A DNA stretch of 64,000 nt from Pseudonocardia petroleophila (GTDB lineage Bacteria > Actinomycetota > Actinomycetes > Mycobacteriales > Pseudonocardiaceae), in contig NZ_CP060131.1 in NCBI RefSeq assembly GCF_014235185.1, positions 6,145,501-6,209,500 of the forward strand. Direction: 5' to 3'. The first letter of the stretch is position 1. Each line of letters starts with the position of its first letter. The notes beneath the pieces are model-generated. The model was not told the origin of the DNA and made no database searches. It saw nothing but the letters and a program-made list of their open reading frames with translations. Shown one piece after another: positions 1 through 64,000 of the stretch. The position numbers and the translations under genes were made by a program.

Positions 1-1661
1 CCGAGTTCGTGCACCGGCTCAGCGGCGTGCTGGCCCGGCTGCGCACCCCGCAGCCGCTGGCCGACTGGGTCGACGCCCTCACGGCCGGCCTCGACGCCCT
101 CACCGCCACCTCCGCCACCGACGAGTGGCAGGCCGGCCAGGCCCGCGGCGAGCTGGCCGAGGCGCTGCGCACCGCGGGGCCGCACGGGTCCCGCACCGCG
201 CTGGGGCCCGTCGACGTCGCGGGCCTGCTCGACGAGCGGCTGCGCGGGCGCCCGAGCCGGGCCAACTTCCGCACCGGCACGCTCACCGTCGCCACGCTGG
301 TCCCGATGCGGTCGGTGCCCCACCGCGTGGTCTGCCTGCTCGGCCTCGACGACGGCGTGTTCCCCCGCGCGGGCGTGCCCGACGGCGACGACGTGCTCGC
401 CCGCGACCCGCTGGCCGGGGAGCGCGACGCCCGCAGCGAGGACCGCCAGCTCCTGCTCGACGCGGTGTGCGCGGCCACCGACCACCTCGTCGTCGTGCAC
501 TCCGGGGCCGACGAGCGCACCGGCGCGCGGCGCCCCCCGGCGGTGCCGCTCGGGGAGCTGCTCGACGTCGTCGGGCCGTCCGTGGTGGTGCGCCACCCGC
601 TGCAGCCCTTCGACGCGCGCAACTTCACCTCGGGCGAGCTCGGCGTCGGGCGGCCGTTCAGCTTCGACCGCGCCGAGCGGGCCGGGGCGCGCGCCGCCGT
701 CGCGGTGAAGGCCCCGCCCGCGCCCTTCCTGCCCGGGCCGCTGCCCGCCCGCGACGAGCCGGTGGTCGTCCTCGACGACCTGGTGGCGTTCGCCGAGCAC
801 CCGGTGAAGGCGTTCCTCAAGCAGCGCGTCGGGCTGTCGCTGTTCACCCGCGACGACGACCCCGACGACGCGCTGCCCGTCGAGCTCGACGGCCTGGAGC
901 AGTACGCGATCGGCTCGCGGCTGCTGGCCGACCGGCTCGCCGGGCACGACCTGGCGCACTGCCGGGCCGCCGAGTGGCGCCGGGGCGACCTCCCGCCGGG
1001 GCCGCTCGGCGACGCCCTGCTCGCGCGCGTCGTCGACGGGGTGGAGCTGCTGGCCGCCGCGGCCGGGACGCTCCGGACGGGCGAGCCGGGGTCGCGCGAC
1101 GTCGACGTCGAGCTGGCCGACGGCACGCGGGTCGTGGGCACCCTCGACGGGCTGCACGACCGCACGCTGCTGCGCGTCGAGTACTCCCGGCTCAAGCCCG
1201 CCCAGCGGGTGCGGGCGTGGGTGCGGCTGCTCGCGCTCACCGCGGGCACCGGCGAGGGCTGGCGGGCGGTGAGCCTGGGCCGCGCGTCCCGGGACGGGAT
1301 CGCCCGGGCCACGCTCGCCCCGGTCACGCCCGAGCACGCCCGCGAGGTGCTCGCCGACCTCGTCGCGCTGCGCCGCGAGGGGCTGCGGGCGCCGCTGCCG
1401 CTGGCCACGCAGACCGGGGCCGAGTACGCCCGCCGCCGCCTCGGCGGGGCCGATCCCGGCATCGCGCTGGCCGACGCCCTGCGCACCTGGACCGGCGCCA
1501 TCGGCGAGGGCGCCGACGACGCGCACGTGCGGGTCTGGGGCGCCGGGGCCGACCTCGCGGCCGAGGACGGCCCGCCCGGCGGGGAGCCCACGCGGTTCGG
1601 CGCGCTGGCGATGGGGCTGTGGGCCCCGCTGCTGGCCCAGGAGGGGGTGGACTTCCCGTGA
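1..1661 (+). CDS. recC: Exodeoxyribonuclease V gamma chain RecC, 3' part only
   Basis: C-terminal part (about 553 codons) of RecC; the frame is open to the left edge, so the start lies outside the window. RecC is the non-catalytic scaffold of RecBCD, which splits the DNA strands and reads Chi-like signals. What is visible fits the C-terminal half of the family, including the degenerate nuclease-like fold, and the stretch HRVVCLLGLDDGVFPR is typical of RecC. The stop codon overlaps the GTG start of recB in a GTGA, so translation is coupled. Identity rests on family resemblance and on the recB and recD genes that follow directly. Confidence 0.93.
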   Translation, partial: EFVHRLSGVLARLRTPQPLADWVDALTAGLDALTATSATDEWQAGQARGELAEALRTAGPHGSRTALGPVDVAGLLDERLRGRPSRANFRTGTLTVATLVPMRSVPHRVVCLLGLDDGVFPRAGVPDGDDVLARDPLAGERDARSEDRQLLLDAVCAATDHLVVVHSGADERTGARRPPAVPLGELLDVVGPSVVVRHPLQPFDARNFTSGELGVGRPFSFDRAERAGARAAVAVKAPPAPFLPGPLPARDEPVVVLDDLVAFAEHPVKAFLKQRVGLSLFTRDDDPDDALPVELDGLEQYAIGSRLLADRLAGHDLAHCRAAEWRRGDLPPGPLGDALLARVVDGVELLAAAAGTLRTGEPGSRDVDVELADGTRVVGTLDGLHDRTLLRVEYSRLKPAQRVRAWVRLLALTAGTGEGWRAVSLGRASRDGIARATLAPVTPEHAREVLADLVALRREGLRAPLPLATQTGAEYARRRLGGADPGIALADALRTWTGAIGEGADDAHVRVWGAGADLAAEDGPPGGEPTRFGALAMGLWAPLLAQEGVDFP

Positions 1662-4600
1662 CGGCCGTACTGGCGCCGTCGGCGTTCGAGGTCACCGGCC
1701 CGCTGCCCACCGGCACCACCGTGCTGGAGGCCAGCGCGGGCACCGGCAAGACGTTCACGATCGCCGCGCTCGCCGCCCGCTACGTCGCCGAGGGCCGGGC
1801 CACCCTGCCCGAGCTGATGCTGGTCACCTTCGGCCGCGAGGCCACCACGGAGCTGCGCGAGCGGGTGCGCGACCGGCTAGTCACCGCGCAGCGCGGGCTC
1901 GCCGACCCGGTGGCGGCCCGCGCGGGCGACGACGAGGTGCTCGCCCTGCTCGCCGACGCCCCGCCCGGGGAGATCGCGGCCCGGCGCGCCCGGCTCACCC
2001 GGGCCCTCGCCGGGTTCGACGCCGCCACGATCGCCACCACGCACCAGTTCTGCCAGCAGATGCTCGCCGGGCTCGGGGTGGCGGGCGACACCGACCCCGG
2101 CGCGGAGTTCGTCGAGTCGATCGACGACCTCATCTCCGAGGTCGTCGACGACTTCTACGTGCGCAAGTACGGCGCGCGCGGGGCGGGCAACCCGGCGTTC
2201 GGGCGCGCCGAGGCGGGCAAGCTGGCCCGGGCCGCGGTGCTCGACGGCCAGGCCCGGCTCGAACCGGCGCACGCCCCCGACGGCTCCCCCGCGCAGGTGC
2301 GCCACCGGTTCGCCACCGCGGTGCGCGGCGAGGTGGCCCGCCGCAAGCGGGAGCGGCGCCTCTACACCTACGACGACATGCTCACCCGCCTGTCGGCCGC
2401 CCTGCAGGACGCCGACGGCACGGCCGCGCGACGCCTGCGCTCCCGCTACGGCGTCGTGCTCGTCGACGAGTTCCAGGACACCGACCCGGTGCAGTGGCAC
2501 ATCCTGCGCACGGCGTTCCACGGGCACACCACGCTCGTCCTGATCGGCGACCCCAAGCAGGCGATCTACGCCTTCCGCGGCGCCGACGTCGTCAGCTACC
2601 TCGACGCCACCACCGCGGCCGACCGGCACGCCACCCTGGCCCGCAACTGGCGCAGCGACGCCCCGCTGCTGCACGCCCTCGACACCCTGTTCGACGGCGC
2701 CGCGCTCGGCGACGACCGCATCCGCGTGCACACCGTCGAGGCCGCGCACCCGGCCCCGCGGCTGGCGGGCGCACCCGTCGACACGCCCGTGCGGATCCGG
2801 GTGCTGGCCCGCGACGGGCTCCCCCAGTCCGGGCGCAGGCTCGCGCTCGCGCCACCGGCCCGGGCCCGCGTGGCCCGCGACTGCGCCGCCGAGATCGCCG
2901 CCCTGCTCGCGAGCCCGGCCCGGCTCGACGGGGAGCCCGTCCAGCCGGGCGACGTCGCCGTGCTGGTGCGCACCAACGAGCAGGCGTCGGTGGTGCGGGC
3001 GGCGCTGGCGCGCGTCGGGGTGCCTGCGGTGTCGTCGGGCACGGCGAGCGTGTTCGGCACACCGGTCGCGAAGGAGTGGCTGACGCTGCTGGAGGCCCTG
3101 GAGCAGCCGCGCGCGTTCCGGGTGCGGGCCGCGGCGCTCACCTGCTTCGTCGGCGTCACCGCGGCGCAGCTGTGCTCGGAGGGGGCCGACGACCTGCTCG
3201 ACCACCTCGGCGGCACCCTGCGCGACTGGGCCGCGGTGCTGCACCGCGGCGGGATGGCGGCGCTGCTGGAGGCCGTCACCGGCACCGAGCTGCCCGAGCG
3301 CATCCTCGGCACCACCGACGGCGAGCGCACCCTCACCGACCTGCGCCACGTCGCCCAGTCGCTGCACGCGGCGGCCACCGCCCAGCACCTCGGGCCGTCG
3401 GCCCTGGTCGACTGGCTGCGCCACCGCATCGCCGACGCCGCCACCGACGTCGGATCCGAGCGCAGCAGGCGGCTGGAGTCCGACGCCGCGGCGGTGCAGA
3501 TCATCACCGTGCACCGCAGCAAGGGGCTGGAGTTCCCGGTCGTGCACGTGCCCTTCGCGTGGGACCGCTACGTGGGCGACCCGCCGTTCCCGCTGCTGCA
3601 CGACGAACGCGGCGCGCGGGTGCTCGACGTCGGCGGCCCCACCGGTGAGTCGTGGGCGGCCCACTGCGACCGGCACCGCGCAGAGGAGGCGGGTGAGGAC
3701 CTGCGGCTGCTCTACGTGGCGCTGACGCGGGCGCGCAGCCAGGTCGTCACGTGGTGGGTGCCGGCCACCACGGTCGGGTCGTCGCCGCTGCACCGGGTGC
3801 TGTTCGGGCGCGGTTCCGGCGGCACGCTCGCGGAGTCCTACAAGGTGCCCGCCGACCCGATCGCGCTGCACGCACTGGCGGCCCTGGAGTCGTCGACCAT
3901 CGCGGTGGAGGCCGTGGGCCCGCCCGCCGACCCGGTGTTCGTCCCGGCCGAGCGCTCCGCGGGCGAGCCGGCGGTGGCGGCGTTCGACCGCGTCCTCGAC
4001 ACCGCGTGGCGGCGCACCTCCTACACCGCGCTCACGGCCACCGCGGGCCACCACGCCCCCACCGCGCTCACCGAGCCCGACGAGGCCGGCACCGACGACG
4101 AGCCGGAGCTCGAACCCGTCGACGGCGCCACCGGGCCCGCCGACCCCTCGCCGATGGCCGCGCTCCCGCTGGGCGCCGCGTTCGGCACCCTCGTGCACGC
4201 GGTGTTCGAGTCGGCCGACCTCACCGCCCCCGACCTCGCCGCCGAGCTCACCGCCCACGCCGCGGAGCAGCTCGCGTTCCGCCCGATCGCCGGCCTCGAC
4301 GCCGCCGCGCTCGGCTCCGCGCTGCTCCCGGCCGTGCAGACCCCGCTCGGGGCGCTCGCCGACGGGCTGCGGCTGGCCGACGTCGCGCCGCGCGACCGCC
4401 TCGCCGAGCTCGACTTCGAGCTGCCGCTGGCCGGCGGCGACGACGCGACCGGTCCCCCGCTCACGCTCGACGCGCTGGTCCCGCTGCTCCGGACGCACCT
4501 GCCCCCGGCCGACCCGCTGCACGCCTACGCCGACGACCTCGCCGCGCTGGAGCCGTCCCCGCTGCGCGGCTACCTCACCGGCAGCATCGACGCCGTGCTC

Positions 4601-4960
4601 CGCCTGCCCTCCGGCCGGTTCGCCATCGTCGACTACAAGACCAACTGGCTCGGCGCCCCCGGCGAGCCGCTGACGGCCGCGCACTACACCCCGGCGCGGC
4701 TGGCGGTGGCGATGCGCGGGGCCCACTACCCGCTGCAGGCGCTGCTCTACGGCGTCGCGCTGCACCGCTACCTGCGGTGGCGGCTGCCCGGCTACGACCC
4801 GGGGCGCCACCTCGGCGGGGTGCTCTACCTGTTCGTCCGCGGGATGTGCGGTCCCGCCACGCCGGTCGTCGACGGCACGGCCTGCGGGGTGTTCGGCTGG
4901 GCTCCCCCGCCCGCGCTCACCGTCGAGCTGTCGGCGCTGCTGGAGCGGGGGGCGCCGTGA
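1658..4960 (+). CDS. recB: Exodeoxyribonuclease V beta chain RecB (helicase-nuclease)
   Basis: 1100-residue SF1A 3'-5' helicase with C-terminal nuclease, the catalytic core of RecBCD for double-strand break processing in the cytoplasm. Walker A ASAGTGKT lies at residues 25-32 and Walker B VLVDEFQDTD near 265. UvrD-type motifs follow (GDPKQAIYAFRGAD, then VHRSKGLEFPVV). The nuclease motif GSIDAVL...AIVDYKTNW near residues 975-998 keeps the metal-binding Asp residues and the Lys, so both activities look intact. The GTG start overlaps the recC stop, and the stop overlaps the recD GTG (GTGA both times). Length is normal for the family. Confidence 0.96.
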   Translation: MTAVLAPSAFEVTGPLPTGTTVLEASAGTGKTFTIAALAARYVAEGRATLPELMLVTFGREATTELRERVRDRLVTAQRGLADPVAARAGDDEVLALLADAPPGEIAARRARLTRALAGFDAATIATTHQFCQQMLAGLGVAGDTDPGAEFVESIDDLISEVVDDFYVRKYGARGAGNPAFGRAEAGKLARAAVLDGQARLEPAHAPDGSPAQVRHRFATAVRGEVARRKRERRLYTYDDMLTRLSAALQDADGTAARRLRSRYGVVLVDEFQDTDPVQWHILRTAFHGHTTLVLIGDPKQAIYAFRGADVVSYLDATTAADRHATLARNWRSDAPLLHALDTLFDGAALGDDRIRVHTVEAAHPAPRLAGAPVDTPVRIRVLARDGLPQSGRRLALAPPARARVARDCAAEIAALLASPARLDGEPVQPGDVAVLVRTNEQASVVRAALARVGVPAVSSGTASVFGTPVAKEWLTLLEALEQPRAFRVRAAALTCFVGVTAAQLCSEGADDLLDHLGGTLRDWAAVLHRGGMAALLEAVTGTELPERILGTTDGERTLTDLRHVAQSLHAAATAQHLGPSALVDWLRHRIADAATDVGSERSRRLESDAAAVQIITVHRSKGLEFPVVHVPFAWDRYVGDPPFPLLHDERGARVLDVGGPTGESWAAHCDRHRAEEAGEDLRLLYVALTRARSQVVTWWVPATTVGSSPLHRVLFGRGSGGTLAESYKVPADPIALHALAALESSTIAVEAVGPPADPVFVPAERSAGEPAVAAFDRVLDTAWRRTSYTALTATAGHHAPTALTEPDEAGTDDEPELEPVDGATGPADPSPMAALPLGAAFGTLVHAVFESADLTAPDLAAELTAHAAEQLAFRPIAGLDAAALGSALLPAVQTPLGALADGLRLADVAPRDRLAELDFELPLAGGDDATGPPLTLDALVPLLRTHLPPADPLHAYADDLAALEPSPLRGYLTGSIDAVLRLPSGRFAIVDYKTNWLGAPGEPLTAAHYTPARLAVAMRGAHYPLQALLYGVALHRYLRWRLPGYDPGRHLGGVLYLFVRGMCGPATPVVDGTACGVFGWAPPPALTVELSALLERGAP

Positions 4961-6771
4961 CCGCTCCCGTGCTCCCCGAGGTCGACGTCCACGACGCCCG
5001 GTTCGTGCTCGGCGCGTCCGGCCTGCTGGCGGGCTTCAACGCGGCCGGGGTCCTCGACGCCGCCGACGTGCACACCGCCGAACGGGTCGGCGGCCTCGGC
5101 GGCGAGCCCGACGAGACCGTGCTGCTCGCGCTCGCGCTCGCCGTGCGCGCGGTCCGGCTCGGGTCGGTCTGCGTCGACCTCGCGGCGGCCGACCGCACGG
5201 TGCTCGGCGAGGGCGACGAGCTCGTCGACGTCTCCGCACTGCCCTGGCCCGATCCCGGCCCGTGGCACGACGCCTGCCTGCGCAGCCCGCTCGTGGCCGA
5301 CGGCGCCGACGCCCCGGCCGGGCGGCCGCTGCGGATGGTCGCGGGGCAGCTCTACCTGGAGCGGTACTGGCGCGAGGAGGAGCTGGTGCGGCTCTCGCTG
5401 CGCGAACGCGCCGCCGCCGCCCCGCCGCAGCACGACCTCCCGGCGCTCCGGGCCGGGCTCGACGACCTGTTCCCCGACCCCCGCGCGCTGCGCCAGCGCC
5501 AGGCCGCCGCCGTGGCGTCGCTGCGCCGGGTCACCGTGCTCGCCGGCGGGCCCGGCACCGGCAAGACCACGACCGTCGCCAAGCTGCTGGAGCTGCTGCT
5601 CCGCCAGCCCGGTCCGGCGCCGCGGATCGCGCTGGCCGCGCCCACGGGCAAGGCCGCGGCCCGGCTGCAGGAGGCCGTCACCGGGAGCCTGCCCGGCGAG
5701 CTGCGGGGGCGGGTGAGCGAGGCGTCCACGCTGCACCGGCTGCTCGGCTGGCGTCCCGGCGGCGGGTCGGGGGCGTTCCGGCACGACCGCACGCACCGGC
5801 TGCCGTTCGACGTCGTGGTCGTCGACGAGACGTCGATGGTGTCGCTGACGATGATGGCCCGGCTGCTCGACGCCGTGCGCCCGGACGCGCGGCTGGTGCT
5901 GGTCGGCGACCCCGACCAGCTCGCCTCGGTGGAGGCCGGGGCCGTGCTGGGCGACCTCGCGCGCGCCGCCGGGCGCCCCGAGCCCGTCCTCGACGCCCAC
6001 CTCGCCGCGCTCGGCCTGCCCGCCGGGGTCGTGCACGGCGTCGTCACCCTCGACCACACCTGGCGCTTCGACGGCGCGATCGCCGACCTGGCCCGCGCGG
6101 TCCAGCAGGGCGACGCCGACACCGCGCTCGCCGTCCTGCGCCGCGACGACCCGCAGCTCGCGTTCACCGAGAGCACCGACGAGGCGCGGGCCGACGTGGT
6201 CGCCGCCGGGCGGGCGCTGGCCGCGGCCGCGCGGGCGGGCGACGTCGGGGCGGCGGTGGGCGGGCTCGACGCGCACCGGGTGCTGTGCGCGCACCGCCGC
6301 GGGCCCTACGGGGTGGCCCGCTGGACCGCCGACGTCGACCGCTGGCTGGGCCACGGCCGGCCCGGGTCGCGCGAGCTCTGGTATCCCGGACGCGCGGTGC
6401 TGGTCACCACCAACGACTACGACGCGGGGCTGTTCAACGGCGACACCGGCGTCGCGGTGGAGACCCCCGACGGGCTGCGCGTCGCGTTCGCCCGCGGCGG
6501 CCCGCCCACCCTGTTCGCCCCGTCGCGCCTGTCGGAGGTCACCGGGGTGCACGCGATGACGGTGCACCGCGGCCAGGGCAGCCAGTTCCGGCGGGTCACG
6601 GTGGTGCTGCCGCCCGCGGAGTCGCCCCTGCTCACCCGCGAGCTGCTCTACACCGCGGTCACCCGGGCGCGGGAGTTCGTGCGCGTGGTCGGCACGGCCG
6701 ACGCCGTCCGGGCCGCGGTGGAGCGCCCGGTCGCCCGGGCCAGCGGCCTGCGCCACCGCCTCGACGACTGA
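4957..6771 (+). CDS. recD: Exodeoxyribonuclease V alpha chain RecD (5'-3' helicase)
   Basis: 604-residue SF1B helicase subunit of RecBCD. An N-terminal region (about 1-150) precedes Walker A GGPGTGKT at residues 197-204. Walker B VVVVDETSMVS and motif III VLVGDPDQLASVEAG follow. The C-terminal UvrD_C_2-type domain contains AMTVHRGQGSQF and LLYTAVTRAR. The GTG start is inside the GTGA overlap with recB, which decides it over upstream codons. It is the last gene of the operon and converges on the next gene with only 2 nt between stops. All catalytic motifs look intact. Confidence 0.95.
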   Translation: MTAPVLPEVDVHDARFVLGASGLLAGFNAAGVLDAADVHTAERVGGLGGEPDETVLLALALAVRAVRLGSVCVDLAAADRTVLGEGDELVDVSALPWPDPGPWHDACLRSPLVADGADAPAGRPLRMVAGQLYLERYWREEELVRLSLRERAAAAPPQHDLPALRAGLDDLFPDPRALRQRQAAAVASLRRVTVLAGGPGTGKTTTVAKLLELLLRQPGPAPRIALAAPTGKAAARLQEAVTGSLPGELRGRVSEASTLHRLLGWRPGGGSGAFRHDRTHRLPFDVVVVDETSMVSLTMMARLLDAVRPDARLVLVGDPDQLASVEAGAVLGDLARAAGRPEPVLDAHLAALGLPAGVVHGVVTLDHTWRFDGAIADLARAVQQGDADTALAVLRRDDPQLAFTESTDEARADVVAAGRALAAAARAGDVGAAVGGLDAHRVLCAHRRGPYGVARWTADVDRWLGHGRPGSRELWYPGRAVLVTTNDYDAGLFNGDTGVAVETPDGLRVAFARGGPPTLFAPSRLSEVTGVHAMTVHRGQGSQFRRVTVVLPPAESPLLTRELLYTAVTRAREFVRVVGTADAVRAAVERPVARASGLRHRLDD

Positions 6772-6773
6772 CC

Positions 6774-7223
6774 TCAGCCCGGCAGGTTCGCCAGCGCGAG
6801 CTCCGCGATCTCCCGCTGGCCGTCGCAGTCGGCCGCTCCGGCCACCGCGAGCACCCCCGATCCGACGTCGACGACGGTCGAGCAGCCCTCACCCGACGTC
6901 CGGAGGGCTGCGAAGCCACCGATCTCGTCGTCGACGAACTCCCCGCCCGGGTACGCCGACCGGAACTCGTCGAGCCCCGCGCCGGGAGCCACCGTGAGCA
7001 GCACCGGCACGGTGAACGCCGGTCCCTCCTGCCGCCACGAGCAGGACCGCACCGGTCCCGCGTCGGCGGCTCGCCCTGGCCCGAGTCCGGCGGCGGCGAC
7101 CTGGGCGGGGGTGAGCAGGTCGCACGGGGCGACCGCACCGAGGTCGGGCCCGGACGCGCCCCGCGCACACCCGGCCCCGGCCAGCACCAGAGCGGCCACC
7201 GTCAGCATCGTGATCATCCTCAT
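6774..7223 (-). CDS. Small DUF3558-type lipoprotein
   Basis: 149-residue predicted secreted lipoprotein. A short N-terminus and hydrophobic segment end in LVLAGAGC, giving a candidate lipidated Cys at 19; the residue at -3 is Gly, so the lipobox is slightly off consensus. The mature part begins with PCDLLTPAQVAAAGL, the hallmark opening of DUF3558 lipoproteins of actinobacteria, and has paired cysteines. Molecular function of DUF3558 is not established. It stands alone between recD (convergent) and the HEAT-repeat gene, and no clear ribosome binding site is seen at the ATG. Confidence 0.82.
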   Translation of the reverse strand: MRMITMLTVAALVLAGAGCARGASGPDLGAVAPCDLLTPAQVAAAGLGPGRAADAGPVRSCSWRQEGPAFTVPVLLTVAPGAGLDEFRSAYPGGEFVDDEIGGFAALRTSGEGCSTVVDVGSGVLAVAGAADCDGQREIAELALANLPG

Positions 7224-7278
7224 CGGCGGATGGTGGCAGCCGGACCCCGCCGCCCGTGGCGCTTTCGGGACATCCGCC

Positions 7279-10200
7279 CTACTCGGGCGCGGTGACGATC
7301 CCGTCCGCGGCCGCCCGCACGTCGGGGTCGGGGTGGGCGCGCAGGGCGTCGACCCGCTGCAGCCAGTCGCCGGTCCAGCCGGTGCGGGGGCCGACCCGGG
7401 CCACCACGGCGACGGCGAGGAGCCCGGCCGCCGGGCCGTCGACTGCGACGAGCACGTCCACCCCGACGAGGGCGTCGGCCGCGGGCCACGCCGCCGTCTC
7501 CAGCGCCGGGCCCACCGCGGCCGCGACCACCGGGCGGTCGGCGACGAGCGCGGCCAGCGCGGTGAGGTCGTCGGCGAGGCCCGGTCCGGGGGCGGCCAGC
7601 ACCGCGAGCAGCCGGGCCGCCGCGGGCAGCGTCGCCGGGTCGGCGGCCAGCAGGGCCGCCACCTCGCGGACCGGGCCGGGATGCCGCCGGGCGACGGCGC
7701 CGCGGGCGGCGAGGCCGGCGACGATCCGGTCCAGCCGCTGCCCGGCCGGGCGGTCGCGCCGCCGCGCGCCGCCGGAGCCCGGCGGGTCGGTCGCGGGGTC
7801 GGTGGTGGCGGCGTCGGCAGCGGGCTCGGCGGCAGCGGGCTGGCCGGAGGTGGGCTGGCCGGAGCCGGGCTGGGCCGGTCCGGTGCCGGTGGCGGCGAGC
7901 AGGGTGGAGACGATCGCGGGGAGGAGGGCGGGGAGCTCCGTCCACACGCCGGGCCGCAGGGCGGTGCCGGCCGCGGCGGACCAGACGGCGGTGGTGCGGA
8001 GGTCGGTGACGGCGTCGTGCAGGGCGTCCCGGGCGCCCGGGTCCCACGGCACCCACCTCCCGAGGGCGTGGAGCGCGGCCCGCGCGACGTCCGGCTCGGG
8101 GTGGGCGGTGATCCGCCGGACCAGCGCGGCGTACCGCGGGCGCAGGGCGGGTGCGGTCCGGCCGGGCACGGCGGCGAGGACGGCGAGCGCGAGGTCCCGC
8201 TCGCCCTCGCCCGCCTGCGCGTACAGGGCGGCGACCCGGTCGTCGCCGAACCACGGGCGCAGCGCGGTCAGCACCGCGATCCGGACGTCGCGGTGCCCGC
8301 CCGGCCACGCCGCGAGCAGGGTGTCGAGGGCGCCCTCGGGCCGGAACGCCTGCTGCCAGCGGACCAGTTCCTTGCGCGCGGTGACCGTCGCCGCCGACGC
8401 CGGGCCGGGCAGCAGCACCGCCAGCCGGGCGGGCGGGAGGTCGCGTGCGCAGCGGGCCGCGGCGGGCAGGGCGACCCGGGCGCGGTCGGTGGCGATGCCG
8501 CCCAGCAGCCGCCCGATGCCCGCCTCGGGGTCGGCGGCCCGGCCGAGCCCGGTGAGCGCCGCCTCCGCGACGAGCACGTCGGGATCGGCGAGCAGGTCGT
8601 CGACGGCGGTGGGCGCGAGCTCGGCCAGCAGCCCCGCGACGGCCGCGCGCCGGTGCCGCACCGTCCCGGGATCGGCCAGCGCCCTGCGGAGCAGCCCGCG
8701 GTGGGCCTCGACCTGCCGCGGGCTCCAGCGCCGCAGGTCGCGGGCCGTGAGGTCGGGGAGCCACCAGGCCGCACCGGTGCCGAACCGCCCGCGCAGCCGC
8801 CTCCCCGCCGACTCGAGCACGCGGGCGGGCCGGTGCCGCGCCAGCACGGCCAGCACCGGCGGCAGCGTGATCAGCGACCGGTCACGGGCGACCAGCTCCT
8901 CCGCCCGCGCGAGCCGGGTGCCCGGGGCGTCGAGCCGGGCGGCGACGGCGCGGCGCTGCACGTGGTCGTCGCGGACGGTGGTGGCCTCGGCGACCAGCGC
9001 CTGCAGCTCCGGCAGGTCCCGGGCCCGCCGGCCCAGCCCGGCGACCAGGCCGAGCACCGCCGTCGGCTCGCCGCGGCGCAGCGCCGACCGCAGCCGCGGC
9101 AGCACCCGCGCGACGACGGCGCGCTCCCGGCCGCGCGGCAGGGCGAGCAGGGCGGGGCCCAGCAGAGCGTCGTGGCGCCACGCGCCGAGGCGGTCGGCGG
9201 CGTCGAGGGCCCACGCGGCGACGGCCGACCCGTCCGGCCACGGGTGCCCGAGCAGCCCGAACACGACGTGGTGCAGCGCCGAGCGGGTCGCGCCGGAGGT
9301 GTCGCGGGCGTCGACGGCGGCGGTGACCAGCGCGTCGAGGGCGGGCAGGGCGGCGGGCTCGACCAGCTCGGGACGCACCCGGGCCAGCGCCCCGAGCACC
9401 CGGGCCCGGACCGGGTCCTGCTCGTTCGGGATCCGCCGCAGCCCGGTGAGCACCGCGGTGACCGTCGCGGGGTCACCGGTGGCCGCGGCCGCCCGGACCA
9501 GCAGCTCGTAACCGGTGGCGCGCAGCGACGCGTCGGCGCCGCGGGTGGCCGCCTCCAGCACCGGGCGGGCCTCCGGGAACGGCAGCCACGCGCTCACCCG
9601 CAGCGTCGTGGCCGGGTCGTCGCGGACGAGGGCGAGCATCCGGCGGGCCTCGGTGTGCCGGCGGGCGTGCGGGAGCAGGGCGAGCTCGTCGTCGCCGAGC
9701 AGGTCGAGGCCGCGGTCGCGCCCGGCGTGGGCGAGGTCGTGCACCGCCGCGCGCCGGTGCGGCGCGAGGCCGCGCAACACGTCGAGCAGCAGGCGGTGGC
9801 TCGGGCCGGACGCCCGGAGCAGGGCGCCGAGGTCGGCGTCGGGCAGCGCGGCGAGCCGGGTGCGGGCCGAGCGCCCGAGCGGGGACCGGCCCAGCTGGGC
9901 GACCCGGTCGGGGTCGGCGAGGAGCAGCGCGACCACCCGGGAGCCGTCGACGGCGAGCAGCCGGTGCAGCGCGGCGAGCAGGGCAGGCGGCAGGGGCCCG
10001 GTGAGCAGGCGCTCGGCGAGGTCGAGGACGGCGTCGGGACGCCGTCGCACCAACGCGCCCAGCAGCGGCCCGGCCCCGGCCCACCACACCGCCCGGCGCT
10101 CGGTGCCGCGACCCTCCAGCTCGGCGACCGCGTGCGCGGTCACCGCCTGCGGATGGCGCGCCACCAGCGCCCCCCACCGGCGCACGGCGTGGGCGAGCTC

Positions 10201-10671
10201 CGGCAGCCCGTCCGCGACGACGGGCGGGGAGCACCCGGGCAGCAGCGCCGCCGCGGCCGCGTCGCCGTAGCGGCGGCGGACCGTCGGCAGCAGCGCGTCG
10301 GCGAGGGGCTCGTGCCCGCCGCGGCGCAGCCGGGCCGCGACCCGCGTGCGGTCGGCGAGCGATCCGTGCTCCGCGACCACGGCCAGGGCGTCCGCGGGCA
10401 GGGCGGCGGCGCCCAGCGCGCGGGCCCGGACACCCGGGTGCACCGACCCGGTGGCCGCGGCGAGGTGCGCGGCGTCGCCCGCCGCGACCGCCATCGTGAC
10501 GGCCAGGCCCGCCGCGTGGGCGTCACCGACGCCGAGGTCGGCGAGCAGGCGGGCCCGGTCGGCCGGGTCCAGGGACCGGGCGAGTGCGACGACCTGGTGC
10601 GTGCGCTCGTCGGGGTCGAGCCGGTCGACCTCGGCGAGCAGCCGGGCGGCCGTGGGCGCGGCGGGGCTCAC
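7279..10671 (-). CDS. Large HEAT-repeat-like alpha-solenoid protein, last gene of the sbcD-sbcC-nurA chain
   Basis: 1130-residue protein of almost entirely helical, Leu/Ala/Arg-rich sequence with many degenerate HEAT-type helix pairs, for example RDVRIAVLTALRPWFGDDRV and EPDVARAALHALGRW. A low-complexity Gly/Pro/Ala linker sits at about residues 920-975. No enzymatic motif, signal peptide or membrane segment is seen. The GTG start at 10671 overlaps the stop of the nurA-like gene (GTGA); a longer upstream reading would run deep into that gene and looks non-native. Translational coupling to nurA/sbcC/sbcD suggests a scaffold or DNA/protein-binding role in the same end-processing machine. That role is inference; I do not recognise a named family. 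Confidence 0.8.
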   Translation of the reverse strand: MSPAAPTAARLLAEVDRLDPDERTHQVVALARSLDPADRARLLADLGVGDAHAAGLAVTMAVAAGDAAHLAAATGSVHPGVRARALGAAALPADALAVVAEHGSLADRTRVAARLRRGGHEPLADALLPTVRRRYGDAAAAALLPGCSPPVVADGLPELAHAVRRWGALVARHPQAVTAHAVAELEGRGTERRAVWWAGAGPLLGALVRRRPDAVLDLAERLLTGPLPPALLAALHRLLAVDGSRVVALLLADPDRVAQLGRSPLGRSARTRLAALPDADLGALLRASGPSHRLLLDVLRGLAPHRRAAVHDLAHAGRDRGLDLLGDDELALLPHARRHTEARRMLALVRDDPATTLRVSAWLPFPEARPVLEAATRGADASLRATGYELLVRAAAATGDPATVTAVLTGLRRIPNEQDPVRARVLGALARVRPELVEPAALPALDALVTAAVDARDTSGATRSALHHVVFGLLGHPWPDGSAVAAWALDAADRLGAWRHDALLGPALLALPRGRERAVVARVLPRLRSALRRGEPTAVLGLVAGLGRRARDLPELQALVAEATTVRDDHVQRRAVAARLDAPGTRLARAEELVARDRSLITLPPVLAVLARHRPARVLESAGRRLRGRFGTGAAWWLPDLTARDLRRWSPRQVEAHRGLLRRALADPGTVRHRRAAVAGLLAELAPTAVDDLLADPDVLVAEAALTGLGRAADPEAGIGRLLGGIATDRARVALPAAARCARDLPPARLAVLLPGPASAATVTARKELVRWQQAFRPEGALDTLLAAWPGGHRDVRIAVLTALRPWFGDDRVAALYAQAGEGERDLALAVLAAVPGRTAPALRPRYAALVRRITAHPEPDVARAALHALGRWVPWDPGARDALHDAVTDLRTTAVWSAAAGTALRPGVWTELPALLPAIVSTLLAATGTGPAQPGSGQPTSGQPAAAEPAADAATTDPATDPPGSGGARRRDRPAGQRLDRIVAGLAARGAVARRHPGPVREVAALLAADPATLPAAARLLAVLAAPGPGLADDLTALAALVADRPVVAAAVGPALETAAWPAADALVGVDVLVAVDGPAAGLLAVAVVARVGPRTGWTGDWLQRVDALRAHPDPDVRAAADGIVTAPE

Positions 10672-11645
10672 GCCGGGACCGGGACGCCCGCCGCCCGGCG
10701 CAGTGCGCGGTAGAGCAGCGCGGGCTCGCCCAGGCGGCGGCGCAGCGCGCGCTCCAGCCCGGCGATCGGGTAGAGGTTCTGCGGCGCCCGGGAGTCCTTG
10801 TAGGCGACGGAGGCGAACCGCGGGAGCGTCACCTGGCTGAGGTCGGCCAGCGCGACCACCAGCTCGGCGGGCAGCTCGCCGCCGCACTCGATCCGCACGA
10901 TCCCCGCCCACGGGGCGCCCGGCGGGCCGGGCAGCCGCAGGTACCAGGTGTGGCGGTGCAGCGCGCGGTCGCTCTCGGGCTGCTCGAGGCGGAACACCGG
11001 GGTGCGCCGTCCGGGGCCCAGCGCGGCGACGACGCCGTTGAGGTCGGCCGGCAGGTAGGTGCGCGCGTGCGTCTTGACCAGGCCGAGCGCGCGCGGCAGG
11101 TGCAGCCGGCCCAGCGCCCCGTCGACGACGACCAGGTCGTCGTCGTCGCCGTGCTCATCGCGCACGCCCGAGGCGACGAGGAACTCGGTCTCCTGCATCC
11201 GCGTCTGCACCGCGACGCTGAGCGCGGTGCCCGGGTCCTCCCCCGGGCGGCCGGACTCGACGCGCGTGCAGGAGTAGGTGCCCGCCGTCGTGACGACGTC
11301 GACGCCGTCGGCCGAGCTCGTGACCAGGCTGCGCCGGACGTCGGCGCGGACCAGGTGCGCGCCCTCGTCGGGGCAGCAGCACACGACGCCCGCGGCGTAG
11401 GAGGCGCACAGCGCGGGCGAGGCGACGCCCCCGCCCTCGTCGACCCAGACCTGCGCGTCGGTGCGCCGGACCCCGTCGACGAACAGCACCCGCGACGGCG
11501 CGAGCAGGCCGACCTGCGGGTCGATCGGCCCCCACTGCTCGACGGGCCGCTCCAGCCCGACCACGGCCTCGACCCGCGACGGCTCCAGGTCGGTGCCGAC
11601 GCTCGTGCCGTACGAGGGGTCCCAGGGATCGACGGTGAATCTCAC
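10668..11645 (-). CDS. nurA: NurA-domain nuclease-like protein
   Basis: 325 residues with the layout of NurA, the 5'-3' nuclease partner of HerA in archaea and some bacteria. Motif I is VLFVDGVR (Asp57), an acidic segment RMQETEF lies at 150-156, then LVVVDGALG (Asp175), then LGLVKTH (Lys191), and near the C-terminus NLYPIAGLERAL (about 290-301). The His that usually closes the last motif is not evident, so catalysis may be altered. The GTG start overlaps the sbcC stop and its stop overlaps the HEAT gene start. A HerA-type ATPase sits 5.4 kb upstream on the same strand, supporting the call. A family search would be decisive. Confidence 0.78.
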   Translation of the reverse strand: MRFTVDPWDPSYGTSVGTDLEPSRVEAVVGLERPVEQWGPIDPQVGLLAPSRVLFVDGVRRTDAQVWVDEGGGVASPALCASYAAGVVCCCPDEGAHLVRADVRRSLVTSSADGVDVVTTAGTYSCTRVESGRPGEDPGTALSVAVQTRMQETEFLVASGVRDEHGDDDDLVVVDGALGRLHLPRALGLVKTHARTYLPADLNGVVAALGPGRRTPVFRLEQPESDRALHRHTWYLRLPGPPGAPWAGIVRIECGGELPAELVVALADLSQVTLPRFASVAYKDSRAPQNLYPIAGLERALRRRLGEPALLYRALRRAAGVPVPA

Positions 11646-14600
11646 AGGTTCTCCCTCGTGACCGACGACGTCCGCTGGTCGCGCGCCACCCGGAACCGCA
11701 CCGGCACCCGCTCGGCCAGCGCCGGGACGTGCGTGACGACCCCGACCATCCGGTCGCCGCGGGCCGCGAGGTTCTCCAGGGTGCTCGCGACGACCTCCAG
11801 GTTGGCCTCGTCGAGGGTGCCGAACCCCTCGTCGAGGAAGATCGACTCCAGCCGGGCGGCCCCGCGGGCCGCGAGCCCGGACATCTGCGCGGACAGGGCG
11901 AGTGCGAGCGCGAGGCTGGCCTGGAACGTCTCCCCGCCGGACAGCGTCTTGACCGGGCGCTTCGCGTCGGCGTCGGCGTGGTCGACGACCAGGAACTCCC
12001 CGTTGTCGTGGGTGAGCGCGAACTGGCCGCCGGACAGCTCCGCGAGGCTGGTGGACGCGTCGGCCACCAGCGCGTCGAGGGCCGAGGCCACCAGCCAGCG
12101 GGGGAAGCCGTCGGAGCGCAGGAGGCCGCCGAGCATCTTCGCGACCTGCTGCGACTCCTCGGCGGCGTCGCGGTCGGCGCCGATCCGCGCCGCGGTGGCG
12201 CGGCGCTCGGCCAGGCGGGCGTGCGCACCCCGGGCCCGCTCGACGGCCGCGGCCACCGCGGGCCGGGCGGCCGCAGCGTCGACCGAGGGCCCGGTCCCGG
12301 CCTCCGCGCGCTCCCGCGGCCGCGCGGGACCCGGGTCGGTGCGCGAGGCGTCGGGCCGGGCGGGCGGCAGGTCCAGGTCGTGGGCGGCGAGGTCGTCGAC
12401 GAGGGCGCGCACCGCGGCGTCGCGCGCCTCCCGGGCCGACCGGGCGGCGGCGTCGGCCGCGGCCCAGGCGGTGCGCCGCTCGGCCGCCGCGCCGCTCGCC
12501 CACCCGGCGAGGGCGTCCCAGGCCGCGCGCAGGTCGTCGCCGGTGACGGCGGGGGCCCCGAGCGGCACCAGCGGGTCGCGCGCCGCGCGCAGCGCCGCCC
12601 AGGCCGCCCCGACCTCGTCGGCCACCTGCGCCGCGTCGCGCTCCGCCGCGCGCAGGGCGGTGCGGGCGGAGCGCAGGGCCGCGTCGGAGGTGCGCGCGGC
12701 GTCCTCCAGGGCCGTGCGCCGCTCCAGGGCGCGGGCGGCGTCGGCGTCGGACGGGGCGCCGTCCAGCGCGGTGCGCAGCTCGCCGAGGCGCGCCTGCACC
12801 GCGTCGACGGCGCCGCGCGCCTCCTGCTCGGCGCGCGCGGCGGCGGTCTCCTCGTCCCGGCGCTCGGTGGCAGCGCGGTCGGCCGCGTGCAGCGCGCTCC
12901 CGGCGGCGTCGGACTCGCCGTCGGCGGCGGCCACGGCGGCCCGGGCCGCGGTCAGTGCGCCGTCGCGGGCTGCGGCCTGCTCCGCCGCCCACCCGACGAG
13001 CGCGGTCCAGCCGGCCAGCACGTCGTCGTCGGGCACGGCGGGCGCCCCGAACGGCACCAGCGGGTCGCGGGCCGTGCGCAGCGCGGCGGCGGCGTCCTGG
13101 GTGTCGGCCCGCACGGCGTCGACCTCGCGGGCCTCGGCCTCCCGCGCCCGCCGCGCGGCGCGGACGGCGGTGTCGGCCTCGCGGGCCGCGCGTTCGGCCT
13201 CGTCGAGGCCCGCGAGCCGGCGTTCGACGGTGGCGGCGTCGGGTTCGGGCCGCAGCCGGTGCAGCGCGGCGTCGAGCCGGTCGGTCTCGGCCGCCGCCCG
13301 CGCCAGCGCCGCTGACGCGGCGGCCTCCGCGGCGCGCGCGGCGTCGAGCGCGACCGCCGCGTCGGCGACGGCCTGCTCGGCTCCCGCGTCGGCGGGGACG
13401 GCGGCCGGGGGCAGCGCCGCCACGGCCTGCTCGCACACCGGGCACGCCTGCCCCACCACGAGCGCCGGGCGCAGGGCGGCGGCGAGGTCGGCGCGCTGGC
13501 CCGCGGCCCGGCGGGCCTCGGCGTGGTCGAGGGCGTGCCGGGCCGCCCGCACCTGCTCCGCCGCCGCCGCGACGGCCCGTTCGGCGTCGGCCCGGGCCGC
13601 GAGCGCGGACTCCCGCTCCCCCGTGAGCGACGCCCGGTCGGCGTGCTCGCGGCGCGCCTGCTCCAGCGGGCCGCGGGCGGGGGCAGCGTCGAGGACCTCG
13701 CGGGCCCGGGCGTCGGCCGACTCCGCCGCGGCGAGCGCGGTGTCGGCCTCGGCCAGCGCGGCGACGGCGGCGCTGCGACGGCGACCGAGCGCGTCGAGCC
13801 CGGCGGGGACGGCGAGCGCGCGCAGCCCGTCGCGCTCGGCGACGACCCGACGGACGGTGTCGGCGGCGGCCGCCGCGGCCGCGGTGGCGGCGTCGCGGGC
13901 GGTGCGGGCGGTGTCGAGCGCGGTGCGGGCGTCGGCGGCGTCGCGGGCGGCGGTGTCGTAGGCGGCCAGCGCCTTCGCGTGGCGGTCGCGCAGGCCGGGC
14001 AGGTCGCCGGTGAGCGCGGCGAGCTCGGCGTGCCGGGAACGGACGAGCTCCAGCGGCCCGCGCTCGGGGGCCTGCGCCAGCGCGTCGCGGGCGTCGCCGT
14101 CCGCGGCCTCCGCCGACGAGTGGGCCGCGGCGGCGCTCGCGAGCGCGGTGGCCGCGGCGGACCGGCGGGCGTCGAGGTCGGCCAGCCCGTCGGGGGCCGC
14201 CAGTGCCGCGAGGACCGTGCCCTCCGCGCGGATCCGGGCCGCGTCGGCCTCGGCCGCGGCCTGCTCGGCCGCCGCCGCCTCGACCTGCGGCACGAGCGCG
14301 TCGACCCGCCCGGCCAGCGCCACGAGCGCATCGACCCGCTGCTGCGCGGCCGCCTCGGCCTCCGGCGTGGCGTCGGCGTAGCCGGTGAGCTGCTCGGCGA
14401 GGACCTCCGCGCGCTGGCGCTGCGCGGCGGACTCGCTGTTGGCCTCGCGCGCGATCTGGTCGTAGAGCCCCAGCCCGAGGATGCGCACCAGCTTCTCCTG
14501 GCGCTTGCGCGGCTCGGTGTGCAGGAACTCCGCGAAGTCGCCCTGGGGCAGCACGACGCAGGTCGTGAAGTCGCCGAAGGGCAGGCCGAGCAGCTCCTCC

Positions 14601-15010
14601 ACCGCCGCGGTGACGCCCCCGGCGCCGTCGGCGAGCGGGTCGGTCTCCTCGTCGACGCCCGCCGTGCCCGCCGGGTCGCGCAGCCGTTCCAGCCGGGCCG
14701 AGCGCACCGACACCGACCCCGACGCGGCCCGCCGCAGCTCGCGCGCGGCGACGTAGCGCGCCCCGCCGACGTCGAACACGAGCTTGACGGTGCCCCGGCC
14801 GGCCGTCGGCGCGAGCGCGAGCGACACCGTGCGCTGGTTGTCCCAGCGCGGCACCGAGCCGTAGAGGGCGAAGGTGATCGCGTCGATGATCGTGGACTTG
14901 CCCGAGCCGGTGGGCCCGACCAGCGCGAAGTACTCCGCGCCCGTGAAGTCGACGACCGTGCGCTCGCGGAACGAGGCGAACCCGTCGAGCTCCAGCAGGA
15001 CCGGCCTCAC
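11642..15010 (-). CDS. sbcC: Exonuclease SbcC (Rad50-like SMC ATPase)
   Basis: 1122-residue ATPase subunit of the SbcCD (Mre11-Rad50) nuclease, which opens hairpins and processes DNA ends. Walker A GPTGSGKS is at residues 32-39, followed by a Q-loop region (VVLPQGDFAEFL). Two very long Ala/Arg/Glu-rich coiled-coil arms flank the zinc hook CPVC near 522-525. The signature motif LSGGETFQASLALALALS is near 1021, with Walker B and D-loop IFLDEGFGTLDE near 1053. It starts at GTG inside a GTGA overlap with sbcD and ends in a GTGA overlap with the nurA-like gene. Complete and apparently functional. Confidence 0.96.
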   Translation of the reverse strand: MRPVLLELDGFASFRERTVVDFTGAEYFALVGPTGSGKSTIIDAITFALYGSVPRWDNQRTVSLALAPTAGRGTVKLVFDVGGARYVAARELRRAASGSVSVRSARLERLRDPAGTAGVDEETDPLADGAGGVTAAVEELLGLPFGDFTTCVVLPQGDFAEFLHTEPRKRQEKLVRILGLGLYDQIAREANSESAAQRQRAEVLAEQLTGYADATPEAEAAAQQRVDALVALAGRVDALVPQVEAAAAEQAAAEADAARIRAEGTVLAALAAPDGLADLDARRSAAATALASAAAAHSSAEAADGDARDALAQAPERGPLELVRSRHAELAALTGDLPGLRDRHAKALAAYDTAARDAADARTALDTARTARDAATAAAAAAADTVRRVVAERDGLRALAVPAGLDALGRRRSAAVAALAEADTALAAAESADARAREVLDAAPARGPLEQARREHADRASLTGERESALAARADAERAVAAAAEQVRAARHALDHAEARRAAGQRADLAAALRPALVVGQACPVCEQAVAALPPAAVPADAGAEQAVADAAVALDAARAAEAAASAALARAAAETDRLDAALHRLRPEPDAATVERRLAGLDEAERAAREADTAVRAARRAREAEAREVDAVRADTQDAAAALRTARDPLVPFGAPAVPDDDVLAGWTALVGWAAEQAAARDGALTAARAAVAAADGESDAAGSALHAADRAATERRDEETAAARAEQEARGAVDAVQARLGELRTALDGAPSDADAARALERRTALEDAARTSDAALRSARTALRAAERDAAQVADEVGAAWAALRAARDPLVPLGAPAVTGDDLRAAWDALAGWASGAAAERRTAWAAADAAARSAREARDAAVRALVDDLAAHDLDLPPARPDASRTDPGPARPRERAEAGTGPSVDAAAARPAVAAAVERARGAHARLAERRATAARIGADRDAAEESQQVAKMLGGLLRSDGFPRWLVASALDALVADASTSLAELSGGQFALTHDNGEFLVVDHADADAKRPVKTLSGGETFQASLALALALSAQMSGLAARGAARLESIFLDEGFGTLDEANLEVVASTLENLAARGDRMVGVVTHVPALAERVPVRFRVARDQRTSSVTRENL

Positions 15011-16161
15011 GAGGAGATCCGGTCGTGCAGCGTGCGGAACAGCGACTCGACCCGCGGATCGGCGACGCCGCGCGTGCCCAGGTACTCGGAGAACAGCTCG
15101 GCCGGGCTCCGCTCGGCGCCCCCGCCCGACGGCCGCGACGCCTCGGGGACCGCGGCGAAGTCCGGGTCGATCCGCACCTCCAGCGCGTTCGGCAGCACCG
15201 CCGTGACCTCCTCCCGCAGCCCGGCCCGCGCGGGTTCGGTCACCCACACCCTCAGCCAGTCGTCGCCGACGGTGGCAGAGAGCACCGACAGTTCCGCGAC
15301 GGTGCCGCGCACGGTGCGCAGCCGCCGGCCCGACGTGACGGGGATGTCGGTGATCCGCGCCGGCGTCGTCGGGGTGGCCTCGACCAGGCAGACGACGGGC
15401 TCGTTCTCCTGCTCGCCGAAGTCGACGGCGAGCGGCGCACCCGAGTAGTGGACGGGGCACGGGGCCTCCATCCGCTGGCGGCGGTGCAGGTGCCCGAGCG
15501 CGACGTAGTGCGCCTCGATGGGGAAGATGCCGGCGGGAACGGCGTACTCGAAGATCGACTGCGCGGTGCGCTCCCCGCCGCCGAACCGCCCGTTGAGCAC
15601 GGTCAGGTGGGCCATGACCAGGTTGACCGCGCCGTCCTCGAAGCCCGCGGTGAGGGTGCCGAGGACGTCGCGCAGGTTCTGGTCGTAGGCGTTCGTGTTC
15701 TCCCCCGCGGTCTGCGCGACGAGATCGGCCGCGCGCACCGCGTAGCGCTGCGACAGGAACGGCAGGACGGCGACGTTGACCCGCTCCCCGGTGGAGCGGG
15801 CGGTGAAGCCGACGACACCGCCCTTGTCGGCCGTGCGCACCTCCCCCACCAGCGTGATCCCGGCCTCCTGGGCCAGCGGGCGGTAGGCGTCCAGGGCCCG
15901 GGCGTGGTCGTGGTTGCCCGCGATCGCGACGACCTGCGTGCCGTCCCTGGCCAGCCCCATCAGCGTGCGGATGACGAGCTTCTGCGCCTCCGCCGACGGG
16001 GCCGCGGTGTCGTAGAGGTCGCCCGCGACGAGCACGGCGTCGACCTGCTGCTCCCGCGCGATCGTGACGATCTCGCGCAGCACCTGCTCCTGCTCCTCGA
16101 GCCGCGAGTGGCCCTTCAGCGTCTTGCCGACGTGCCAGTCGGCGGTGTGCAGGAAGCGCAT
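15007..16161 (-). CDS. sbcD: Exonuclease SbcD (Mre11-like nuclease)
   Basis: 384-residue calcineurin-like phosphoesterase, the nuclease subunit of SbcCD. Metal-binding motifs occur in the expected order: TADWHVGK at the N-terminus, AGDLYDTA, AGNHDHAR, MAHLTV and GHLHRRQ. The C-terminal capping region is present and the length matches the family. ATG 16161 is the natural start, with the MRFLHTADWH opening typical of SbcD. First gene of the four-gene minus-strand chain; the promoter must lie in the 63-bp gap shared with the divergent VOC gene. Confidence 0.96.
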   Translation of the reverse strand: MRFLHTADWHVGKTLKGHSRLEEQEQVLREIVTIAREQQVDAVLVAGDLYDTAAPSAEAQKLVIRTLMGLARDGTQVVAIAGNHDHARALDAYRPLAQEAGITLVGEVRTADKGGVVGFTARSTGERVNVAVLPFLSQRYAVRAADLVAQTAGENTNAYDQNLRDVLGTLTAGFEDGAVNLVMAHLTVLNGRFGGGERTAQSIFEYAVPAGIFPIEAHYVALGHLHRRQRMEAPCPVHYSGAPLAVDFGEQENEPVVCLVEATPTTPARITDIPVTSGRRLRTVRGTVAELSVLSATVGDDWLRVWVTEPARAGLREEVTAVLPNALEVRIDPDFAAVPEASRPSGGGAERSPAELFSEYLGTRGVADPRVESLFRTLHDRISS

Positions 16162-16224
16162 GGGCCGACGATTCCACCCGACGGCCGACGCGTTCTGTCG
16201 GGGGTCGGTGCCACCCTCTCCGCC

Positions 16225-16995
16225 ATGAGCACACGAGACACCGCATGGCCCGCCGGCACCCCCTGCTGGGTCGACATCGCCGTTCCCGACCTGCCCGCCG
16301 CCACCGCCTTCTACGGCGCGGTGCTGGGGTGGGAGTTCGTCGACACCGGGGAGGAGTTCGGCCACTACACGCTCGCGCAGGTCGGCGGCCGCAGCGCCGC
16401 CGCGATCGCTCCCGTCCAGCCCGGCCAACCGCCGGGGTCCACCCTCTACCTGGCCAGCGACGACGTCGACACCACCGCGAAGCTGGTGACCGAGCACGGC
16501 GGCACGGTCGCCGTCGAGCCGTTCGACGTCCCCGGCACGGGGCGGATGGCCGTCGCGTTCGACGCCGCGGGCGGCGCGTTCGGCATCTGGCAGGCGGCCG
16601 GGATGATCGGGGCCGAGGTCTACAACGAACCCGGTTCGCTGATCTGGGAGGACGCCCGGCTCACCGACGCCGGGGCCGGCCAGGAGTTCTACGCGTCGGT
16701 CTTCGGCTGGACCTACGGCTCCGTCCCCGGCGCCCCCGAGGACTACGCCGTCTTCTCCGTCGGCGGCGAGATCGCGGGCGGCATCGGCGGCATGATGGGC
16801 GCCCCCGAGGGCACCCCGAGCCACTGGCTCGTCTACTTCATGGCCGCCGACGTCGACGCGGCGCTGGCCGCGGTCACCTCGGGCGGCGGCACGGTGCTCA
16901 GCGACGCCGTCGACACCCCCTTCGGCCGCATGGGCGTCGTGGCGGACCCCTTCGGCACCGCGTTCGCCCTGCACGGAGGGATGCCGCAGTCATGA
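16225..16995 (+). CDS. VOC (glyoxalase/bleomycin resistance-like) family protein, two domains
   Basis: 256-residue protein made of two tandem vicinal-oxygen-chelate domains: residues about 10-125 (PCWVDIAVPDLPAATAFYGAVLGWEF onward) and 130-255 (a second FYASVFGWTY unit). Such two-domain proteins are common in actinobacteria and are often labelled hydroxylase-like; the substrate cannot be told from sequence. It lies on the opposite strand between herA and sbcD, so it interrupts the otherwise one-directional DNA-repair block and is probably unrelated to it. No obvious ribosome binding site precedes the ATG. Confidence 0.88.
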   Translation: MSTRDTAWPAGTPCWVDIAVPDLPAATAFYGAVLGWEFVDTGEEFGHYTLAQVGGRSAAAIAPVQPGQPPGSTLYLASDDVDTTAKLVTEHGGTVAVEPFDVPGTGRMAVAFDAAGGAFGIWQAAGMIGAEVYNEPGSLIWEDARLTDAGAGQEFYASVFGWTYGSVPGAPEDYAVFSVGGEIAGGIGGMMGAPEGTPSHWLVYFMAADVDAALAAVTSGGGTVLSDAVDTPFGRMGVVADPFGTAFALHGGMPQS

Positions 16996-17036
16996 CCCCG
17001 GCGCCCGGGCCGGGACGCGGCCGTGCGCGAGCCCCG

Positions 17037-18776
17037 TCAGAACGGGGCGTCGTCGTCGTCCGCGCCCACCGGGAGGCGGGCGAAGGGGTCGCGCGAGGCC
17101 GTCGCGGAGTGGCCGTTCGTCGCCGCCGGGGCGCCCGCGCTCTCCGAGAGCCGGGTCGCCCAGGCCGGGAACGGGAACTCGACGGCCAGCGGCACCGGGA
17201 TCTCGGGCTGCGAGACGAACATCGTGCCCGGCTTCGCCAGCACCGCGCGGGCCCGCTGCGACGGCGGGAGGAAGCCGTACTCGGGGCGCCCGGCCTCGGC
17301 GGGGTCGAGCCGCCCCACCACCTTGATCGAGGAGTTCGACACGATCCGCCGCTCCACCTCCGACGCGGTCTGCTGCGCGCCGATGAGGATGATGCCCAGC
17401 GAGCGGCCGCGCTCGGCGATGTCGAGGAGCACCTCCTTGATCGGCGACGACCCCTCGCGCGGCGCGTACTTGTTCAGCTCGTCGATCATGGTGAACAGCA
17501 GCCCTGCCGACCCGGCCTGCTCCTTGCGCGCGGTCTCCGCGGCCAGCACCACGCCGACGACGAACCGCTGGGCGCGTTCCGGGAGGTTGTGCAGGTCCAC
17601 GACCGTGACCTGCTGGTTCTCCGTGCTCACCCGCCGCCCGGGCGCATCGGCGAGGTCGCCGCGGACGATCGTGCGCAGCGGCTTGAGCGAGGAGCGCAGC
17701 CGGCGCAGGAACGCGTTGATCGTGCCGATGCCGGTGACCGGGCCGGCCCAGTCGCGGCGGGCGTCCTCGTCGCCGAGGCGGTCGGCGACGAACTCGACGA
17801 GCGCGTCGTAGCTGCGCAGCGTCTGCCCCTCCACGGTGACGGCGCCGTCGGCGGCCGGGGTGGCGATCCGCCGCAGGCGCGCGGCGACCTGGTGGATGAC
17901 CATCGTGTACTGGTTGCGCTCGTCCTCGGCGTCGGCGAAGACGAACGGCAGCAGCTCGCCGGAGCAGAACTCGGCCAGCGTCCACCAGAACGCGGCCACC
18001 CCGCTGGTGCGGCCCGTGACGTACGGGCGGCCGGACGGGTCGTCGGGCGTCGGCGGGGCGAAGAACCCGGCGGAGGAGAACGGCGAGGCGGGCAGGTCGA
18101 GGCGGGCGTAGCGGGCGCGCTGCTCGTCGTCGAGCTTGGCGTTGGCGTGGTCGAGGAACAGCAGGTCCTCGCCCTTCACGCTGAACACCAGCGCCTTCGC
18201 GTTCACCGCGCGCCGCCCGAGCACCCCGGACCGGAAGATCGAGTAGAGCAGGAACAGCGCGAAGCTGGTCTTCGTCGCCACCCCGGAGATGCCGCTGATC
18301 GAGACGTGCCCGCCGCGCGTGCCGTCGAGGAACTCCAGGTTGACGTAGATCGGCTCGCCGTCGCGGCCGAGCCCGACGGGCACCTTGAGGTCCATCTTGT
18401 CGAAGTACAGCGCCTGCGCGCGCTCCAGCCCGGTCGCGCGGCGGACGAGCGACCCGGGCATCGGCGGCACGTAGACCTCGGGCTCCACCCGCGTCGTCGT
18501 GACCTCGGCGATCTCCTGCACCTGCGCGGGCAGCACGCCGTCGTCGATGAGGAAGACGTCGGAGCCGTACTGCGCGCCCTCGTGCCGCGCGCGCACCTCG
18601 GTGACCACCCCGGACGTCGTCACGGCCCCGTGCCCGGACACCGACCGCTGCGTGAGCACCACGTCGTCGAGCTGCAGGTACTCCCCCGGCCGCAGCGCCA
18701 CGGAGAACTGCAGCGGCGTGGAGTCCTCGGTGCCGACGACGAGGCCGACGGACGGCGGAGGGGGCGGGGACGACAC
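17037..18776 (-). CDS. herA: HerA-type DNA-translocase ATPase (DUF87-like)
   Basis: 579 residues resembling HerA/FtsK-superfamily hexameric ATPases that pump DNA for NurA and Mre11-Rad50. The N-terminal 130 residues look like the HAS-barrel. The nucleotide-binding loop ISGISGVATKTSF near 155-167 has Thr-Lys-Thr where Gly-Lys-Ser/Thr is usual. Walker B is LLFTMIDELNKYAPRE, followed by ERGRSLGIILIGAQQ, a typical DUF87 sensor segment. The C-terminus is acidic (GADDDDAPF). GTG 18776 has only a weak ribosome binding site, so the start is uncertain by some codons. The nurA-like, sbcC and sbcD genes lie next along the same strand, beyond the VOC gene, which supports a joint role. Confidence 0.85.
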   Translation of the reverse strand: MSSPPPPPSVGLVVGTEDSTPLQFSVALRPGEYLQLDDVVLTQRSVSGHGAVTTSGVVTEVRARHEGAQYGSDVFLIDDGVLPAQVQEIAEVTTTRVEPEVYVPPMPGSLVRRATGLERAQALYFDKMDLKVPVGLGRDGEPIYVNLEFLDGTRGGHVSISGISGVATKTSFALFLLYSIFRSGVLGRRAVNAKALVFSVKGEDLLFLDHANAKLDDEQRARYARLDLPASPFSSAGFFAPPTPDDPSGRPYVTGRTSGVAAFWWTLAEFCSGELLPFVFADAEDERNQYTMVIHQVAARLRRIATPAADGAVTVEGQTLRSYDALVEFVADRLGDEDARRDWAGPVTGIGTINAFLRRLRSSLKPLRTIVRGDLADAPGRRVSTENQQVTVVDLHNLPERAQRFVVGVVLAAETARKEQAGSAGLLFTMIDELNKYAPREGSSPIKEVLLDIAERGRSLGIILIGAQQTASEVERRIVSNSSIKVVGRLDPAEAGRPEYGFLPPSQRARAVLAKPGTMFVSQPEIPVPLAVEFPFPAWATRLSESAGAPAATNGHSATASRDPFARLPVGADDDDAPF

Positions 18777-18851
18777 GCGGCGAGCCTAGTGACCCTCGAC
18801 CCCCGCTCCCCCGCCCCCTACTGTCGACCTTCCACGACGGGGAGGACGACG

Positions 18852-19445
18852 ATGACCGAACCCAGGTTCGATCTCGGCTGGATGGACGACGTCATCCGGG
18901 GGCTGCACTCGCTGACCTCCGACCAGGTGCCCGCGCTGGAGATCACCCTGCTCGACGCGGTCGTCGACTGGCTGTTCTCCCCGCAGAACCCGCAGATCGC
19001 GAACCCCGAGGCCGAGTACGACGAGTCGCACGCCGGCACGCTGGTCTCCACGATGTTCACCGCGGTCGACACCTCGCGCACGTTCCTCCCGAAGCGGGAG
19101 CCCGCCGTCACCGACACGATCACGGCGGCGCGCACCCGGATCGTCGACGGGGCGCACGAGCTGTCGGCGCAGGGCCCCGACGGGATCTCGATCCTGGTGT
19201 CGCGGGCGATGCCCTCCGTGCTCGCCGAGCTGGGCGACAACTCCGGCGAGAAGGGCAAGCAGGCGCACGGCGTGTACGTGTACCTGCTCTACGCGCTGGC
19301 CCTGGGCACGCGCACCGAGCACGACCCGGTCGTGCTCGACGGCGTGGTCGAGTCGTTCATCGGCTGGGACGGCGTGCTGCGGGACGGGTACGTGCTGCCG
19401 TGGCGCCCGGCCCGCCCGGAGCCCGAGCCCGATCAGCCCGCGTAG
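18852..19445 (+). CDS. Hypothetical protein, mostly helical, divergent from herA
   Basis: 197-residue soluble protein with no motif I recognise. It begins MTEPRFDLGWMDDVIRGLHSL, is largely helical, and contains a hydrophobic helix near residues 140-155 (GVYVYLLYALALGTR) that is too short and mixed to be a clear membrane span. ATG 18852 follows a good GGGGAGG-type ribosome binding site 6-7 nt upstream. It shares a 75-bp gap with herA on the other strand, so co-regulation is possible. Its last 13 nt overlap the 3' end of the SRPBCC gene. Function unknown. Confidence 0.78.
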   Translation: MTEPRFDLGWMDDVIRGLHSLTSDQVPALEITLLDAVVDWLFSPQNPQIANPEAEYDESHAGTLVSTMFTAVDTSRTFLPKREPAVTDTITAARTRIVDGAHELSAQGPDGISILVSRAMPSVLAELGDNSGEKGKQAHGVYVYLLYALALGTRTEHDPVVLDGVVESFIGWDGVLRDGYVLPWRPARPEPEPDQPA

Positions 19446-19870
19446 CGCTGCTGCAGCGCGGCCATCCCGGCCCCGAACACGCCGTCGGCGAACAGCGTCA
19501 CCAGCTCGGGCGCGTCGGCGGCCTCGGAGTCGAAGTCGGTCCACCACTCCACGAACGCGTGCCCGGTGTCGGTGACCGGGGCCACCCGCACCGTCGCGAC
19601 GTAGCGGCGCACCGGGAACGGGCTCTCGAGGATCTCGTAGGTCTGGCTGCGGGCGAGGTCGTCGAGGACGAGCAGGCGCTCGACGACGGTGCCGCCGTCG
19701 CCCAGCGTCAGCCGGCGCACCGCACCGACCTCCGCGGCCGAGGCCCTCGAGTCGAGGGAGCTGGCGGCGATGGCGGGCATCCAGGCGGCAAGGCCGTCGA
19801 AGTCGCGGACGACGGTCCACACCTCCTCGGCGGGGGCGGCGATCACGGCGCTGGCGAAGGCACGGGTCAC
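19433..19870 (-). CDS. SRPBCC (polyketide cyclase/START-like) family protein
   Basis: 145 residues with the SRPBCC fold signature: N-terminal [25 protein letters not shown], a central beta grasp and a long C-terminal helix ([19 protein letters not shown]). Such proteins bind hydrophobic ligands; no specific activity can be assigned. The GTG start overlaps the stop of the upstream TIM-barrel gene (GTGA), making it the third gene of the Tm-1-like operon, so it probably acts with those two proteins. Confidence 0.86.
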
Positions 19871-20706
19871 GAGGTGATTCCCTTCAGACGGGTCTTGAAC
19901 GCGCGGGTCTGCGCGGTCAGTGCGGTCTCGGTGGGCAGCCGCTCCATCGACGACGCCCCGTAGAAGCCGTGGCAGTACCGGGTGCGCTGCAGGACGTGCG
20001 CGGCGTCGTCGGGCGAGGAGATCGGGCCGCCGTGGCAGAGCACGAGCACGTCGTCGCGCACCTCCCGCGCGGCCGCCGACCACTCGTCGATCAGCTCCAC
20101 GCAGTCGTCCAGCGACTTCGCCGTGCCCGCCCCGATCGCGCCGCCCGTCGTCAGGCCCATGTGGCAGACGACCAGGTCGGCCCCGGCGCGGGTCATGACG
20201 CGGGCGTCGTCGGCGGAGAAGACGTAGGGGGTGGTGAGCAGGTCGGCGGCGTGCGCGGCGGCGATCATGTCGACCTCCAGCCCGAAGCCCATCCCGGTCT
20301 CCTCCAGGTTGGCCCGGAAGACGCCGTCGATCAGGCCGACGGTCGGGAAGTTCTGGACGCCCGCGAAGCCGAGGTCGGCGAGCTCGCGCAGGAAGCGGTC
20401 GGTGAGCAGGAACGGATCGGTCCCGTTGACGCCCGCGAGCACCGGCGTGTGCGTGACGACCGGCAGCACCTCCGCGGCCATCTCGACGACGATGTCGTTG
20501 GCGTTGCCGTAGGCGAGCAGCCCGGCCAGCGACCCGCGCCCGGCCATCCGGTAGCGGCCCGAGTTGTAGATGACGATGAGGTCGATCCCGCCGGCCTCCT
20601 CGCACTTGGCCGACAGGCCCGTCCCCGCCCCGCCGCCGACGATCGGCTCGCCGCGCGCGGCCATGTCGGCGAATCGCTCGACGAGCTCCTGGCGCCGGAA
20701 CCTCAT
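19867..20706 (-). CDS. Phosphoenolpyruvate hydrolase-like TIM-barrel protein
   Basis: 279 residues matching the PEP_hydrolase-type TIM-barrel family (also the C-terminal half of plant Tm-1). Seen are [49 protein letters not shown] and [14 protein letters not shown] 20706 has a strong AGGAGGTGA ribosome binding site 4-5 nt upstream and overlaps the stop of the UPF0261 gene (ATGA). Its own stop overlaps the SRPBCC start (GTGA). The catalytic activity of bacterial members is not firmly known, so I keep the product name cautious. Confidence 0.9.
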
Positions 20707-21875
20707 GCGGTCACCTCCTGCCACGCGGCCAGCACGGCGTCGGCGAAGCCGGGGTCGTTGACGTGGTGCGGCACCCGCCGCACGATCCCCGGCCGGGTGT
20801 CCTTCTCGAGCGCGGCGAACAGCGCCTCGTCGGCCTCGGGGTCGTGGAACGGCAGACCGGGCGCGTCGAGGGCCGAGACCCCGCCGGTGGGCAGCAGGAA
20901 GACCGCGGGCCCGGTCGTGGCGTTGAGCTTGCGGGCCAGGAACTCCCCGATGGCGACGTTCTCGGCCGCGGTCGTCCGCATGAGCGTGACCTGCGCGTTG
21001 TGCACGTAGAGCAGCCTCCCGTCGAACCGCGCGGGCACGTCGGCCCCGAAGTTGACCATGTCCAGTGCCCCGCACGATCCCACATACGGCACGCCGGTGC
21101 GCGCGACGGCGTCGAGGCGGTCCTCTCCCGCGGCCATGACGCCGCCGACGATCAGGTCGGCGACCTCGGTTGTGGTCAGGTCGAGCACGCCGGTGACCAG
21201 GCCGTCGTCGACGAGCTTCTCCATCGCCCTCCCGCCGGTGCCGGTGGCGTGGAAGACGAGCGCGTCGACGTCGTCGCCCAGGCGCTCGCGGACCTGCGTG
21301 ACGCACGCCGTGGTGACGCCGAACATCGTCAGCGCGACGGCCGGGCGGTCGTCGGCGGCGGGGACCTCGTGGGTGAGCATCCCGGCGAGGGCGTGCGCGG
21401 CGTTGGCGAGGACGCGGCGGGAGATGCGGTTGAGCCCGGCGACGTCGGTGACGGAGTGCAGCATCGCGATGTCCGACGCCCCCACGTACGGCGCGACGTC
21501 GCCCGACGCCACCGTCGACACCATGATCTTCGGGACGCCGACGGGCAGCGCCCGCAGCGCCGGGGTGACGAGCGCGGTGCCGCCGGACCCGCCGAGCCCG
21601 AGCACCCCGCCGACGTCGTCGCGGGTGCCGAGCCAGCGCTCGAACGCCAGCGCCATCGCGGTGACGGCGGTCCCGCGGTCGCCGGTGAACACCGCGTCCG
21701 CCCCGTCGGGGTGGTGGGCGGCGACCTCGGTGGCGGTGACGTCACCCCCGTGCTCGCCGCCGCCCGTGGAGACGTCGACGACCCGCGCAGACACCCCCGC
21801 GGCCCGCAGCAGTCCCGCGACGTGGGCCAGCTCGGGCCCCTTGGTGTCGAGCGTGCCGACGACGTAGGCGATCAC
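20703..21875 (-). CDS. Tm-1-like ATP-binding protein (UPF0261)
   Basis: 390-residue UPF0261 family protein, the bacterial counterpart of the N-terminal half of tomato Tm-1. It opens with [19 protein letters not shown] and contains [52 protein letters not shown] and GALDMVNFG, all typical. The GTG at 21875 is chosen because it puts the conserved TLDTKG motif near the N-terminus, as in the family; the ribosome binding site is weak. Upstream codons would run into the repeat-rich spacer. First gene of a three-gene overlapping operon with the PEP-hydrolase-like and SRPBCC genes. The family binds nucleotides, but its bacterial role is unclear. Confidence 0.9.
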
Positions 21876-21923
21876 CGGACCAGTTGTAGTGCAGTCACCG
21901 CCGCAGCGACACCGCGGACCGGC

Positions 21924-21998
21924 GACCACCGCGCAGACCCCGTGGTCACCACGCAGACCGCCGGCGGTCTGCGCGCCGCTCGGCGGTCTGCGCGGTGG
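21924..21998. repeat. Cluster of inverted CGCAGACC repeats, probable terminator-like structure
   Basis: Four copies of CGCAGACC or its reverse complement lie within 75 bp: 21932-21939, 21952-21959, 21966-21973 and 21985-21992. The inner two form a perfect 22-bp palindrome (21952-21973), and the outer two sit in a 14-bp inverted repeat (21926-21939 with 21985-21998). It covers the last codons and spacer after the ADP-ribosylglycohydrolase gene and could act as its transcription terminator. No U-tract follows. Confidence 0.7.
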
Positions 21999-22887
21999 CC
22001 GCCGGGGCCGAACGCGCGCCGAGCCCCACCAGGTCCTCGCCGGTCAGCCCCGGCCACCCGTGCAGCATCCGCCGCCACTCCCCCGGCACCGCCGACGCCC
22101 CGTACCGCGCCCCGAGCAGCGCCCCGGCGATCGCGGCGACGGTGTCGGTGTCGCCGCCCCCGCGCACCGCGGCCTGCAGCCCGTCGACCAGGCCGTCGGT
22201 GTGCACGATCGCCGACCACGCCCCCTGCAGCGCCGCCACCACCCACCCGTTCGACGCGGCGAACGCCGACGGGTCGGAGCGCTCCGCCTCGTCGAGCCGG
22301 TCCGCCCACGCGGGGTCGACGTGCGGCAGCCCGACCCGGACGTCGAGCGAACCGGTGCGCACGGCGTGGGCGATCGCCAGGCACCACAGCACGCAGGCGT
22401 CCCCGGCCTGCGGGTCGTGGTGGGTCAGCGCGGAGACCGCCCGCGCGGCGTCGGCCACGCCGTCCGCGGCCAGCGCGACCGGTGCCGTCCGCATCAGCGA
22501 CCCGTTGCCGGCGCTGCGCCCGGTCTCGGCGTGCACCTGCGCCGCGCGCTCCCGCAGCCGGGCGGCCGCCCCGCGCCGCGGGATGCCGTGCAGCGGTCCG
22601 AGGACGGCGGCGGTCTGCAGCCCCACGTCGGCGGGCCCGGCCGCGTGCCAGGCCAGGAAGCCGTGGGCGACGGCGTCGAGCGCGTCCTCGGAGCGCAGGT
22701 CCACCCGCGCGATCACGCACGCCATCTCGGTGTCGTCGCTCCACTGCCCCGGCGCGTAGTTCCCGAGCCCGCCGCCGAGCATCTCGGCCCGCTCCCCCAG
22801 CGCGCGGACCCCCGCCTCGTACGGCACGCCGAGCGCGTCGCCGCAGGCCGCGCCGAGCAGCACGCCCGCCCTCCGGTCGGCCGTCAT
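21946..22887 (-). CDS. ADP-ribosylglycohydrolase family protein
   Basis: 313 residues of the ARG/DraG-like family, which removes ADP-ribose from proteins or small molecules. The N-terminal motif is [17 protein letters not shown], the metal-site motif QWSDDTEM lies at residues 48-55, and the C-terminal metal site [18 protein letters not shown] is present, so it looks active. Start ATG 22887 overlaps the ARPP-1 stop (ATGA). The last dozen codons (RRADRRRS region) fall inside the CGCAGACC repeat cluster and differ in character from the rest, suggesting the C-terminus was rewritten by the repeat. Its partners suggest a role in NAD/ADP-ribose metabolism. Confidence 0.92.
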
Positions 22888-23618
22888 GCCGCCCACTCGT
22901 TGATCGCCACCGTGTGCACGTCCCGACCGTGCCAGCGCAGCACCGACACCCGCGGGCCGAGGTCCCGCACGAACCGCCGCGCGTGCCGGCCCAGCGTCGG
23001 CACCGGGCGCCGCCCGAGCGCGTCGAGGGCGGCGGCGTGCAGCAGCCCGTCCCAGACGGCGGCGAGCGTCGACGGGGCGTCGAACACCTCCAGCAGGACC
23101 GGGCGCCCGGCGATCCCGACGAGCACCCCGCTCTGGAACGGCAGCGGCGAGAGCCCGCTGACCAGCGCGGACGCCGCGTCGTCGAGGTGGCGGACGGTGT
23201 CGAACAACGAGTCGCCGTCGCCGTAGACCGCCACGCGCTCCCACACCTCCCGCTGCCCCTTCGCCGTCCGGACCGCGAGCGGCGCCCGCCGACCGTCGCG
23301 CGAGTGGACCCCCGCCCCGGACCAGCGCGCCTGCTCGACGCACCGCACCGGCAGCGCGACGGTCGCCCCCGGCTCGACGAGCACCGACCGCGCCGCCACC
23401 CGGTCCTGCCGACCCCCCGCCAGCAGCTCCCCCTCCAGCACCAGCGCGGCCCGCTCCCCGCCGTTGTGGACGAGCAGCTCCCCCACCACCGCGTCCGCCC
23501 GCTCCGCGACGAGCACCCCGCCGAGCGCGTACCCCGCGTCGGCCACCGCGACGCCGTTGAACACGGGGAACAGCGTCAGCGCGCCCCGCACGACCGGGTT
23601 GCCCACGTGGACGTCCAT
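22884..23618 (-). CDS. ARPP-1 family domain protein
   Basis: 244 residues resembling ARPP-1, a family named for its association with ADP-ribosylglycohydrolases in predicted NAD-utilising pathways. Features include an N-terminal GNPVVRGALTLFPVFNG, GGVLVAERADAVVGELLVHN and a C-terminal VSVLRWHGRDVHTVAINEW. I choose ATG 23618 because a perfect AAGGAGG (23624-23630) sits 5 nt upstream; the ATG at 23633 would lie upstream of this site. The stop overlaps the ARG start (ATGA). The operator just upstream implies control by the divergent NrtR-like regulator. Biochemical activity is not known. Confidence 0.82.
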   Translation of the reverse strand: MDVHVGNPVVRGALTLFPVFNGVAVADAGYALGGVLVAERADAVVGELLVHNGGERAALVLEGELLAGGRQDRVAARSVLVEPGATVALPVRCVEQARWSGAGVHSRDGRRAPLAVRTAKGQREVWERVAVYGDGDSLFDTVRHLDDAASALVSGLSPLPFQSGVLVGIAGRPVLLEVFDAPSTLAAVWDGLLHAAALDALGRRPVPTLGRHARRFVRDLGPRVSVLRWHGRDVHTVAINEWAA

Positions 23619-23632
23619 GCCGACCTCCTTCA

Positions 23633-23652
23633 TTAGCGCGATCTAGCGCTAA
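23633..23652. promoter_or_regulatory. Probable NrtR-type operator, inverted repeat TTAGCGC-N6-GCGCTAA
   Basis: Perfect 7-bp inverted repeat (23633-23639 and 23646-23652) in the gap between the divergent ARPP-1 and Nudix-regulator genes. A further direct copy, GCGCTAACT, occurs at 23646-23654 and 23670-23678, 24 bp apart. The site abuts the ARPP-1 ribosome binding site and lies in an unusually AT-rich patch that probably holds both promoters. Binding by the adjacent regulator is inferred. Confidence 0.75.
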
Positions 23653-23686
23653 CTAATAAGAGCACAGGTGCGCTAACTTGTCGAGC

Positions 23687-24307
23687 ATGACCTGGCGCGA
23701 CCCCACCGGCCGCACCCTGGCCGACTACCCGCACCCCTCGGTGGCCGTCGACGTCGCCCTGCTGACCGTCGCCGACGACCGCCTGTGCGTCCTGCTGCAC
23801 GAGGGCCGCGCGCTGCCCGGCACGTTCCTGCGCATCGAGGAGACCCTGCGCGACGCCGCGCTGCGCGTGCTGCGCGAGAAGGCCGGCGTCAGCGGTGAGG
23901 AGCCCCGTCAGCTGGCCGTGTTCGACGATCCCGCGCGCGACGACCGCGGCCGCGTGCTCTCCGTCGCACACGTCGACCTGGTGCCCGCCGACCGCCTGAC
24001 CGGCGCCCTCACCCCCGTCGACGCCCTGCCGCCGCTCGCCTTCGACCACGCCGCGATCGTCGACGCCGCCGTCGCCTGGGCCCGCGCCGCGCACCGCGAC
24101 CGGCCCGACCCCCGCGGCCTGCTCGACGAGGAGTTCACGCTCCTGGAGCTGCAGCGGCTGCACGAGGCGGTGCACGGCGGGCCGCTGCCCAAGGACGCGT
24201 TCCGGCGCCGGATGCAGGAGCACCTGATCGACACGGGCACACTGAGCCGCGGCACGGTCGGCAAACCCGCTCGCGTCTTCCGCCGCGCGCCCCAGGAGAC
24301 CCCATGA
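23687..24307 (+). CDS. NrtR-type Nudix-fold transcriptional regulator
   Basis: 206 residues with an N-terminal Nudix fold (about 20-145) and a C-terminal winged helix (about 150-206, LLDEEFTLLELQRLHEAVHGGPLPKDAFRRR), the NrtR architecture that senses ADP-ribose or related NAD metabolites. The Nudix box is degenerate: after LPGTFLRIEE the usual REXXEE is LRVLRE, so hydrolysis is unlikely and ligand sensing likely. ATG 23687 is preferred; a TTG at 23678 is possible. No ribosome binding site is seen, so the mRNA may be leaderless. The operator upstream and the divergent ARPP-1/ARG genes fit NAD/ADP-ribose control. The stop overlaps the NYN gene start (ATGA). Confidence 0.88.
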   Translation: MTWRDPTGRTLADYPHPSVAVDVALLTVADDRLCVLLHEGRALPGTFLRIEETLRDAALRVLREKAGVSGEEPRQLAVFDDPARDDRGRVLSVAHVDLVPADRLTGALTPVDALPPLAFDHAAIVDAAVAWARAAHRDRPDPRGLLDEEFTLLELQRLHEAVHGGPLPKDAFRRRMQEHLIDTGTLSRGTVGKPARVFRRAPQETP

Positions 24308-25419
24308 TCAACGACGACGAGCGCATCGCGCTGTTCCTCGACTACGAGAACCTCGCCATCGGCGCCCGCGACGGGCTCGGCGTCATGCCGTTCGACTTCG
24401 GTCCCATCGCCGACGCACTGGCAGAGCGGGGGCGGGTCGTCGCGCGCCGGGCGTACGCCGACTGGTCCTACTTCGACGAGGACCGCCGCCTGCTCGCCCG
24501 CGCCCAGGTCGAGCTCATCGAGATCCCGCAGCGGCTCGGCGCGTCGCGGAAGAACGCGGCCGACATCAAGATGGTCGTCGACGCGATCGAGATGGCCTTC
24601 GAGCGCAGCTTCGTCACGACGTTCGCGATCTGCACCGGCGACTCCGACTTCACCCCGCTCGTGCACAAGCTCCGCGAGCTCGACAAGCGCGTGATCGGGA
24701 TCGGCGTCGAGTCGTCGACGTCGGCGCTGCTGCCCCCGGCCTGCGACGAGTTCCTGTTCTACGACCGGCTGCCCGGCGTCGAGCCCTCGCAGGCGCCCCG
24801 GCGTCCGGCGCGGCGCGGTGGACGCCCCGCGGCGGCGTCGACCCCCGCACCGGCGGCGTCCGAGCCGGTGGTCGAGCCCGTCGTCGACGCGGAGGAGGCC
24901 GTGGACGAGCCCGCCGCACCGGCGGAGGAGCGCGAGGTCGGCCCGATCGTCACCACCACCCTCGCCGGGCTGCAGCGCCACGCCGACGGGGTGGTCCTCG
25001 CCTCGCGGCTCAAGCGCGCGATCCTGCGCAAGGACCCGACCTTCGACGAGGCCGACCACGGCTTCCGCAGCTTCGGCGAGCTGCTGCGGCACCTGGAGTC
25101 CGCGGGCGTCGTCGAGCTGCGGAAGGGATCGGCGCAGGGCGACCCCGAGGTCACCTTCCCGCAGGACGCCTCCGCCGACGACGACGCGTTCCGGCTGCTC
25201 GTCGAGGTCGTCCGCGGGTTGCAGGGGCCGCGCTTCCGCCCGCAGCTCAGCGGGCTCAAGGACCAGCTCCGCAAGCGCGAGCCCGGGTTCAGCGAGAAGC
25301 GCTACGGCTTCAACACGTTCCTGTCCTTCGCCAAGGCCGCCCGTGCCCGCGGTCTGCTCGCGATGGACTGGGACGAGGACACGGGCGACTACCTGCTCCG
25401 CGTCCCCGACGAGTTCTAG
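24304..25419 (+). CDS. NYN domain / OST-HTH (LOTUS) protein, predicted RNase
   Basis: 371 residues. The N-terminal NYN (PIN-like) nuclease domain (about 5-160) keeps the acidic residues in FLDYENLAIGA, ADIKMVVDAIEM and CTGDSDFTPLVHKL. A Pro/Ala/Glu-rich linker (about 165-215) leads to two OST-HTH/LOTUS-type domains (about 218-285 and 295-370), thought to bind RNA. The same layout occurs in Limkain-like proteins. ATG 24304 overlaps the regulator stop (ATGA) and has its own AGGAGA ribosome binding site 5 nt upstream, so it is co-expressed with the NrtR-like gene. RNA targets are unknown. Confidence 0.9.
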   Translation: MINDDERIALFLDYENLAIGARDGLGVMPFDFGPIADALAERGRVVARRAYADWSYFDEDRRLLARAQVELIEIPQRLGASRKNAADIKMVVDAIEMAFERSFVTTFAICTGDSDFTPLVHKLRELDKRVIGIGVESSTSALLPPACDEFLFYDRLPGVEPSQAPRRPARRGGRPAAASTPAPAASEPVVEPVVDAEEAVDEPAAPAEEREVGPIVTTTLAGLQRHADGVVLASRLKRAILRKDPTFDEADHGFRSFGELLRHLESAGVVELRKGSAQGDPEVTFPQDASADDDAFRLLVEVVRGLQGPRFRPQLSGLKDQLRKREPGFSEKRYGFNTFLSFAKAARARGLLAMDWDEDTGDYLLRVPDEF

Positions 25420-25423
25420 CCGG

Positions 25424-28400
25424 CTACCCCGCCGAGGACAGCCGCGACCGGCGCCGCAGGTCGGCCCGGCGCCGCTGGAACTCCGCGACGAGGTCCTCGC
25501 GCGGCGCCGGCACCCAGTGGGTCGTGCGGTCCGCGCCGCGCTGCTCCAGCGCGCCCTCCCCGGTGAGGGTGCCGAGCAGGTGCAGCGCGACGTCCGGTCC
25601 GACGCCGAGCAGGTTCCGCACGGCGGCGACGGTCAGGGGCCGGCTCCGCGCGACGTCGAGCAGCGCGGCCCGCTGGGCCGCGGTGGGAGCCGCGGGTCGG
25701 GGCTCCTCCGGCTCGGCGCGGTGCGGCCGGGACTCCGGATCGGGGGTGCGCGGACGGGCGGGGGTCTCGGCGAACAGCTCCGCCGGCTCGACCCCCTCCA
25801 CCGGCCGGTACCGGTGCGGAGGCTCGGCGGACAGGTCGACGGGGTCCGGCCCGGGACGCGACGGCGGCTCGGCGAACAGGTCGACCGGCCGGTCCGGTCC
25901 CGGCCCGGCGGGGTGGATCTCGACGGGCTCGCGCTCCACCGGCGGTGTCTCCCACGCCGACCACGACCCGGCCGTCATCGGCTCGACGACGTCGCCCCCG
26001 ACGGGCGACGGCTCACCGGGAGGCTGCTCCGCGGAACGCGGACCGGACACCGGAAGCACCTCCCCGGGACCGACGAACGACGGCTCCCCCGACCCGACGA
26101 CCGGCGACCCGACCGGCGGCGGGTCGACCACCTGCGGCGCGGGCGGCGGCGGACCGACCGGCGACCGAACGCCGGGCGGCTCGATCACCGGCGGCTCGAC
26201 CACCGACGGTTCGACGACCGAGGGCTCGGCCACCGACGGCTCGGCCACCGACGGCTCGGCCACCGACGGACCGACCGGAACAGAGCCGGACCCCGCACCC
26301 GACACCGCGGCCCCCGCCGACCGCTCCAGGTCGGCCTCGCCCACCCCGAACAGCTCCTCCACGGCGTCGACCTGCCCGGCCGCAGCCGGAGCCTCGCGAG
26401 CCGGGACCTCGCGAGCCGGGACCTCGCGCAGGGCGTGCCGGCCGCTCGGGCGCGGCTCCGCCCCGTCCGCCGAGACGCGCGGCCCGGGCATCCGCACGGT
26501 GACGTCCGGTTCGGGCCACCCGGCGTCGGGTGCGGCCGCGTGGTGCACGGGGACGCGGACGGTCGCCGCGTCGCGCACGCCGGGCGCCGAGACGGGAACG
26601 GCGGGGACCTCCGGCCCGGGGAGCACCGGCGGGGCGGGCGGGGGGACGGCGACCGGCGGGCGGGCCACCGGCGACGCGGTCGTGGAGGGGACCGCCATCG
26701 CGGCCGTCTGCGGCTCCGGAGCGGGTCCGGGGGCGGGCAGCTCGGCCGTCGCGACCGCGTCGACCGGGGGCCGGGGCGCCGCCACCACCTCCAGCACCTC
26801 CGTCTCCACCGGCCGCGGCGTCCACACCCCGTCGACGACCTCCCCGAGCGGCGCGATCCCCCGCTCCTCCAGCGCGGCCCACACGGGGGCCAGCGCGGCG
26901 TCGGGGTCGAGCAGGTGCACCGACTCGCGGACGCGGACGAACGTCCAGCCGCACCCCGTCAGCTCCTGCTCGCGGGCCAGGTCGGCGGCGCGCTGCTCGG
27001 GGGTCGTGTGGAACGCCTCGCCGTCGCACTCCACCGCGACCGTGCCGCCGGCCCCCGTCACGACGAGGTCGATCCGGCGCCCGTTGACCGTCACCTGCGG
27101 CAGGACGTGGAACCCCCGCCCGACGAGGTCGAGGAACACGGCCTGCTCGAACAGGGAGTCGAAGCGGTCGTCGCGGCGGTCGGCGCGGACCCCGGACGGC
27201 ACCGGGGGCAGGTCGTCGGCCCCGGCCAGCACGTGCTCCAGCAGGGAGCGGCGGACGTCGCCGGGCGGGAGGTCCGCCGCGCGGACGGTGTGCACGAGCC
27301 AGAGCCGGTCGCGGGCCCGGGACACCGCGAGCGCGTAGTCCTGGGCCGACGCCGGGTGCAGCGGCAGCACGACGGCGTCGCGCTCGTCGCCGCGGAAGTC
27401 CTCCGGCGTACCCACGCGCACCCGCGCCCGCACCGCCGGGGCGAGGCGGTCCGCGACCGCCGGGCCGAACCCGGGGTCGTCGCCCGGCACCACCACCCCG
27501 ACGCTGCGGTCCGGGTGCTCGGCCACGCAGGCGGCCACGGCCTCGACGACGGCCTGCACCTCGTCACCGCGCACGAACGTGCTGCGCAGCGCAGGCGTCC
27601 CGTCGGCGACGGCGCGGCGCAGCGGGGCGGGCGGGTCGTCGCGGCCGGGGTCGGGCGACCAGTCGGTGATCGCGGGCAGCCCGCGGAACTGGTCGCGCAG
27701 CCGCACGACCGGCCCGAACCGGGTGCGCAGCACGGAGAACAGGCTGCTGCCGGGGCCGAGGGCGGCACGCAGGTACCCGGGCACGTCCGGCAGGGCCGTC
27801 TCGACGAGCGGGGGCGCGGGCGCCGCGGGCGGGACGCACTGCCCGTCGTCCCCGACCACCACGACGCGCGGGGCGAGCCACAGCAGGAACGCGCAGGAGG
27901 GGTCGAGCCGCGTGGCCTCGTCGACGATCACGACGTCGAACGAGTCGGGCCGGTGCGCGAGCGTCTCCAGCAGGGCCGGGACCGGCAGCACCCACGCGGG
28001 CACCGCCGACAGCGCGACCGCCATCGCGTCGCGGGCGCTGCGGCGCAGCGCCTCCGCGGCCTCACCCGTGCCGGCCCGGGCCTGCGTGACGGCGTGCCGG
28101 TAGGCCTGCAGGGCCTGGGCCTGCGTGGTGTCGATCCGCGTCAGGCACGCGCGCCAGGCGCGGGCGACGCCGAGCTCGCTGGTCAGCGACCGCAGCACCC
28201 CGGTCGCGACGGCCAGCTCCGCGTCCGCCGCCGCGCCTGCGGTGGCCGCGGGCTGCTGGGCCATCCACGCGACGGCCCGGGCCCGCGCCCACGCGGGACC
28301 CCACCGCTGCGGGTCGGGGGCGAACCCCGCGGCCAGCTGCGCGGCCAGCTCCGGCGCCGCGCCGCGGACCCGGTCGAGCAGCTCGTCGGCCCGGGTCTGC

Positions 28401-30907
28401 GCGCGGTGCTCCCGGCGGGCGGTGTCGAGCGCGTGGCCGGCCGCGGTGTACCCGGCGGGGTCGAGGGCGCGCAGGGCGTCGAGCAGCGGGGCGTGCTCGG
28501 GCATCCGCTGCGCGGGCGGCACGGCCTCCACCAGCGCCACGGCCGCGTCGACCTCGGCCCGGGCCAGCCGCGCCGCCCGGTGCGCGCGGGCGAGCGCGGC
28601 GAGGCAGCCCACCCGCTCCAGGTCGGCGACGGAACCCAGCGCCGGGCGCGCGGGCGGCGGCAGCTCCACGAGCACCCGGCCCACCGCGCCGACGACGGCG
28701 TGCAGCCGCTCGACCACCCCGCAGGCCCGGCGCAGGTCGAGCAGGGCGTCGACGGAGTGCGGCCCGTCGGGGATGCCGGTCCGCAGCGGGGCGAACGCCG
28801 CGTCGACGCGGTGGGCGATCCGGCGGACGGCGAGGTGGTGCACGGCGGTGACGGCGGCGGCCCGGGTGCGCGGCGGGACCCCGTCGACGAGGACGGCGGT
28901 GCCGAGCCGCTCCACCGCGCGCTGCTCGGCGCTGCGGAACACGCGCTTGAGCGCCGCGCCCTGGCCCAGGTGCTCGGCCAGGCGCTCCAGGGCGTGCGCG
29001 GCGGCGGGTTCGTCGACGTCGGGGGCCACCTCGACGGGGGCGGCGACCCGCCGCGCGTGCTCCACCGCGGCGTCGACGGCGTCGAGCTCGGCCAGCGCCT
29101 CGTGCCAGGTCCGGGACGGCCCCGACGCCAGCAGGGCGTCGGCGGTCGTGCGGGTCCAGCCGGTGGGGTCGGGCAGGGCCCGCAGCGCGGCGGCGGACTC
29201 GGCGATCTCGCCGGCCAGCGCCTCCAGCGCGGTCAGCGCCTCGGGCGGGAGCTCGCCGAGCGCCACGACGAGCTCGTCGTCCGGGCCGGGGTGCACGAAC
29301 GGGCCCCGGTCGACCGCGCCCGCGAGCCGGGCGAAGCCCTCCGGCGACAGCGGGGCGGGCACCGGCAGGCGGTGGCGGCGCTCGCGGTGGCGCGGGGTCT
29401 GCTCGCGCAGCAGGTCGAGCAGCTCGGCGAACTCGGCGTCGTCGACGGGCGGCTGGCCGTGCACCGCCCCGGGCACCCAGCCGTCGCGCTCGGCCGTGCT
29501 GAGCAGGGTGCGGGCGACCTGCGCGGGAGTGCCGCCGAAGCCGGGCGCGATCTCGGGGTAGACGCGTGCCTCGGCCTCGCGCAGCAGCCCGATCCGGGTC
29601 GCCACCTCGTCGCGGGTGCGGGCGGCGTCGGCGCGGCGGGCGGTGAGGTCGGCGATGCGGCGGTCGGCGCGGGCGGGGTCGAACTCGGTGCGCTCGCGGG
29701 CCACGCGGGCGACGCCGCCCCCGTCGGCGTCGTCGAGCCCGACGCACAGGTCGCGCAGCCCCTCGGGCAGGCGGTCGCGCAGCACGCGCAGCGACCCGGC
29801 GTCGCCGCTGGTGACCAGCACGCGCTTCCCGTCGGCGAGGAGTGCGCCGAGCAGGGCGGCGACGGTGTGGGTCTTGCCGGTGCCGGGCGGGCCCTCGACG
29901 ACGACACCGGTGTCGGCACCGAGCGCGGCGACGACCCGGGACTGGTCCTCGGTGGCGGCGAACGGGAGCAGCGGTTCGTCGAGGACGGCCGCGGCCCCGC
30001 TGCGCTGCAGCCAGGCCGCGCGCTCGGCCGGGGCGACGGCCCGCACGAGCTGGGCGAGCCCGAGCGGCACGGGCCGGCGGACGTCGCGGACGCTGCGGTC
30101 GACCTCGTCCCAGCAGCGGTGCAGCGCCACCGCGCCGGTGCGCCGCACGAGCAGCGCCGGGGCGACGGCCAGCACCGGGGACGGACCGGTCGGGCGGGTC
30201 CAGCCCGGGTCGAGGGTGCAGGGGGGCCCGGCCCAGCCGCCGAGCAGGTCGACGACGTCCGGGGCGAGCGCGAACGGGCCCGGCTCGCGCGGGGCGGGCG
30301 TGCGGTCGTCCTCCCACCGCAGCGGTCCGGTGACGGTGCAGACGAGGTCCCCGGTCGCCGGGTCGGTCCGGACGGCCACGGGCTGGCCGAGCACGTGGAC
30401 GTGGGTGCCGGACGCGGGCAGGTGCAGCAGGCCCGCGCCGAGCACCAGCTCCCGGCCGGGCAGGGCGGCGAGCCGGGCCAGCTCGCCGACGCGGGCGACC
30501 AGCTCCTCCTGGGCGCGGCGGGCCCGCTCGCGGTGCGCCCACGGGCGCCGGACCGCCATCCAGGCGTCGAACGCGTCGCGGACGCCGGGGGCGTCGACGA
30601 GGTAGGCGTGCTGGCCGTGCAGCGGCCCGCGGTCGTGCAGGACGGGCGGCTCGAGGTCGTCGCCCGCCGGGCCGAGCCAGCCCGCGACCGCGGCCGGCGC
30701 CGAGGGCTCCGGCTCCGCGACGGAGCGTCGCAGCCGGAGCACCTCGGGGCCGTTCCCGACCGGGCAGCGCAGGTCCTCCAGCCAGAGGACGGCGTCGTGC
30801 GCGTCGACGTGGCGGACGGGGAGGCGCGCGGGCGGGGCGAGCGCGCGCAGCACACCGACCAGGCGGACCACCTGGTCGCGCACCTGCGCATCCCGCTCCG
30901 GCTGCAT
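25424..30907 (-). CDS. Giant SF1 helicase (DNA2/UPF1-like) with C-terminal MTES_1575-type nuclease and winged helix
   Basis: About 1827 residues. Walker A GPPGTGKT lies near 340-347, a long helical insertion follows, and Walker B DVVIVDEATRLDPS is near 990-1000. Later motifs include DQFRGLPAITDW, GDERDAVVLPLH and ALAVSRARDRLWLVH. A PD-(D/E)XK-type nuclease of the MTES_1575 kind spans about 1245-1330 (FDSLFEQAVFLDLVGRG, GRRIDLVV, VAVECDGEAFH). A disordered Pro/Val/Glu-rich linker of roughly 370 residues holds PSVAE repeats, and the last 80 residues look like a winged helix. ATG 30907 is favoured over GTG 30913 because GGGGGAG lies 5 nt upstream. Probably a nucleic-acid-processing or defence/repair enzyme; substrate unknown. 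Confidence 0.88.
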   Translation of the reverse strand: MQPERDAQVRDQVVRLVGVLRALAPPARLPVRHVDAHDAVLWLEDLRCPVGNGPEVLRLRRSVAEPEPSAPAAVAGWLGPAGDDLEPPVLHDRGPLHGQHAYLVDAPGVRDAFDAWMAVRRPWAHRERARRAQEELVARVGELARLAALPGRELVLGAGLLHLPASGTHVHVLGQPVAVRTDPATGDLVCTVTGPLRWEDDRTPAPREPGPFALAPDVVDLLGGWAGPPCTLDPGWTRPTGPSPVLAVAPALLVRRTGAVALHRCWDEVDRSVRDVRRPVPLGLAQLVRAVAPAERAAWLQRSGAAAVLDEPLLPFAATEDQSRVVAALGADTGVVVEGPPGTGKTHTVAALLGALLADGKRVLVTSGDAGSLRVLRDRLPEGLRDLCVGLDDADGGGVARVARERTEFDPARADRRIADLTARRADAARTRDEVATRIGLLREAEARVYPEIAPGFGGTPAQVARTLLSTAERDGWVPGAVHGQPPVDDAEFAELLDLLREQTPRHRERRHRLPVPAPLSPEGFARLAGAVDRGPFVHPGPDDELVVALGELPPEALTALEALAGEIAESAAALRALPDPTGWTRTTADALLASGPSRTWHEALAELDAVDAAVEHARRVAAPVEVAPDVDEPAAAHALERLAEHLGQGAALKRVFRSAEQRAVERLGTAVLVDGVPPRTRAAAVTAVHHLAVRRIAHRVDAAFAPLRTGIPDGPHSVDALLDLRRACGVVERLHAVVGAVGRVLVELPPPARPALGSVADLERVGCLAALARAHRAARLARAEVDAAVALVEAVPPAQRMPEHAPLLDALRALDPAGYTAAGHALDTARREHRAQTRADELLDRVRGAAPELAAQLAAGFAPDPQRWGPAWARARAVAWMAQQPAATAGAAADAELAVATGVLRSLTSELGVARAWRACLTRIDTTQAQALQAYRHAVTQARAGTGEAAEALRRSARDAMAVALSAVPAWVLPVPALLETLAHRPDSFDVVIVDEATRLDPSCAFLLWLAPRVVVVGDDGQCVPPAAPAPPLVETALPDVPGYLRAALGPGSSLFSVLRTRFGPVVRLRDQFRGLPAITDWSPDPGRDDPPAPLRRAVADGTPALRSTFVRGDEVQAVVEAVAACVAEHPDRSVGVVVPGDDPGFGPAVADRLAPAVRARVRVGTPEDFRGDERDAVVLPLHPASAQDYALAVSRARDRLWLVHTVRAADLPPGDVRRSLLEHVLAGADDLPPVPSGVRADRRDDRFDSLFEQAVFLDLVGRGFHVLPQVTVNGRRIDLVVTGAGGTVAVECDGEAFHTTPEQRAADLAREQELTGCGWTFVRVRESVHLLDPDAALAPVWAALEERGIAPLGEVVDGVWTPRPVETEVLEVVAAPRPPVDAVATAELPAPGPAPEPQTAAMAVPSTTASPVARPPVAVPPPAPPVLPGPEVPAVPVSAPGVRDAATVRVPVHHAAAPDAGWPEPDVTVRMPGPRVSADGAEPRPSGRHALREVPAREVPAREAPAAAGQVDAVEELFGVGEADLERSAGAAVSGAGSGSVPVGPSVAEPSVAEPSVAEPSVVEPSVVEPPVIEPPGVRSPVGPPPPAPQVVDPPPVGSPVVGSGEPSFVGPGEVLPVSGPRSAEQPPGEPSPVGGDVVEPMTAGSWSAWETPPVEREPVEIHPAGPGPDRPVDLFAEPPSRPGPDPVDLSAEPPHRYRPVEGVEPAELFAETPARPRTPDPESRPHRAEPEEPRPAAPTAAQRAALLDVARSRPLTVAAVRNLLGVGPDVALHLLGTLTGEGALEQRGADRTTHWVPAPREDLVAEFQRRRADLRRRSRLSSAG
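26210..26280 (-). repeat. Tandem repeat encoding P-S-V-A/V-E units in the helicase linker
   Basis: A 15-bp unit read on the minus strand is repeated about five times with small changes, giving PSVAE-PSVAE-PSVAE-PSVVE-PSVVE and then two PP-containing variants. It is an in-frame coding minisatellite inside the disordered linker of the giant helicase-nuclease and so likely varies in copy number between strains. Confidence 0.8.
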
Positions 30908-30997
30908 CGCCACTCCCCCGTTCGCCGCGGCACGATCACGCGACGCGATCGACTATCACCCCAACGGGTGACAGGCGTCGCGGGTTACGGCCGGATC

Positions 30998-32041
30998 TCA
31001 GGCGAAGGTGGCCGCGTCGATCACGAAGCGGTACCGCACGTCGCTGTCGACGACCCGGTCGTAGGCCTCGTCGATGCGCGAGGCGTCGATGACCTCGATC
31101 TCGGCGCCCAGGCCGTGCTCGGCGCAGAAGTCGAGCATCTCCTGGGTCTCGCGGATGCCACCGATCATCGAGCCGGCCCAGCTGCGGCGCATCGGGATCA
31201 GCGCGAACGCGGGGACCTCGAGCGGCTCGGCGGGCGCGCCCACGTTGACCAGGGTGCCGTTGAGGCCCAGCAGCGACAGGTACTTCTCCATCGGCAGCGG
31301 CGCGGACACGGTGTTGACGATCAGGTCGAACGAGCCCGCGAGCTGCTCGAACGTGGCGTCGTCGGAGGTGGCGTAGTAGTGCTGCGCACCGAACTTCCGG
31401 CCGTCCTCCTCCTTCGACAGCGTCTGCGACAGCACCGTGACCTCGGCGCCGAGCGCGGCCGCGATCTTGACGCCCATGTGGCCGAGCCCGCCGAGACCGA
31501 CGATCGCCACCTTCTTGCCCGGGCCCGCGCCCCAGTGCTTGAGCGGCGAGTACAGGGTGATGCCGGCGCACAGCAGCGGCGCGGCCTCGTCGAGCCCGAC
31601 GCCCTCGGGGATGCCGAGCACGTAGTTCTCGTCGACGACGATCTTCTCGGAGTAGCCGCCGTCGGTGGGCCTGCCGTCGAGGACCCCGCCGTAGGTGCCG
31701 ACGTTGCCCTTCAGGCAGTACTGCTCCTCGCCCGCCCGGCAGTTCACGCACTCGCGGCAGGAGTCGACCATGCAGCCGACGCCGACGCGGTCGCCCACCC
31801 GGTACTTCGTGACCTCGGAGCCGACCTCGGAGACGATCCCGGCGATCTCGTGGCCCGGGACGAGCGGGTAGGTGCCCTCGCCCCACTCGTCGCGGGCGGT
31901 GTGGATGTCGGAGTGGCAGATGCCGGCGAACTTGATGTCGATCAGCACGTCACCCGGCTTCAGGTCCCGGCGCTCGATGGTCGTCTTCTCGAACGGGGCC
32001 TTGGCGGCGGGGGTGGCGTAGGCGTTGACGGTGATGCTCAT
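30998..32041 (-). CDS. Zinc-dependent NAD(P) alcohol dehydrogenase
   Basis: 347-residue medium-chain dehydrogenase of the cinnamyl-alcohol-dehydrogenase-like class (close in style to actinobacterial AdhC). Catalytic zinc ligands are seen in GICHSDIH and PGHEIAG; the structural zinc site is [15 protein letters not shown]; the cofactor loop is [15 protein letters not shown] 32041 starts the conserved [10 protein letters not shown]-terminus. It reduces aldehydes or oxidises alcohols, substrate unknown. It stands downstream of the broken DUF368 gene with a 50-bp gap and has no evident operon partner. Confidence 0.93.
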
Positions 32042-32091
32042 GGTTCCGGGGTCCCCGGATCGTGTCGTGCACAACCGAACTGTCGCGACCG

Positions 32092-32867
32092 TCACGCGTC
32101 CCGGACGCGCTCCTCCCGCGACGGCTGCGTCCGCAGCTGGACGGCCACCAGGACGGCCACCGCGGCGGCCCCCAGCACCGCGACGCCGAGCATCGCGGGC
32201 CAGCCTCGACGAAGAACGCGAGACCGAGGACCGCCCCGAGCAGGAACGTGCCGACGTAGGCGAGGTCCCGGTCGACGGCCCGCAGCGTCGGCTCGTAGAG
32301 GCCCACCGCGAGCAGCAGGAACGACCCCGACAGGCCCGGCAGGACCAGCGCGCAGACCGCCACCGCCGCCGCGGGCGCGACCAGCCACAGCGACGGGTCG
32401 TCCAGGTCGCCCGGCGGGAGCCCGGTGATCAGCGCCGTCCCCACCGCGGCGACGACGAGCAGCACCCACTCCCGCACCCCGCGCAGGCCCCCGAGGTCCA
32501 GCAGCGGCACCGCGACCGAGGCGGCGACCATGCCGAAGAACAGGGCGGAGGTGCCCACCGGGTGCGCCTCGATCAGCGGGGGCAGCAGGCGCGCGGCCAC
32601 CAGTACCGCCAGCACCATCCCGGACAGCACGGCGAGCACCAGCGGCCACTCGACGCGGGCCACCTCGGCCCGGGCCCGCGCCCAGCCGAGCCCCCGCGGC
32701 ACGTCGGTGGTCGCCCGGGCCGCCGACACCAGGTGCGACGCGGCGGAGATCAGCCGCTCGTAGACGCCCACGACGAGCGCGACGGTGCCCCCGCTGACGC
32801 CGGGCACGACCTCGACCGAACCGATGGCGACGCCGCGCAGGACATGGGAGAAGCGGAAGGACGACAC
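32092..32867 (-). pseudogene. DUF368 membrane protein, frameshifted near the C-terminus
   Basis: Polytopic membrane protein of the DUF368 family, a family with proposed polyprenyl-phosphate transport roles. The N-terminal VAIGSVEVVPGVSGGTVALVVGVYERL and internal [20 protein letters not shown] are family hallmarks. Frame one runs well until [15 protein letters not shown] (about 32210) and then turns into hydrophilic sequence running into the adh gene. A shift of one base near 32201-32210 restores [24 protein letters not shown] and a stop at 32092, giving about 258 residues, a normal length. Either a true 1-bp deletion, with an altered last membrane span, or a sequencing error. Confidence 0.8.
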
Positions 32868-32928
32868 TGCCCGAAACTACCGATATGACGGAATGAGCCC
32901 TCCCTCGGGAGGGGCCGTCGTCACCGGC

Positions 32929-33852
32929 CTACGGCCGCAGCACCAGGTTCCCGACCTTGCGCCCGGAGTCGACGCGGCGGTGCGCCGCGACGATCCCGTC
33001 CAGCCCGACCACCTCGTCGACCACCACGGTCAGCTCCCCCTTCGCCACCCGCTCCAGCAGGTCGGTGAAGTCCTCGGGCCGCTCCGGCGTGACGCCGGAG
33101 CGCACCCTCCGGCGGGGCAGCACGGTCTCCCCCAGGCTCGCGACGGCGAGCACCAGCACCCCGTCGTCGGTGAGCAGGCGGCGTCCGGTGGCGGGGTTCA
33201 GCGTGCCGACGGCGTCGAGGACGACGTCGAACCGCTCGGTGATCGCGGCCGGGTCCGTCCGCCGGTGGTCGACGACGTGCGCGGCGCCCAGACCCGTCAC
33301 CAGCTCCGCGTTCGCCCCGCCGCAGACGGCGGTGACGGTCGCGCCGGCGTGCGCGGCCAGCTGCACGGCGTTCGTGCCGACGGCCCCCGAGGCCCCGACG
33401 ACCAGCACCGACTGTCCGCGGCGGACGTCCCGGAGGAGGTGCAGCGCCGTGGTGCCGCCGAACAGCACGCCCGCGGCGTCCTCGTGCGAGACCTCCGCGG
33501 GCTTGCGCACGACCTTCCTGGCCGTGACGAGCTCCGCGTGCGCGCCCAGCCTCGCCCCCGTCATCCCACAGACCTCGTCGCCGGGCCGGAACGATCCGCC
33601 GCCGACCTCCACCACCCCGGAGAACACCACCCCCAGTACCGGCTGCCGCGGCCTGCGGAGGCCGATCGCGAGCCGGGCGAGCGGGCCGAACCCCCGCGGG
33701 AAGCGCGCGCCGCGGATCCGCGCGTCGCCGGAGTTCACCGTGGTGGCGACGACCCGCACGAGCACCTCCCCCGCCCGCGGCTCGGGGTCGGGCACGTCGG
33801 TGACGCGCACGACGTCCGGTGGGCCGTACCGGGTGACGACCGCTGCCCTCAT
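32929..33852 (-). CDS. NAD(P)-dependent alcohol dehydrogenase / quinone oxidoreductase family protein
   Basis: 307-residue medium-chain dehydrogenase without the zinc-binding cysteines. It opens MRAAVVTRYGPPDVVRVTDVPDPEP and has the cofactor motif VVGASGAVGTNAVQLAA, typical of NADPH:quinone oxidoreductase-like enzymes. ATG 33852 has an AAGGAGA ribosome binding site 4 nt upstream, and that site touches operator copy 1, so a bound TetR repressor would block expression. It is divergent from the TetR gene, the classic layout for a regulator and its inducible detoxifying enzyme. Substrate unknown. Confidence 0.92.
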   Translation of the reverse strand: MRAAVVTRYGPPDVVRVTDVPDPEPRAGEVLVRVVATTVNSGDARIRGARFPRGFGPLARLAIGLRRPRQPVLGVVFSGVVEVGGGSFRPGDEVCGMTGARLGAHAELVTARKVVRKPAEVSHEDAAGVLFGGTTALHLLRDVRRGQSVLVVGASGAVGTNAVQLAAHAGATVTAVCGGANAELVTGLGAAHVVDHRRTDPAAITERFDVVLDAVGTLNPATGRRLLTDDGVLVLAVASLGETVLPRRRVRSGVTPERPEDFTDLLERVAKGELTVVVDEVVGLDGIVAAHRRVDSGRKVGNLVLRP

Positions 33853-33860
33853 GGCTTCTC

Positions 33861-33874
33861 CTTACGCCTGTAAG
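33861..33874. promoter_or_regulatory. TetR-type operator copy 1, CTTAC-N4-GTAAG
   Basis: Perfect 5-4-5 inverted repeat directly before the oxidoreductase start, overlapping its ribosome binding site. It matches copy 2 exactly in both half-sites. Probably bound by the divergent TetR regulator (inference from location and symmetry). Confidence 0.8.
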
Positions 33875-33893
33875 TCCGTGCTCGGACGGTAGC

Positions 33894-33907
33894 CTTACAG
33901 TCGTAAG
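33894..33907. promoter_or_regulatory. TetR-type operator copy 2, CTTAC-N4-GTAAG
   Basis: Second perfect 5-4-5 inverted repeat, centred 33 bp from copy 1 (about three helical turns) and just upstream of the TetR gene's AAGGAGG. The two copies let one regulator control both divergent genes. Confidence 0.8.
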
Positions 33908-33924
33908 CCCGCAAGGAGGTACCC

Positions 33925-34566
33925 GTGCCCACCCGTCCCGCCCTGAGCCCCGAGCGCGTCGTCGACGCCGCCGTCCGCGTCGCCGACCGCGGCGGCCTCG
34001 CGCTCGTGAGCATGCGCAACGTCGGCAGGGAGCTCGGCGTCGAGGCGATGTCGCTCTACCACCACGTCGCCGGCAAGGACGCCCTGCTCGACGCGCTCGC
34101 CGATCGCGTCTTCGGCGAGATCGGGCTCCCCGCGCCCGACCGCCCGTGGCGTCCCGCGATGGCCGACCGCGCCGCGTCCGCCCGCGTCGTGCTGTCGGCC
34201 CATCCGTGGGCGCTCGGCCTCGTCGAGTCGCGCCGCAACCCCGGGCCCGCACTGCTGCGCCACCACGACGCCGTGCTGGGGTGCCTGCGCCGCAACGGGT
34301 TCACCGTCGCGATGGCCGCGCACGCGTACTCCGTCCTGGACGCCTACGTCTACGGGTTCGTGCTCACCGAGGTCAACCTGCCCTTCGAGCCCGGCGAGGG
34401 CCCCGACGAGTTCGTCGAGGCGCTGAACCTGCCCGTCGACGCCTACCCGCACCTCGCCGAGATGGTGGCCGAGCACGTGCGGGGCCGGGACTACGCCTAC
34501 GCCCACGAGTTCGAGTACGGCCTCGAGCTGATCCTCGACGGACTCGCCGCGCGGGCGGGGACGTAG
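33925..34566 (+). CDS. TetR/AcrR family transcriptional regulator
   Basis: 213-residue repressor. The N-terminal helix-turn-helix is RVVDAAVRVADRGGLALVSMRNVGRELGVEAMSLYHHVAGKDALLDAL split over residues about 8-55, and the C-terminal part is of the TetR_C_1-like class. GTG 33925 is fixed by AAGGAGG at 33913-33919. It is divergent from the quinone-oxidoreductase-like gene with two identical operator dyads between them, so autoregulation and control of that enzyme are likely. Ligand unknown. Confidence 0.94.
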   Translation: MPTRPALSPERVVDAAVRVADRGGLALVSMRNVGRELGVEAMSLYHHVAGKDALLDALADRVFGEIGLPAPDRPWRPAMADRAASARVVLSAHPWALGLVESRRNPGPALLRHHDAVLGCLRRNGFTVAMAAHAYSVLDAYVYGFVLTEVNLPFEPGEGPDEFVEALNLPVDAYPHLAEMVAEHVRGRDYAYAHEFEYGLELILDGLAARAGT

Positions 34567-34594
34567 GGCGCGCGGGCACGTAGGGTCGGGCCCC

Positions 34595-35395
34595 GTGGAC
34601 GCACTGGCATCGGTCGACGGCGTGATCGGCCCGGCCGCGACGGCGACGATCCCGGTCACCGACGACGGGCTGCTGCGCGGCGACGGCGTGTTCGAGGTCG
34701 CCCGGCTCTACGCGGGCCGCCCGTTCGCCTGGGACGAGCACGTGGCCCGGCTGCGGCTCTCGGCGGCGAACATCCGCCTGGAGTTCGACCTCGACGCCGC
34801 GCTCGCCGAGGTCGACGCCCTGCTCGACCGCGCGGGGGCCGTCGACGGGACCGTGCGCCTGCTCGTCACCCGCGGCGGGCGGCGGGTGGTCGTGCTCGCC
34901 CCGCCCCCGGACATCGCCCCGACCATCGCGCTCGGCACGGTCGAGTACGCGCCCACCCGGGTGCTCGACGCGGTGAAGTCGCTGTCCTACGCGGCCAACA
35001 TGCACGCGTCGCGGCTGGCACGGGAGGCGGGCGCGGGCGAGGCCCTGCTCGTCACCCCCGACGGGACCGTCCTGGAGGGTCCGACCTCGGCGTTCTTCTA
35101 CGCCGTCGACGGCAGGCTGCACACCCCGCCGCTCGCCGACCACGTGCTCGACTCGATCACCCGCCGGCACGTCGTCGCCGTCACCGGCACGACGGAGCGC
35201 CGCCTGGCCCGCGACGAGCTGGGCCGGCTCGACGAGGCGTTCCTCGCCTCCACCACCCGCGAGGTCCAGCCGGTCTCCGCGATCGACGGCCACGACCTGC
35301 CCGCCGCACCCGGTCCGCTCACCGCCGCCGCGGCCGACGCCTTCCGCCGGTACGTGCGCGCCGCTACGGCGCCAGCAGCGCGTCGATCTGGTTGA
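34595..35395 (+). CDS. Class IV PLP aminotransferase (aminodeoxychorismate lyase-like)
   Basis: 266-residue fold-type IV PLP enzyme. It shows DGLLRGDGVFEVARLYAG, the PLP lysine in DAVKSLSYAANMHA, and LLVTPDGTVLEGPTSAFF. The length and DGLLRGDGVFE opening suit 4-amino-4-deoxychorismate lyase (folate synthesis) or a D-/branched-chain aminotransferase, and sequence alone does not decide. GTG 34595 gives the usual N-terminus. Its last 32 nt overlap the 3' end of the opposite SRPBCC gene, an unusual tail-to-tail overlap. Confidence 0.88.
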   Translation: MDALASVDGVIGPAATATIPVTDDGLLRGDGVFEVARLYAGRPFAWDEHVARLRLSAANIRLEFDLDAALAEVDALLDRAGAVDGTVRLLVTRGGRRVVVLAPPPDIAPTIALGTVEYAPTRVLDAVKSLSYAANMHASRLAREAGAGEALLVTPDGTVLEGPTSAFFYAVDGRLHTPPLADHVLDSITRRHVVAVTGTTERRLARDELGRLDEAFLASTTREVQPVSAIDGHDLPAAPGPLTAAAADAFRRYVRAATAPAARRSG

Positions 35396-35849
35396 TCGCG
35401 CTCGACGCCCCCTCGACGACGCCCATGTCGAGCACCGTCTGCAGGGCGTCGGCGCTCGGGTAGGTGCCGACGTAGGTCGCGCGCGTGCCGCCGTCGTGCG
35501 CGGCGAAGCGGTACTCGTTGTGCGACACGGGCAGGGCGGGGTTGGGCGTGAAGTCCTCGTGGGCGAAGCCGTCGTCGAAGGTGAAGCCGGTCGGCTCGTC
35601 GACGGTGGCGATCTCCCAGTAGCCGGCGTACTTCTCGCCCTCCGGGCTGGTCATGTAGTAGGTCATCCGGCCGCCGGGGCGCAGGTCGTGGTCGACGACG
35701 GTGGCCGGGTACGACGGCGGGCCCCACACGCGCTCGAGCTGGCGCGGGTCGGCGTAGACCTGCCAGACGCGCTCGACCGGGGCCGCGAACTCCGCGACGA
35801 TCGTCAGGGTCAGGGTGTCCATGTCGTGCGAGACGTCGGTGACGGGCAT
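35364..35849 (-). CDS. SRPBCC / AHSA1-like protein (module 1)
   Basis: 161 residues of the activator-of-Hsp90-homologue-like SRPBCC group: TIVAEFAAPVERVWQVYADPRQLERVWGPPSYPATV, then a GGRMTYYMTSPEG strand and a C-terminal helix. Proteins of this type pair with ArsR regulators across actinobacteria, but their ligands are unknown. ATG 35849 begins 1 nt after the ArsR stop, so the two are one transcript under the CAAC-N6-GTTG operator. An internal Met (35822) is an alternative start. Confidence 0.9.
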   Translation of the reverse strand: MPVTDVSHDMDTLTLTIVAEFAAPVERVWQVYADPRQLERVWGPPSYPATVVDHDLRPGGRMTYYMTSPEGEKYAGYWEIATVDEPTGFTFDDGFAHEDFTPNPALPVSHNEYRFAAHDGGTRATYVGTYPSADALQTVLDMGVVEGASSAINQIDALLAP

Positions 35850-35850
35850 G

Positions 35851-36201
35851 TCAGCTCTCCTCGTTGTCGGTGGTGTCGTCGGCGGCGATCAGTTCGTCGA
35901 TGCGGGAGATGCGGCCGCGCCAGACGTGCTCCAGCTCGGTGAGCATCGAGCCCACCGACCGCACGGCCGCCACGTCGCCGCTGGCCAGCTGCTCGCGCCC
36001 GTTGCGGCGCTTGGTGATCAGCCCGGCCCTCTCCAGCACGGCGACGTGCTTCTGCACCGCGGCGAAGCTCATCTCGTACCCCGCCGCGAGCGCGGAGACC
36101 GAGTGCTCCCCGGCCAGCACGCGGCGCAGGATGTCGCGCCGGGTGCGGTCGGCGAGGGCGTGGAACAGGGCGTCCGCCCGGTCCTCGTCGTCCTCGGCCA
36201 T
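35851..36201 (-). CDS. ArsR/SmtB family HTH regulator (module 1)
   Basis: 116-residue winged-helix regulator: LFHALADRTRRDILRRVLAGEHSVSALAAGYEMSFAAVQKHVAVLERAGLI, interrupted only by normal loops. No metal-binding Cys cluster is seen, so it is the SRPBCC-partner type rather than a metal sensor. ATG 36201 is preferred over a TTG at 36216; no ribosome binding site is seen and the message may be leaderless. A perfect dyad starts 8 nt upstream, implying autoregulation. Confidence 0.93.
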   Translation of the reverse strand: MAEDDEDRADALFHALADRTRRDILRRVLAGEHSVSALAAGYEMSFAAVQKHVAVLERAGLITKRRNGREQLASGDVAAVRSVGSMLTELEHVWRGRISRIDELIAADDTTDNEES

Positions 36202-36208
36202 GCGACAA

Positions 36209-36232
36209 ACATACAACCAATCGGTTGTATGT
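36209..36232. promoter_or_regulatory. ArsR operator, ACATACAACC-N4-GGTTGTATGT
   Basis: Perfect 10-4-10 inverted repeat just upstream of the module 1 ArsR start and 24 bp before the divergent TerD gene. Its core CAAC-N6-GTTG (36214-36227) is shared with the two operators of module 2 at 41127-41167. It may also influence terD. Confidence 0.85.
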
Positions 36233-36256
36233 CAAGGACGTCGTAGCCTGACCGCC

Positions 36257-36841
36257 GTGCAGCTGACGAAGGGCGCCAACACCGCACTGCCGCCCACCCG
36301 CGAGGTGACCGTGACCTGCGGCTGGGCGTCCCTCCCCGGTCTCGAGGCCGACCTCTCGGCGCTCCTGCTCGCCGCGGGGCGCGTGCGCGGTGACGCCGAC
36401 TTCGTCTTCTACAACCAGCCCTCCTCCGCCGACCGCAGCGTCGTCCACGCCGGGAAGCGGGCGGGTGCCGCGGTGACCGACCGGATCGTCGTCGACCTGG
36501 GCGGCCTGCCCGGGGCCGTGGACGCGGTCGTGTTCGCCGTCAGCGTCGACGGGGGTGCGCTGGCCGAGCTCGGGCCGGTGCACGCGACCGTCGGCAACGG
36601 CCCGGGCGCGCCGCTCGCCTCGTTCGTGATGGACGGGCTGGACGCCGAGACCGCGGCCGTCGCCGTGGAGCTGTACCGCCGCGGGGCGCAGTGGAAGGTG
36701 CGGGCCGTCGGCCAGGGCTACCGCGACGGGCTGGCGGGGCTGGCGCGCGACTTCGGCGTCGAGATCGACGACGAGCCCCCTCCCCCGCCGCCCGGGATCG
36801 ACTGGCGCCACCCCCCGGTCCCCGCCGGGTACGAGCTGTAG
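36257..36841 (+). CDS. TerD family protein
   Basis: 194 residues of the tellurium-resistance/stress TerD family: VQLTKGANTALP at the N-terminus, RVRGDADFVFYNQPSS, and VFAVSVDGG. The C-terminal tail is proline-rich (EPPPPPPG) and ends near DWRHPPVPAGYEL. The usual acidic calcium-binding loop is only partly present. GTG 36257 starts the conserved opening; no ribosome binding site is seen. First gene of a five-gene plus-strand string with the DUF4236/TPR, HTH and two sigma-like genes. TerD proteins act in stress or phage responses, but the target here is unknown. Confidence 0.9.
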   Translation: MQLTKGANTALPPTREVTVTCGWASLPGLEADLSALLLAAGRVRGDADFVFYNQPSSADRSVVHAGKRAGAAVTDRIVVDLGGLPGAVDAVVFAVSVDGGALAELGPVHATVGNGPGAPLASFVMDGLDAETAAVAVELYRRGAQWKVRAVGQGYRDGLAGLARDFGVEIDDEPPPPPPGIDWRHPPVPAGYEL

Positions 36842-36850
36842 GAGCACACC

Positions 36851-37891
36851 GTGGGCTTCTGGCTGCACAAGAGCATCAAGATCCTCCCGGGCGTGCACGT
36901 CACGGTGAGCAACGGCGGCGTCAGCTACTCCGTCGGCCCGCGCAACGCCCGCCTGACCCGCCACCCCGGTGGGCGGATCAGCAGCACCGTCGGGCTGGCG
37001 CGGATGGGGCTGGTCCACTCCACGACCCTGCGCGAGGCGCGGGCGAACCGGCCCACCCCGCCGCCCGCACCCGCGCCTGTTCCGCCCCCGCCCGCCGCGC
37101 AGCCGCCCGACTCACCTGCGCCCGCGCCCACCCCTGCGCCACCCACCTGGGCCCCGTCGCCCGTCGAACCGTCCTGGGAGCGCGACCTCCTCGACGCGCT
37201 GACCACCGGCCGCTACGCCGCCGTCGCCCGCGCCCACGGCCGGACCGACCCCGTCGTCCGCCTCCTCGCCGCCGCCCTCGACGGCCTCGCCGAGCCCGAT
37301 CCCGTCCGCTCGCGCGAGCTGCTCGGCTGGGTGGCCGCCCAGGGCACGACGCCGCTGCACCACCACCCCTTCACCACCCGCCACCTCCGCGACCGGACGT
37401 GGCCGGTCCAGATCGCCCACGGCGCCACCGCCTACCTCGGGATCGCGAACGACGTCGTCCTGCTGGCCGTCGCCGAGCTGCACCAGGCGGCGGGTGACCT
37501 GGACGCTGCGATCTGGACGGTCGAGCAGGCCGAGCCCACCGCCCCCGCCGCCCTGTCCCTCACCGAGCTCTACAGCGACGCGGGTCGGCACACCGACGTC
37601 GTCGACCTGACGACCAGCACCGTCAACGCCGACGACGCCACCGCCCTGCTGCTGGTCTTCCGCGGCCGCGCCCTCGCCGAGCTCGGCCACCCCGACGCCG
37701 CCCGCGACGCGCTGCAGGGGTCCCTGCGCGTCCCCCGCGCCTCCTCCGTCCGGCACCGGGCCCTGCTCGAACGCGCCCGCGTGGACCTCTCGCAGGGCCG
37801 GCGCGACGACGCCCGCCGCGACCTGGAGACGGTCCTGCACGAGGACCCCGTCTTCCCCGGCCTCGCCGCGGCCCTGCAGGAGATCCGATGA
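36851..37891 (+). CDS. DUF4236 domain / TPR-like repeat protein
   Basis: 346 residues. The first 60 match DUF4236 (FWLHKSIKILPGVHVTVSNGG, SVGPRNARLTRHPGG). A Pro/Ala-rich linker (about 65-105) leads to a helical region with TPR-like pairs (AVAELHQAAGDLDAAIWTVEQA, FRGRALAELGHPDAARDALQG). GTG 36851 follows a GGAG that overlaps the terD stop. The stop overlaps the next gene's ATG (ATGA), so translation is coupled. DUF4236 function is unknown; the repeats suggest protein-protein contacts. Confidence 0.87.
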   Translation: MGFWLHKSIKILPGVHVTVSNGGVSYSVGPRNARLTRHPGGRISSTVGLARMGLVHSTTLREARANRPTPPPAPAPVPPPPAAQPPDSPAPAPTPAPPTWAPSPVEPSWERDLLDALTTGRYAAVARAHGRTDPVVRLLAAALDGLAEPDPVRSRELLGWVAAQGTTPLHHHPFTTRHLRDRTWPVQIAHGATAYLGIANDVVLLAVAELHQAAGDLDAAIWTVEQAEPTAPAALSLTELYSDAGRHTDVVDLTTSTVNADDATALLLVFRGRALAELGHPDAARDALQGSLRVPRASSVRHRALLERARVDLSQGRRDDARRDLETVLHEDPVFPGLAAALQEIR

Positions 37892-38244
37892 CCTGGACCG
37901 CGCAGGAGTGCGCCGACGCGTGGGGCGTCAAGATCGGGACCTGGCACGGCTACGTCTCCCGTGGCCAGGCCCCCGCCCCGCTCGCCGACGGCCGGACCTG
38001 GGATCCCGACGCCGTCCGCACCTTCCGCCGCCCGGGTGTGGGCCGGTCGCGGACCGGAGCGACTCCCCAGGCCCAGGAGCTCCTCGCGGAGATGGCGCGG
38101 GTCGCGGCCGACATCGATGACCTCCGCATCCGCCAGCGCGAGCTGCTGGTCACCGGGAAGCAGGAGGGGCTGGAGGTGCTGGCGATGTCCAGAGCCCTCG
38201 GCATCTCCCGCCAGACCGCGGCCAACTGGCTCCGCGACGCCTGA
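37888..38244 (+). CDS. Small DNA-binding protein with two helix-turn-helix segments
   Basis: 118 residues. The N-terminal segment (WTAQECADAWGVKIGTWHGYV, then TWDPDAVRTFR) looks like an excisionase/AlpA-type HTH. The C-terminal 45 residues form a helix followed by LAMSRALGISRQTAANWLRD, a second HTH. It is translationally coupled to the DUF4236 gene (ATGA). It may regulate the adjacent sigma-factor genes or be encoded with them as part of one response. Not a named family to me. Confidence 0.82.
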   Translation: MTWTAQECADAWGVKIGTWHGYVSRGQAPAPLADGRTWDPDAVRTFRRPGVGRSRTGATPQAQELLAEMARVAADIDDLRIRQRELLVTGKQEGLEVLAMSRALGISRQTAANWLRDA

Positions 38245-38286
38245 CGTCCCCCGATCGGACGAGCAGCCTTCCGACCCTCCGGATGC

Positions 38287-38309
38287 CCTCCAGGAGCATG
38301 AGCTGGAGG
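38287..38309 (+). promoter_or_regulatory. Hairpin that can mask the sigma-factor ribosome binding site
   Basis: CCTCCAG (38287-38293) and CTGGAGG (38303-38309) form a perfect 7-bp stem with a 9-nt loop; the GGAGG in the 3' arm is the ribosome binding site of the next gene. It could limit translation initiation. Whether the structure forms or responds to a signal is unknown. Confidence 0.5.
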
Positions 38310-38313
38310 CAGG

Positions 38314-38844
38314 ATGTGCCCGATGAGCGGTGAGAGCGTGCGGGCGGAGCGGCCGCGGAGCTTCGCCGAGTTCTGCGTCCTCGCGCGGCCGCGGGTGTGC
38401 GCGTCGCTGCGCGCGATGACCGACGGGGACCGCGACGTCGAGGACGTCGTCCAGGAGGCGCTGCTGATCGCCCGGCACCGGTGGGACGAGGTCGGGTCGT
38501 ACGAGTACCCGGAGGCGTGGCTGGTCCGGGTGAGCCTGCGGATGCTCGTGCGCTGGCGGACCCGTGACCGCTCCCGCATCACGGCGCTCGACCACGACCC
38601 GGCCGACACCGACGCCGCGCAGGCGCTCGATCACCTCGAGCGCAGCCACGACCTCGCGGCGGTCATCGCGACGCTGCCGACCCGACAGCGCGAGGTGATC
38701 ACGCTGTTCTACCGCCTCGACCTCCCGGTCGCCGAGATCGCCAGCGCGCTCGACATGCGGCCCGGCACGGTCCGCAGCCTGCTCGCCCGTGGCCGCGCGA
38801 CGATCGCCGCCCGCTGGTCCGACGACACCGGGACATCGCGATGA
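38314..38844 (+). CDS. ECF-type RNA polymerase sigma factor
   Basis: 176 residues. Sigma region 2 is RVCASLRAMTDGDRDVEDVVQEALLIARHRW and WLVRVSLRMLVRWRTRDR; region 4 is LPTRQREVITLFYRLDLPVAEIASALDMRPGTVRSLLARGR, all within the normal ECF layout. ATG 38314 lies 4 nt after GGAGG; ATG 38323 is an alternative. The stop overlaps the next gene's ATG (ATGA). No classical transmembrane anti-sigma gene follows; instead a second sigma-like gene does. Fourth gene of the terD string. Confidence 0.9.
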   Translation: MCPMSGESVRAERPRSFAEFCVLARPRVCASLRAMTDGDRDVEDVVQEALLIARHRWDEVGSYEYPEAWLVRVSLRMLVRWRTRDRSRITALDHDPADTDAAQALDHLERSHDLAAVIATLPTRQREVITLFYRLDLPVAEIASALDMRPGTVRSLLARGRATIAARWSDDTGTSR

Positions 38845-39653
38845 CCGGCGCCGAGGCCCGGCTGCGCGCCGCCGCCCACCAGCTCGACGGCGACGTCGAC
38901 CTCCTCGACTCCTACCAGCGGTTCCTGGCGCTCGAACAGGCTTACGCCGAACGGACGATGCACGACGAGGGGGTCGCGTCGCTGTCGGCCGCGGCCGCCG
39001 CAGTGGAGGCGCACTCCGTCGGCGAGTCCGCGGCACGTGCAGGTGACGACGACACGGCCCGCCTGCACCTCGATCTGGCCCACCGGCTCGGCCTCCCCGG
39101 GCTCACCCGGCCGGGCGGGCGGGAGAACTGGGAGGGCGTCGACCTCGACACGGTCGCCGACGCCGCCGCAGCAGGCGACCGGGCCGCCGTGGCCGCTCTG
39201 CTCACCCGACTGCGCCCGCTCGTCGGACGGTACTGCCGCGCGCGGCTGCAGACCGTTCCGCTGAGCGGTCCGGTCGTCGATCCCGACGACCTGGTGCACA
39301 CGGTCCTGATGGCCGTCCTCGCCCGGCTGCCCGAGCGTCGGTCAACGTCGGTGACCGGCTTCGCGTTGGCGATCGCCCGTCAGGCCGTCCGTGCCGGTGG
39401 ACGACAGACCGCGATGCCACCCGGACTCGACGCAGGGCTGCACGAACTCGACGCAGGGCTGCGCGAACTGCCGCTCGACGAGCGCAACGTCGTCGTCGCC
39501 CGGGTGGTGATCGGTCGCTCCGCGGCCGAGACGGCGGACCTGCTGGGCATGACGCCCGGGGACGTCAGGATCGCCCAGCACCGTGCGCTGGCCCGGCTCC
39601 GGATGCTGCTGAGCGACCCCGGAACCCCGAGCGGTACCCCTTCCGAGCCGTGA
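38841..39653 (+). CDS. Sigma-70-like protein with N-terminal helical extension
   Basis: 270 residues. Residues 1-95 are a soluble, helical region (LRAAAHQLDGDVDLLDSYQ and AAAAAVEAHSVGESAARAG) without a membrane span. Then comes a sigma-70 region 2-like part (AAVAALLTRLRPLVGRYCRARL, DPDDLVHTVLMAVLARLP; reminiscent of ShbA-type factors) and a region 4-like HTH (LPLDERNVVVARVVIGRSAAETADLLGMTP with its following helix). A 7-residue unit (LDAGLHE/LDAGLRE) is duplicated between the two regions. Coupled to the upstream sigma gene by ATGA. It could be a second sigma factor or a modulator of the first; I cannot tell. Confidence 0.8.
   Translation: MTGAEARLRAAAHQLDGDVDLLDSYQRFLALEQAYAERTMHDEGVASLSAAAAAVEAHSVGESAARAGDDDTARLHLDLAHRLGLPGLTRPGGRENWEGVDLDTVADAAAAGDRAAVAALLTRLRPLVGRYCRARLQTVPLSGPVVDPDDLVHTVLMAVLARLPERRSTSVTGFALAIARQAVRAGGRQTAMPPGLDAGLHELDAGLRELPLDERNVVVARVVIGRSAAETADLLGMTPGDVRIAQHRALARLRMLLSDPGTPSGTPSEP
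39425..39466 (+). repeat. 21-bp tandem duplication inside the second sigma-like gene
   Basis: Two adjacent 21-bp units (39425-39445 and 39446-39466) differ by one base. The copy is in frame and adds one LDAGLHE/LDAGLRE unit to the linker between the sigma regions. It looks recent. Confidence 0.85.
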
Positions 39654-39670
39654 CGTGCACCGTTCGTCGC

Positions 39671-40348
39671 TCAGTACTCGTCGTGCCAGTCCCACCAGGC
39701 GTACGGCGGGGACTGGGGGTAGCCCTCCGGCGAGTCCTCCCACGCCTCCTGCCGGCCCAGGGCGGTGATGTCGAGGTAGCTCCACGTGCCACCCATCGCC
39801 TCGTCCCCGCGGTTGTCGACGAAGTAGGTGCGGTAGACGCTCTCGCCGTCCCGGACGAACGCGTTGGTCCCGTGCCAATGGTCGACGCCGAAGTCGGCGT
39901 CGAAGCCGTCGGTCATCGTGAACCACGGCATCGTCCAGCCCATCCGCTCCTTCACCCGCGCGATGTCGGGCTGGGGTGCGCGGGAGGCGAAGACGAGGGT
40001 GGTGTCGCGGGCGTGCAGGTGGGCGACGTGCGCGACCTGGTCGGCCACCAGCGAGCAGCCGCGGCAGGCGTGGTCGGGCCAGCCGTGCACGCCTTCCTCC
40101 AGGAAGGCGCGGTAGACGATCAGCTGGCGGCGGCCGTCGAACAGGTCGAGCAGGCTCACCCGGCCGTCGGGACCGTCTAACGCGTACTCCTGCTCGACGC
40201 GCATCCACGGCATCCGGCGCCGGCGGGCGGCCATCGCGTCGCGGGCGCGGGTCAGCTCCTTCTCCCGCACGAGGAGCGCGCGGCGGGCGGCGTCCCACTC
40301 GGCGGCGTCGACGATCGGGGGTCGGGTCATGTCAGCGGGCAGGGTCAT
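39671..40348 (-). CDS. DUF899 family thioredoxin-like protein
   Basis: 225-residue DUF899 protein, thioredoxin-fold related. It has the conserved VREKELTRARDAMAARRRRMPW opening, YRAFLEEGVHGWPDHACRGCS with a CRGC motif, and FFGVDHWHGTN-like and YRTYFVDNRG segments. ATG 40348 has GGAGG 5-6 nt upstream and overlaps the ArsR gene end by 17 nt; ATG 40330 is the alternative, 1 nt after the ArsR stop. Third gene of ArsR module 2. DUF899 proteins often travel with ArsR and SRPBCC genes; activity unknown. Confidence 0.92.
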   Translation of the reverse strand: MTLPADMTRPPIVDAAEWDAARRALLVREKELTRARDAMAARRRRMPWMRVEQEYALDGPDGRVSLLDLFDGRRQLIVYRAFLEEGVHGWPDHACRGCSLVADQVAHVAHLHARDTTLVFASRAPQPDIARVKERMGWTMPWFTMTDGFDADFGVDHWHGTNAFVRDGESVYRTYFVDNRGDEAMGGTWSYLDITALGRQEAWEDSPEGYPQSPPYAWWDWHDEY

Positions 40349-40688
40349 CGGGTCCTCCGAGATGGCGGGTCAGGCGGTCGAGGGGGCCGTCCCAGTCGCG
40401 GGCCAGTGCGGCGAGGAACTGCTGCGCCACCCGCATCGGGGCCGAGCGCAGCCGGAAGCGCACCCGGCGGCCCTCCCCCGGTTCGGCGGTGACGAGCCCC
40501 GCGTCCGCGAGCAGGGCGAGGTGCTTGGCGACGGCCTGCCGGGTGATCGGCAGGCGGGCCGACAGGTCGGTGGCCGTCGCGGGCCCGCCGGAGGCGAGCT
40601 CGGCGAGGACGGCCCGGCGGGTCGGGTCGGCGAGGGCGACGAAGACCTGCTCCGCCACCGCCTCGACGTCGCCGCCCTCAGGCGGCAT
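40332..40688 (-). CDS. ArsR/SmtB family HTH regulator (module 2)
   Basis: 118-residue winged-helix repressor: VFVALADPTRRAVLAELASGG, ATATDLSARLPITRQAVAKHLALLADAGLV and a beta-wing GEGRRVRFRL. No metal-ligand cysteines. It overlaps the end of the preceding SRPBCC gene by 11 nt and the following DUF899 gene start by 17 nt, giving a tight three-gene transcript controlled by the two dyads at 41127-41167. Confidence 0.94.
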   Translation of the reverse strand: MPPEGGDVEAVAEQVFVALADPTRRAVLAELASGGPATATDLSARLPITRQAVAKHLALLADAGLVTAEPGEGRRVRFRLRSAPMRVAQQFLAALARDWDGPLDRLTRHLGGPDDPAR

Positions 40689-41109
40689 CGAGGTAGCTGA
40701 CCAGCTCGCCGAGCTCGCTCGCCCAGCCCTGGGTGTTGCCGCCGAACGCGGTGTCGTGGGCCTCGGTGGGCAGCTGCGCGAACCCGCTCTCGACGACGGT
40801 CAGCCGCGTGCCGGGACCGTCCTCCACGAGCGTGAACTCGACGTAGGTCCGGCGCGGATCGTCGTCGGGCAGACCGTTGATGTGCCAGGTGAACCCGAAC
40901 ACCGACGGCTCCTCGACGCGCTCCACTCGCATGCGGGCGACGTCTCCGCTGGACCAGGACATCTCTGCCTCACCGCCCGGGCGCAGGTCGATCGTGGCCT
41001 TCTCGCCGAACCAGGCGGCGAGACCGTCGGCCGTGGTCAGCGCCGTCCAGACGTCCTCCGGCGGGCGGGCGATCTCGACGGTCCGCTCGATGCGGTCGGG
41101 GAATCCCAT
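40678..41109 (-). CDS. SRPBCC / AHSA1-like protein (module 2)
   Basis: 143-residue SRPBCC protein: IERTVEIARPPEDVWTALTTADGLAAWFGEKATIDL, GGEAEMSW, and GGNTQGWASELGELVSYL at the C-terminus. ATG 41109 follows GGGAGG with about 5 nt spacing. It is the first gene of the SRPBCC-ArsR-DUF899 transcript, with two operator dyads immediately upstream. The gene order differs from module 1, where ArsR comes first. Confidence 0.92.
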   Translation of the reverse strand: MGFPDRIERTVEIARPPEDVWTALTTADGLAAWFGEKATIDLRPGGEAEMSWSSGDVARMRVERVEEPSVFGFTWHINGLPDDDPRRTYVEFTLVEDGPGTRLTVVESGFAQLPTEAHDTAFGGNTQGWASELGELVSYLDAA

Positions 41110-41126
41110 GACTGCCTCCCTCTATA

Positions 41127-41142
41127 GCAACTCAACGGTTGC
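41127..41142. promoter_or_regulatory. ArsR operator A of module 2, GCAAC-N6-GTTGC
   Basis: Perfect 5-6-5 inverted repeat upstream of the SRPBCC-ArsR-DUF899 operon. Its reverse complement matches operator B (41152-41167) at 15 of 16 positions, so the pair also forms one large inverted repeat. Confidence 0.82.
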
Positions 41143-41151
41143 GACCGTATG

Positions 41152-41167
41152 GCAACCGATGAGTTGC
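41152..41167. promoter_or_regulatory. ArsR operator B of module 2, GCAAC-N6-GTTGC
   Basis: Second perfect 5-6-5 dyad, centred 25 bp from operator A and ending 2 nt before the stop codon of the opposite-side helicase gene. It shares the CAAC-N6-GTTG core with the module 1 operator. Confidence 0.82.
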
Positions 41168-41168
41168 G

Positions 41169-44100
41169 TCAAGAGGCCACCACCGATGCTGCCCGGAACA
41201 CCTCCGCCGGCATGGCCCGGTCCAACGACCAGGTGATCGCGATCGGCCGCTCCCCCGAGTGCTCGACGTAGCGGCACAGCCCCAGGCACAGGAACGGGGC
41301 CGGGCCCAGGTCGTCGGTCGGCGTCTCCCGCACGAACAGGGCCACGTGGGAGGTCCCGGTCAGGTACCGCTGCCCCGGCCCCGACGCCACCGTGGTGGCG
41401 TTGGGCGACTCCCAGTGGAACCGGTCCGGGCTGAAGGCGAAGTCGCGGTACATCGTCGTCGGGGAGAAGTCGCGCTCGGTCTTGCGCAGGTTGACCAGCA
41501 GCGCGTCGGTCCCCGTCTCCGGCGCCCACGCCACCCCCTGCGCGTGGCCGTGCGCCTTGCGCGTCAGCGACGCCCAGCCGAGCGCGGCGAGGACCTCCTC
41601 GCGGCGGTAGTGCGCGTGGCTGAGCAGCGGGACGTGCAGCAGCCCCTCCCCCAGCGGCCGCGGGACGTGCCGGACGCGGTCGAACTGCATCTCCACCAGC
41701 TCCCGGATCTCCGCGCACACCGCGGGATGGCGGCGCAGGTGGGCGAGGCCGTCCTGGTAGGAGGCGTGGCCGCCGCGGTCGGGCCAGAGCAGGAAGAACA
41801 GCATCCGGGCCAGGCACTGCTCGCGGGCGGTCAGGTCGTCGTAGGCGGGGCCGTCCGGGTCGGCGAGCGCGGCGTAGACCTCGGCCCGCTCCCGGTCGTC
41901 GACGTGGGCGAACGCGACGGCCTTCTTCAGCAGCGCCACCTCGTCCGGCCCGGCGGGGAGGGTGGGCAGGCCCGCGTCGCGCCGCAGACCGGTCCAGGAA
42001 CCCGACCGGTAGACGTCGACGAGCTCGCGCCCCGACTCCTCCAGGTAGCGGGCCAGCGCGAGGTCGCCGTGCGAGCGGACGTCCGCGACGAGGGCCCGGC
42101 GCGTGATCCGCAGCTGCTGGCGCACGTTGTCGAGCACGATCTTCTCGACGACCCGGTCCAGCACCAGCTGCGACCCGGACGGCAGGAACGGGAAGCCGCG
42201 CTCGATGTCGTCGACCAGCCCCTTGCGCGTGCTCCCGGTCAGCGCCCGGTAGCGGACGTCGAACCGGAACTCCTGACGGTGCCGGCCGATGAAGTCCAGC
42301 ACGGTGAGCACCGCCTTGCCGCGCGCCCGGCGCAGGCCGCGCCCCAGCTGCTGCAGGAACACCGTGGCGCTCTGGGTCGGGCGCAGGAACAGGACGGTGT
42401 CGATCTCGGGGAGGTCGAGGCCCTCGTTGAACAGGTCGGCTGCGAACAGGCAGTTGACCTCGCGGTTCCGCAGCTTCCGCAGCGCGTCGGCGCGCTCGGC
42501 CGCGGGCGTCGAACCGTCGACGGCGAGGCTGGGGATCCCGGCCCGGGTGAACGCCGCGGCCATGTAGCGGGCGTGGGCGACGGAGACGCAGAACCCCAAC
42601 GCGCGCATGAGCGACACGTCGGTGACCTTGTCCTTCGTCTCTCGCACGATCTTCGCCGCCCGCGCGTCGTTGCCGGTGTACACCGCGTCGAGCGAGGCGA
42701 CGTCGTACGAGCCGCGCTTCCACCCGACACCGGTCAGGTCGACGTCGTCGGCCACCCCGAAGTAGTGGAACGGCACGAGGAGGTCGGCGCTGAGCGCGTC
42801 CCACAGCCGCAGCTCGTAGGCGGTGCGGCCGCCGAACCGGTCGCGGACGTCGGTGCCGTCGGTGCGCTCGGGAGTCGCGGTGAGCCCGAGGAGCTCGCGC
42901 GGGGCGAGGTGGTCGAGCAGCCGCCGGTAGGTCGGGGCCTCGGCGTGGTGGAACTCGTCGACGACCACGACGTCGAAGTGGTCGGCGGGCAGCCGGTCCA
43001 CCCCGTACGCCGCCAGCGACTGCACGCTCGCGAACACGTGCTCCCACCGCTCCGGCCGTTCCCCGCCGACGTGGACCTCGCCGAACGTGCCGTCGGCCAG
43101 CACCTCGCGGTACATCCGCCGCGACTGCTCGAGGATCTCCCTGCGGTGGGCGACGAACAGCAGCCGCGCGCGGGGCAGCGTCGTGCGCAGCCGGGCGTAG
43201 TCGAGCGCGGCCACCACGGTCTTGCCCGTGCCGGTCGCGGCCACGACGAGGTTGCGGTGGCGGTCGTGTAGGGTCCGCTCCGCGTCCAGCGCGTCGAGGA
43301 TCATCGACTGGTGCGGGTGCGGGCGGACCTCCAGCCCGGACACCGCGGAGACCTCGATCCGGTCGCGACCCAGGGCGTCGCGCATGCGGTCGTGGTCACG
43401 GTCCGGGTCGTAGTCGACGAACGACGGATCGGCCCAGTAGCTGTCGAACGTGCCGGCGAACTTGCGCACGAGGTCGGGCGTGGCGATCGAGGACAGCCGG
43501 ACGTTCCACTCCAGCCCGTCCACCAGCGCCGACCGCGACAGGTTGCTGCTGCCGACGAACGCGGTGTCGAACCCGGTGTTCCGCCGGAACAGCCACGCCT
43601 TGGCGTGCAGCCGCGTCGTCGTCGTCTCGTAGCTGACCTTCACCTGCCCGCCGAACCGGCGGACCAGCGCGTCGACGGCCCGCTGCTCCGTCGCGCCGAC
43701 GTAGGTCGTCGTGATCACGCGGAACGGGACACCGCGGCGGTGCAGGGCGTCGAGCTGCTCCTCCAGCACGCGGATGCCGGCCCAGCGGACGAACGCGCAC
43801 AACAGGTCGACGCGGTCGGCCGAGGCCAGCTCGGCCCGCAGCTCCGTCATCAGCGACGGCTCGCCGCGCGCGTTCGTGAGCAGCGCGGCCGAGGACAGCG
43901 GCGTGAGCGGGCGCTCCAGCCGGTGCACGCCCGGCGCGGTCTCCCGGCTCAGCGTCACGAGGTGCTCGGCGCTCGTCCCCACCCGCTGCTCCTCGGCGGC
44001 GACCCGCCCGAGCAGGTCGTTGACCAGCGCGAGCCGGCGGGCCGGGTCACGCTCCCCCTCCAGCGCCCGCGCGACGGCGCTGCCCACGTGCCGGGCGAGC

Positions 44101-44225
44101 ACGTGCGGCTCGTCGGCCGGGTCGACGACCGCGAAGCGCGGTGTCAGCTCCGCGGACCGGGCCAGGTCCTCGTCCAGCGCCGCGGTGCGCAGGGACTCGT
44201 AGACACCCTCGGGGAGCGGCTGCAT
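41169..44225 (-). CDS. HKD-nuclease (PLD-like) / DEAD-box helicase / DUF3427 protein
   Basis: 1018 residues. The N-terminal PLD-like domain (about 100-270) carries one HKD-type motif, TRLHAKAWLFRRN...FVGSSNLSRSAL. The SF2 helicase core has VVAATGTGKTVVAAL, VVVDEFHHAEAP, LLGLTATPERTDG and QLGRGLRRARGKAVLTVLDFIG. The C-terminal 400 residues match DUF3427. ATG 44225 is chosen; GTG 44228 is equally possible. The family is widespread and scattered among bacteria, sometimes near defence genes; the role of this copy is not known. It stands alone, with the ArsR operon downstream and the HAAS gene upstream on the same strand. Confidence 0.92.
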   Translation of the reverse strand: MQPLPEGVYESLRTAALDEDLARSAELTPRFAVVDPADEPHVLARHVGSAVARALEGERDPARRLALVNDLLGRVAAEEQRVGTSAEHLVTLSRETAPGVHRLERPLTPLSSAALLTNARGEPSLMTELRAELASADRVDLLCAFVRWAGIRVLEEQLDALHRRGVPFRVITTTYVGATEQRAVDALVRRFGGQVKVSYETTTTRLHAKAWLFRRNTGFDTAFVGSSNLSRSALVDGLEWNVRLSSIATPDLVRKFAGTFDSYWADPSFVDYDPDRDHDRMRDALGRDRIEVSAVSGLEVRPHPHQSMILDALDAERTLHDRHRNLVVAATGTGKTVVAALDYARLRTTLPRARLLFVAHRREILEQSRRMYREVLADGTFGEVHVGGERPERWEHVFASVQSLAAYGVDRLPADHFDVVVVDEFHHAEAPTYRRLLDHLAPRELLGLTATPERTDGTDVRDRFGGRTAYELRLWDALSADLLVPFHYFGVADDVDLTGVGWKRGSYDVASLDAVYTGNDARAAKIVRETKDKVTDVSLMRALGFCVSVAHARYMAAAFTRAGIPSLAVDGSTPAAERADALRKLRNREVNCLFAADLFNEGLDLPEIDTVLFLRPTQSATVFLQQLGRGLRRARGKAVLTVLDFIGRHRQEFRFDVRYRALTGSTRKGLVDDIERGFPFLPSGSQLVLDRVVEKIVLDNVRQQLRITRRALVADVRSHGDLALARYLEESGRELVDVYRSGSWTGLRRDAGLPTLPAGPDEVALLKKAVAFAHVDDRERAEVYAALADPDGPAYDDLTAREQCLARMLFFLLWPDRGGHASYQDGLAHLRRHPAVCAEIRELVEMQFDRVRHVPRPLGEGLLHVPLLSHAHYRREEVLAALGWASLTRKAHGHAQGVAWAPETGTDALLVNLRKTERDFSPTTMYRDFAFSPDRFHWESPNATTVASGPGQRYLTGTSHVALFVRETPTDDLGPAPFLCLGLCRYVEHSGERPIAITWSLDRAMPAEVFRAASVVAS

Positions 44226-44245
44226 CACGCCGCACCCTAGAGCCC

Positions 44246-44848
44246 TCAGCCCCGCGCCCGGTCCAGCGCCGCGCGCAGCAGGTGGGCGAAGACCGCGACG
44301 AAGCCGACGGCCAGCACCACCAGGACCCCGAGCACGACCCACACGGCGGGCCCGCCCGGCTGCAGGTGCAGCGCCCAGATCCCGGCCGCGACGGCGAGGG
44401 CCGCCATCGGCCAGGCCAGGGTGCCGAGCACCTTCTCCCGGGTGGTCCAGCGGGGGCCGCCCCACAGCATCACGACCCCGGCGACCCACCCCAGCAGCGG
44501 GACGACGAACCCGCCGAGCAGCAGGGCCAGCACGGTGAGCACGTCGTAGGCGGTGGAGCCGGTGGTGTCCCGGGCGGGCGGCGGGGCGTTCTCGGCCCGG
44601 GCCGCGGCGGCGACCTCCTCCGGGCGGCCCAGCTCGTCGAGGGCCTGGCGGGCGGCCGTCTCGCCGGTGCCCGGCGGGACCGTCTCGGCCAGGTGGGCGC
44701 CGATGTTGTCGAGCAGCTCCGCGCGCGGGGCGTCCGCGAGGTCGGCGGTGGCGGCGCGCAGGCGGGCCAGGTAGTCCTCGACCAGCGCGGCGGCCGGGGT
44801 GGGGGCGGTCATCAGGCGGGCTCCGTGCGTCGGGTCGTGGTCGGTCAT
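44246..44848 (-). CDS. HAAS-domain membrane protein (PadR partner)
   Basis: 200 residues. The N-terminal part is a small alpha-helical HAAS domain (VEDYLARLRAATADLADAPR, then ARQALDELGRPEEVAAAAR), followed by about four membrane segments (TAYDVLTVLALLLGGFVVPLLGW onward) and a short basic end. HAAS proteins are typical partners of PadR regulators. ATG 44848 overlaps the PadR stop (ATGA) and has AAGGGA upstream; ATG 44812 is an alternative. Likely part of a membrane-stress or envelope response; the signal is unknown. Confidence 0.88.
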   Translation of the reverse strand: MTDHDPTHGARLMTAPTPAAALVEDYLARLRAATADLADAPRAELLDNIGAHLAETVPPGTGETAARQALDELGRPEEVAAAARAENAPPPARDTTGSTAYDVLTVLALLLGGFVVPLLGWVAGVVMLWGGPRWTTREKVLGTLAWPMAALAVAAGIWALHLQPGGPAVWVVLGVLVVLAVGFVAVFAHLLRAALDRARG

Positions 44849-45192
44849 GTGCGTCCCTTCAGCAGTAGTGCGTCCACGGCGGTCTGGAACCGGACCCACT
44901 CGCCGCGGAAGGTCTCCAGCGCGGCGCGGCCGTCGTCGGTCAGCCGGTAGTAGCGGCGCGGCGGCCCCGACGGGGACTCCCGCCACGTCGTGTCGACCAG
45001 CCCGTCGGTGCGCAGCCGCGACAGCAGCGGGTAGATCGTCCCCTGCCCGGCCGCGAGGGCGTCGTGCCCCGCGAGCTCGGCGACCAGCTCGACGGCGTAG
45101 TACTCGCGGAGGTCCAGCAGGGCCAGCACGCAGAAGGCGACGGTGCCGCGGCGCAGCTCGCTCATCGACTTCCGGGTGCGACCTGGTTCCAT
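44845..45192 (-). CDS. PadR family transcriptional regulator
   Basis: 115-residue PadR-type winged-helix regulator: ELRRGTVAFCVLALLDLREYYAVELV, AAGQGTIYPLLSRLRTDGLVDTTW, SGPPRRYYRLTDDGRAALETF. These are diagnostic. ATG 45192 has no clear ribosome binding site. It is coupled to the HAAS-domain gene (ATGA). The 66-bp gap to the divergent copper amine oxidase gene holds two GGTACC palindromes that could belong to its operator. Confidence 0.94.
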   Translation of the reverse strand: MEPGRTRKSMSELRRGTVAFCVLALLDLREYYAVELVAELAGHDALAAGQGTIYPLLSRLRTDGLVDTTWRESPSGPPRRYYRLTDDGRAALETFRGEWVRFQTAVDALLLKGRT

Positions 45193-45201
45193 GCCACACA
45201 A

Positions 45202-45224
45202 GGTACCCGCGCCCACCTGGTACC
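45202..45224. promoter_or_regulatory. Pair of GGTACC palindromes, possible PadR operator
   Basis: GGTACC occurs at 45202-45207 and 45219-45224, 17 bp apart, in the gap between padR and the copper amine oxidase gene. Symmetry and place fit a regulator site, but six-base palindromes are weak evidence. Confidence 0.35.
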
Positions 45225-45258
45225 GCCACCGCCGTCGCCGGGAGGGCAGACTGCACCC

Positions 45259-47133
45259 GTGACGCACCCCCTCGATCCGCTGTCCGCCGACGAGTTCCGC
45301 CAGGTCGCCGCACTGCTGCGCCGTGAGCGCGACGTGGCCCGCCCGACATGGCGGATCGCCGGGATCGAGCTGCGCGAGCCGGCGAAGGCCGCGGTGGCCG
45401 CCCACCGCGACGGCGACGACGTGCCGCGCCACGCCCGCGCGCTGGTCTGGGACACCACCACCGGTGTCCCCTACGTCGCGCTGCTCGACCTCACCGCCGA
45501 CGCCCTCGTCGCCTGGGACGCCCACCCCGGCCAGCAGCCCAACGCGACCGTCGACGAGTGGCACGAGTGCGACGAGACCCTGCGGGCGCACCCCGACGTC
45601 GTCGCCGCGCTGGCCGCGCGCGGCATCCCCGACCCGTCGCTGGCCCTGATCGACGTCTGGACCTACGGCGCCGCCCGGCTCCCGGAGGCCTACCGGGGGC
45701 GCCGCGTCGGCTGGTGCGACGTGTGGCTGCGCGGGGCGCCCGGCTCCAACCCCTACGCCCACCCCGTGGCGGGGCTGCGGCTGATCGTCGACATGAACAC
45801 GATGGAGCTGCTGGAGATCGTCGACCACGGCGACCCGGGCCGCCCCGACGTCCAGGGCGAGTACGTCCCCGCCCACATCCCCGGCTACGCCGCGCGCACC
45901 GACCGGAAGCCGCTGGAGATCACCCAGCCCGACGGCGTCTCCTTCTCCCTCGACGGCCACGCACTGAGCTGGCAGAACTGGCGGCTGCGGATCGGGTTCA
46001 CACACCGCGAGGGCCTGGTGCTGCACCAGGTCGGCTGGGCCGACGGCGACACGGTGCGGCCGATCGCACACCGGCTCTCGTTCGCCGAGATGGTCGTCCC
46101 CTACCGCGACCCCACCCCCCAGCACGCCGACCGCACCGCCTTCGACATCGGCGAGTGGGGCCTGGGCTTCATGACGACGTCGCTGGAGCTGGGCTGCGAC
46201 TGCCTCGGCGAGATCCGTTACCTCGACGCCGTCCTGCACGACACCGCGGGCGAGCCGCAGGAGATCCGCAACGCGGTCTGCCTGCACGAGGAGGACAACG
46301 GGATCCTCTGGAAGCACGTCGACGGGCAGGCGGGCGCCGAGGTCCGGCGGATGCGCCGCATGGTGATCTCCACGCACGTGACCGTGGCCAACTACGAGTA
46401 CCTCGTCTACTGGCGCCTCTACGAGGACGGCTCGATCGAGTGCGAGGTGCGCGCCACCGGGATCATGGTGACCACGCCGTTCGTCGGCGAGGCCCCGCCC
46501 TACGGCGTGGTCGTCGACCGCGACACCTACGCCCCGATCCACCAGCACTTCATCGTCGCCCGCCTCGACATGGACGTCGACGGGGAGGGCAACACCGTCG
46601 TGATGACGGAGACGGCGCAGCCCCCCATCGGCCCCGACAACCCCGACGGCCTCGCGCTGGTGCTGCGCAACGAGCCGATCACCGTCGAGGGGCCGCAGGA
46701 CTACCGGTGGGAGACCCAGCGCGCGTGGAAGGTCACCAACCCCTCGCGCCGCAACGCCCACGGCAGCCCGGTCGCCTACAAGCTCGTGCCCGGCGCGGCG
46801 GTGCCCCCGATGCTCGACCCGGCGTCGTCGGTGTTCGCGCGCGCGCAGGTCATCGGGCACACGCTGTGGGTCACCCCGTTCGACGCCGACGAGCGCTGGC
46901 CCTGCGGCGAGTTCGTCAACCAGTCCGCGGTCGACGAGGGGCTGCCGGTCTGGACCGCCCGGCGGCGCAGCGTGGAGGACGCCGACGTCGTGCTCTGGTA
47001 CGTCTTCGGCATCCACCACGTGCCGCGCGTCGAGGACTGGCCGGTGATGCCCGCCGACACCGTGAGCTTCTGGCTCAAGCCGGCGGGCTTCTTCGACGCC
47101 AACCCGGCCCTCGACGTCGCGCCGTCGCACTGA
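45259..47133 (+). CDS. Primary-amine oxidase (copper/topaquinone)
   Basis: 624-residue copper amine oxidase, which turns primary amines into aldehydes with release of ammonia and hydrogen peroxide. The topaquinone precursor Tyr is residue 379 in VANYEYLVYW. Copper ligands are the H-Q-H at 428-430 and a C-terminal His in FGIHHVPRVEDWPVMP. The catalytic-base region AFDIGEWGLGFM is also present. Length is normal for cytoplasmic actinobacterial enzymes and there is no signal peptide. GTG 45259 is about 12 nt after GGAGGG. The permease and aldehyde dehydrogenase further on suggest amine catabolism. Confidence 0.95.
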   Translation: MTHPLDPLSADEFRQVAALLRRERDVARPTWRIAGIELREPAKAAVAAHRDGDDVPRHARALVWDTTTGVPYVALLDLTADALVAWDAHPGQQPNATVDEWHECDETLRAHPDVVAALAARGIPDPSLALIDVWTYGAARLPEAYRGRRVGWCDVWLRGAPGSNPYAHPVAGLRLIVDMNTMELLEIVDHGDPGRPDVQGEYVPAHIPGYAARTDRKPLEITQPDGVSFSLDGHALSWQNWRLRIGFTHREGLVLHQVGWADGDTVRPIAHRLSFAEMVVPYRDPTPQHADRTAFDIGEWGLGFMTTSLELGCDCLGEIRYLDAVLHDTAGEPQEIRNAVCLHEEDNGILWKHVDGQAGAEVRRMRRMVISTHVTVANYEYLVYWRLYEDGSIECEVRATGIMVTTPFVGEAPPYGVVVDRDTYAPIHQHFIVARLDMDVDGEGNTVVMTETAQPPIGPDNPDGLALVLRNEPITVEGPQDYRWETQRAWKVTNPSRRNAHGSPVAYKLVPGAAVPPMLDPASSVFARAQVIGHTLWVTPFDADERWPCGEFVNQSAVDEGLPVWTARRRSVEDADVVLWYVFGIHHVPRVEDWPVMPADTVSFWLKPAGFFDANPALDVAPSH

Positions 47134-47137
47134 CGAC

Positions 47138-47824
47138 TCAGGCCGCCCGGCGCGTGACCAGCCCGGTGACGCCGACGACCACCGCGAACAGCGGCCACAC
47201 CAGCCCGGCGCTGTAGGGCAGGCCGAGCACCACGGTGGCCGCGGTCGACGCGGCGGCGAGCACGAGCGCGACCACGCCGACGCCCAGCGGCAGCACCCGG
47301 TCCCGCACGGCGAGCAGCCCGACGACCGTCATCACGGCCAGGCCCGGCAGGAACGCGCCGAACGCGGCCTGGTCGGCGAGCACGGAGAGGGTGACGGCGG
47401 CCTCCGGCGTGTAGAACGCGGAGTCGGTGCCGCCCGGGACCCCGCTCGCCGCGACGTAGCGCAGCAGGACCCCGATGCTCCCGGCGCCCAGGAACGCGAT
47501 CGACGTCCAGCGCAGCGCCTCCACCAGGCCCGCGCGGTGCGGCGCGTGCCGGGCGTGGAACCGGGTGAGCCCGAGCAGGAACACCAGCGACGCGGCCAGC
47601 CCGACGAGCGCGAGCGTGCCGCCGAGCTGCACGGTCGCGGGCTCGGAGAGGCGCTCGCGGAGGAAGTCGGTGGTGGGCTCGGGCGGGCCGCCGAAGCTGT
47701 CCGCCGACATCGCCAGCAGGAACGTGGACCCGGCCGCGGCGAGCCCGGACACCAGCGCGGCGGCGGGCCACGGGGTGCGGCGGGCGGGGACGGTGCCGGC
47801 GGGGGCGGGGGCGTGCGTCGTCAT
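47138..47824 (-). CDS. Hypothetical multi-pass membrane protein
   Basis: 228 residues with about six hydrophobic segments, starting PWPAAALVSGLAAAGSTFLLAM and ending AGLVWPLFAVVVGVTGLV. A small extramembrane loop (SFGGPPEPTTDFLRERLSEP) follows the first span. ATG 47824 is supported by AGGAG 6-7 nt upstream. No family recognised. It converges on the copper amine oxidase gene with 4 nt between stops. Confidence 0.78.
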   Translation of the reverse strand: MTTHAPAPAGTVPARRTPWPAAALVSGLAAAGSTFLLAMSADSFGGPPEPTTDFLRERLSEPATVQLGGTLALVGLAASLVFLLGLTRFHARHAPHRAGLVEALRWTSIAFLGAGSIGVLLRYVAASGVPGGTDSAFYTPEAAVTLSVLADQAAFGAFLPGLAVMTVVGLLAVRDRVLPLGVGVVALVLAAASTAATVVLGLPYSAGLVWPLFAVVVGVTGLVTRRAA

Positions 47825-47941
47825 CGTGACTCCTGGAGGTTCGTCCGGTATGTGCACCCAGGATCTCGGCGCACGGACCCCGGACCCAGGAGGGCAGCGG
47901 GCCGACCCGGGTGGTGTCAGCACCACCCGGGCGGGGCGGGA

Positions 47942-49150
47942 TCAGCCCCCTTCGCGCATCCCCCACGGCGAGCCGTAGGACGTCAGGAGGTCGAGGAAGG
48001 GCACCGCGTCGAACGCCTCCGGGCCGAGCACGCCGCGGCCGGACCACACCCCCGTGGCCAGCAGCTCCAGCGCCACCACCGGGTTGACGGCGGTCTGCCA
48101 CACCACGGCCTGGCAGCCGTACTCGCGCATCGACCACTCGTTGTCGACGATGTGGTGCAGGTAGACCTGCCGCGGCCCGCCGTCGACGCCGGTCCCGCTC
48201 ACCCACAGGCCCGCGCAGGTGCGGCCGCTCATCGTCGGACCCAGGGTCGCGGGGTCGGGCAGGCAGGCCGCCACCACCTCGCGCGGCGACACCGACACCC
48301 CGCCCACCTGCACCGGGACCGTCGACGACAGCCCCAGCTCGTGCAGGGTCCGGAGGACCCCGATCACGTGCGACCCCAGCCCGTACTTGAAGGTGACGCG
48401 CCGCGCGTCGATCCACCGCGGCATGAGGAGCACCTCCTCGTGCTCCACGTTGACGCACTCCAGCGGCCCGATCCCGCCGGGGAAGTCGAACACCTCGGGC
48501 TCGCTGAACGGCTCGGTGGTGAACCAGCCGCGATCGCGCTCCCAGACCACCGGCGGGTTGAGGCACTCCTCGATCAGCGTCCAGATCGAGAACGGCGGCG
48601 CGAACCCCCGGCCCTCGACGCGCAGGTCGGACCCGTCGCGCACGCCGAGCTCGTCGATGCGGGAGAACAGGTGATCGGCGGCGTAGCGGGCGAACACGTC
48701 GGACAGTCCGGGCTCGACCCCCATGCCGACGAGCGCGAGCACCCCCGCCGCGGCGAACTCGTCGGCGAGGGCGAACTGCTCGTCGCCCAGCAGCACGCCC
48801 GGCTGCGTGTACGGCGACGTCGGGTGCGGCACCGACATCGACATCGCCATGTCCAGGTAGGTCACCCGGGCCAGCAGGCAGGCGCGGAACAGCGGCATGA
48901 CGAAGCGCGGGTCGGTGGCGTTGAGCAGCGCGGTGCAGCCGTGCTCGGCCAGCGCCGCCGCGACCCCGTCGGCGTCGGTGGCGTCGAGCCGGACCGCGAC
49001 GAACCGCGGGTCCCCCACCCGCTCGACCACCGCCCGGGCGCGCGCCGGGTCGGAGTCGGCCACCACGAGGTGCTCGACGAAGTCACGGCGCGCGGCGATG
49101 GCCGCGACGGAGCCGCCCACCCCGCCCGCACCGACGAGGAGGATTCGCAT
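47942..49150 (-). CDS. Saccharopine dehydrogenase-like NAD(P) oxidoreductase
   Basis: 402 residues. N-terminal Rossmann fold ILLVGAGGVGGSVAAIAAR, then VVADSDPARARAVVERV and LLNATDPRFVMPLFRACL, typical of the saccharopine dehydrogenase/carboxynorspermidine synthase superfamily. A C-terminal dimerisation domain follows. Substrate is uncertain: lysine, saccharopine or polyamine-like compounds are possible. ATG 49150 has no ribosome binding site, so the message may be leaderless. It is divergent from the APC permease gene with a 59-bp shared gap, so transport and metabolism may be linked. Confidence 0.88.
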   Translation of the reverse strand: MRILLVGAGGVGGSVAAIAARRDFVEHLVVADSDPARARAVVERVGDPRFVAVRLDATDADGVAAALAEHGCTALLNATDPRFVMPLFRACLLARVTYLDMAMSMSVPHPTSPYTQPGVLLGDEQFALADEFAAAGVLALVGMGVEPGLSDVFARYAADHLFSRIDELGVRDGSDLRVEGRGFAPPFSIWTLIEECLNPPVVWERDRGWFTTEPFSEPEVFDFPGGIGPLECVNVEHEEVLLMPRWIDARRVTFKYGLGSHVIGVLRTLHELGLSSTVPVQVGGVSVSPREVVAACLPDPATLGPTMSGRTCAGLWVSGTGVDGGPRQVYLHHIVDNEWSMREYGCQAVVWQTAVNPVVALELLATGVWSGRGVLGPEAFDAVPFLDLLTSYGSPWGMREGG

Positions 49151-49209
49151 ACAGCAACGTAACCGGGTAGCTCTTGTGGGTGAACGGCGCGGGGTGCAAT
49201 AACTTCCCG

Positions 49210-50697
49210 ATGAGTGCCGAACCCGCCGCCGAAGCCGAGGCGCAGCTCAAACCGGGCGCCATCTCGTTCGTCGACGCGCTGGTGATCGGCCTCGCGTCGA
49301 CGTCGCCGGCGTACTCGCTCGCCGCGATCATCGGGCCGGTGGTCGCGCTCGTCGGCGTCTACGCCCCCGGGGTGCTGCTGGCGTCGTTCCTGCCGATGCT
49401 GCTCATCGCGTCGGCGTTCTACTACCTCAACAAGGTCGACCAGGACTGCGGCACCACGTTCTCCTGGGTGACGCGCGCGATGGGGCCGTGGCTCGGGTGG
49501 ACCGGCGGCTGGGCGATCGCGATGACCGGCGTGCTGGTCACGGGCTCGCTCGCCGACACCGCCGTCCGCTTCTCGCTGCTCGCGCTCAACCTCGACGACC
49601 TGGCGTCGAACAACGCGGTCGTCATCCCGATCGTCGTGGTCGTCGTGCTCGCGATGACGGCGCTGTGCGTGCTCGGCACGGAGATCTCGGCGAGGTTCCA
49701 GAACGTGCTGATCCTCGTGCAGGTGCTGTCGCTGCTGGTCTTCGCCGCGGTCGCGCTCGTGCGGGCCGCCACCGGCGACACCCCGTTCGACGCCGAGGTC
49801 CCGTCGCTGTCCTGGCTCAACCCGTTCGCCGAGGGCGGCGCGGCGCTCACCGCGGGCCTGCTGCTCGGCGTGTTCGCCTACTGGGGCTGGGAGTCGGCGG
49901 TGAACCTCACCGAGGAGACCACCGACTCGGCGTCGACGCCCGGCAAGGCCGCGATCGTGTCGACGGTCGTCCTGCTCGTCACCTACCTCGCCGTCGCCTA
50001 CGCGGTGGTGACGTTCGCCGGCACCGGCTTCCTCGCCGAGAACCAGGACCAGGCCGAGCTGATCTTCGCGCTGCTCGGCGAGCAGGTGCTCGGCGGCTGG
50101 GACTGGGTGCTGCTGCTCTCCGTCGCCACCGCGGCGCTCGCGTCCACCCAGACCACGATCATCCCGGCGTCGCGCACGGGGCTGTCGATGGCCCGCCGGG
50201 CGGCGATGCCGCGGCGGCTCGCGCACATCCACCCGCGGTTCCGCACTCCCGACGTGTCGACCTGGACCGTCGCCGCGATCGCCATCGCCTGGTACGTGCT
50301 GATCTACCTGGTCAGCGAGAACGCCCTGTTCGACTCGCTCACCGCGCTCTCGCTGCTCATCGCGTTCTACTACTCGCTCACCGGCATCGCGTGCGCCGTC
50401 TACTACCGCAAGCAGCTGCTGCGCAGCGCGTCCAACCTGCTCCTGATCGGCGTCGGGCCGCTCGTCGGGTCGGCGCTGCTGATCTACCTGCTGATCCAGT
50501 CGGTCACCGACCTCAACGACCCCGAGGCGAGCTCGTCGGGCGTCTCGTGGTTCGGCTTCGGGCCGCCCCTGGTGATCGGGGTCGGCATCTTCCTGGTCGG
50601 TATCGTCTTCATGATCGGCTGGCGGGTGCACGACGCACGGTTCTGGCAGGAACGACCCGGCGTGGCACCGGACCCCGTCGACTCCGAGAAGGGCTGA
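49210..50697 (+). CDS. APC family amino acid/amine permease
   Basis: 495-residue membrane transporter with about 12 spans. The first span contains ISFVDALVIGLASTSPAYSLAAIIGPV, the hallmark N-terminal glycine/serine-rich APC motif, and the last lies in PPLVIGVGIFLVGIVFMIGW. Likely imports amino acids or amines. ATG 49210 is chosen because it gives the usual cytoplasmic N-terminus; GTG upstream is unlikely. The universal stress protein gene follows after 5 nt, a common pairing with APC permeases. Confidence 0.94.
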   Translation: MSAEPAAEAEAQLKPGAISFVDALVIGLASTSPAYSLAAIIGPVVALVGVYAPGVLLASFLPMLLIASAFYYLNKVDQDCGTTFSWVTRAMGPWLGWTGGWAIAMTGVLVTGSLADTAVRFSLLALNLDDLASNNAVVIPIVVVVVLAMTALCVLGTEISARFQNVLILVQVLSLLVFAAVALVRAATGDTPFDAEVPSLSWLNPFAEGGAALTAGLLLGVFAYWGWESAVNLTEETTDSASTPGKAAIVSTVVLLVTYLAVAYAVVTFAGTGFLAENQDQAELIFALLGEQVLGGWDWVLLLSVATAALASTQTTIIPASRTGLSMARRAAMPRRLAHIHPRFRTPDVSTWTVAAIAIAWYVLIYLVSENALFDSLTALSLLIAFYYSLTGIACAVYYRKQLLRSASNLLLIGVGPLVGSALLIYLLIQSVTDLNDPEASSSGVSWFGFGPPLVIGVGIFLVGIVFMIGWRVHDARFWQERPGVAPDPVDSEKG

Positions 50698-50702
50698 GGC
50701 AC

Positions 50703-51140
50703 GTGGCGAGTGGCAAGAGCATCGTCCTGGGCTACGACCGGTCGCCCGGGGCCCGGCGCGCGCTGGACATCGCGATCGAGCTGGCCGGGAGCTTCGACGT
50801 GCCGCTCGTGCTGGTGCACGGCGTCGCCCCGCCCAGCTCCGTGGGCGAGGAGGCGGGCCAGGCCCGTGCGGCGATCGACGACATGGACGAGCGGATCGCC
50901 GCCCCGGCCGTCGCGGCCGCGGAGGCGGCGGGGGTGTCGGTCGTCGTCGAGGTCGTCGACTCCCGTCCCGCCCCGGCCCTGATCGCCGCGGCCGAGGAGC
51001 ACGACGCACTCGTCATCGTCGTCGGCACCTGGAACGAGAGCCCGCTGCGCGGCGCCCTGCTCGGCTCGGTGTCGCACAAGCTGCTGCAGATCTCCAACCG
51101 GCCGGTGCTCTGCGTGCCCTCCGCGGATCGCGACGCCTGA
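50703..51140 (+). CDS. Universal stress protein (UspA-like)
   Basis: 145 residues of the USP fold: SIVLGYDRSPGARRALDIAIEL at the N-terminus and LVIVVGTWNESPLRGALLGSVSHKLL at the C-terminus, close to the ATP-binding G-2x-G-9x-G-(S/T) pattern. GTG 50703 begins just after the permease stop. It overlaps the next small gene by 1 nt (TGATG). It probably tunes the permease or acts in stress; this is inference from neighbourhood. Confidence 0.93.
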   Translation: MASGKSIVLGYDRSPGARRALDIAIELAGSFDVPLVLVHGVAPPSSVGEEAGQARAAIDDMDERIAAPAVAAAEAAGVSVVVEVVDSRPAPALIAAAEEHDALVIVVGTWNESPLRGALLGSVSHKLLQISNRPVLCVPSADRDA

Positions 51141-51439
51141 TGACGCCGGTCGCCGTGCTCGTCCTCGTCGTCGGGGTGCTGGTGGTGCTCGCGATCGCCG
51201 GGACCGCGTTCGCGCTCGACGCCCGGCGCCGCCGCACCGCCCACCGGCCGGCGGCCCCGCCGCACCCGGCCCCGGAGCACCCTGCCCCGGAGCGGCCGAC
51301 GCCACCGGCACGGCAGGTCGAGCCGATCGACTCCGCCCGTGCCCAGGAGGACCCGCCGACCGTCATGACCCGCGGCGACGACGGTCCGACGGTGGCCATC
51401 CCCCGCCCGGCCGACCCGGAGGACCCGGGCCGGCCCTGA
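51140..51439 (+). CDS. Small single-span membrane protein
   Basis: 99 residues: one N-terminal membrane segment (PVAVLVLVVGVLVVLAIAGTAFAL), an Arg-rich stop-transfer (DARRRR) and a Pro/Ala-rich cytoplasmic tail with VMTRGDDGPTVAIPRP. The ATG shares its A with the USP stop, so it is coupled to the permease/USP transcript. Unknown function. Confidence 0.78.
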   Translation: MTPVAVLVLVVGVLVVLAIAGTAFALDARRRRTAHRPAAPPHPAPEHPAPERPTPPARQVEPIDSARAQEDPPTVMTRGDDGPTVAIPRPADPEDPGRP

Positions 51440-51445
51440 GCGGGC

Positions 51446-53314
51446 TCACTCCCCCAGCGAGCGCTCCAGCTGCGCCGTCAGCGCCGCGGCGAACGCCGCC
51501 GGGTCCGGCAGGTCGCCGCCCTCGGCGAGCAGGGCCGTGCCGTGCAGCAGGCGGGCGATGCCGCGCAGCTCCTCGTCGTCGGGGCGCTCGGCGTGCGCCC
51601 GGTTGAGGCCGACGACCAGCGGGCTCTGCGGGTTGAGCTCCAGGATCCGCTTGACCTTCGGCGGCTCCTGGCCCATCGCGCGGTACATCTTCTCCAGCGT
51701 CGGGGTGAGGTCGCCGGGGTCGCCGACCAGGCACGCCGCCGACGTCGTCAGCCGGTGGGACAGCCGCACCTCCTTGACGTCGTCCTCCAGCGCGGTGCCC
51801 AGCCAGGTGAGCAGCCCGTCGAAGCCCTGCTTCGTCTCGTCGTCGAGGTCGTCGCCGCCGAGGTCGACGTCGCCCTTCGCGATCGAGGCCAGCGGCCTGC
51901 CGTCGAACTCCGGCACCATGTCGACCCACACCTCGTCGACGGGGTCGGTCAGCAGCAGCACCTCGTAGCCCTTGGCGCGGAAGGCCTCCATGTGCGGGGA
52001 GCCCTCGAGCGCGGTGCGCGAGTCGCCCGTCATGTAGTAGATCGCGTCTTGGCCCTCGGGCATCCGGGCGACGTAGTCGGCCAGCGTCGTCTGCTGCTCG
52101 GCGTCGTGCGTCGTGGGGAACGAGCAGACCTCCAGGATCGCCTGCCGGTTGTCGCCGTCGGAGAGCAGTCCCTCCTTGAGCGCGCGGCCCAGCTCGGTCC
52201 AGAAGGTGGCGTACTTCTCGGCGTCGGTGTCGAGCATGGTCCTGATCGTCGAGAGCACCTTCTTCACCAGCCGCTTGCGGATCAGCTGGATCTGGCGGTC
52301 CTGCTGGAGGATCTCCCGGGAGACGTTGAGCGAGAGGTCGGCCGCGTCGACGACGCCCTTGACGAACCGCAGGTACTCGGGGACGAGCGCCTCGCAATCC
52401 TCCATGATGAACACGCGCTTGACGTAGAGCTGCACGCCCCGCCTGGCGTCGCGCATGAACAGGTCCATCGGCGCGTGCGCGGGCAGGAACAGCAGCGCCT
52501 GGTACTCGAACGTGCCCTCGGCGGAGAGGCGGACGGTCTCCAGCGGCTCCTGCCAGTCGTGGCTGACGTGCCGGTAGAACTCGCTGTACTCCTCGGGCGA
52601 GACGTCGCTCTGCGGGCGCGACCACAGCGCCTTGCGCGAGTTGACGGTGTCGTCCCCGATGCGGATCGGCCAGGTGATGAAGTCCGAGTAGCGCTTCACG
52701 AGCCCGCGCACGACGGACTCGTCGGCGTAGTCGTGCAGGCCGTCCTCGGCGTCGACGGGCTTGAGGTGCAGCGTGATCGAGGTGCCCTGGGGCGCGTCCG
52801 CGGCGTCGTCGACGGTGTAGGTGCCCTCGCCTGCCGACTCCCAGTGCACCCCCGCCGCCTCCCCGGCCCGCCGGGTGACCATCTCGACGCGGTCGGCGAC
52901 CATGAAGCTGGAGTAGAACCCGACGCCGAACTGCCCGATGAGCTCGGCCGACGCCTCCTCCGACGCGGCGCCGCTCTCCTTGGCCGCCCGCAGCTGGGCG
53001 AGCATCTCGGCGCTGCCCGAGCGCGCGATGGTGCCGATCAGTCCGACGACGTCGTCGCGGCTCATGCCGATGCCGTTGTCGCGGACCGTCAGGGTGCGGG
53101 CCTCGGGATCGACCGCCAGCTCGACGTGCAGGTCGTCGACGTCGGCGCCGAGGTCCTTGTCCTGGTACGACGCCAGGCGCAGCTTGTCCAGCGCGTCGGA
53201 GGCGTTGGAGACGAGCTCGCGCAGGAAGACGTCCTTGTTCGAGTAGATCGAGTGGATCATCAGCTGGAGCAGCTGGCGGGCTTCCGCCTGGAACTCGATC
53301 GTCTCGGTCGACAT
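51446..53314 (-). CDS. htpG: Molecular chaperone HtpG (Hsp90)
   Basis: 622-residue Hsp90. GHKL ATPase motifs are intact: [28 protein letters not shown] and [20 protein letters not shown]. The middle domain has the catalytic Arg region [10 protein letters not shown], and the C-terminal dimerisation domain is complete. There is no eukaryotic MEEVD tail. ATG 53314 follows GAGAGGA with 7-8 nt spacing. It converges on the small membrane-protein gene with 6 nt between stops. Single gene, with no heat-shock operator recognised. Confidence 0.97.
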
Positions 53315-53463
53315 GGCCGGGTCCTCTCACATCGGTCCTTCGGGAACGCGCGCCGACTTTATGCGACCCCGATGTAACTGCTGCGCCCCCTCGGTACTCC
53401 TACGTACTGACGACGCCGGACGGCCGGCGCGCACCACCCCGACACACTTCGAGGAGATCCGCC

Positions 53464-54042
53464 ATGTCCGTTTCGTCCCGCCTCCGCTCGCTCGCCACCG
53501 TCACCGCCGGCACGTTCCTGGCCGCCGGCCTCATGGCCGGGCTGGCCACCCCCGCCTCCGCCGCCCCGCGCGACTGCGCCTACATGGGCTACGGCAGCTA
53601 CGTCGACGGCCTCGCGCTCGACCACCGCGACGGCGAGGTCGTGCTCGCCAACGCGATCAACGCCTACCGCGCCCAGAACGGCCTGCGCCCGCTGACCTAC
53701 TCCCGCACCCTGGCCCGCCCGGCCATGTGGGCCAGCCTCGACAGCTTCAACCGCGGGTTCTCCCCCAGCAACCACATCGACACCCGCGGCATGAACGTCG
53801 CCCAGCGCGTCCAGTTCTGCTCGGGCTACACCGGCTACCTGGGTGAGATCAACTTCTGGGGCTACGGCTCGTCCCCCTCGTACAGCTCGCCCGAGGCCGC
53901 GCTGAACTGGTGGAAGAACTCCCCCGGCCACAACGCCCGGCTGCTCGACCCGCGCGCCACCACGTTCGCGGTCGGCCAGGCCTACAACGGCTACCCGACC
54001 ATCGACCGGGCCCACTACACGGTCGTCTTCGGCGACCACTGA
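53464..54042 (+). CDS. Secreted CAP (SCP-like) domain protein
   Basis: 192 residues. A Sec signal peptide (hydrophobic core TVTAGTFLAAGLMAGLA) ends at a TPASA-A type site near residue 33. The mature part is a CAP domain: VVLANAINAYRAQNGLRPLTY, ASLDSFNRGFSPSNHID and WWKNSPGHNARLLDPRAT, with conserved His and Glu (YLGEINFWG). ATG 53464 follows GAGGAG by 6 nt. Secreted CAP proteins occur in actinobacterial cell envelopes; their precise activity is unsettled. Confidence 0.92.
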   Translation: MSVSSRLRSLATVTAGTFLAAGLMAGLATPASAAPRDCAYMGYGSYVDGLALDHRDGEVVLANAINAYRAQNGLRPLTYSRTLARPAMWASLDSFNRGFSPSNHIDTRGMNVAQRVQFCSGYTGYLGEINFWGYGSSPSYSSPEAALNWWKNSPGHNARLLDPRATTFAVGQAYNGYPTIDRAHYTVVFGDH

Positions 54043-54094
54043 GCCGACCCGACCGGCCCTTGCCCGGGCACCGGGTCGTCACGAGACTGACCCG

Positions 54095-55540
54095 ATGCCC
54101 GACAAGAGCCAGCTCCTCAACTACATCGACGGCGAGTTCCGGCCCCCCGCCGAGGGGGGCCGGACCGACGTCGTGGACCCCGCGACCGGCGAGGTCTACG
54201 CCACCGCTCCGCTGTCCACCGCCGCCGACGTCGACGCGGCGTACACCGCGGCGGCCCGCGCGTTCGGCGAGTGGAGGCGCACCACTCCCGGGGAGCGCAT
54301 GGAGAAGCTGCTGGCGATGGCCGACGCCGTCTCCCAGGGCGCGTCGCGGCTGATCGAGGCTGAGGCGCGCAACACCGGCAAGCCGCTGGGGCTCACCGCG
54401 TCGGAGGAGATCCCGCCGATGGTCGACCAGATCCGGTTCTTCGCCGGGGCGGCCCGGATGCTGGAGGGCAAGGCGAGCGCGGAGTACATGCGCGGGTTCC
54501 AGTCCACGATCCGGCGCGAGCCCGTCGGCGTCGTCGGGTCGGTGGCGCCGTGGAACTACCCGATGATGATGGCGGTCTGGAAGTTCGCGCCGGCGCTGGC
54601 GGCGGGCAACACGATCGTCCTCAAGCCGTCGGACACCACACCGGCGAGCGCGGTGCTGATGGCCGAGCTGTTCTCCGACATCCTCCCGCCCGGCGTGTTC
54701 AACGTCGTCTGCGGCGACCGCGGCACCGGCGCGCTGATGTCGGCGCACCCGACGCCCGCGATGGTGTCGATCACCGGGAGCACCCGGGCGGGCAAGGCGG
54801 TCGCCGAGGCGGCCGCGGCCACCGTCAAGCGCACCCACCTGGAGCTGGGCGGGAAGGCCCCGTGCGTCGTGTTCGCCGACGCCGACGTCGCCGCCGCGGC
54901 GGAGGGCATCGCCGTCGCCGGCTACTTCAACGCCGGGCAGGACTGCACCGCCGCCACCCGCGTGCTCATCGCCGAGAGCATCCGGGGCGAGCTGGTGGAG
55001 GCGCTCGCCGAGCAGGCCGCCGCCGTCCGCCTGTCCCGCGACGAGGTGGCGGGCAGCGAGGACCTCTACATCCCGCCGGTCAACAACCCCACTCAGCTCG
55101 CGCACGTGTCCGGGCTGGTGGAGCGGGCCCCGGCGCACGCGCGGGTGGTCTCCGGCGGAGAGAAGGCGGGAGGTGGGGGCTACTTCTACACGCCCACCCT
55201 CGTCGACGGCCTGCGCGCCGACGACGAGCTGATCCGCACCGAGATCTTCGGCCCGGTGATCACCGTGCAGGGCTTCTCCGACGAGGCCGAGGCGATCGCC
55301 ATGGCCAACGACACCGACTACGGCCTGGCCGCGAGCGTCTGGACGCGGGACCACGGCACCGCGCTGCGCGTCTCCGCGGCGATCGACTCGGGCTGCGTCT
55401 GGGTCAACTGCCACATCCCGCTGGTCGCCGAGATGCCGCACGGGGGCGTCAAGCAGTCCGGCTACGGCAAGGACCTGTCGGCGTACTCGCTGGAGGACTA
55501 CACCCGCGTCAAGCACGTCATGTCCTATGTCGGTGAGTAG
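54095..55540 (+). CDS. Aldehyde dehydrogenase, gamma-aminobutyraldehyde-type
   Basis: 481-residue NAD(P)-dependent aldehyde dehydrogenase. Catalytic Glu is in LELGGKAP, catalytic Cys in AGQDCTAATR, and the cofactor and substrate regions WNYPMMMAVWKFAPALAAGN and GVKQSGYGKDLS are normal. The FRSTIRREPVG-like and GQDCTA patterns fit gamma-aminobutyraldehyde dehydrogenases that oxidise amino-aldehydes from polyamines. Start ATG 54095 gives the expected N-terminus (LLNYIDGEF); its ribosome binding site is weak. A functional link with the copper amine oxidase is plausible. Confidence 0.94.
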   Translation: MPDKSQLLNYIDGEFRPPAEGGRTDVVDPATGEVYATAPLSTAADVDAAYTAAARAFGEWRRTTPGERMEKLLAMADAVSQGASRLIEAEARNTGKPLGLTASEEIPPMVDQIRFFAGAARMLEGKASAEYMRGFQSTIRREPVGVVGSVAPWNYPMMMAVWKFAPALAAGNTIVLKPSDTTPASAVLMAELFSDILPPGVFNVVCGDRGTGALMSAHPTPAMVSITGSTRAGKAVAEAAAATVKRTHLELGGKAPCVVFADADVAAAAEGIAVAGYFNAGQDCTAATRVLIAESIRGELVEALAEQAAAVRLSRDEVAGSEDLYIPPVNNPTQLAHVSGLVERAPAHARVVSGGEKAGGGGYFYTPTLVDGLRADDELIRTEIFGPVITVQGFSDEAEAIAMANDTDYGLAASVWTRDHGTALRVSAAIDSGCVWVNCHIPLVAEMPHGGVKQSGYGKDLSAYSLEDYTRVKHVMSYVGE

Positions 55541-55573
55541 GCGGTAACGTGGAGTGACTTCTCGGAGGTGCGG

Positions 55574-56182
55574 ATGGCCGGTGGTGTGCTGGACCGCGTG
55601 GTCGTCCGCTCCGTCGAGATCGCCGTGCGCGCCCTGTGGGGGTTCACGCCGCGGGTGATGGAGTACGTCGTCGCCGATCTCGGGCCGTGGCGCGCGATCG
55701 GCTGGATGGCGGCGCACATGCCCCGCTACCAGCGCACGCTGCGGGTGCTCGGGCCGCTCCGCGCCCACCTGGCCTGCCTGGCGATCTCCCTGGTCAACGG
55801 CTGCCGCTACTGCGCGTTCGGGCAGGCCTACGCGCTGGACCTGCTGCACCTGCGCGACCGCGGCGCACTGCTCCCGGTCGACGCGCCGACCCTGTCGACC
55901 TGGACCGGCCTGCCGCCCGACGAGCTGCGCGCCCGCCTGCACCTGGTGCTGGAGGAGGCCGGCCTGCACGCGGAGGTGGTGTGGCTCGACACCGTCCTCG
56001 ACCTCGCGACCGGCACCCAGGCCCCGATCGACGGGGACGAGGCCCGGGTGGCGCACCTCGTCGTCATGATCGGGCAGCTCAACCGGGTCGGGATCGCGCA
56101 CGGCATCGCCCCCGACGAGGCGCACGACGCGGTCAACAGGGACGCCGCCCTGCGCGCCCGGCACGCGGAGCTCCGCGCGTGA
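55574..56182 (+). CDS. AhpD/carboxymuconolactone decarboxylase-like protein
   Basis: 202 residues related to the AhpD-like all-helical fold: LACLAISLVNGCRYCAFGQAYAL contains the redox-type CXXC (C-R-Y-C) in its usual context. The C-terminal half is helical (EARVAHLVVMIGQLNRVGIAHG). ATG 55574 has GGAGG 5 nt upstream, preferred over GTG 55568. A peroxidase or redox role is suggested but unproven. It lies just upstream of the cobalamin riboswitch and is not controlled by it. Confidence 0.85.
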   Translation: MAGGVLDRVVVRSVEIAVRALWGFTPRVMEYVVADLGPWRAIGWMAAHMPRYQRTLRVLGPLRAHLACLAISLVNGCRYCAFGQAYALDLLHLRDRGALLPVDAPTLSTWTGLPPDELRARLHLVLEEAGLHAEVVWLDTVLDLATGTQAPIDGDEARVAHLVVMIGQLNRVGIAHGIAPDEAHDAVNRDAALRARHAELRA

Positions 56183-56196
56183 CAGGATGACCGCGT

Positions 56197-56291
56197 CCAG
56201 GTGACGGCGGTACGAGGAAGCCGGTGCGAGTCCGGCGCGGTCCCGCCACTGTGATCCCCCGCCGGGGAGAGCCAGAGACTCACGCCGTCAC
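56197..56291 (+). promoter_or_regulatory. Cobalamin riboswitch aptamer
   Basis: Shows the cobalamin-aptamer core: a GTGACGGCG closing arm (56201-56209) pairing perfectly with CGCCGTCAC (56283-56291), the AAGCCGGTGCGAGTCCGGC-type element, the strongly conserved GGTCCCGCCACTGTGA segment and a B12-box-like AGCCAGAGAC. It lies directly before a corrinoid-type ABC transporter operon. Boundaries are approximate. Confidence 0.95.
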
Positions 56292-56328
56292 TCCTCCGTG
56301 ATCCGGGGCGGATATCCCCGTGAGGAGT
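56290..56328 (+). promoter_or_regulatory. Riboswitch expression platform: hairpin hiding the ribosome binding site
   Basis: ACTCCTC (56290-56296) pairs with GAGGAGT (56322-56328), and CGGGG (56304-56308) with CCCCG (56316-56320) around a 7-nt loop. GAGGAG is the ribosome binding site of the next gene, 6 nt before its GTG. The hairpin shares bases with the closing aptamer stem, so ligand binding can switch translation. Confidence 0.85.
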
Positions 56329-56333
56329 CACCC

Positions 56334-57470
56334 GTGCGTCTCGTGCCTGCCCTGCTCGCCGGGCTCGTCGTCCTGTCGGCCTGCTCCGCCGCCCCCGCCG
56401 CGGCGCCCGCCGGCTGCGTCCCCGGCTCCGGCGGGCGCTCCACCGTCGAGCACGCGGAGAACTTCTCCCTGCGCTACGAGGACGGCTACCAGGTCCTGAC
56501 CGTGGACGAGCCGTCGCCGGGCGCGCCACCGGAGTCCTACGTGCTCCTCGCCTGCGGGGCCGCGCCGGACCTCCCGCCGGAGCTGGCGTCGGCGCAGCGC
56601 ATCCCGGTCCCGGTCGACAGCCTCTACTCCGGCTCCACGACCCACCTGCCGCTGCTGGTCGACCTCGGCCGCGTCGACGTCCTCACCGGCGTGGCGACGG
56701 CCGGGTTCGTCAGCTCGCCGGAGGTGGTCGCGGCCGTCGCCGCCGGTGCGGTCGCCGAGTACGCGCCGACCGAGCAGGTCGACGTGGAGCGCGTCGTCGC
56801 CGGGCGCCCGGACGTCCTCATGACCGGCGGGTTCGACGACCCCGCCTACGCGACGCTGCGGCAGGCGGGGATCCCCGTCGTCGCCAACGCCGAGTACCTG
56901 GAGCCCACCCCGCTCGGCCGCGCCGAGTGGATCAAGGTGATGGCCGCGCTGACGGGCGACGAGCTGCGGGCCGCCGCCGTGTTCGACCAGGTCGAGGCGG
57001 CGTACACGGGGACCGCGGCGCTCGCGGCGGGCGCGGCGCCGGTGCCCGTCGTCGCCGGGTCGCTGTTCGAGGGGGTCTGGAGCGTGCCGGCCGGGGGCAG
57101 CTACCTCGGCCGTCTGCTCGACGACGCGGGCGGGGCGAACCCGTGGGCGGGCGACCCGTCGGCGAGCAGCCTGACGCTGGACTTCGAGACCGTCTACGCC
57201 ACGGCCGGGCAGGCGCCGGTGTGGCTGGCCACGCAGGACTGGGCCACCCGCGCCGACGCGCTCGCCGCCGACCCCCGCTACGGCGAGCTGGCCGCGATGC
57301 GCGACGGGCGGACGTGGACGGCGAACCGGTCGATCGGGCCGAACGGCGGCAACGACTTCTACGAGCGCGGGGTGACCCGCCCCGACCTGGTGCTCGCCGA
57401 CCTGGTGGCGATCCTGCACCCGGAGCTGCTCCCCGGCCACGAGCAGACGTTCTACACCGAGCTCCGATGA
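56334..57470 (+). CDS. btuF: Corrinoid ABC transporter substrate-binding lipoprotein (BtuF-like)
   Basis: 378 residues. Lipoprotein signal with lipobox LSAC (Cys17). The mature part is a type III periplasmic-binding fold: PESYVLLACG, TGVATAGFVSSPEVV, RPDVLMTGGFDDPAYATLRQAGIPVV and a connecting long helix. GTG 56334 is set by GAGGAG 6 nt upstream, which the riboswitch hairpin can mask. The stop overlaps the permease ATG (ATGA). Vitamin B12 or precursor uptake is inferred from the riboswitch; siderophore-type substrates use the same fold. Confidence 0.9.
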   Translation: MRLVPALLAGLVVLSACSAAPAAAPAGCVPGSGGRSTVEHAENFSLRYEDGYQVLTVDEPSPGAPPESYVLLACGAAPDLPPELASAQRIPVPVDSLYSGSTTHLPLLVDLGRVDVLTGVATAGFVSSPEVVAAVAAGAVAEYAPTEQVDVERVVAGRPDVLMTGGFDDPAYATLRQAGIPVVANAEYLEPTPLGRAEWIKVMAALTGDELRAAAVFDQVEAAYTGTAALAAGAAPVPVVAGSLFEGVWSVPAGGSYLGRLLDDAGGANPWAGDPSASSLTLDFETVYATAGQAPVWLATQDWATRADALAADPRYGELAAMRDGRTWTANRSIGPNGGNDFYERGVTRPDLVLADLVAILHPELLPGHEQTFYTELR

Positions 57471-58558
57471 CGGCGGCGCCCCGGCTGGCACGGCGCGGGG
57501 GCCCGACCCGCGCGCTCCCGCGCCCCGACCCGCGGGGGTGGGGGGCGGTGGTGCTGCTGACCGTGGCCGCCGTCGGGACGCTGGTGCTGGCCGTCGCGGT
57601 CGGGCCCGTGGTCGTCTCGCCGTCCGACACCGTGGCCGTGCTGCTCGGCCGCACCCCCGCCGACCCCACCGCGCCCGTGCTGATCGGGTCGGTGCGGGTG
57701 CCGCGGGCGCTCACCGCGGCGCTGGCCGGGGCCGCGCTCGGGGTGGCGGGCCTGCAGCTGCAGACGCTGTTCCGCAACCCGCTGGCCGAGCCCTACGTGC
57801 TGGGCGTCAGCGCCGGGGCGAGCCTCGGTGTCGCGCTGGCCGTGGCGGGCACCGCGGGCGGGTCGGCGGGCACGTTCACCGCGGGGGTCGTCGGGGCCGG
57901 GCGGGCGGGGACGGTGGTGGCCGCGGCCGTCGGCGCCGGGATCGTGCTGGGGGTCGTGCTGCTGCTCTCGCGCTGGGTGCGGTCCGGGATCGTGCTGCTC
58001 GTCGTCGGCGTGATGCTCGGGTCGCTGGCCACGGCCGGGGTCAGCCTGCTGCTCACCGTGATCGACCCGCAGCGCGCGCAGCAGTTCATCGCGTGGGGGC
58101 TGGGCAGCTTCTCCGGGACGACCGGCGCCGACCTGGCCGTGCTCGCGCCGGTCGTCGGCGTCGGGTTGCTGGTGGCGCTGGCCGGGACGAAGTCGCTCAA
58201 CGCGCTGCTGCTCGGCGAGGACTACGCGCGCAGCGTCGGCGTCCGGATCGGGCGGGTGCGGCTGGTGATCCTGGTGTCCTCGGCCGTGCTGGCCGGGTCG
58301 GTCACCGCGTTCTGCGGGCCGGTGGCGTTCCTCGGGATGGCGGTGCCGCACCTGGCCCGGCTGGCCGTCGGCACGTCGGACCACCGGGTCCTGCTGCCGG
58401 TCGCGCTGCTCACCGGCGCCGTGGTCGCGCTGGTCTGCGCGGTCGCGGCGCACCTGCCGTGGCTGGCGGGCCCGATCCCGGTCAACGTGATCACGTCGGT
58501 GGTCGGGGCCCCGGTCGTCATCGTGGTGCTGATCCGCAGCCGGCTGGTGAACGCGTGA
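57467..58558 (+). CDS. btuC: Corrinoid ABC transporter permease (BtuC/FecCD-like)
   Basis: 363-residue FecCD-family permease with about ten membrane spans. It shows VPRALTAALAGAALGVAGLQLQTLFRNPLAEPYVLGVS, a motif typical of the family's first half, and GPVAFLGMAVPHLARL in the cytoplasmic coupling region. ATG 57467 overlaps the btuF-like stop and the stop overlaps the ATPase start (GTGA), giving a tightly coupled three-gene unit controlled by the riboswitch. The first 25 residues are a Pro/Arg-rich cytoplasmic leader. Confidence 0.93.
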   Translation: MTAAPRLARRGGPTRALPRPDPRGWGAVVLLTVAAVGTLVLAVAVGPVVVSPSDTVAVLLGRTPADPTAPVLIGSVRVPRALTAALAGAALGVAGLQLQTLFRNPLAEPYVLGVSAGASLGVALAVAGTAGGSAGTFTAGVVGAGRAGTVVAAAVGAGIVLGVVLLLSRWVRSGIVLLVVGVMLGSLATAGVSLLLTVIDPQRAQQFIAWGLGSFSGTTGADLAVLAPVVGVGLLVALAGTKSLNALLLGEDYARSVGVRIGRVRLVILVSSAVLAGSVTAFCGPVAFLGMAVPHLARLAVGTSDHRVLLPVALLTGAVVALVCAVAAHLPWLAGPIPVNVITSVVGAPVVIVVLIRSRLVNA

Positions 58559-59319
58559 CGCTGGCCCTGGACCACCTCACCGTCGGCCACCGGCGCGGCC
58601 CCGCCGTGCTCGGCGGGGTCTCCCTCGACGCCCGTCCCGGCGAGCTCACCGCCCTGCTCGGGCCGAACGGGGCCGGGAAGTCGACGCTGCTGCGGACGGT
58701 CGCGGGCCTGCTGCCCGCCGTCGCGGGGTCGGTGTCGCTGGGCGGCACGGACCTGCTGGCCCTGACCCCCGCCGAGCGCGCCCGTCGCGTCGCCGTCGTC
58801 CTCACCGAGCGCGTCGACGGCGGGCTGCTGACGGCCCGCGAGCTCGTCGGACTCGGCAGGCACCCGCACACCGGCGCCCGCGGCACGCTGCGCGCCGCCG
58901 ACCGCGCCGCCGTCGACGACGCGCTGGCCGCGGTCCGCGCGACGGAGTTCGCGCAGCGGCGGGTCGGAGAGCTCTCCGACGGCGAGCGGCAGCGCGTCCT
59001 CATGGCCCGGGCCCTGGCGCAGGCCCCCGACCTGCTGCTCCTCGACGAGCCGACCGCGTTCCTCGACGCGCCGTCGCGCGTGTCGGTGACCGGCCTGCTG
59101 CGGCGCCTGGCCCGCGACCGCGGGATCGTCGTGGTCGTCTCGACCCACGACGTCGAGCTCGCGCTGCGCGTCGCCGACCGGGTCTGGCTGCTCGACCGCA
59201 CCGGCGGCGTGCGCACCGGACCGCCCGCCGGCCTGGTGGCCGACGGGGCGGTCGGGGCGGCGTTCGACAGCGACGAGCTGCGCTTCGACGCGGGCGCCGG
59301 GACGTTCGTGATGCGCTAG
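58555..59319 (+). CDS. btuD: Corrinoid ABC transporter ATP-binding protein (BtuD-like)
   Basis: 254-residue ABC ATPase: Walker A GPNGAGKST, signature LSDGERQRVLMARALAQ (Asp in place of the second Gly of LSGGQ, a tolerated variant), Walker B LLLLDEPTAFLD and H-loop VVSTHDVELAL. GTG 58555 lies in the GTGA overlap. Energises uptake through the upstream permease. Its last 4 nt overlap the convergent ABM gene end. Confidence 0.92.
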   Translation: MTLALDHLTVGHRRGPAVLGGVSLDARPGELTALLGPNGAGKSTLLRTVAGLLPAVAGSVSLGGTDLLALTPAERARRVAVVLTERVDGGLLTARELVGLGRHPHTGARGTLRAADRAAVDDALAAVRATEFAQRRVGELSDGERQRVLMARALAQAPDLLLLDEPTAFLDAPSRVSVTGLLRRLARDRGIVVVVSTHDVELALRVADRVWLLDRTGGVRTGPPAGLVADGAVGAAFDSDELRFDAGAGTFVMR

Positions 59320-59648
59320 CTGCCCTCCAGCACGACCTCGCCCATCTCCGACCAGCCCACCCCGTCCGGCAGCTCCTGGTAGACGATCTTCGGGACCGAC
59401 GCGACGACCGAGGGCAGCCAGCCGAAGAACCACTGCGCGTGCTCGGAGGACACGTGCGCCTCCCCCGCCGCCTGGTCGACGTAGTTGGCGATCACCGCGT
59501 ACTCCTCCGGGCGCTCGACGCTCGCGAAGCAGGAGAAGACCAGGTTGCCGGGCTCCTCCCGGACCTGGGCCGAATACGTGACGATGCCCGCGAGGAAGTC
59601 CTCCTTCTTCTCGGGGCGGATGTCGATCCTGATCACGATGAAGATCAT
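59316..59648 (-). CDS. Antibiotic biosynthesis monooxygenase (ABM) domain protein
   Basis: 110-residue dimeric alpha/beta-barrel (ABM) protein: IFIVIRIDIRPEKKEDFLAGI, EEPGNLVFSCFASVERPEEYAVI and HVSSEHAQWFF. Members include quinol or heme-modifying monooxygenases and simple stress proteins; the substrate is unknown. ATG 59648 follows GGGAGG by about 4 nt and is preferred over an upstream start that adds a basic, non-conserved extension. Converges on btuD. Confidence 0.88.
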   Translation of the reverse strand: MIFIVIRIDIRPEKKEDFLAGIVTYSAQVREEPGNLVFSCFASVERPEEYAVIANYVDQAAGEAHVSSEHAQWFFGWLPSVVASVPKIVYQELPDGVGWSEMGEVVLEGS

Positions 59649-59727
59649 GACGCCTCCCTGCGTCCGGCGGTGCACACTGCGGCCCCAGGCATACCGCACC
59701 CGGGGCCGCAGTGGTGTCTCATCCTCG

Positions 59728-61263
59728 CTACCCCGTCGCCGGCAGGGTGCTCGGCGCCGGCTCCTGCGCGCAGACGGTGCCGTCGGCGGGCACGGTGCCG
59801 TCCACCAGGTAGCGGTCGACGGCGGTGTCGATGCACGGACCGCTCGCCCGGTAGGACCCGTGGCCGTAGCCGTCGCGGGTGAGCAGGACGCCGGACTCCA
59901 GCTCGTCGGCCATCGCCACGGCCCACGGGTACGGGGTCTGGGAGTCCTCGCGGCCCCCGACGACCAGGATCGGCGGGGCGCCGGCGCCGGTCAGCGGGCC
60001 GGTGAAGCGGTCGGGGTTCGGGACCGGCCACGAGGCGCAGGTCAGCAGCAGGTAGCTGGACAGCGTGCCGAACCGCGGTGCGGCGGCCACGATCTCCGCG
60101 GCGTTGGCGTCGTGCACGGCCGGGTCGGCGGGCACCGCGCGGTCGAGGCAGTTGACGGCCGTGTTGGCCTCGGCGAAACCGGCCGGTGTGCCGTCGGGCT
60201 CGCGCAGCAGGAGCGTCGACAGCACCCGCAGGATCGACCCGTCCCCGGCCTCGGCGGCGAGCAGCCCGGTGGTGAGCACCGGCCACAGGCTCGGGGTGAT
60301 CATCGCGAAGCGGGCCGCCGTCAGCACACCGGCCCCGTCGAGGGTGCCGGCCGGGACGCCGTTCGCCGCCGGCACCTCCAGCGGCTGCGCCTCCAGGCGG
60401 GCGACCAGCGCGTCGAGCGCGGCACCCGGGTCGCCCGCCCCGAACGGGCAGCCCTGCTCGACGCAGGTGGCCAGGTAGGCGTCGAGCATGCGCTCGCCGG
60501 CCAGCGCCTGGTCGGTCGTCGCGGCGACCGGGTCGGTCTGCCAGCGGGCCGGGTCGACGGGCGCGTCGAGCACCATGTGCCGGACGCGGTCGGGGAACAG
60601 CGTCGCGTAGGTCGCGCCGAGCAGCGTGCCGTAGGACGCGCCGAGGTAGCTGATCCGGTCCTCGCCGAGCGCGGCCCGCACGAGGTCGATGTCGCGGGCG
60701 ACGTCGTCGGTGGCCATGTGCGCGAGCAGGGCGGGGTCGACGCCGTCGACGCAGCCGTCGGTCAGCAGCCGCACGTCGGCCTCGAGCGCCTCGCGGGGCA
60801 TCCCGCCCGGCAGCGTCGGGTCGACGTCGCGCGCGAGGACGGCCTCGCGCTCCGCGTCGTCCAGGCAGCGGACGCCCTCGCTCTCCCCCACCCCGCGCGG
60901 GTCCATCCCGACGACGTCGAAGCGCGCGAGCAGCTCGGGCGACCACGGCCCGGTGCCGGCGGCCGCGTCGATCGTCCGGACCGCCTCGTTGGCCGGGCCG
61001 CCCGGGCCGCCCGGGTTGTAGAGCAGGCTGCCGATCCGCTGCGCCGGATCGGTCGCGCGGTGGCGGACCAGGGAGAGCGCGACGGTGTCGCCGTCCGGGT
61101 CGGCGTGGTCGACGGGGACCTCGAGCGTGGCGCAGTCGAGGCCCGCGCCGCACTCCTGCCAGGCGACGGCGGGCGCGGCCGACCCCCCGGCCGCCGCCCC
61201 CGTCGAGCACCCGGCCGCGAGCACGCCCGCGGTGAGCAGCACGGTCAGTGTTCGTGATCGCAT
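59728..61263 (-). CDS. Secreted alpha/beta-hydrolase peptidase (TAP-like, lipoprotein)
   Basis: 511 residues of the tripeptidyl aminopeptidase/proline iminopeptidase-like family. A lipoprotein signal ends LAAGC (Cys19). The oxyanion segment is LLYNPGGPGGPANEAV, the nucleophile Ser is in LGASYGTLLG, and the C-terminal TAP domain carries the Asp in VVGGREDSQTPY and the His in GYGHGSYR. Typical of extracellular actinobacterial exopeptidases releasing short peptides. Single gene; no ribosome binding site is obvious at ATG 61263. Confidence 0.93.
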   Translation of the reverse strand: MRSRTLTVLLTAGVLAAGCSTGAAAGGSAAPAVAWQECGAGLDCATLEVPVDHADPDGDTVALSLVRHRATDPAQRIGSLLYNPGGPGGPANEAVRTIDAAAGTGPWSPELLARFDVVGMDPRGVGESEGVRCLDDAEREAVLARDVDPTLPGGMPREALEADVRLLTDGCVDGVDPALLAHMATDDVARDIDLVRAALGEDRISYLGASYGTLLGATYATLFPDRVRHMVLDAPVDPARWQTDPVAATTDQALAGERMLDAYLATCVEQGCPFGAGDPGAALDALVARLEAQPLEVPAANGVPAGTLDGAGVLTAARFAMITPSLWPVLTTGLLAAEAGDGSILRVLSTLLLREPDGTPAGFAEANTAVNCLDRAVPADPAVHDANAAEIVAAAPRFGTLSSYLLLTCASWPVPNPDRFTGPLTGAGAPPILVVGGREDSQTPYPWAVAMADELESGVLLTRDGYGHGSYRASGPCIDTAVDRYLVDGTVPADGTVCAQEPAPSTLPATG

Positions 61264-61309
61264 GAGCCGATGCTCGCCGGGCGGGCCCTCCCACCGGCAG
61301 TCCCGCCCG

Positions 61310-62041
61310 TCACCGGTCGAGGTGACGCCCGGGCTCCCCGTCGATGACAGGTGTCACCAGGTAGGTGTGCAGCGCCGCCGCCGCACCGAGCATCGCCAGG
61401 CCGCGGCGGCGGAGCCGGGCGTGCCAGTCGTCGAGCGTCGCCTCCAGCGCGGCGACCCCACCGGCGGCGCGGACCCGCGCGACGACGACGGCGATGCGCT
61501 CCAGCGGGTAGCCGCCGCGGCGCAGCTGGTGGGCGAGGTGGGCGTCGCGGACGTCGACGGCCGAGTAGACGCGGTAGCCGGTGCGGGGGTCGCGGCGCGG
61601 GGTGACGATGCCGGCCCGCTCCCAGGCCCGCACCGTCGCGGGGTGGACGCCGAGGCGCCGGGCCAGCGGTCCGATCGCCGACGCCGCGGCGGGTGCCGGG
61701 TCGTGCACACCGGGATCCCGGACGGCCGCGTCCACGGCCTCCAGCGTCGCGCGGTCCGCGCTCAGCTCGGCGTGGCTCGCGTCGAGCAGCCCGAGCGCGG
61801 CGTCCACGTCGTCGCGGTGCACCGCCCGCAGCACGGCGGCGGCGGTCGCGTGCCCGTGGGCGGGGACCAGCGCGACGAACGCCCGCAGCGCCAGTACGTG
61901 TCGCTGGCCGTAGACGCGGTAGCCGTGCGCGGTGCGGTCGGCGGGAGGGAGGATGGAGGCTTCCTCGTAGTTGCGCACCGCCTGGGTCGACAATCCGTGC
62001 TCACGGGCCAGGTCGACGGGTCGCAGGCGGGGAGGTCGCAT
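61310..62041 (-). CDS. Regulator with two tandem MerR-type HTH domains
   Basis: 243 residues. HTH 1 (residues 1-70) is RPVDLAREHGLSTQAVRNYEEASILPPADR...GYRVYGQRHV. A helical middle part follows, then HTH 2 (about 140-205) is LARRLGVHPATVRAWERAGIVTPRRD...GYRVYSAVDVRDAHL. Both carry the Y/V-R-x-Y wing typical of MerR. Such double-MerR (TioE-like) regulators are known in actinobacteria. ATG 62041 begins MRPPRLRPVDLA. It is divergent from the erythromycin-esterase-like gene across 42 bp, so it probably controls it. Ligand unknown. Confidence 0.9.
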   Translation of the reverse strand: MRPPRLRPVDLAREHGLSTQAVRNYEEASILPPADRTAHGYRVYGQRHVLALRAFVALVPAHGHATAAAVLRAVHRDDVDAALGLLDASHAELSADRATLEAVDAAVRDPGVHDPAPAAASAIGPLARRLGVHPATVRAWERAGIVTPRRDPRTGYRVYSAVDVRDAHLAHQLRRGGYPLERIAVVVARVRAAGGVAALEATLDDWHARLRRRGLAMLGAAAALHTYLVTPVIDGEPGRHLDR

Positions 62042-62051
62042 CGCCCCAGTC

Positions 62052-62068
62052 TCAACCGAGTGTTCAAC
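62052..62068. promoter_or_regulatory. Direct repeat TCAAC-N7-TCAAC in the merR/esterase promoter gap
   Basis: Two TCAAC copies 12 bp apart in the short divergent promoter region. They could be half-sites for a tandem-HTH regulator, which need not bind a palindrome. Weak, location-based evidence. Confidence 0.3.
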
Positions 62069-62083
62069 GATACGGTGGAGGGG

Positions 62084-63259
62084 GTGACCACTCCCGTGCC
62101 CCTGCCCTTCCGCCCCGACGACGACGAGGGGATCGGCGCCCCGCTCGCGCGCTTCCTCGCCGCCCGCCCGACCCCGCCGCGGGTGCTCGCGCTCGGCGAG
62201 CCGACGCACGGCGTCGGGTCGTTCCCGCGGATGCGCAACGCGGCCCTGCGCTACCTGGTGGAGCACGCCGGCTTCCGGTCGGTCGCGCTCGAGAGCGACG
62301 CGCCGGCCGGGCTGGCCGTCGACGCGTGGGTCCGCGGCGGCCCCGGTGACCTCGACGACCTGCTGGCCACCGGCTTCTCCCACGGCTTCGGCGCCTACGC
62401 GGCCAACCGGGAGCTGCTGGTCTGGCTGCGCGGGCACAACCGCGACCGCGCCGACCCGGTGCGCTTCCACGGGTTCGACGCCCCGCTGGAGATGACGCAC
62501 GCCCAGAGCCCCCGCACCGCGCTGCTCGCCCTGCACGCCCACCTCTCCGCGGTGATCGAGCCGCCGTGCACCGCCGCGGGGATCGAGGAGCTGACCGGTC
62601 CCGACGCCCGGTGGACCGAGCCCGCGGCGGCGACGGACCCGTCCCGGTCGGTCGGGTCGACGCCCGAGGTCACCGCCCTGCGGCTGCTCGCCGACGACCT
62701 GCGCACCCTGCTGCACGCCCACGCCCCCGCGCTGGTGGCCGCCACCTCGCCGGACGCCTGGTGGACCGCCCGCCTGCACGCGCGCACCGCCGCCGGGCTG
62801 CTGCGCTACCACGCCACGATGGCCGACCCCGGTCCCGCGCGGTTCGCCCGGATGATGCAGATGCGCGACGCGATGATGGCCGAGAACCTGCTCGCGGTCG
62901 TCGAGCGGGACGGCCCGACGCTGGCGTTCGCCCACAACGGGCACCTGCAGTACGACCAGGGCAGCTGGGCCGGCCTGCGGTGGTGGAGCGCCGGGGCGAT
63001 CGCGGCCGCAGAACTGGGGGCGGGCTACGCTGTCCTCGTCTCCGCTCTGGGCCGCGGCCCCGGCGTCGGCGACCCGCCGCCCGGCACCCCGGAGGCCGTA
63101 CTCGCCGCGCTCCCCGCCGGCCGGCTGATCGCGGACCCGGCGGTGCTGCACGGGACCGCGAAGCGCACGGACATCCCACCGCGGCGGGGCTGCTTCCCGC
63201 TCGATCCCGCCCATCCCGAGGGGAGCGACGGGATCGTCTTCGTCCGGGACGCCTACTGA
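62084..63259 (+). CDS. Erythromycin esterase family protein
   Basis: 391 residues of the Ere-like hydrolase family. The motif LALGEPTHGVGSFPRMRNAALRYLVEHAGFRSVALESD carries the expected Glu, His and acidic residues, and a later LAFAHNGHLQYDQ fits the second active-site His. Members hydrolyse macrolides or unknown esters, so macrolide resistance should not be assumed. GTG 62084 is used; GTG 62096 is possible. Divergent from the double-MerR regulator, and its last 7 nt overlap the convergent oxygenase gene. Confidence 0.88.
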   Translation: MTTPVPLPFRPDDDEGIGAPLARFLAARPTPPRVLALGEPTHGVGSFPRMRNAALRYLVEHAGFRSVALESDAPAGLAVDAWVRGGPGDLDDLLATGFSHGFGAYAANRELLVWLRGHNRDRADPVRFHGFDAPLEMTHAQSPRTALLALHAHLSAVIEPPCTAAGIEELTGPDARWTEPAAATDPSRSVGSTPEVTALRLLADDLRTLLHAHAPALVAATSPDAWWTARLHARTAAGLLRYHATMADPGPARFARMMQMRDAMMAENLLAVVERDGPTLAFAHNGHLQYDQGSWAGLRWWSAGAIAAAELGAGYAVLVSALGRGPGVGDPPPGTPEAVLAALPAGRLIADPAVLHGTAKRTDIPPRRGCFPLDPAHPEGSDGIVFVRDAY

Positions 63260-64000
63260 GCGCTGCGCCCGTAGAACAGCTCCTGGGTGAGGGTGTTCAT
63301 CCGGTCGTCCGGAGGTGCGGAGTAGGCGAGCACGGCGTTGATGCGCAGGCGGTCCCCCGCCACCGGCGTGACGCGGTGCAGCGAGTACCGTCCCTGGAAC
63401 AGGCTCAGCGTGCCGGGCTCGTTCGGCAGCGTGATCCGTCCGGGCCGCTCGTCGGCCAGCGCGGCCCGCACGCCGTCCGGGTTCTCGTCGTCGGCGGTGC
63501 GCAGGAGGTGGTGGTACTCGTAGGCCCCGCCCGCGGTGCCCGGCTGCAGCATGATCGTCACGGCGAACGGGGCGCGGTCGAAGTGCCACCCCAGCTCGTC
63601 ACCGGCGTCGAACACCATCAGCGACGCGGCGCCCAGCGGGTCGGCGAACCGGTGCAGCTGCTCCGGACCGAGCACCCGGGCGAGGAACCCGGTGAGGGCG
63701 TCGGAGGTGTAGGCGACGCGCAGCGGGGAGTCGTCGTCGACGAGGTCCCAGGCGATCGCCGACTTGGCCGAGTGCTGCAGCAGCGACGCCACGCCGTCGT
63801 CGGTGACCGGCTCGAAGTAGACGTTGTGCGTGCCGTCGGTGCGGTGCGCGCTCCCCCGCTTCCCGAGCGCCTCGTCGACCAGCCGCCGCACCGCGTCGGG
63901 CCGCAGGAACCCGGGCAGCTGGCAGGCCCCCTCGAACGCCAGCGCGGCCCGGCAGAACTCGACCAGCGCCCGGCCGCGGGGGCTCTCGGGCCGGTCGATC
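63253..64000 (-). CDS. Fe(II)/2-oxoglutarate-dependent oxygenase, 5' part missing
   Basis: About 248 residues visible; the frame stays open to the right edge (for example PRGRALVEFCRAAL before the conserved core), so the start is outside. It resembles the HalD/BesD-like group of 2OG enzymes. The iron site reads LGWHFDRAPFAVTIMLQPG with His-Phe-Asp, and a C-terminal LHRVTPVAGDRLRINAVLAY supplies the second His and the 2OG-binding Arg. The Asp of HxD is kept, which fits hydroxylation; true halogenases have Gly or Ala there. Substrate likely a small amino compound (inference). Confidence 0.85.
   Translation of the reverse strand, partial: IDRPESPRGRALVEFCRAALAFEGACQLPGFLRPDAVRRLVDEALGKRGSAHRTDGTHNVYFEPVTDDGVASLLQHSAKSAIAWDLVDDDSPLRVAYTSDALTGFLARVLGPEQLHRFADPLGAASLMVFDAGDELGWHFDRAPFAVTIMLQPGTAGGAYEYHHLLRTADDENPDGVRAALADERPGRITLPNEPGTLSLFQGRYSLHRVTPVAGDRLRINAVLAYSAPPDDRMNTLTQELFYGRSAQ

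Follow-up and report, generated by a model that had tools for sequence, protein, structure and literature searches.

Gene layout and subunit identity

The 64,000-nucleotide stretch of the Pseudonocardia petroleophila genome analysed here (the window; contig NZ_CP060131.1, positions 6,145,501 to 6,209,500) encodes on its minus strand a HerA-type ATPase, SbcD, SbcC and a NurA-type nuclease, followed by a HEAT-like protein (Table 1). From sbcD onwards the genes are chained by 4-nt GTGA overlaps at sbcD/sbcC (15007-15010), sbcC/nurA (11642-11645) and nurA/HEAT-like (10668-10671), confirming all three junctions described in the initial annotation; the sbcD start (16161) was assigned by eye. Two sister genomes have an ATGA overlap at the nurA/HEAT-like junction, and in one of them sbcC and nurA are separated by a 10-nt gap. 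The initial annotation rightly placed herA upstream on the same strand, but overlooked the VOC/glyoxalase-family gene on the plus strand between herA and sbcD, which leaves herA outside the overlapping chain here. This gene is a local insertion, separate from the module. Genes for recC-recB-recD were unexpectedly found just downstream of the module in convergent orientation, and the same genome holds an AdnAB-like pair besides RecBCD.

Table 1. Genes of the herA-nurA locus in window coordinates
Gene and product	Position	Strand	Remarks
herA, bacterial-type HerA dsDNA translocase ATPase	17037..18776	-	579 aa, GTG start; PDB 7f6d_B homology
VOC/glyoxalase-family gene, outside module	16225..16995	+	between herA and sbcD; Pfam Glyoxalase E 2e-19
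sbcD, SbcD/Mre11-type nuclease	15007..16161	-	384 aa; TIGR00619 E 6.4e-58, above cut-off
sbcC, SbcC/Rad50-type ATPase	11642..15010	-	1122 aa; TIGR00618 E 3.7e-73, below cut-off
nurA, bacterial-type NurA nuclease	10668..11645	-	325 aa; PDB 7f6d_H homology
HEAT-like all-helical protein gene, clade-specific neighbour	7279..10671	-	1130 aa; directly after nurA

HerA and NurA are homologues of two chains of one solved Deinococcus complex. HerA aligns with Deinococcus HerA (PDB 7f6d_B, E 1.2e-137) from residues 8-546 to 13-601, covering the HAS-barrel, RecA core and C-terminal part, and NurA matches Deinococcus NurA (7f6d_H) by sequence at E 1.4e-25. In Pfam, the DUF87/HerA model gave HerA 11.6 bits (cut-off 23.2, E 0.29) and the NurA model gave NurA 16.7 bits (gathering cut-off 21, E 0.0054), so that both proteins are invisible to Pfam alone; the identities proposed in the initial annotation are borne out via the Deinococcus structures. 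The blind spot extends to public annotation, as one annotated actinomycete record names HerA an 'ATP-binding protein' and NurA a 'hypothetical protein'. An AlphaFold model of NurA (pLDDT 84.8, with low confidence for residues 1-17) retrieved 7f6d_G as the best PDB fold match (E 5.4e-21), and also 1zup_A (E 2.2e-15).

Residues W8, D57, E154 and D175 of NurA are present in all 55 named loci available for comparison (drawn from the 80 best among 538 or more relatives); by analogy with archaeal NurA, D57 and D175 would be the catalytic ones. According to the structural report on Deinococcus radiodurans HerA-NurA (PDB 7f6d; PMC9960219), the tryptophan of Deinococcus-type NurA sits next to a pin-like motif that archaeal NurA lacks, and K175, T176, D220, D487 and E488 are essential in HerA. 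These five align with K169 and T170 (Walker A), D204 (the catalytic Asp), and D432 and E433 (Walker B) of the window HerA, which, together with R440, are found in 80/80 named loci (the top 80 out of 538 or more). The translocation arginines R495 and R552 of Deinococcus-type HerA are represented by R440 and R497, the latter nearly invariant in a 10-row alignment and absent from one divergent copy (L027). Both proteins are homologous to the D. radiodurans pair over nearly their full length and retain its catalytic and translocation residues, as well as W8 beside the pin-like motif.

SbcD passes TIGR00619 with 196.5 bits (cut-off 77.65) versus 55.8 bits for the best archaeal Mre11 model, and its metal-binding motif residues D8, H10, D48, N83, H84, H224 and H226 are kept in 74/74 named loci (within the 80 best of 538 or more). 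The best NCBIfam model for SbcC, TIGR00618, scores 247 bits, under its cut-off of 478.5, which may be due to the coiled coil; the best Rad50 model reaches 52.1 bits. SbcC does pass Pfam AAA_23, SMC_N and SbcC_Walker_B and has a Walker A motif, a CPVC zinc-hook motif and LSGGE. Among full-length relatives without stops, Walker A and CPxC are each present in 56/56 and SGGE in 55/56. The initial description of the cluster as archaeal-style holds for its gene content and fails for its subunits, given the bacterial SbcD and SbcC models and the Deinococcus-type HerA and NurA. By sequence comparison, the module is archaeal in gene content and bacterial in its parts.

Conservation of the four-gene order

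Among named loci whose downstream flank reaches 7-8 kb or more, 50/54 have the order herA>sbcD>sbcC>nurA on one strand; the named survey comprises the 80 best relatives out of 538 or more and therefore leans to close kin. The 26 of 80 loci left out of this count have less than 8 kb downstream, and six of them still show the four genes in order. The same arrangement occurs in 15/15 class-sample loci, in 16/17 loci from a set of 41 relative genomes (the exception hits a contig end), and in 13/17 loci of other Actinomycetota classes with enough flank. Of these 17, two show no module gene but HerA within 10 kb, and another is without NurA. For other classes and deeper kin, 20 of 79 HerA-bearing genomes were taken for neighbourhood analysis, and the named loci supplied the profiles behind these neighbourhood and gene-order counts. 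Some genomes belong to more than one of the four samples (L091, for instance, is G005, L100 is G010 and L107 is G180).

Within the 41 relative genomes, strong HerA matches were detected in 23 and NurA in 22, with both in 21; the three with only one of the two are draft contigs. A close SbcD (at least 56% identity) is present in exactly those 24 genomes that have HerA or NurA. HerA is patchy across the class sample, where it occurs in 21/394 genomes. A HerA tree, made by a quick method, clusters families: it requires 12 changes, compared with a minimum of 11 and a shuffled mean of 31.1.

These counts bear on whether HerA could be an unrelated ATPase that lies beside the sbcD-sbcC-nurA chain by accident. 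The opposite-strand gene in the window and herA-to-sbcD gaps reaching about 10-11 kb in some Pseudonocardia would fit such an accident, but the gap is below 300 nt in 51 of the 56 named loci that keep the complete order (out of the top 80 among 538 or more), HerA co-occurs with NurA, and HerA matches 7f6d. An accidental neighbourhood, already refuted by the neighbourhood survey, is therefore scarcely conceivable. Chance adjacency of HerA is ruled out by the neighbourhood counts, and herA, sbcD, sbcC and nurA form a conserved module whose genes are not scattered in relatives. Together with the HerA and NurA matches, this clears the four genes on both grounds that the initial annotation had named as refuting. 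The four genes are presumably co-transcribed.

Nature and distribution of the HEAT-like gene

The 1130-residue HEAT-like protein matched no Pfam family at E values up to 5, and a PDB sequence search returned nothing better than E 0.6 matches to splicing factor 3B. A homologue that is 42% identical across the first 417 residues matches HEAT_2 at E 0.001, below the cut-off. The AlphaFold model is all-helical and of low confidence (mean pLDDT 53.8), and the HEAT-like label is plausible rather than established. A fold search with this model retrieved eukaryotic HEAT solenoids such as CAND1 at E 6.1e-6 with TM-scores of about 0.2 or less. The antisense frame is likewise open in three genomes, so that openness alone leaves the coding strand undecided; third-position excess and homology settle it. 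Comparison with two sister genomes gave a dN/dS of about 0.4 (0.38-0.41), which places the reading frame under purifying selection.

The gene is missing from 18/22 nurA-bearing genomes among the 41 relatives (query: the first 417 residues) and turns up at 0/20 loci of other classes. In the 394-genome class sample, where the HEAT-like search scored four candidates per genome, 21 genomes bear HerA and 17 the HEAT-like gene, the sole genome with both being that of the window; the pair thus occurs in 0/20 other HerA genomes and 0/16 other HEAT-like genomes. Within Pseudonocardia (62 genomes), four of six carriers have the gene beside the module at two positions, downstream of nurA in three and, in G018, upstream of herA; in the other two it does not lie near the module within the flanks examined. 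One genome (G028) has the gene without HerA or NurA, and Nonomuraea gerenzanensis has both the gene and a module partner, about 4.4 Mb apart.

The initial annotation proposed a five-part machine. In such a machine the HEAT-like protein would be a working subunit or scaffold for HerA-NurA-SbcCD, if only in this clade. Consistent with this are the 4-nt nurA/HEAT-like overlap common to three genomes (the window, P. hydrocarbonoxydans and G009), the position of all four close genus homologues beside the module, and the purifying selection. Against it stand the absences and separations listed above, since the gene fails to travel with the other four, and its faster evolution, dN/dS of the four module genes being 0.05-0.26. 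We consider a five-part machine very improbable, and reject the gene as a fixed part of the module on its distribution in relatives, class sample and other classes; it resembles a local addition more than a component of the machine. Among 11 HEAT-like loci (22 pairs at E 1e-12) no recurrent partner was found, few pairs being placeable outside the HEAT-like gene itself. A glyoxalase-family pair is shared by the window and one of these loci (L204). Plasmid records consulted for neighbours of HEAT-like genes carried no feature annotation.

Putative function and relation to known systems

We consider it probable that the conserved herA-sbcD-sbcC-nurA module processes DNA ends for repair in bacteria, with the HEAT-like gene as a dispensable neighbour. 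SbcCD, of Mre11-Rad50 type, would bind a double-strand end and cut or clean it, whereupon a predicted HerA hexamer, possibly in physical contact with SbcCD, would load and pump duplex DNA into a predicted NurA dimer. NurA would split and degrade the strands to leave, if this polarity is correct, a 3' single strand for recombination. The module would be one of three end-processing systems in the genome, beside RecBCD and the AdnAB-like pair, and the HEAT-like gene a recent, lineage-specific neighbour, probably translationally coupled to nurA and not needed by the module. This reading draws on the identity and catalytic residues of the four proteins, the conserved gene order, the co-occurrence of HerA, NurA and SbcD, the family clusters of the HerA tree, and a convergent recB within 7 kb of nurA in about 10 of 16 genomes with both among the 41 relatives. 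The patchiness of HerA, the presence of the two other systems in the genome and the separation of herA from sbcD count against it, as do the loci of other classes with HerA alone or without NurA. In Deinococcus, loss of nurA or herA is reported to lower recombination tenfold while radioresistance is kept (PMC5448004), which also counts against it. A more elaborate version, which we regard as rather doubtful, has an old, widespread Actinomycetota cassette of bacterial-type subunits throughout, a further route beside AdnAB/RecBCD in which SbcCD loads HerA-NurA, to which one Pseudonocardia clade added a nurA-coupled helical-repeat adaptor.

The module could instead serve mainly in defence, SbcCD recognising free or odd ends and HerA-NurA degrading incoming phage or plasmid DNA. 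The patchy distribution of HerA is compatible with such a role, as are a conjugative cyanobacterial plasmid that encodes nurA-herA-sbcD-sbcC and a Streptomyces linear plasmid on which the four genes lie beside TIGR02678, TIGR02679, TIGR02680 and DUF2397 genes, presumably a Wadjet set, and a restriction endonuclease gene. The defence-type flank genes of the Streptomyces plasmid, however, recur in 0/80 named loci and its helicase-associated flank gene in 1/80 (the 80 best out of 538 or more). In fold, the NurA model is also similar to the defence system TdpAB (8wfd_G, E 1.1e-5). PADLOC did not recognise NurA, and its HerA matches were weak or off-family (mad8 E 4.7e-10, HerA E 1e-4). The module resembles Sir2-HerA, HerA-DUF4297 and TdpAB (the last judged from the title of 8wfd) in pairing a HerA-type ATPase with a nuclease, and differs in that HerA is partnered there by Sir2, by DUF4297 or by a distantly NurA-like protein; SbcCD is not known to belong to them. 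According to PMC12977600, Sir2-HerA and HerA-DUF4297 are anti-phage pairs of a HerA-type hexameric ATPase and a nuclease, and HerA-NurA of the archaeon Thermococcus kodakarensis is argued to be antiviral, a reading that also counts against resection. Further points against defence are that the HerA tree follows families and that the neighbours of the module in the genus Pseudonocardia are recC-recB-recD. A mainly defensive role is possible but unlikely.

The DNA-end-trimming genes that are clustered in archaea, four in number, stand together in this soil actinobacterium as well, and in many of its relatives. Thermophilic archaea have a herA-mre11-rad50-nurA operon, according to PMC2288612, with the same four functions in one conserved cluster, unlike which the window SbcD and SbcC score far higher with bacterial models. 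In D. radiodurans, the link of HerA-NurA with sbcCD was described in 2015 as still to be uncovered (PMC4663267); in the window, sbcD and sbcC lie between herA and nurA. Bacterial HerA-NurA has so far been studied mainly without SbcCD, and the conserved four-gene operon in culturable mesophiles (Micromonospora, Salinispora, Amycolatopsis) makes the SbcCD coupling testable by ordinary genetics; genomes that also have RecBCD and an AdnAB-like pair raise the question of each system's purpose.

Bacterial precedents have been published: a nurA-hepA-sbcD-sbcC cluster is described for Oceanithermus profundus (PMC5448004), and a review (PMC8708640) notes that Actinobacteria have homologues of NurA/HerA. 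Like the window, O. profundus combines the four genes in a bacterium with bacterial SbcCD, but in that cluster nurA comes first. The nurA-first order also occurs in a second, divergent set of genome G007 (the L027 copy mentioned above), in G505 (L193) and on the cyanobacterial plasmid (L207).

Identity of the four module proteins

The initial annotation had recognised a HerA-type ATPase and a NurA-domain gene beside sbcD and sbcC, and both assignments were borne out by PDB sequence comparison, although the window proteins score under the cut-offs of the Pfam NurA and HerA models. Deinococcus HerA of the HerA-NurA structure 7f6d aligns with residues 8-546 of the window HerA (E 1.2e-137), and the NurA chain of that structure matches the window NurA (E 1.4e-25). 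The AlphaFold model of NurA (pLDDT 84.8, built from 18 sequences) likewise ranks 7f6d_G first among PDB folds (E 5.4e-21), followed by TM1739 (1zup) and TdpAB (8wfd, E 1.1e-5). SbcD lies above the cut-off of its own subfamily model, and SbcC is scored best by its own subfamily model, yet under the cut-off. Among the named loci (best 80 of at least 538 relatives), HerA K169, T170, D204, D432, E433 and R440 are present in 80/80, all seven SbcD metal-site residues in 74/74, NurA W8, D57, E154 and D175 in 55/55, and the SbcC Walker A, CPxC and SGGE motifs in 56/56, 56/56 and 55/56, respectively. PMC9960219 attributes importance to K175/T176/D220/D487/E488 and R495/R552 in Deinococcus HerA and to W8 in its NurA, and all of these align with invariant positions here.

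Genes discussed, with positions in the window
Gene or product	Position	Strand	Remarks
recC, C-terminal part	from 1	plus	cut by window start; TIGR01450, E 1.2e-109
recB	1658-4960	plus	TIGR00609, above cut-off
recD	4957-6771	plus	TIGR01447, above cut-off
fifth, HEAT-like gene	10671-7279	minus	1130-residue product
nurA	11645-10668	minus
sbcC	15010-11642	minus
sbcD	16161-15007	minus
VOC/glyoxalase gene	16225-16995	plus	between herA and sbcD
herA	18776-17037	minus
UPF0261 gene	20703-21929		adjoins ARPP-1 family gene
ARPP-1 family protein	22884-23633	minus	E 2.2e-46
NYN/LOTUS protein	24304-25419	plus	NYN nuclease and OST-HTH/LOTUS domains in a single protein
1829-residue ORF	25424-30913	minus	AAA helicase-type domains; REase_MTES_1575, E 1.4e-24

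Conservation of the module and its helical-repeat neighbour

Three GTGA overlaps chain sbcD, sbcC, nurA and the fifth gene in the window, whose genome is a single contig of 6,490,139 bases; the nearest named relative is P. hydrocarbonoxydans (HerA identity 96-97%, among the best 80 of at least 538). Of 41 sampled genomes, comprising the window's own, 24 of the genus and 16 from the order, 23 contain a strong HerA match (E below 1e-240), 22 contain NurA and 21 contain both. Close SbcD (at least 56% identity) is found in exactly the 24 genomes with HerA or NurA, and in the remaining 17 the SbcD match is distant (29-39%) or absent. The three genomes with only one of HerA and NurA are drafts; in two a contig ends less than 200 nt from the SbcC match, and in the third the contig has just 2.4 kb upstream of sbcD.

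The adjacency of the four genes recurs in relatives. Where a locus reaches 7-8 kb or more beyond herA on its downstream side, herA, sbcD, sbcC and nurA follow one another in this order on one strand in 16/17 relatives (the sole exception being cut by a contig end), 15/15 class-sample loci, 13/17 loci from other classes and 50/54 named loci (among the best 80 of at least 538). Two of the four named exceptions are the contigs of surveyed genomes G010 and G008, where nurA is located further on; in L097 no gene of the set other than HerA lies within 10 kb, and L102 has no nurA up to the locus end. The four exceptions from other classes comprise two with HerA alone, one without nurA and L193, ordered nurA, herA, sbcD, sbcC. 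The herA-sbcD gap is below 300 nt in 51/56 named loci (among the best 80 of at least 538), and in Pseudonocardia it is often larger and occupied by varying genes. HerA is present in 21/394 class genomes (E at most 1e-30) and 81/396 phylum-sample genomes (E at most 1e-20). Families stay together in a HerA tree of 85 rows made by a quick method, as expected from mostly vertical descent, although a test of this kind would leave room for transfer. HerA-SbcCD-NurA is a well-supported, widely conserved bacterial module.

Four-gene clusters and a HerA-Mre11-Rad50 interaction are described for archaea in PMC2288612, and the window likewise holds a four-gene cluster. PMC5448004 places sbcD and sbcC downstream of hepA in Oceanithermus profundus. 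According to PMC8708640, homologues of NurA and HerA exist in Cyanobacteria, Actinobacteria and Firmicutes, and D. radiodurans is the one species in which they have been studied. Searches of an open-access collection turned up no account of an actinobacterial four-gene operon or of a HEAT-repeat partner of NurA. The module is ordinary as a kind and under-described in Actinomycetota, and it is useful for testing a question already raised for Deinococcus (PMC4663267), whether sbcCD is connected with HerA-NurA.

The fifth gene is genuinely coding, since its dN/dS is 0.41 and 0.38 against two sister genomes and substitutions fall mostly at third positions; constraint is stronger on the four genes of the module (0.05-0.26). 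Searched with the first 417 residues of its product, it was found in 5/41 genomes. It lies behind nurA in three (the window's, P. hydrocarbonoxydans and G009). In G018 it precedes herA in the same orientation, with an opposite-strand sortase-like gene between them, and in G028 it occurs without HerA or NurA. The whole genus sample holds it in 6/62 genomes; in the two additional carriers the copy is divergent and lies away from the module as far as the fetched flanks reach. In the class sample (four candidates scored per genome) it occurs in 17/394 genomes, and together with HerA only in the window's own, so that the five-part machine proposed for the HEAT-like protein is not supported. In Nonomuraea gerenzanensis both are present, approximately 4.4 Mb apart. 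Judged by this distribution, the helical-repeat gene therefore forms an independent family, and as an added neighbour of the module it is specific to one clade. In the nearest clade it recurs next to the module, at two positions, more often than we would attribute to chance; this is the single fact favouring an accessory role there.

Other end-processing systems and the question of defence

Reasoning from known complexes, SbcCD would bind a DNA end and nick or clean it, the HerA ring would pump the duplex, and the strands would be separated and degraded by NurA to leave a 3' tail. The observations establish only what the parts are and that their arrangement is conserved; their coupling and purpose we infer. 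The recC-recB-recD genes (1-6771) converge on the module, and a further locus (L171, G000:C1:649500-659500) holds two adjacent UvrD-helicase plus PDDEXK_1 ORFs of 1336 and 1131 aa, which we take to be AdnAB-like; counting this pair, the genome has three end-processing systems. Tallied by eye in the 41 genomes, NurA and RecB co-occur in 16 (convergent within 7 kb in 10, 62 to ~347 kb apart on one contig in 3, on different contigs in 3), RecB occurs without HerA and NurA in 6, and NurA without RecB in 6. The module and RecBCD are therefore independent by presence and linked in part of the genus.

Alternatively, the module could be a defence system; for one archaeal HerA-NurA pair, PMC12977600 argues for a possible antiviral role in place of resection. 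Plasmid copies favour this reading. A Streptomyces plasmid (L206, NZ_CP134205.1, 980-23918) bears all four genes, flanked by a TIGR02678-02680/DUF2397 cluster (Wadjet genes), an ImmA/IrrE peptidase and a restriction endonuclease; its HerA is annotated 'ATP-binding protein' and its NurA, recognised with a NurA profile (E 1.6e-140), 'hypothetical protein'. A cyanobacterial conjugative plasmid (L207, AP018315.1, 8946-15946) bears nurA-herA-sbcD-sbcC, with nurA and herA products both annotated as hypothetical. However, PADLOC matches of the module proteins are weak, and the L206 flank genes are absent from the named loci (best 80 of at least 538), save one helicase gene in 1/80.

A second, divergent set in the order nurA-herA-sbcD-sbcC (HerA 41%, NurA 36% identical) lies on the minus strand of L027 (G007:C65, 1941-8885). 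It may be foreign to G007, because its GC is 72.5% versus 76.0% at the main locus and the genome is flagged as 6% contaminated. In the window, the 1829-residue ORF is possibly a defence or repair protein.
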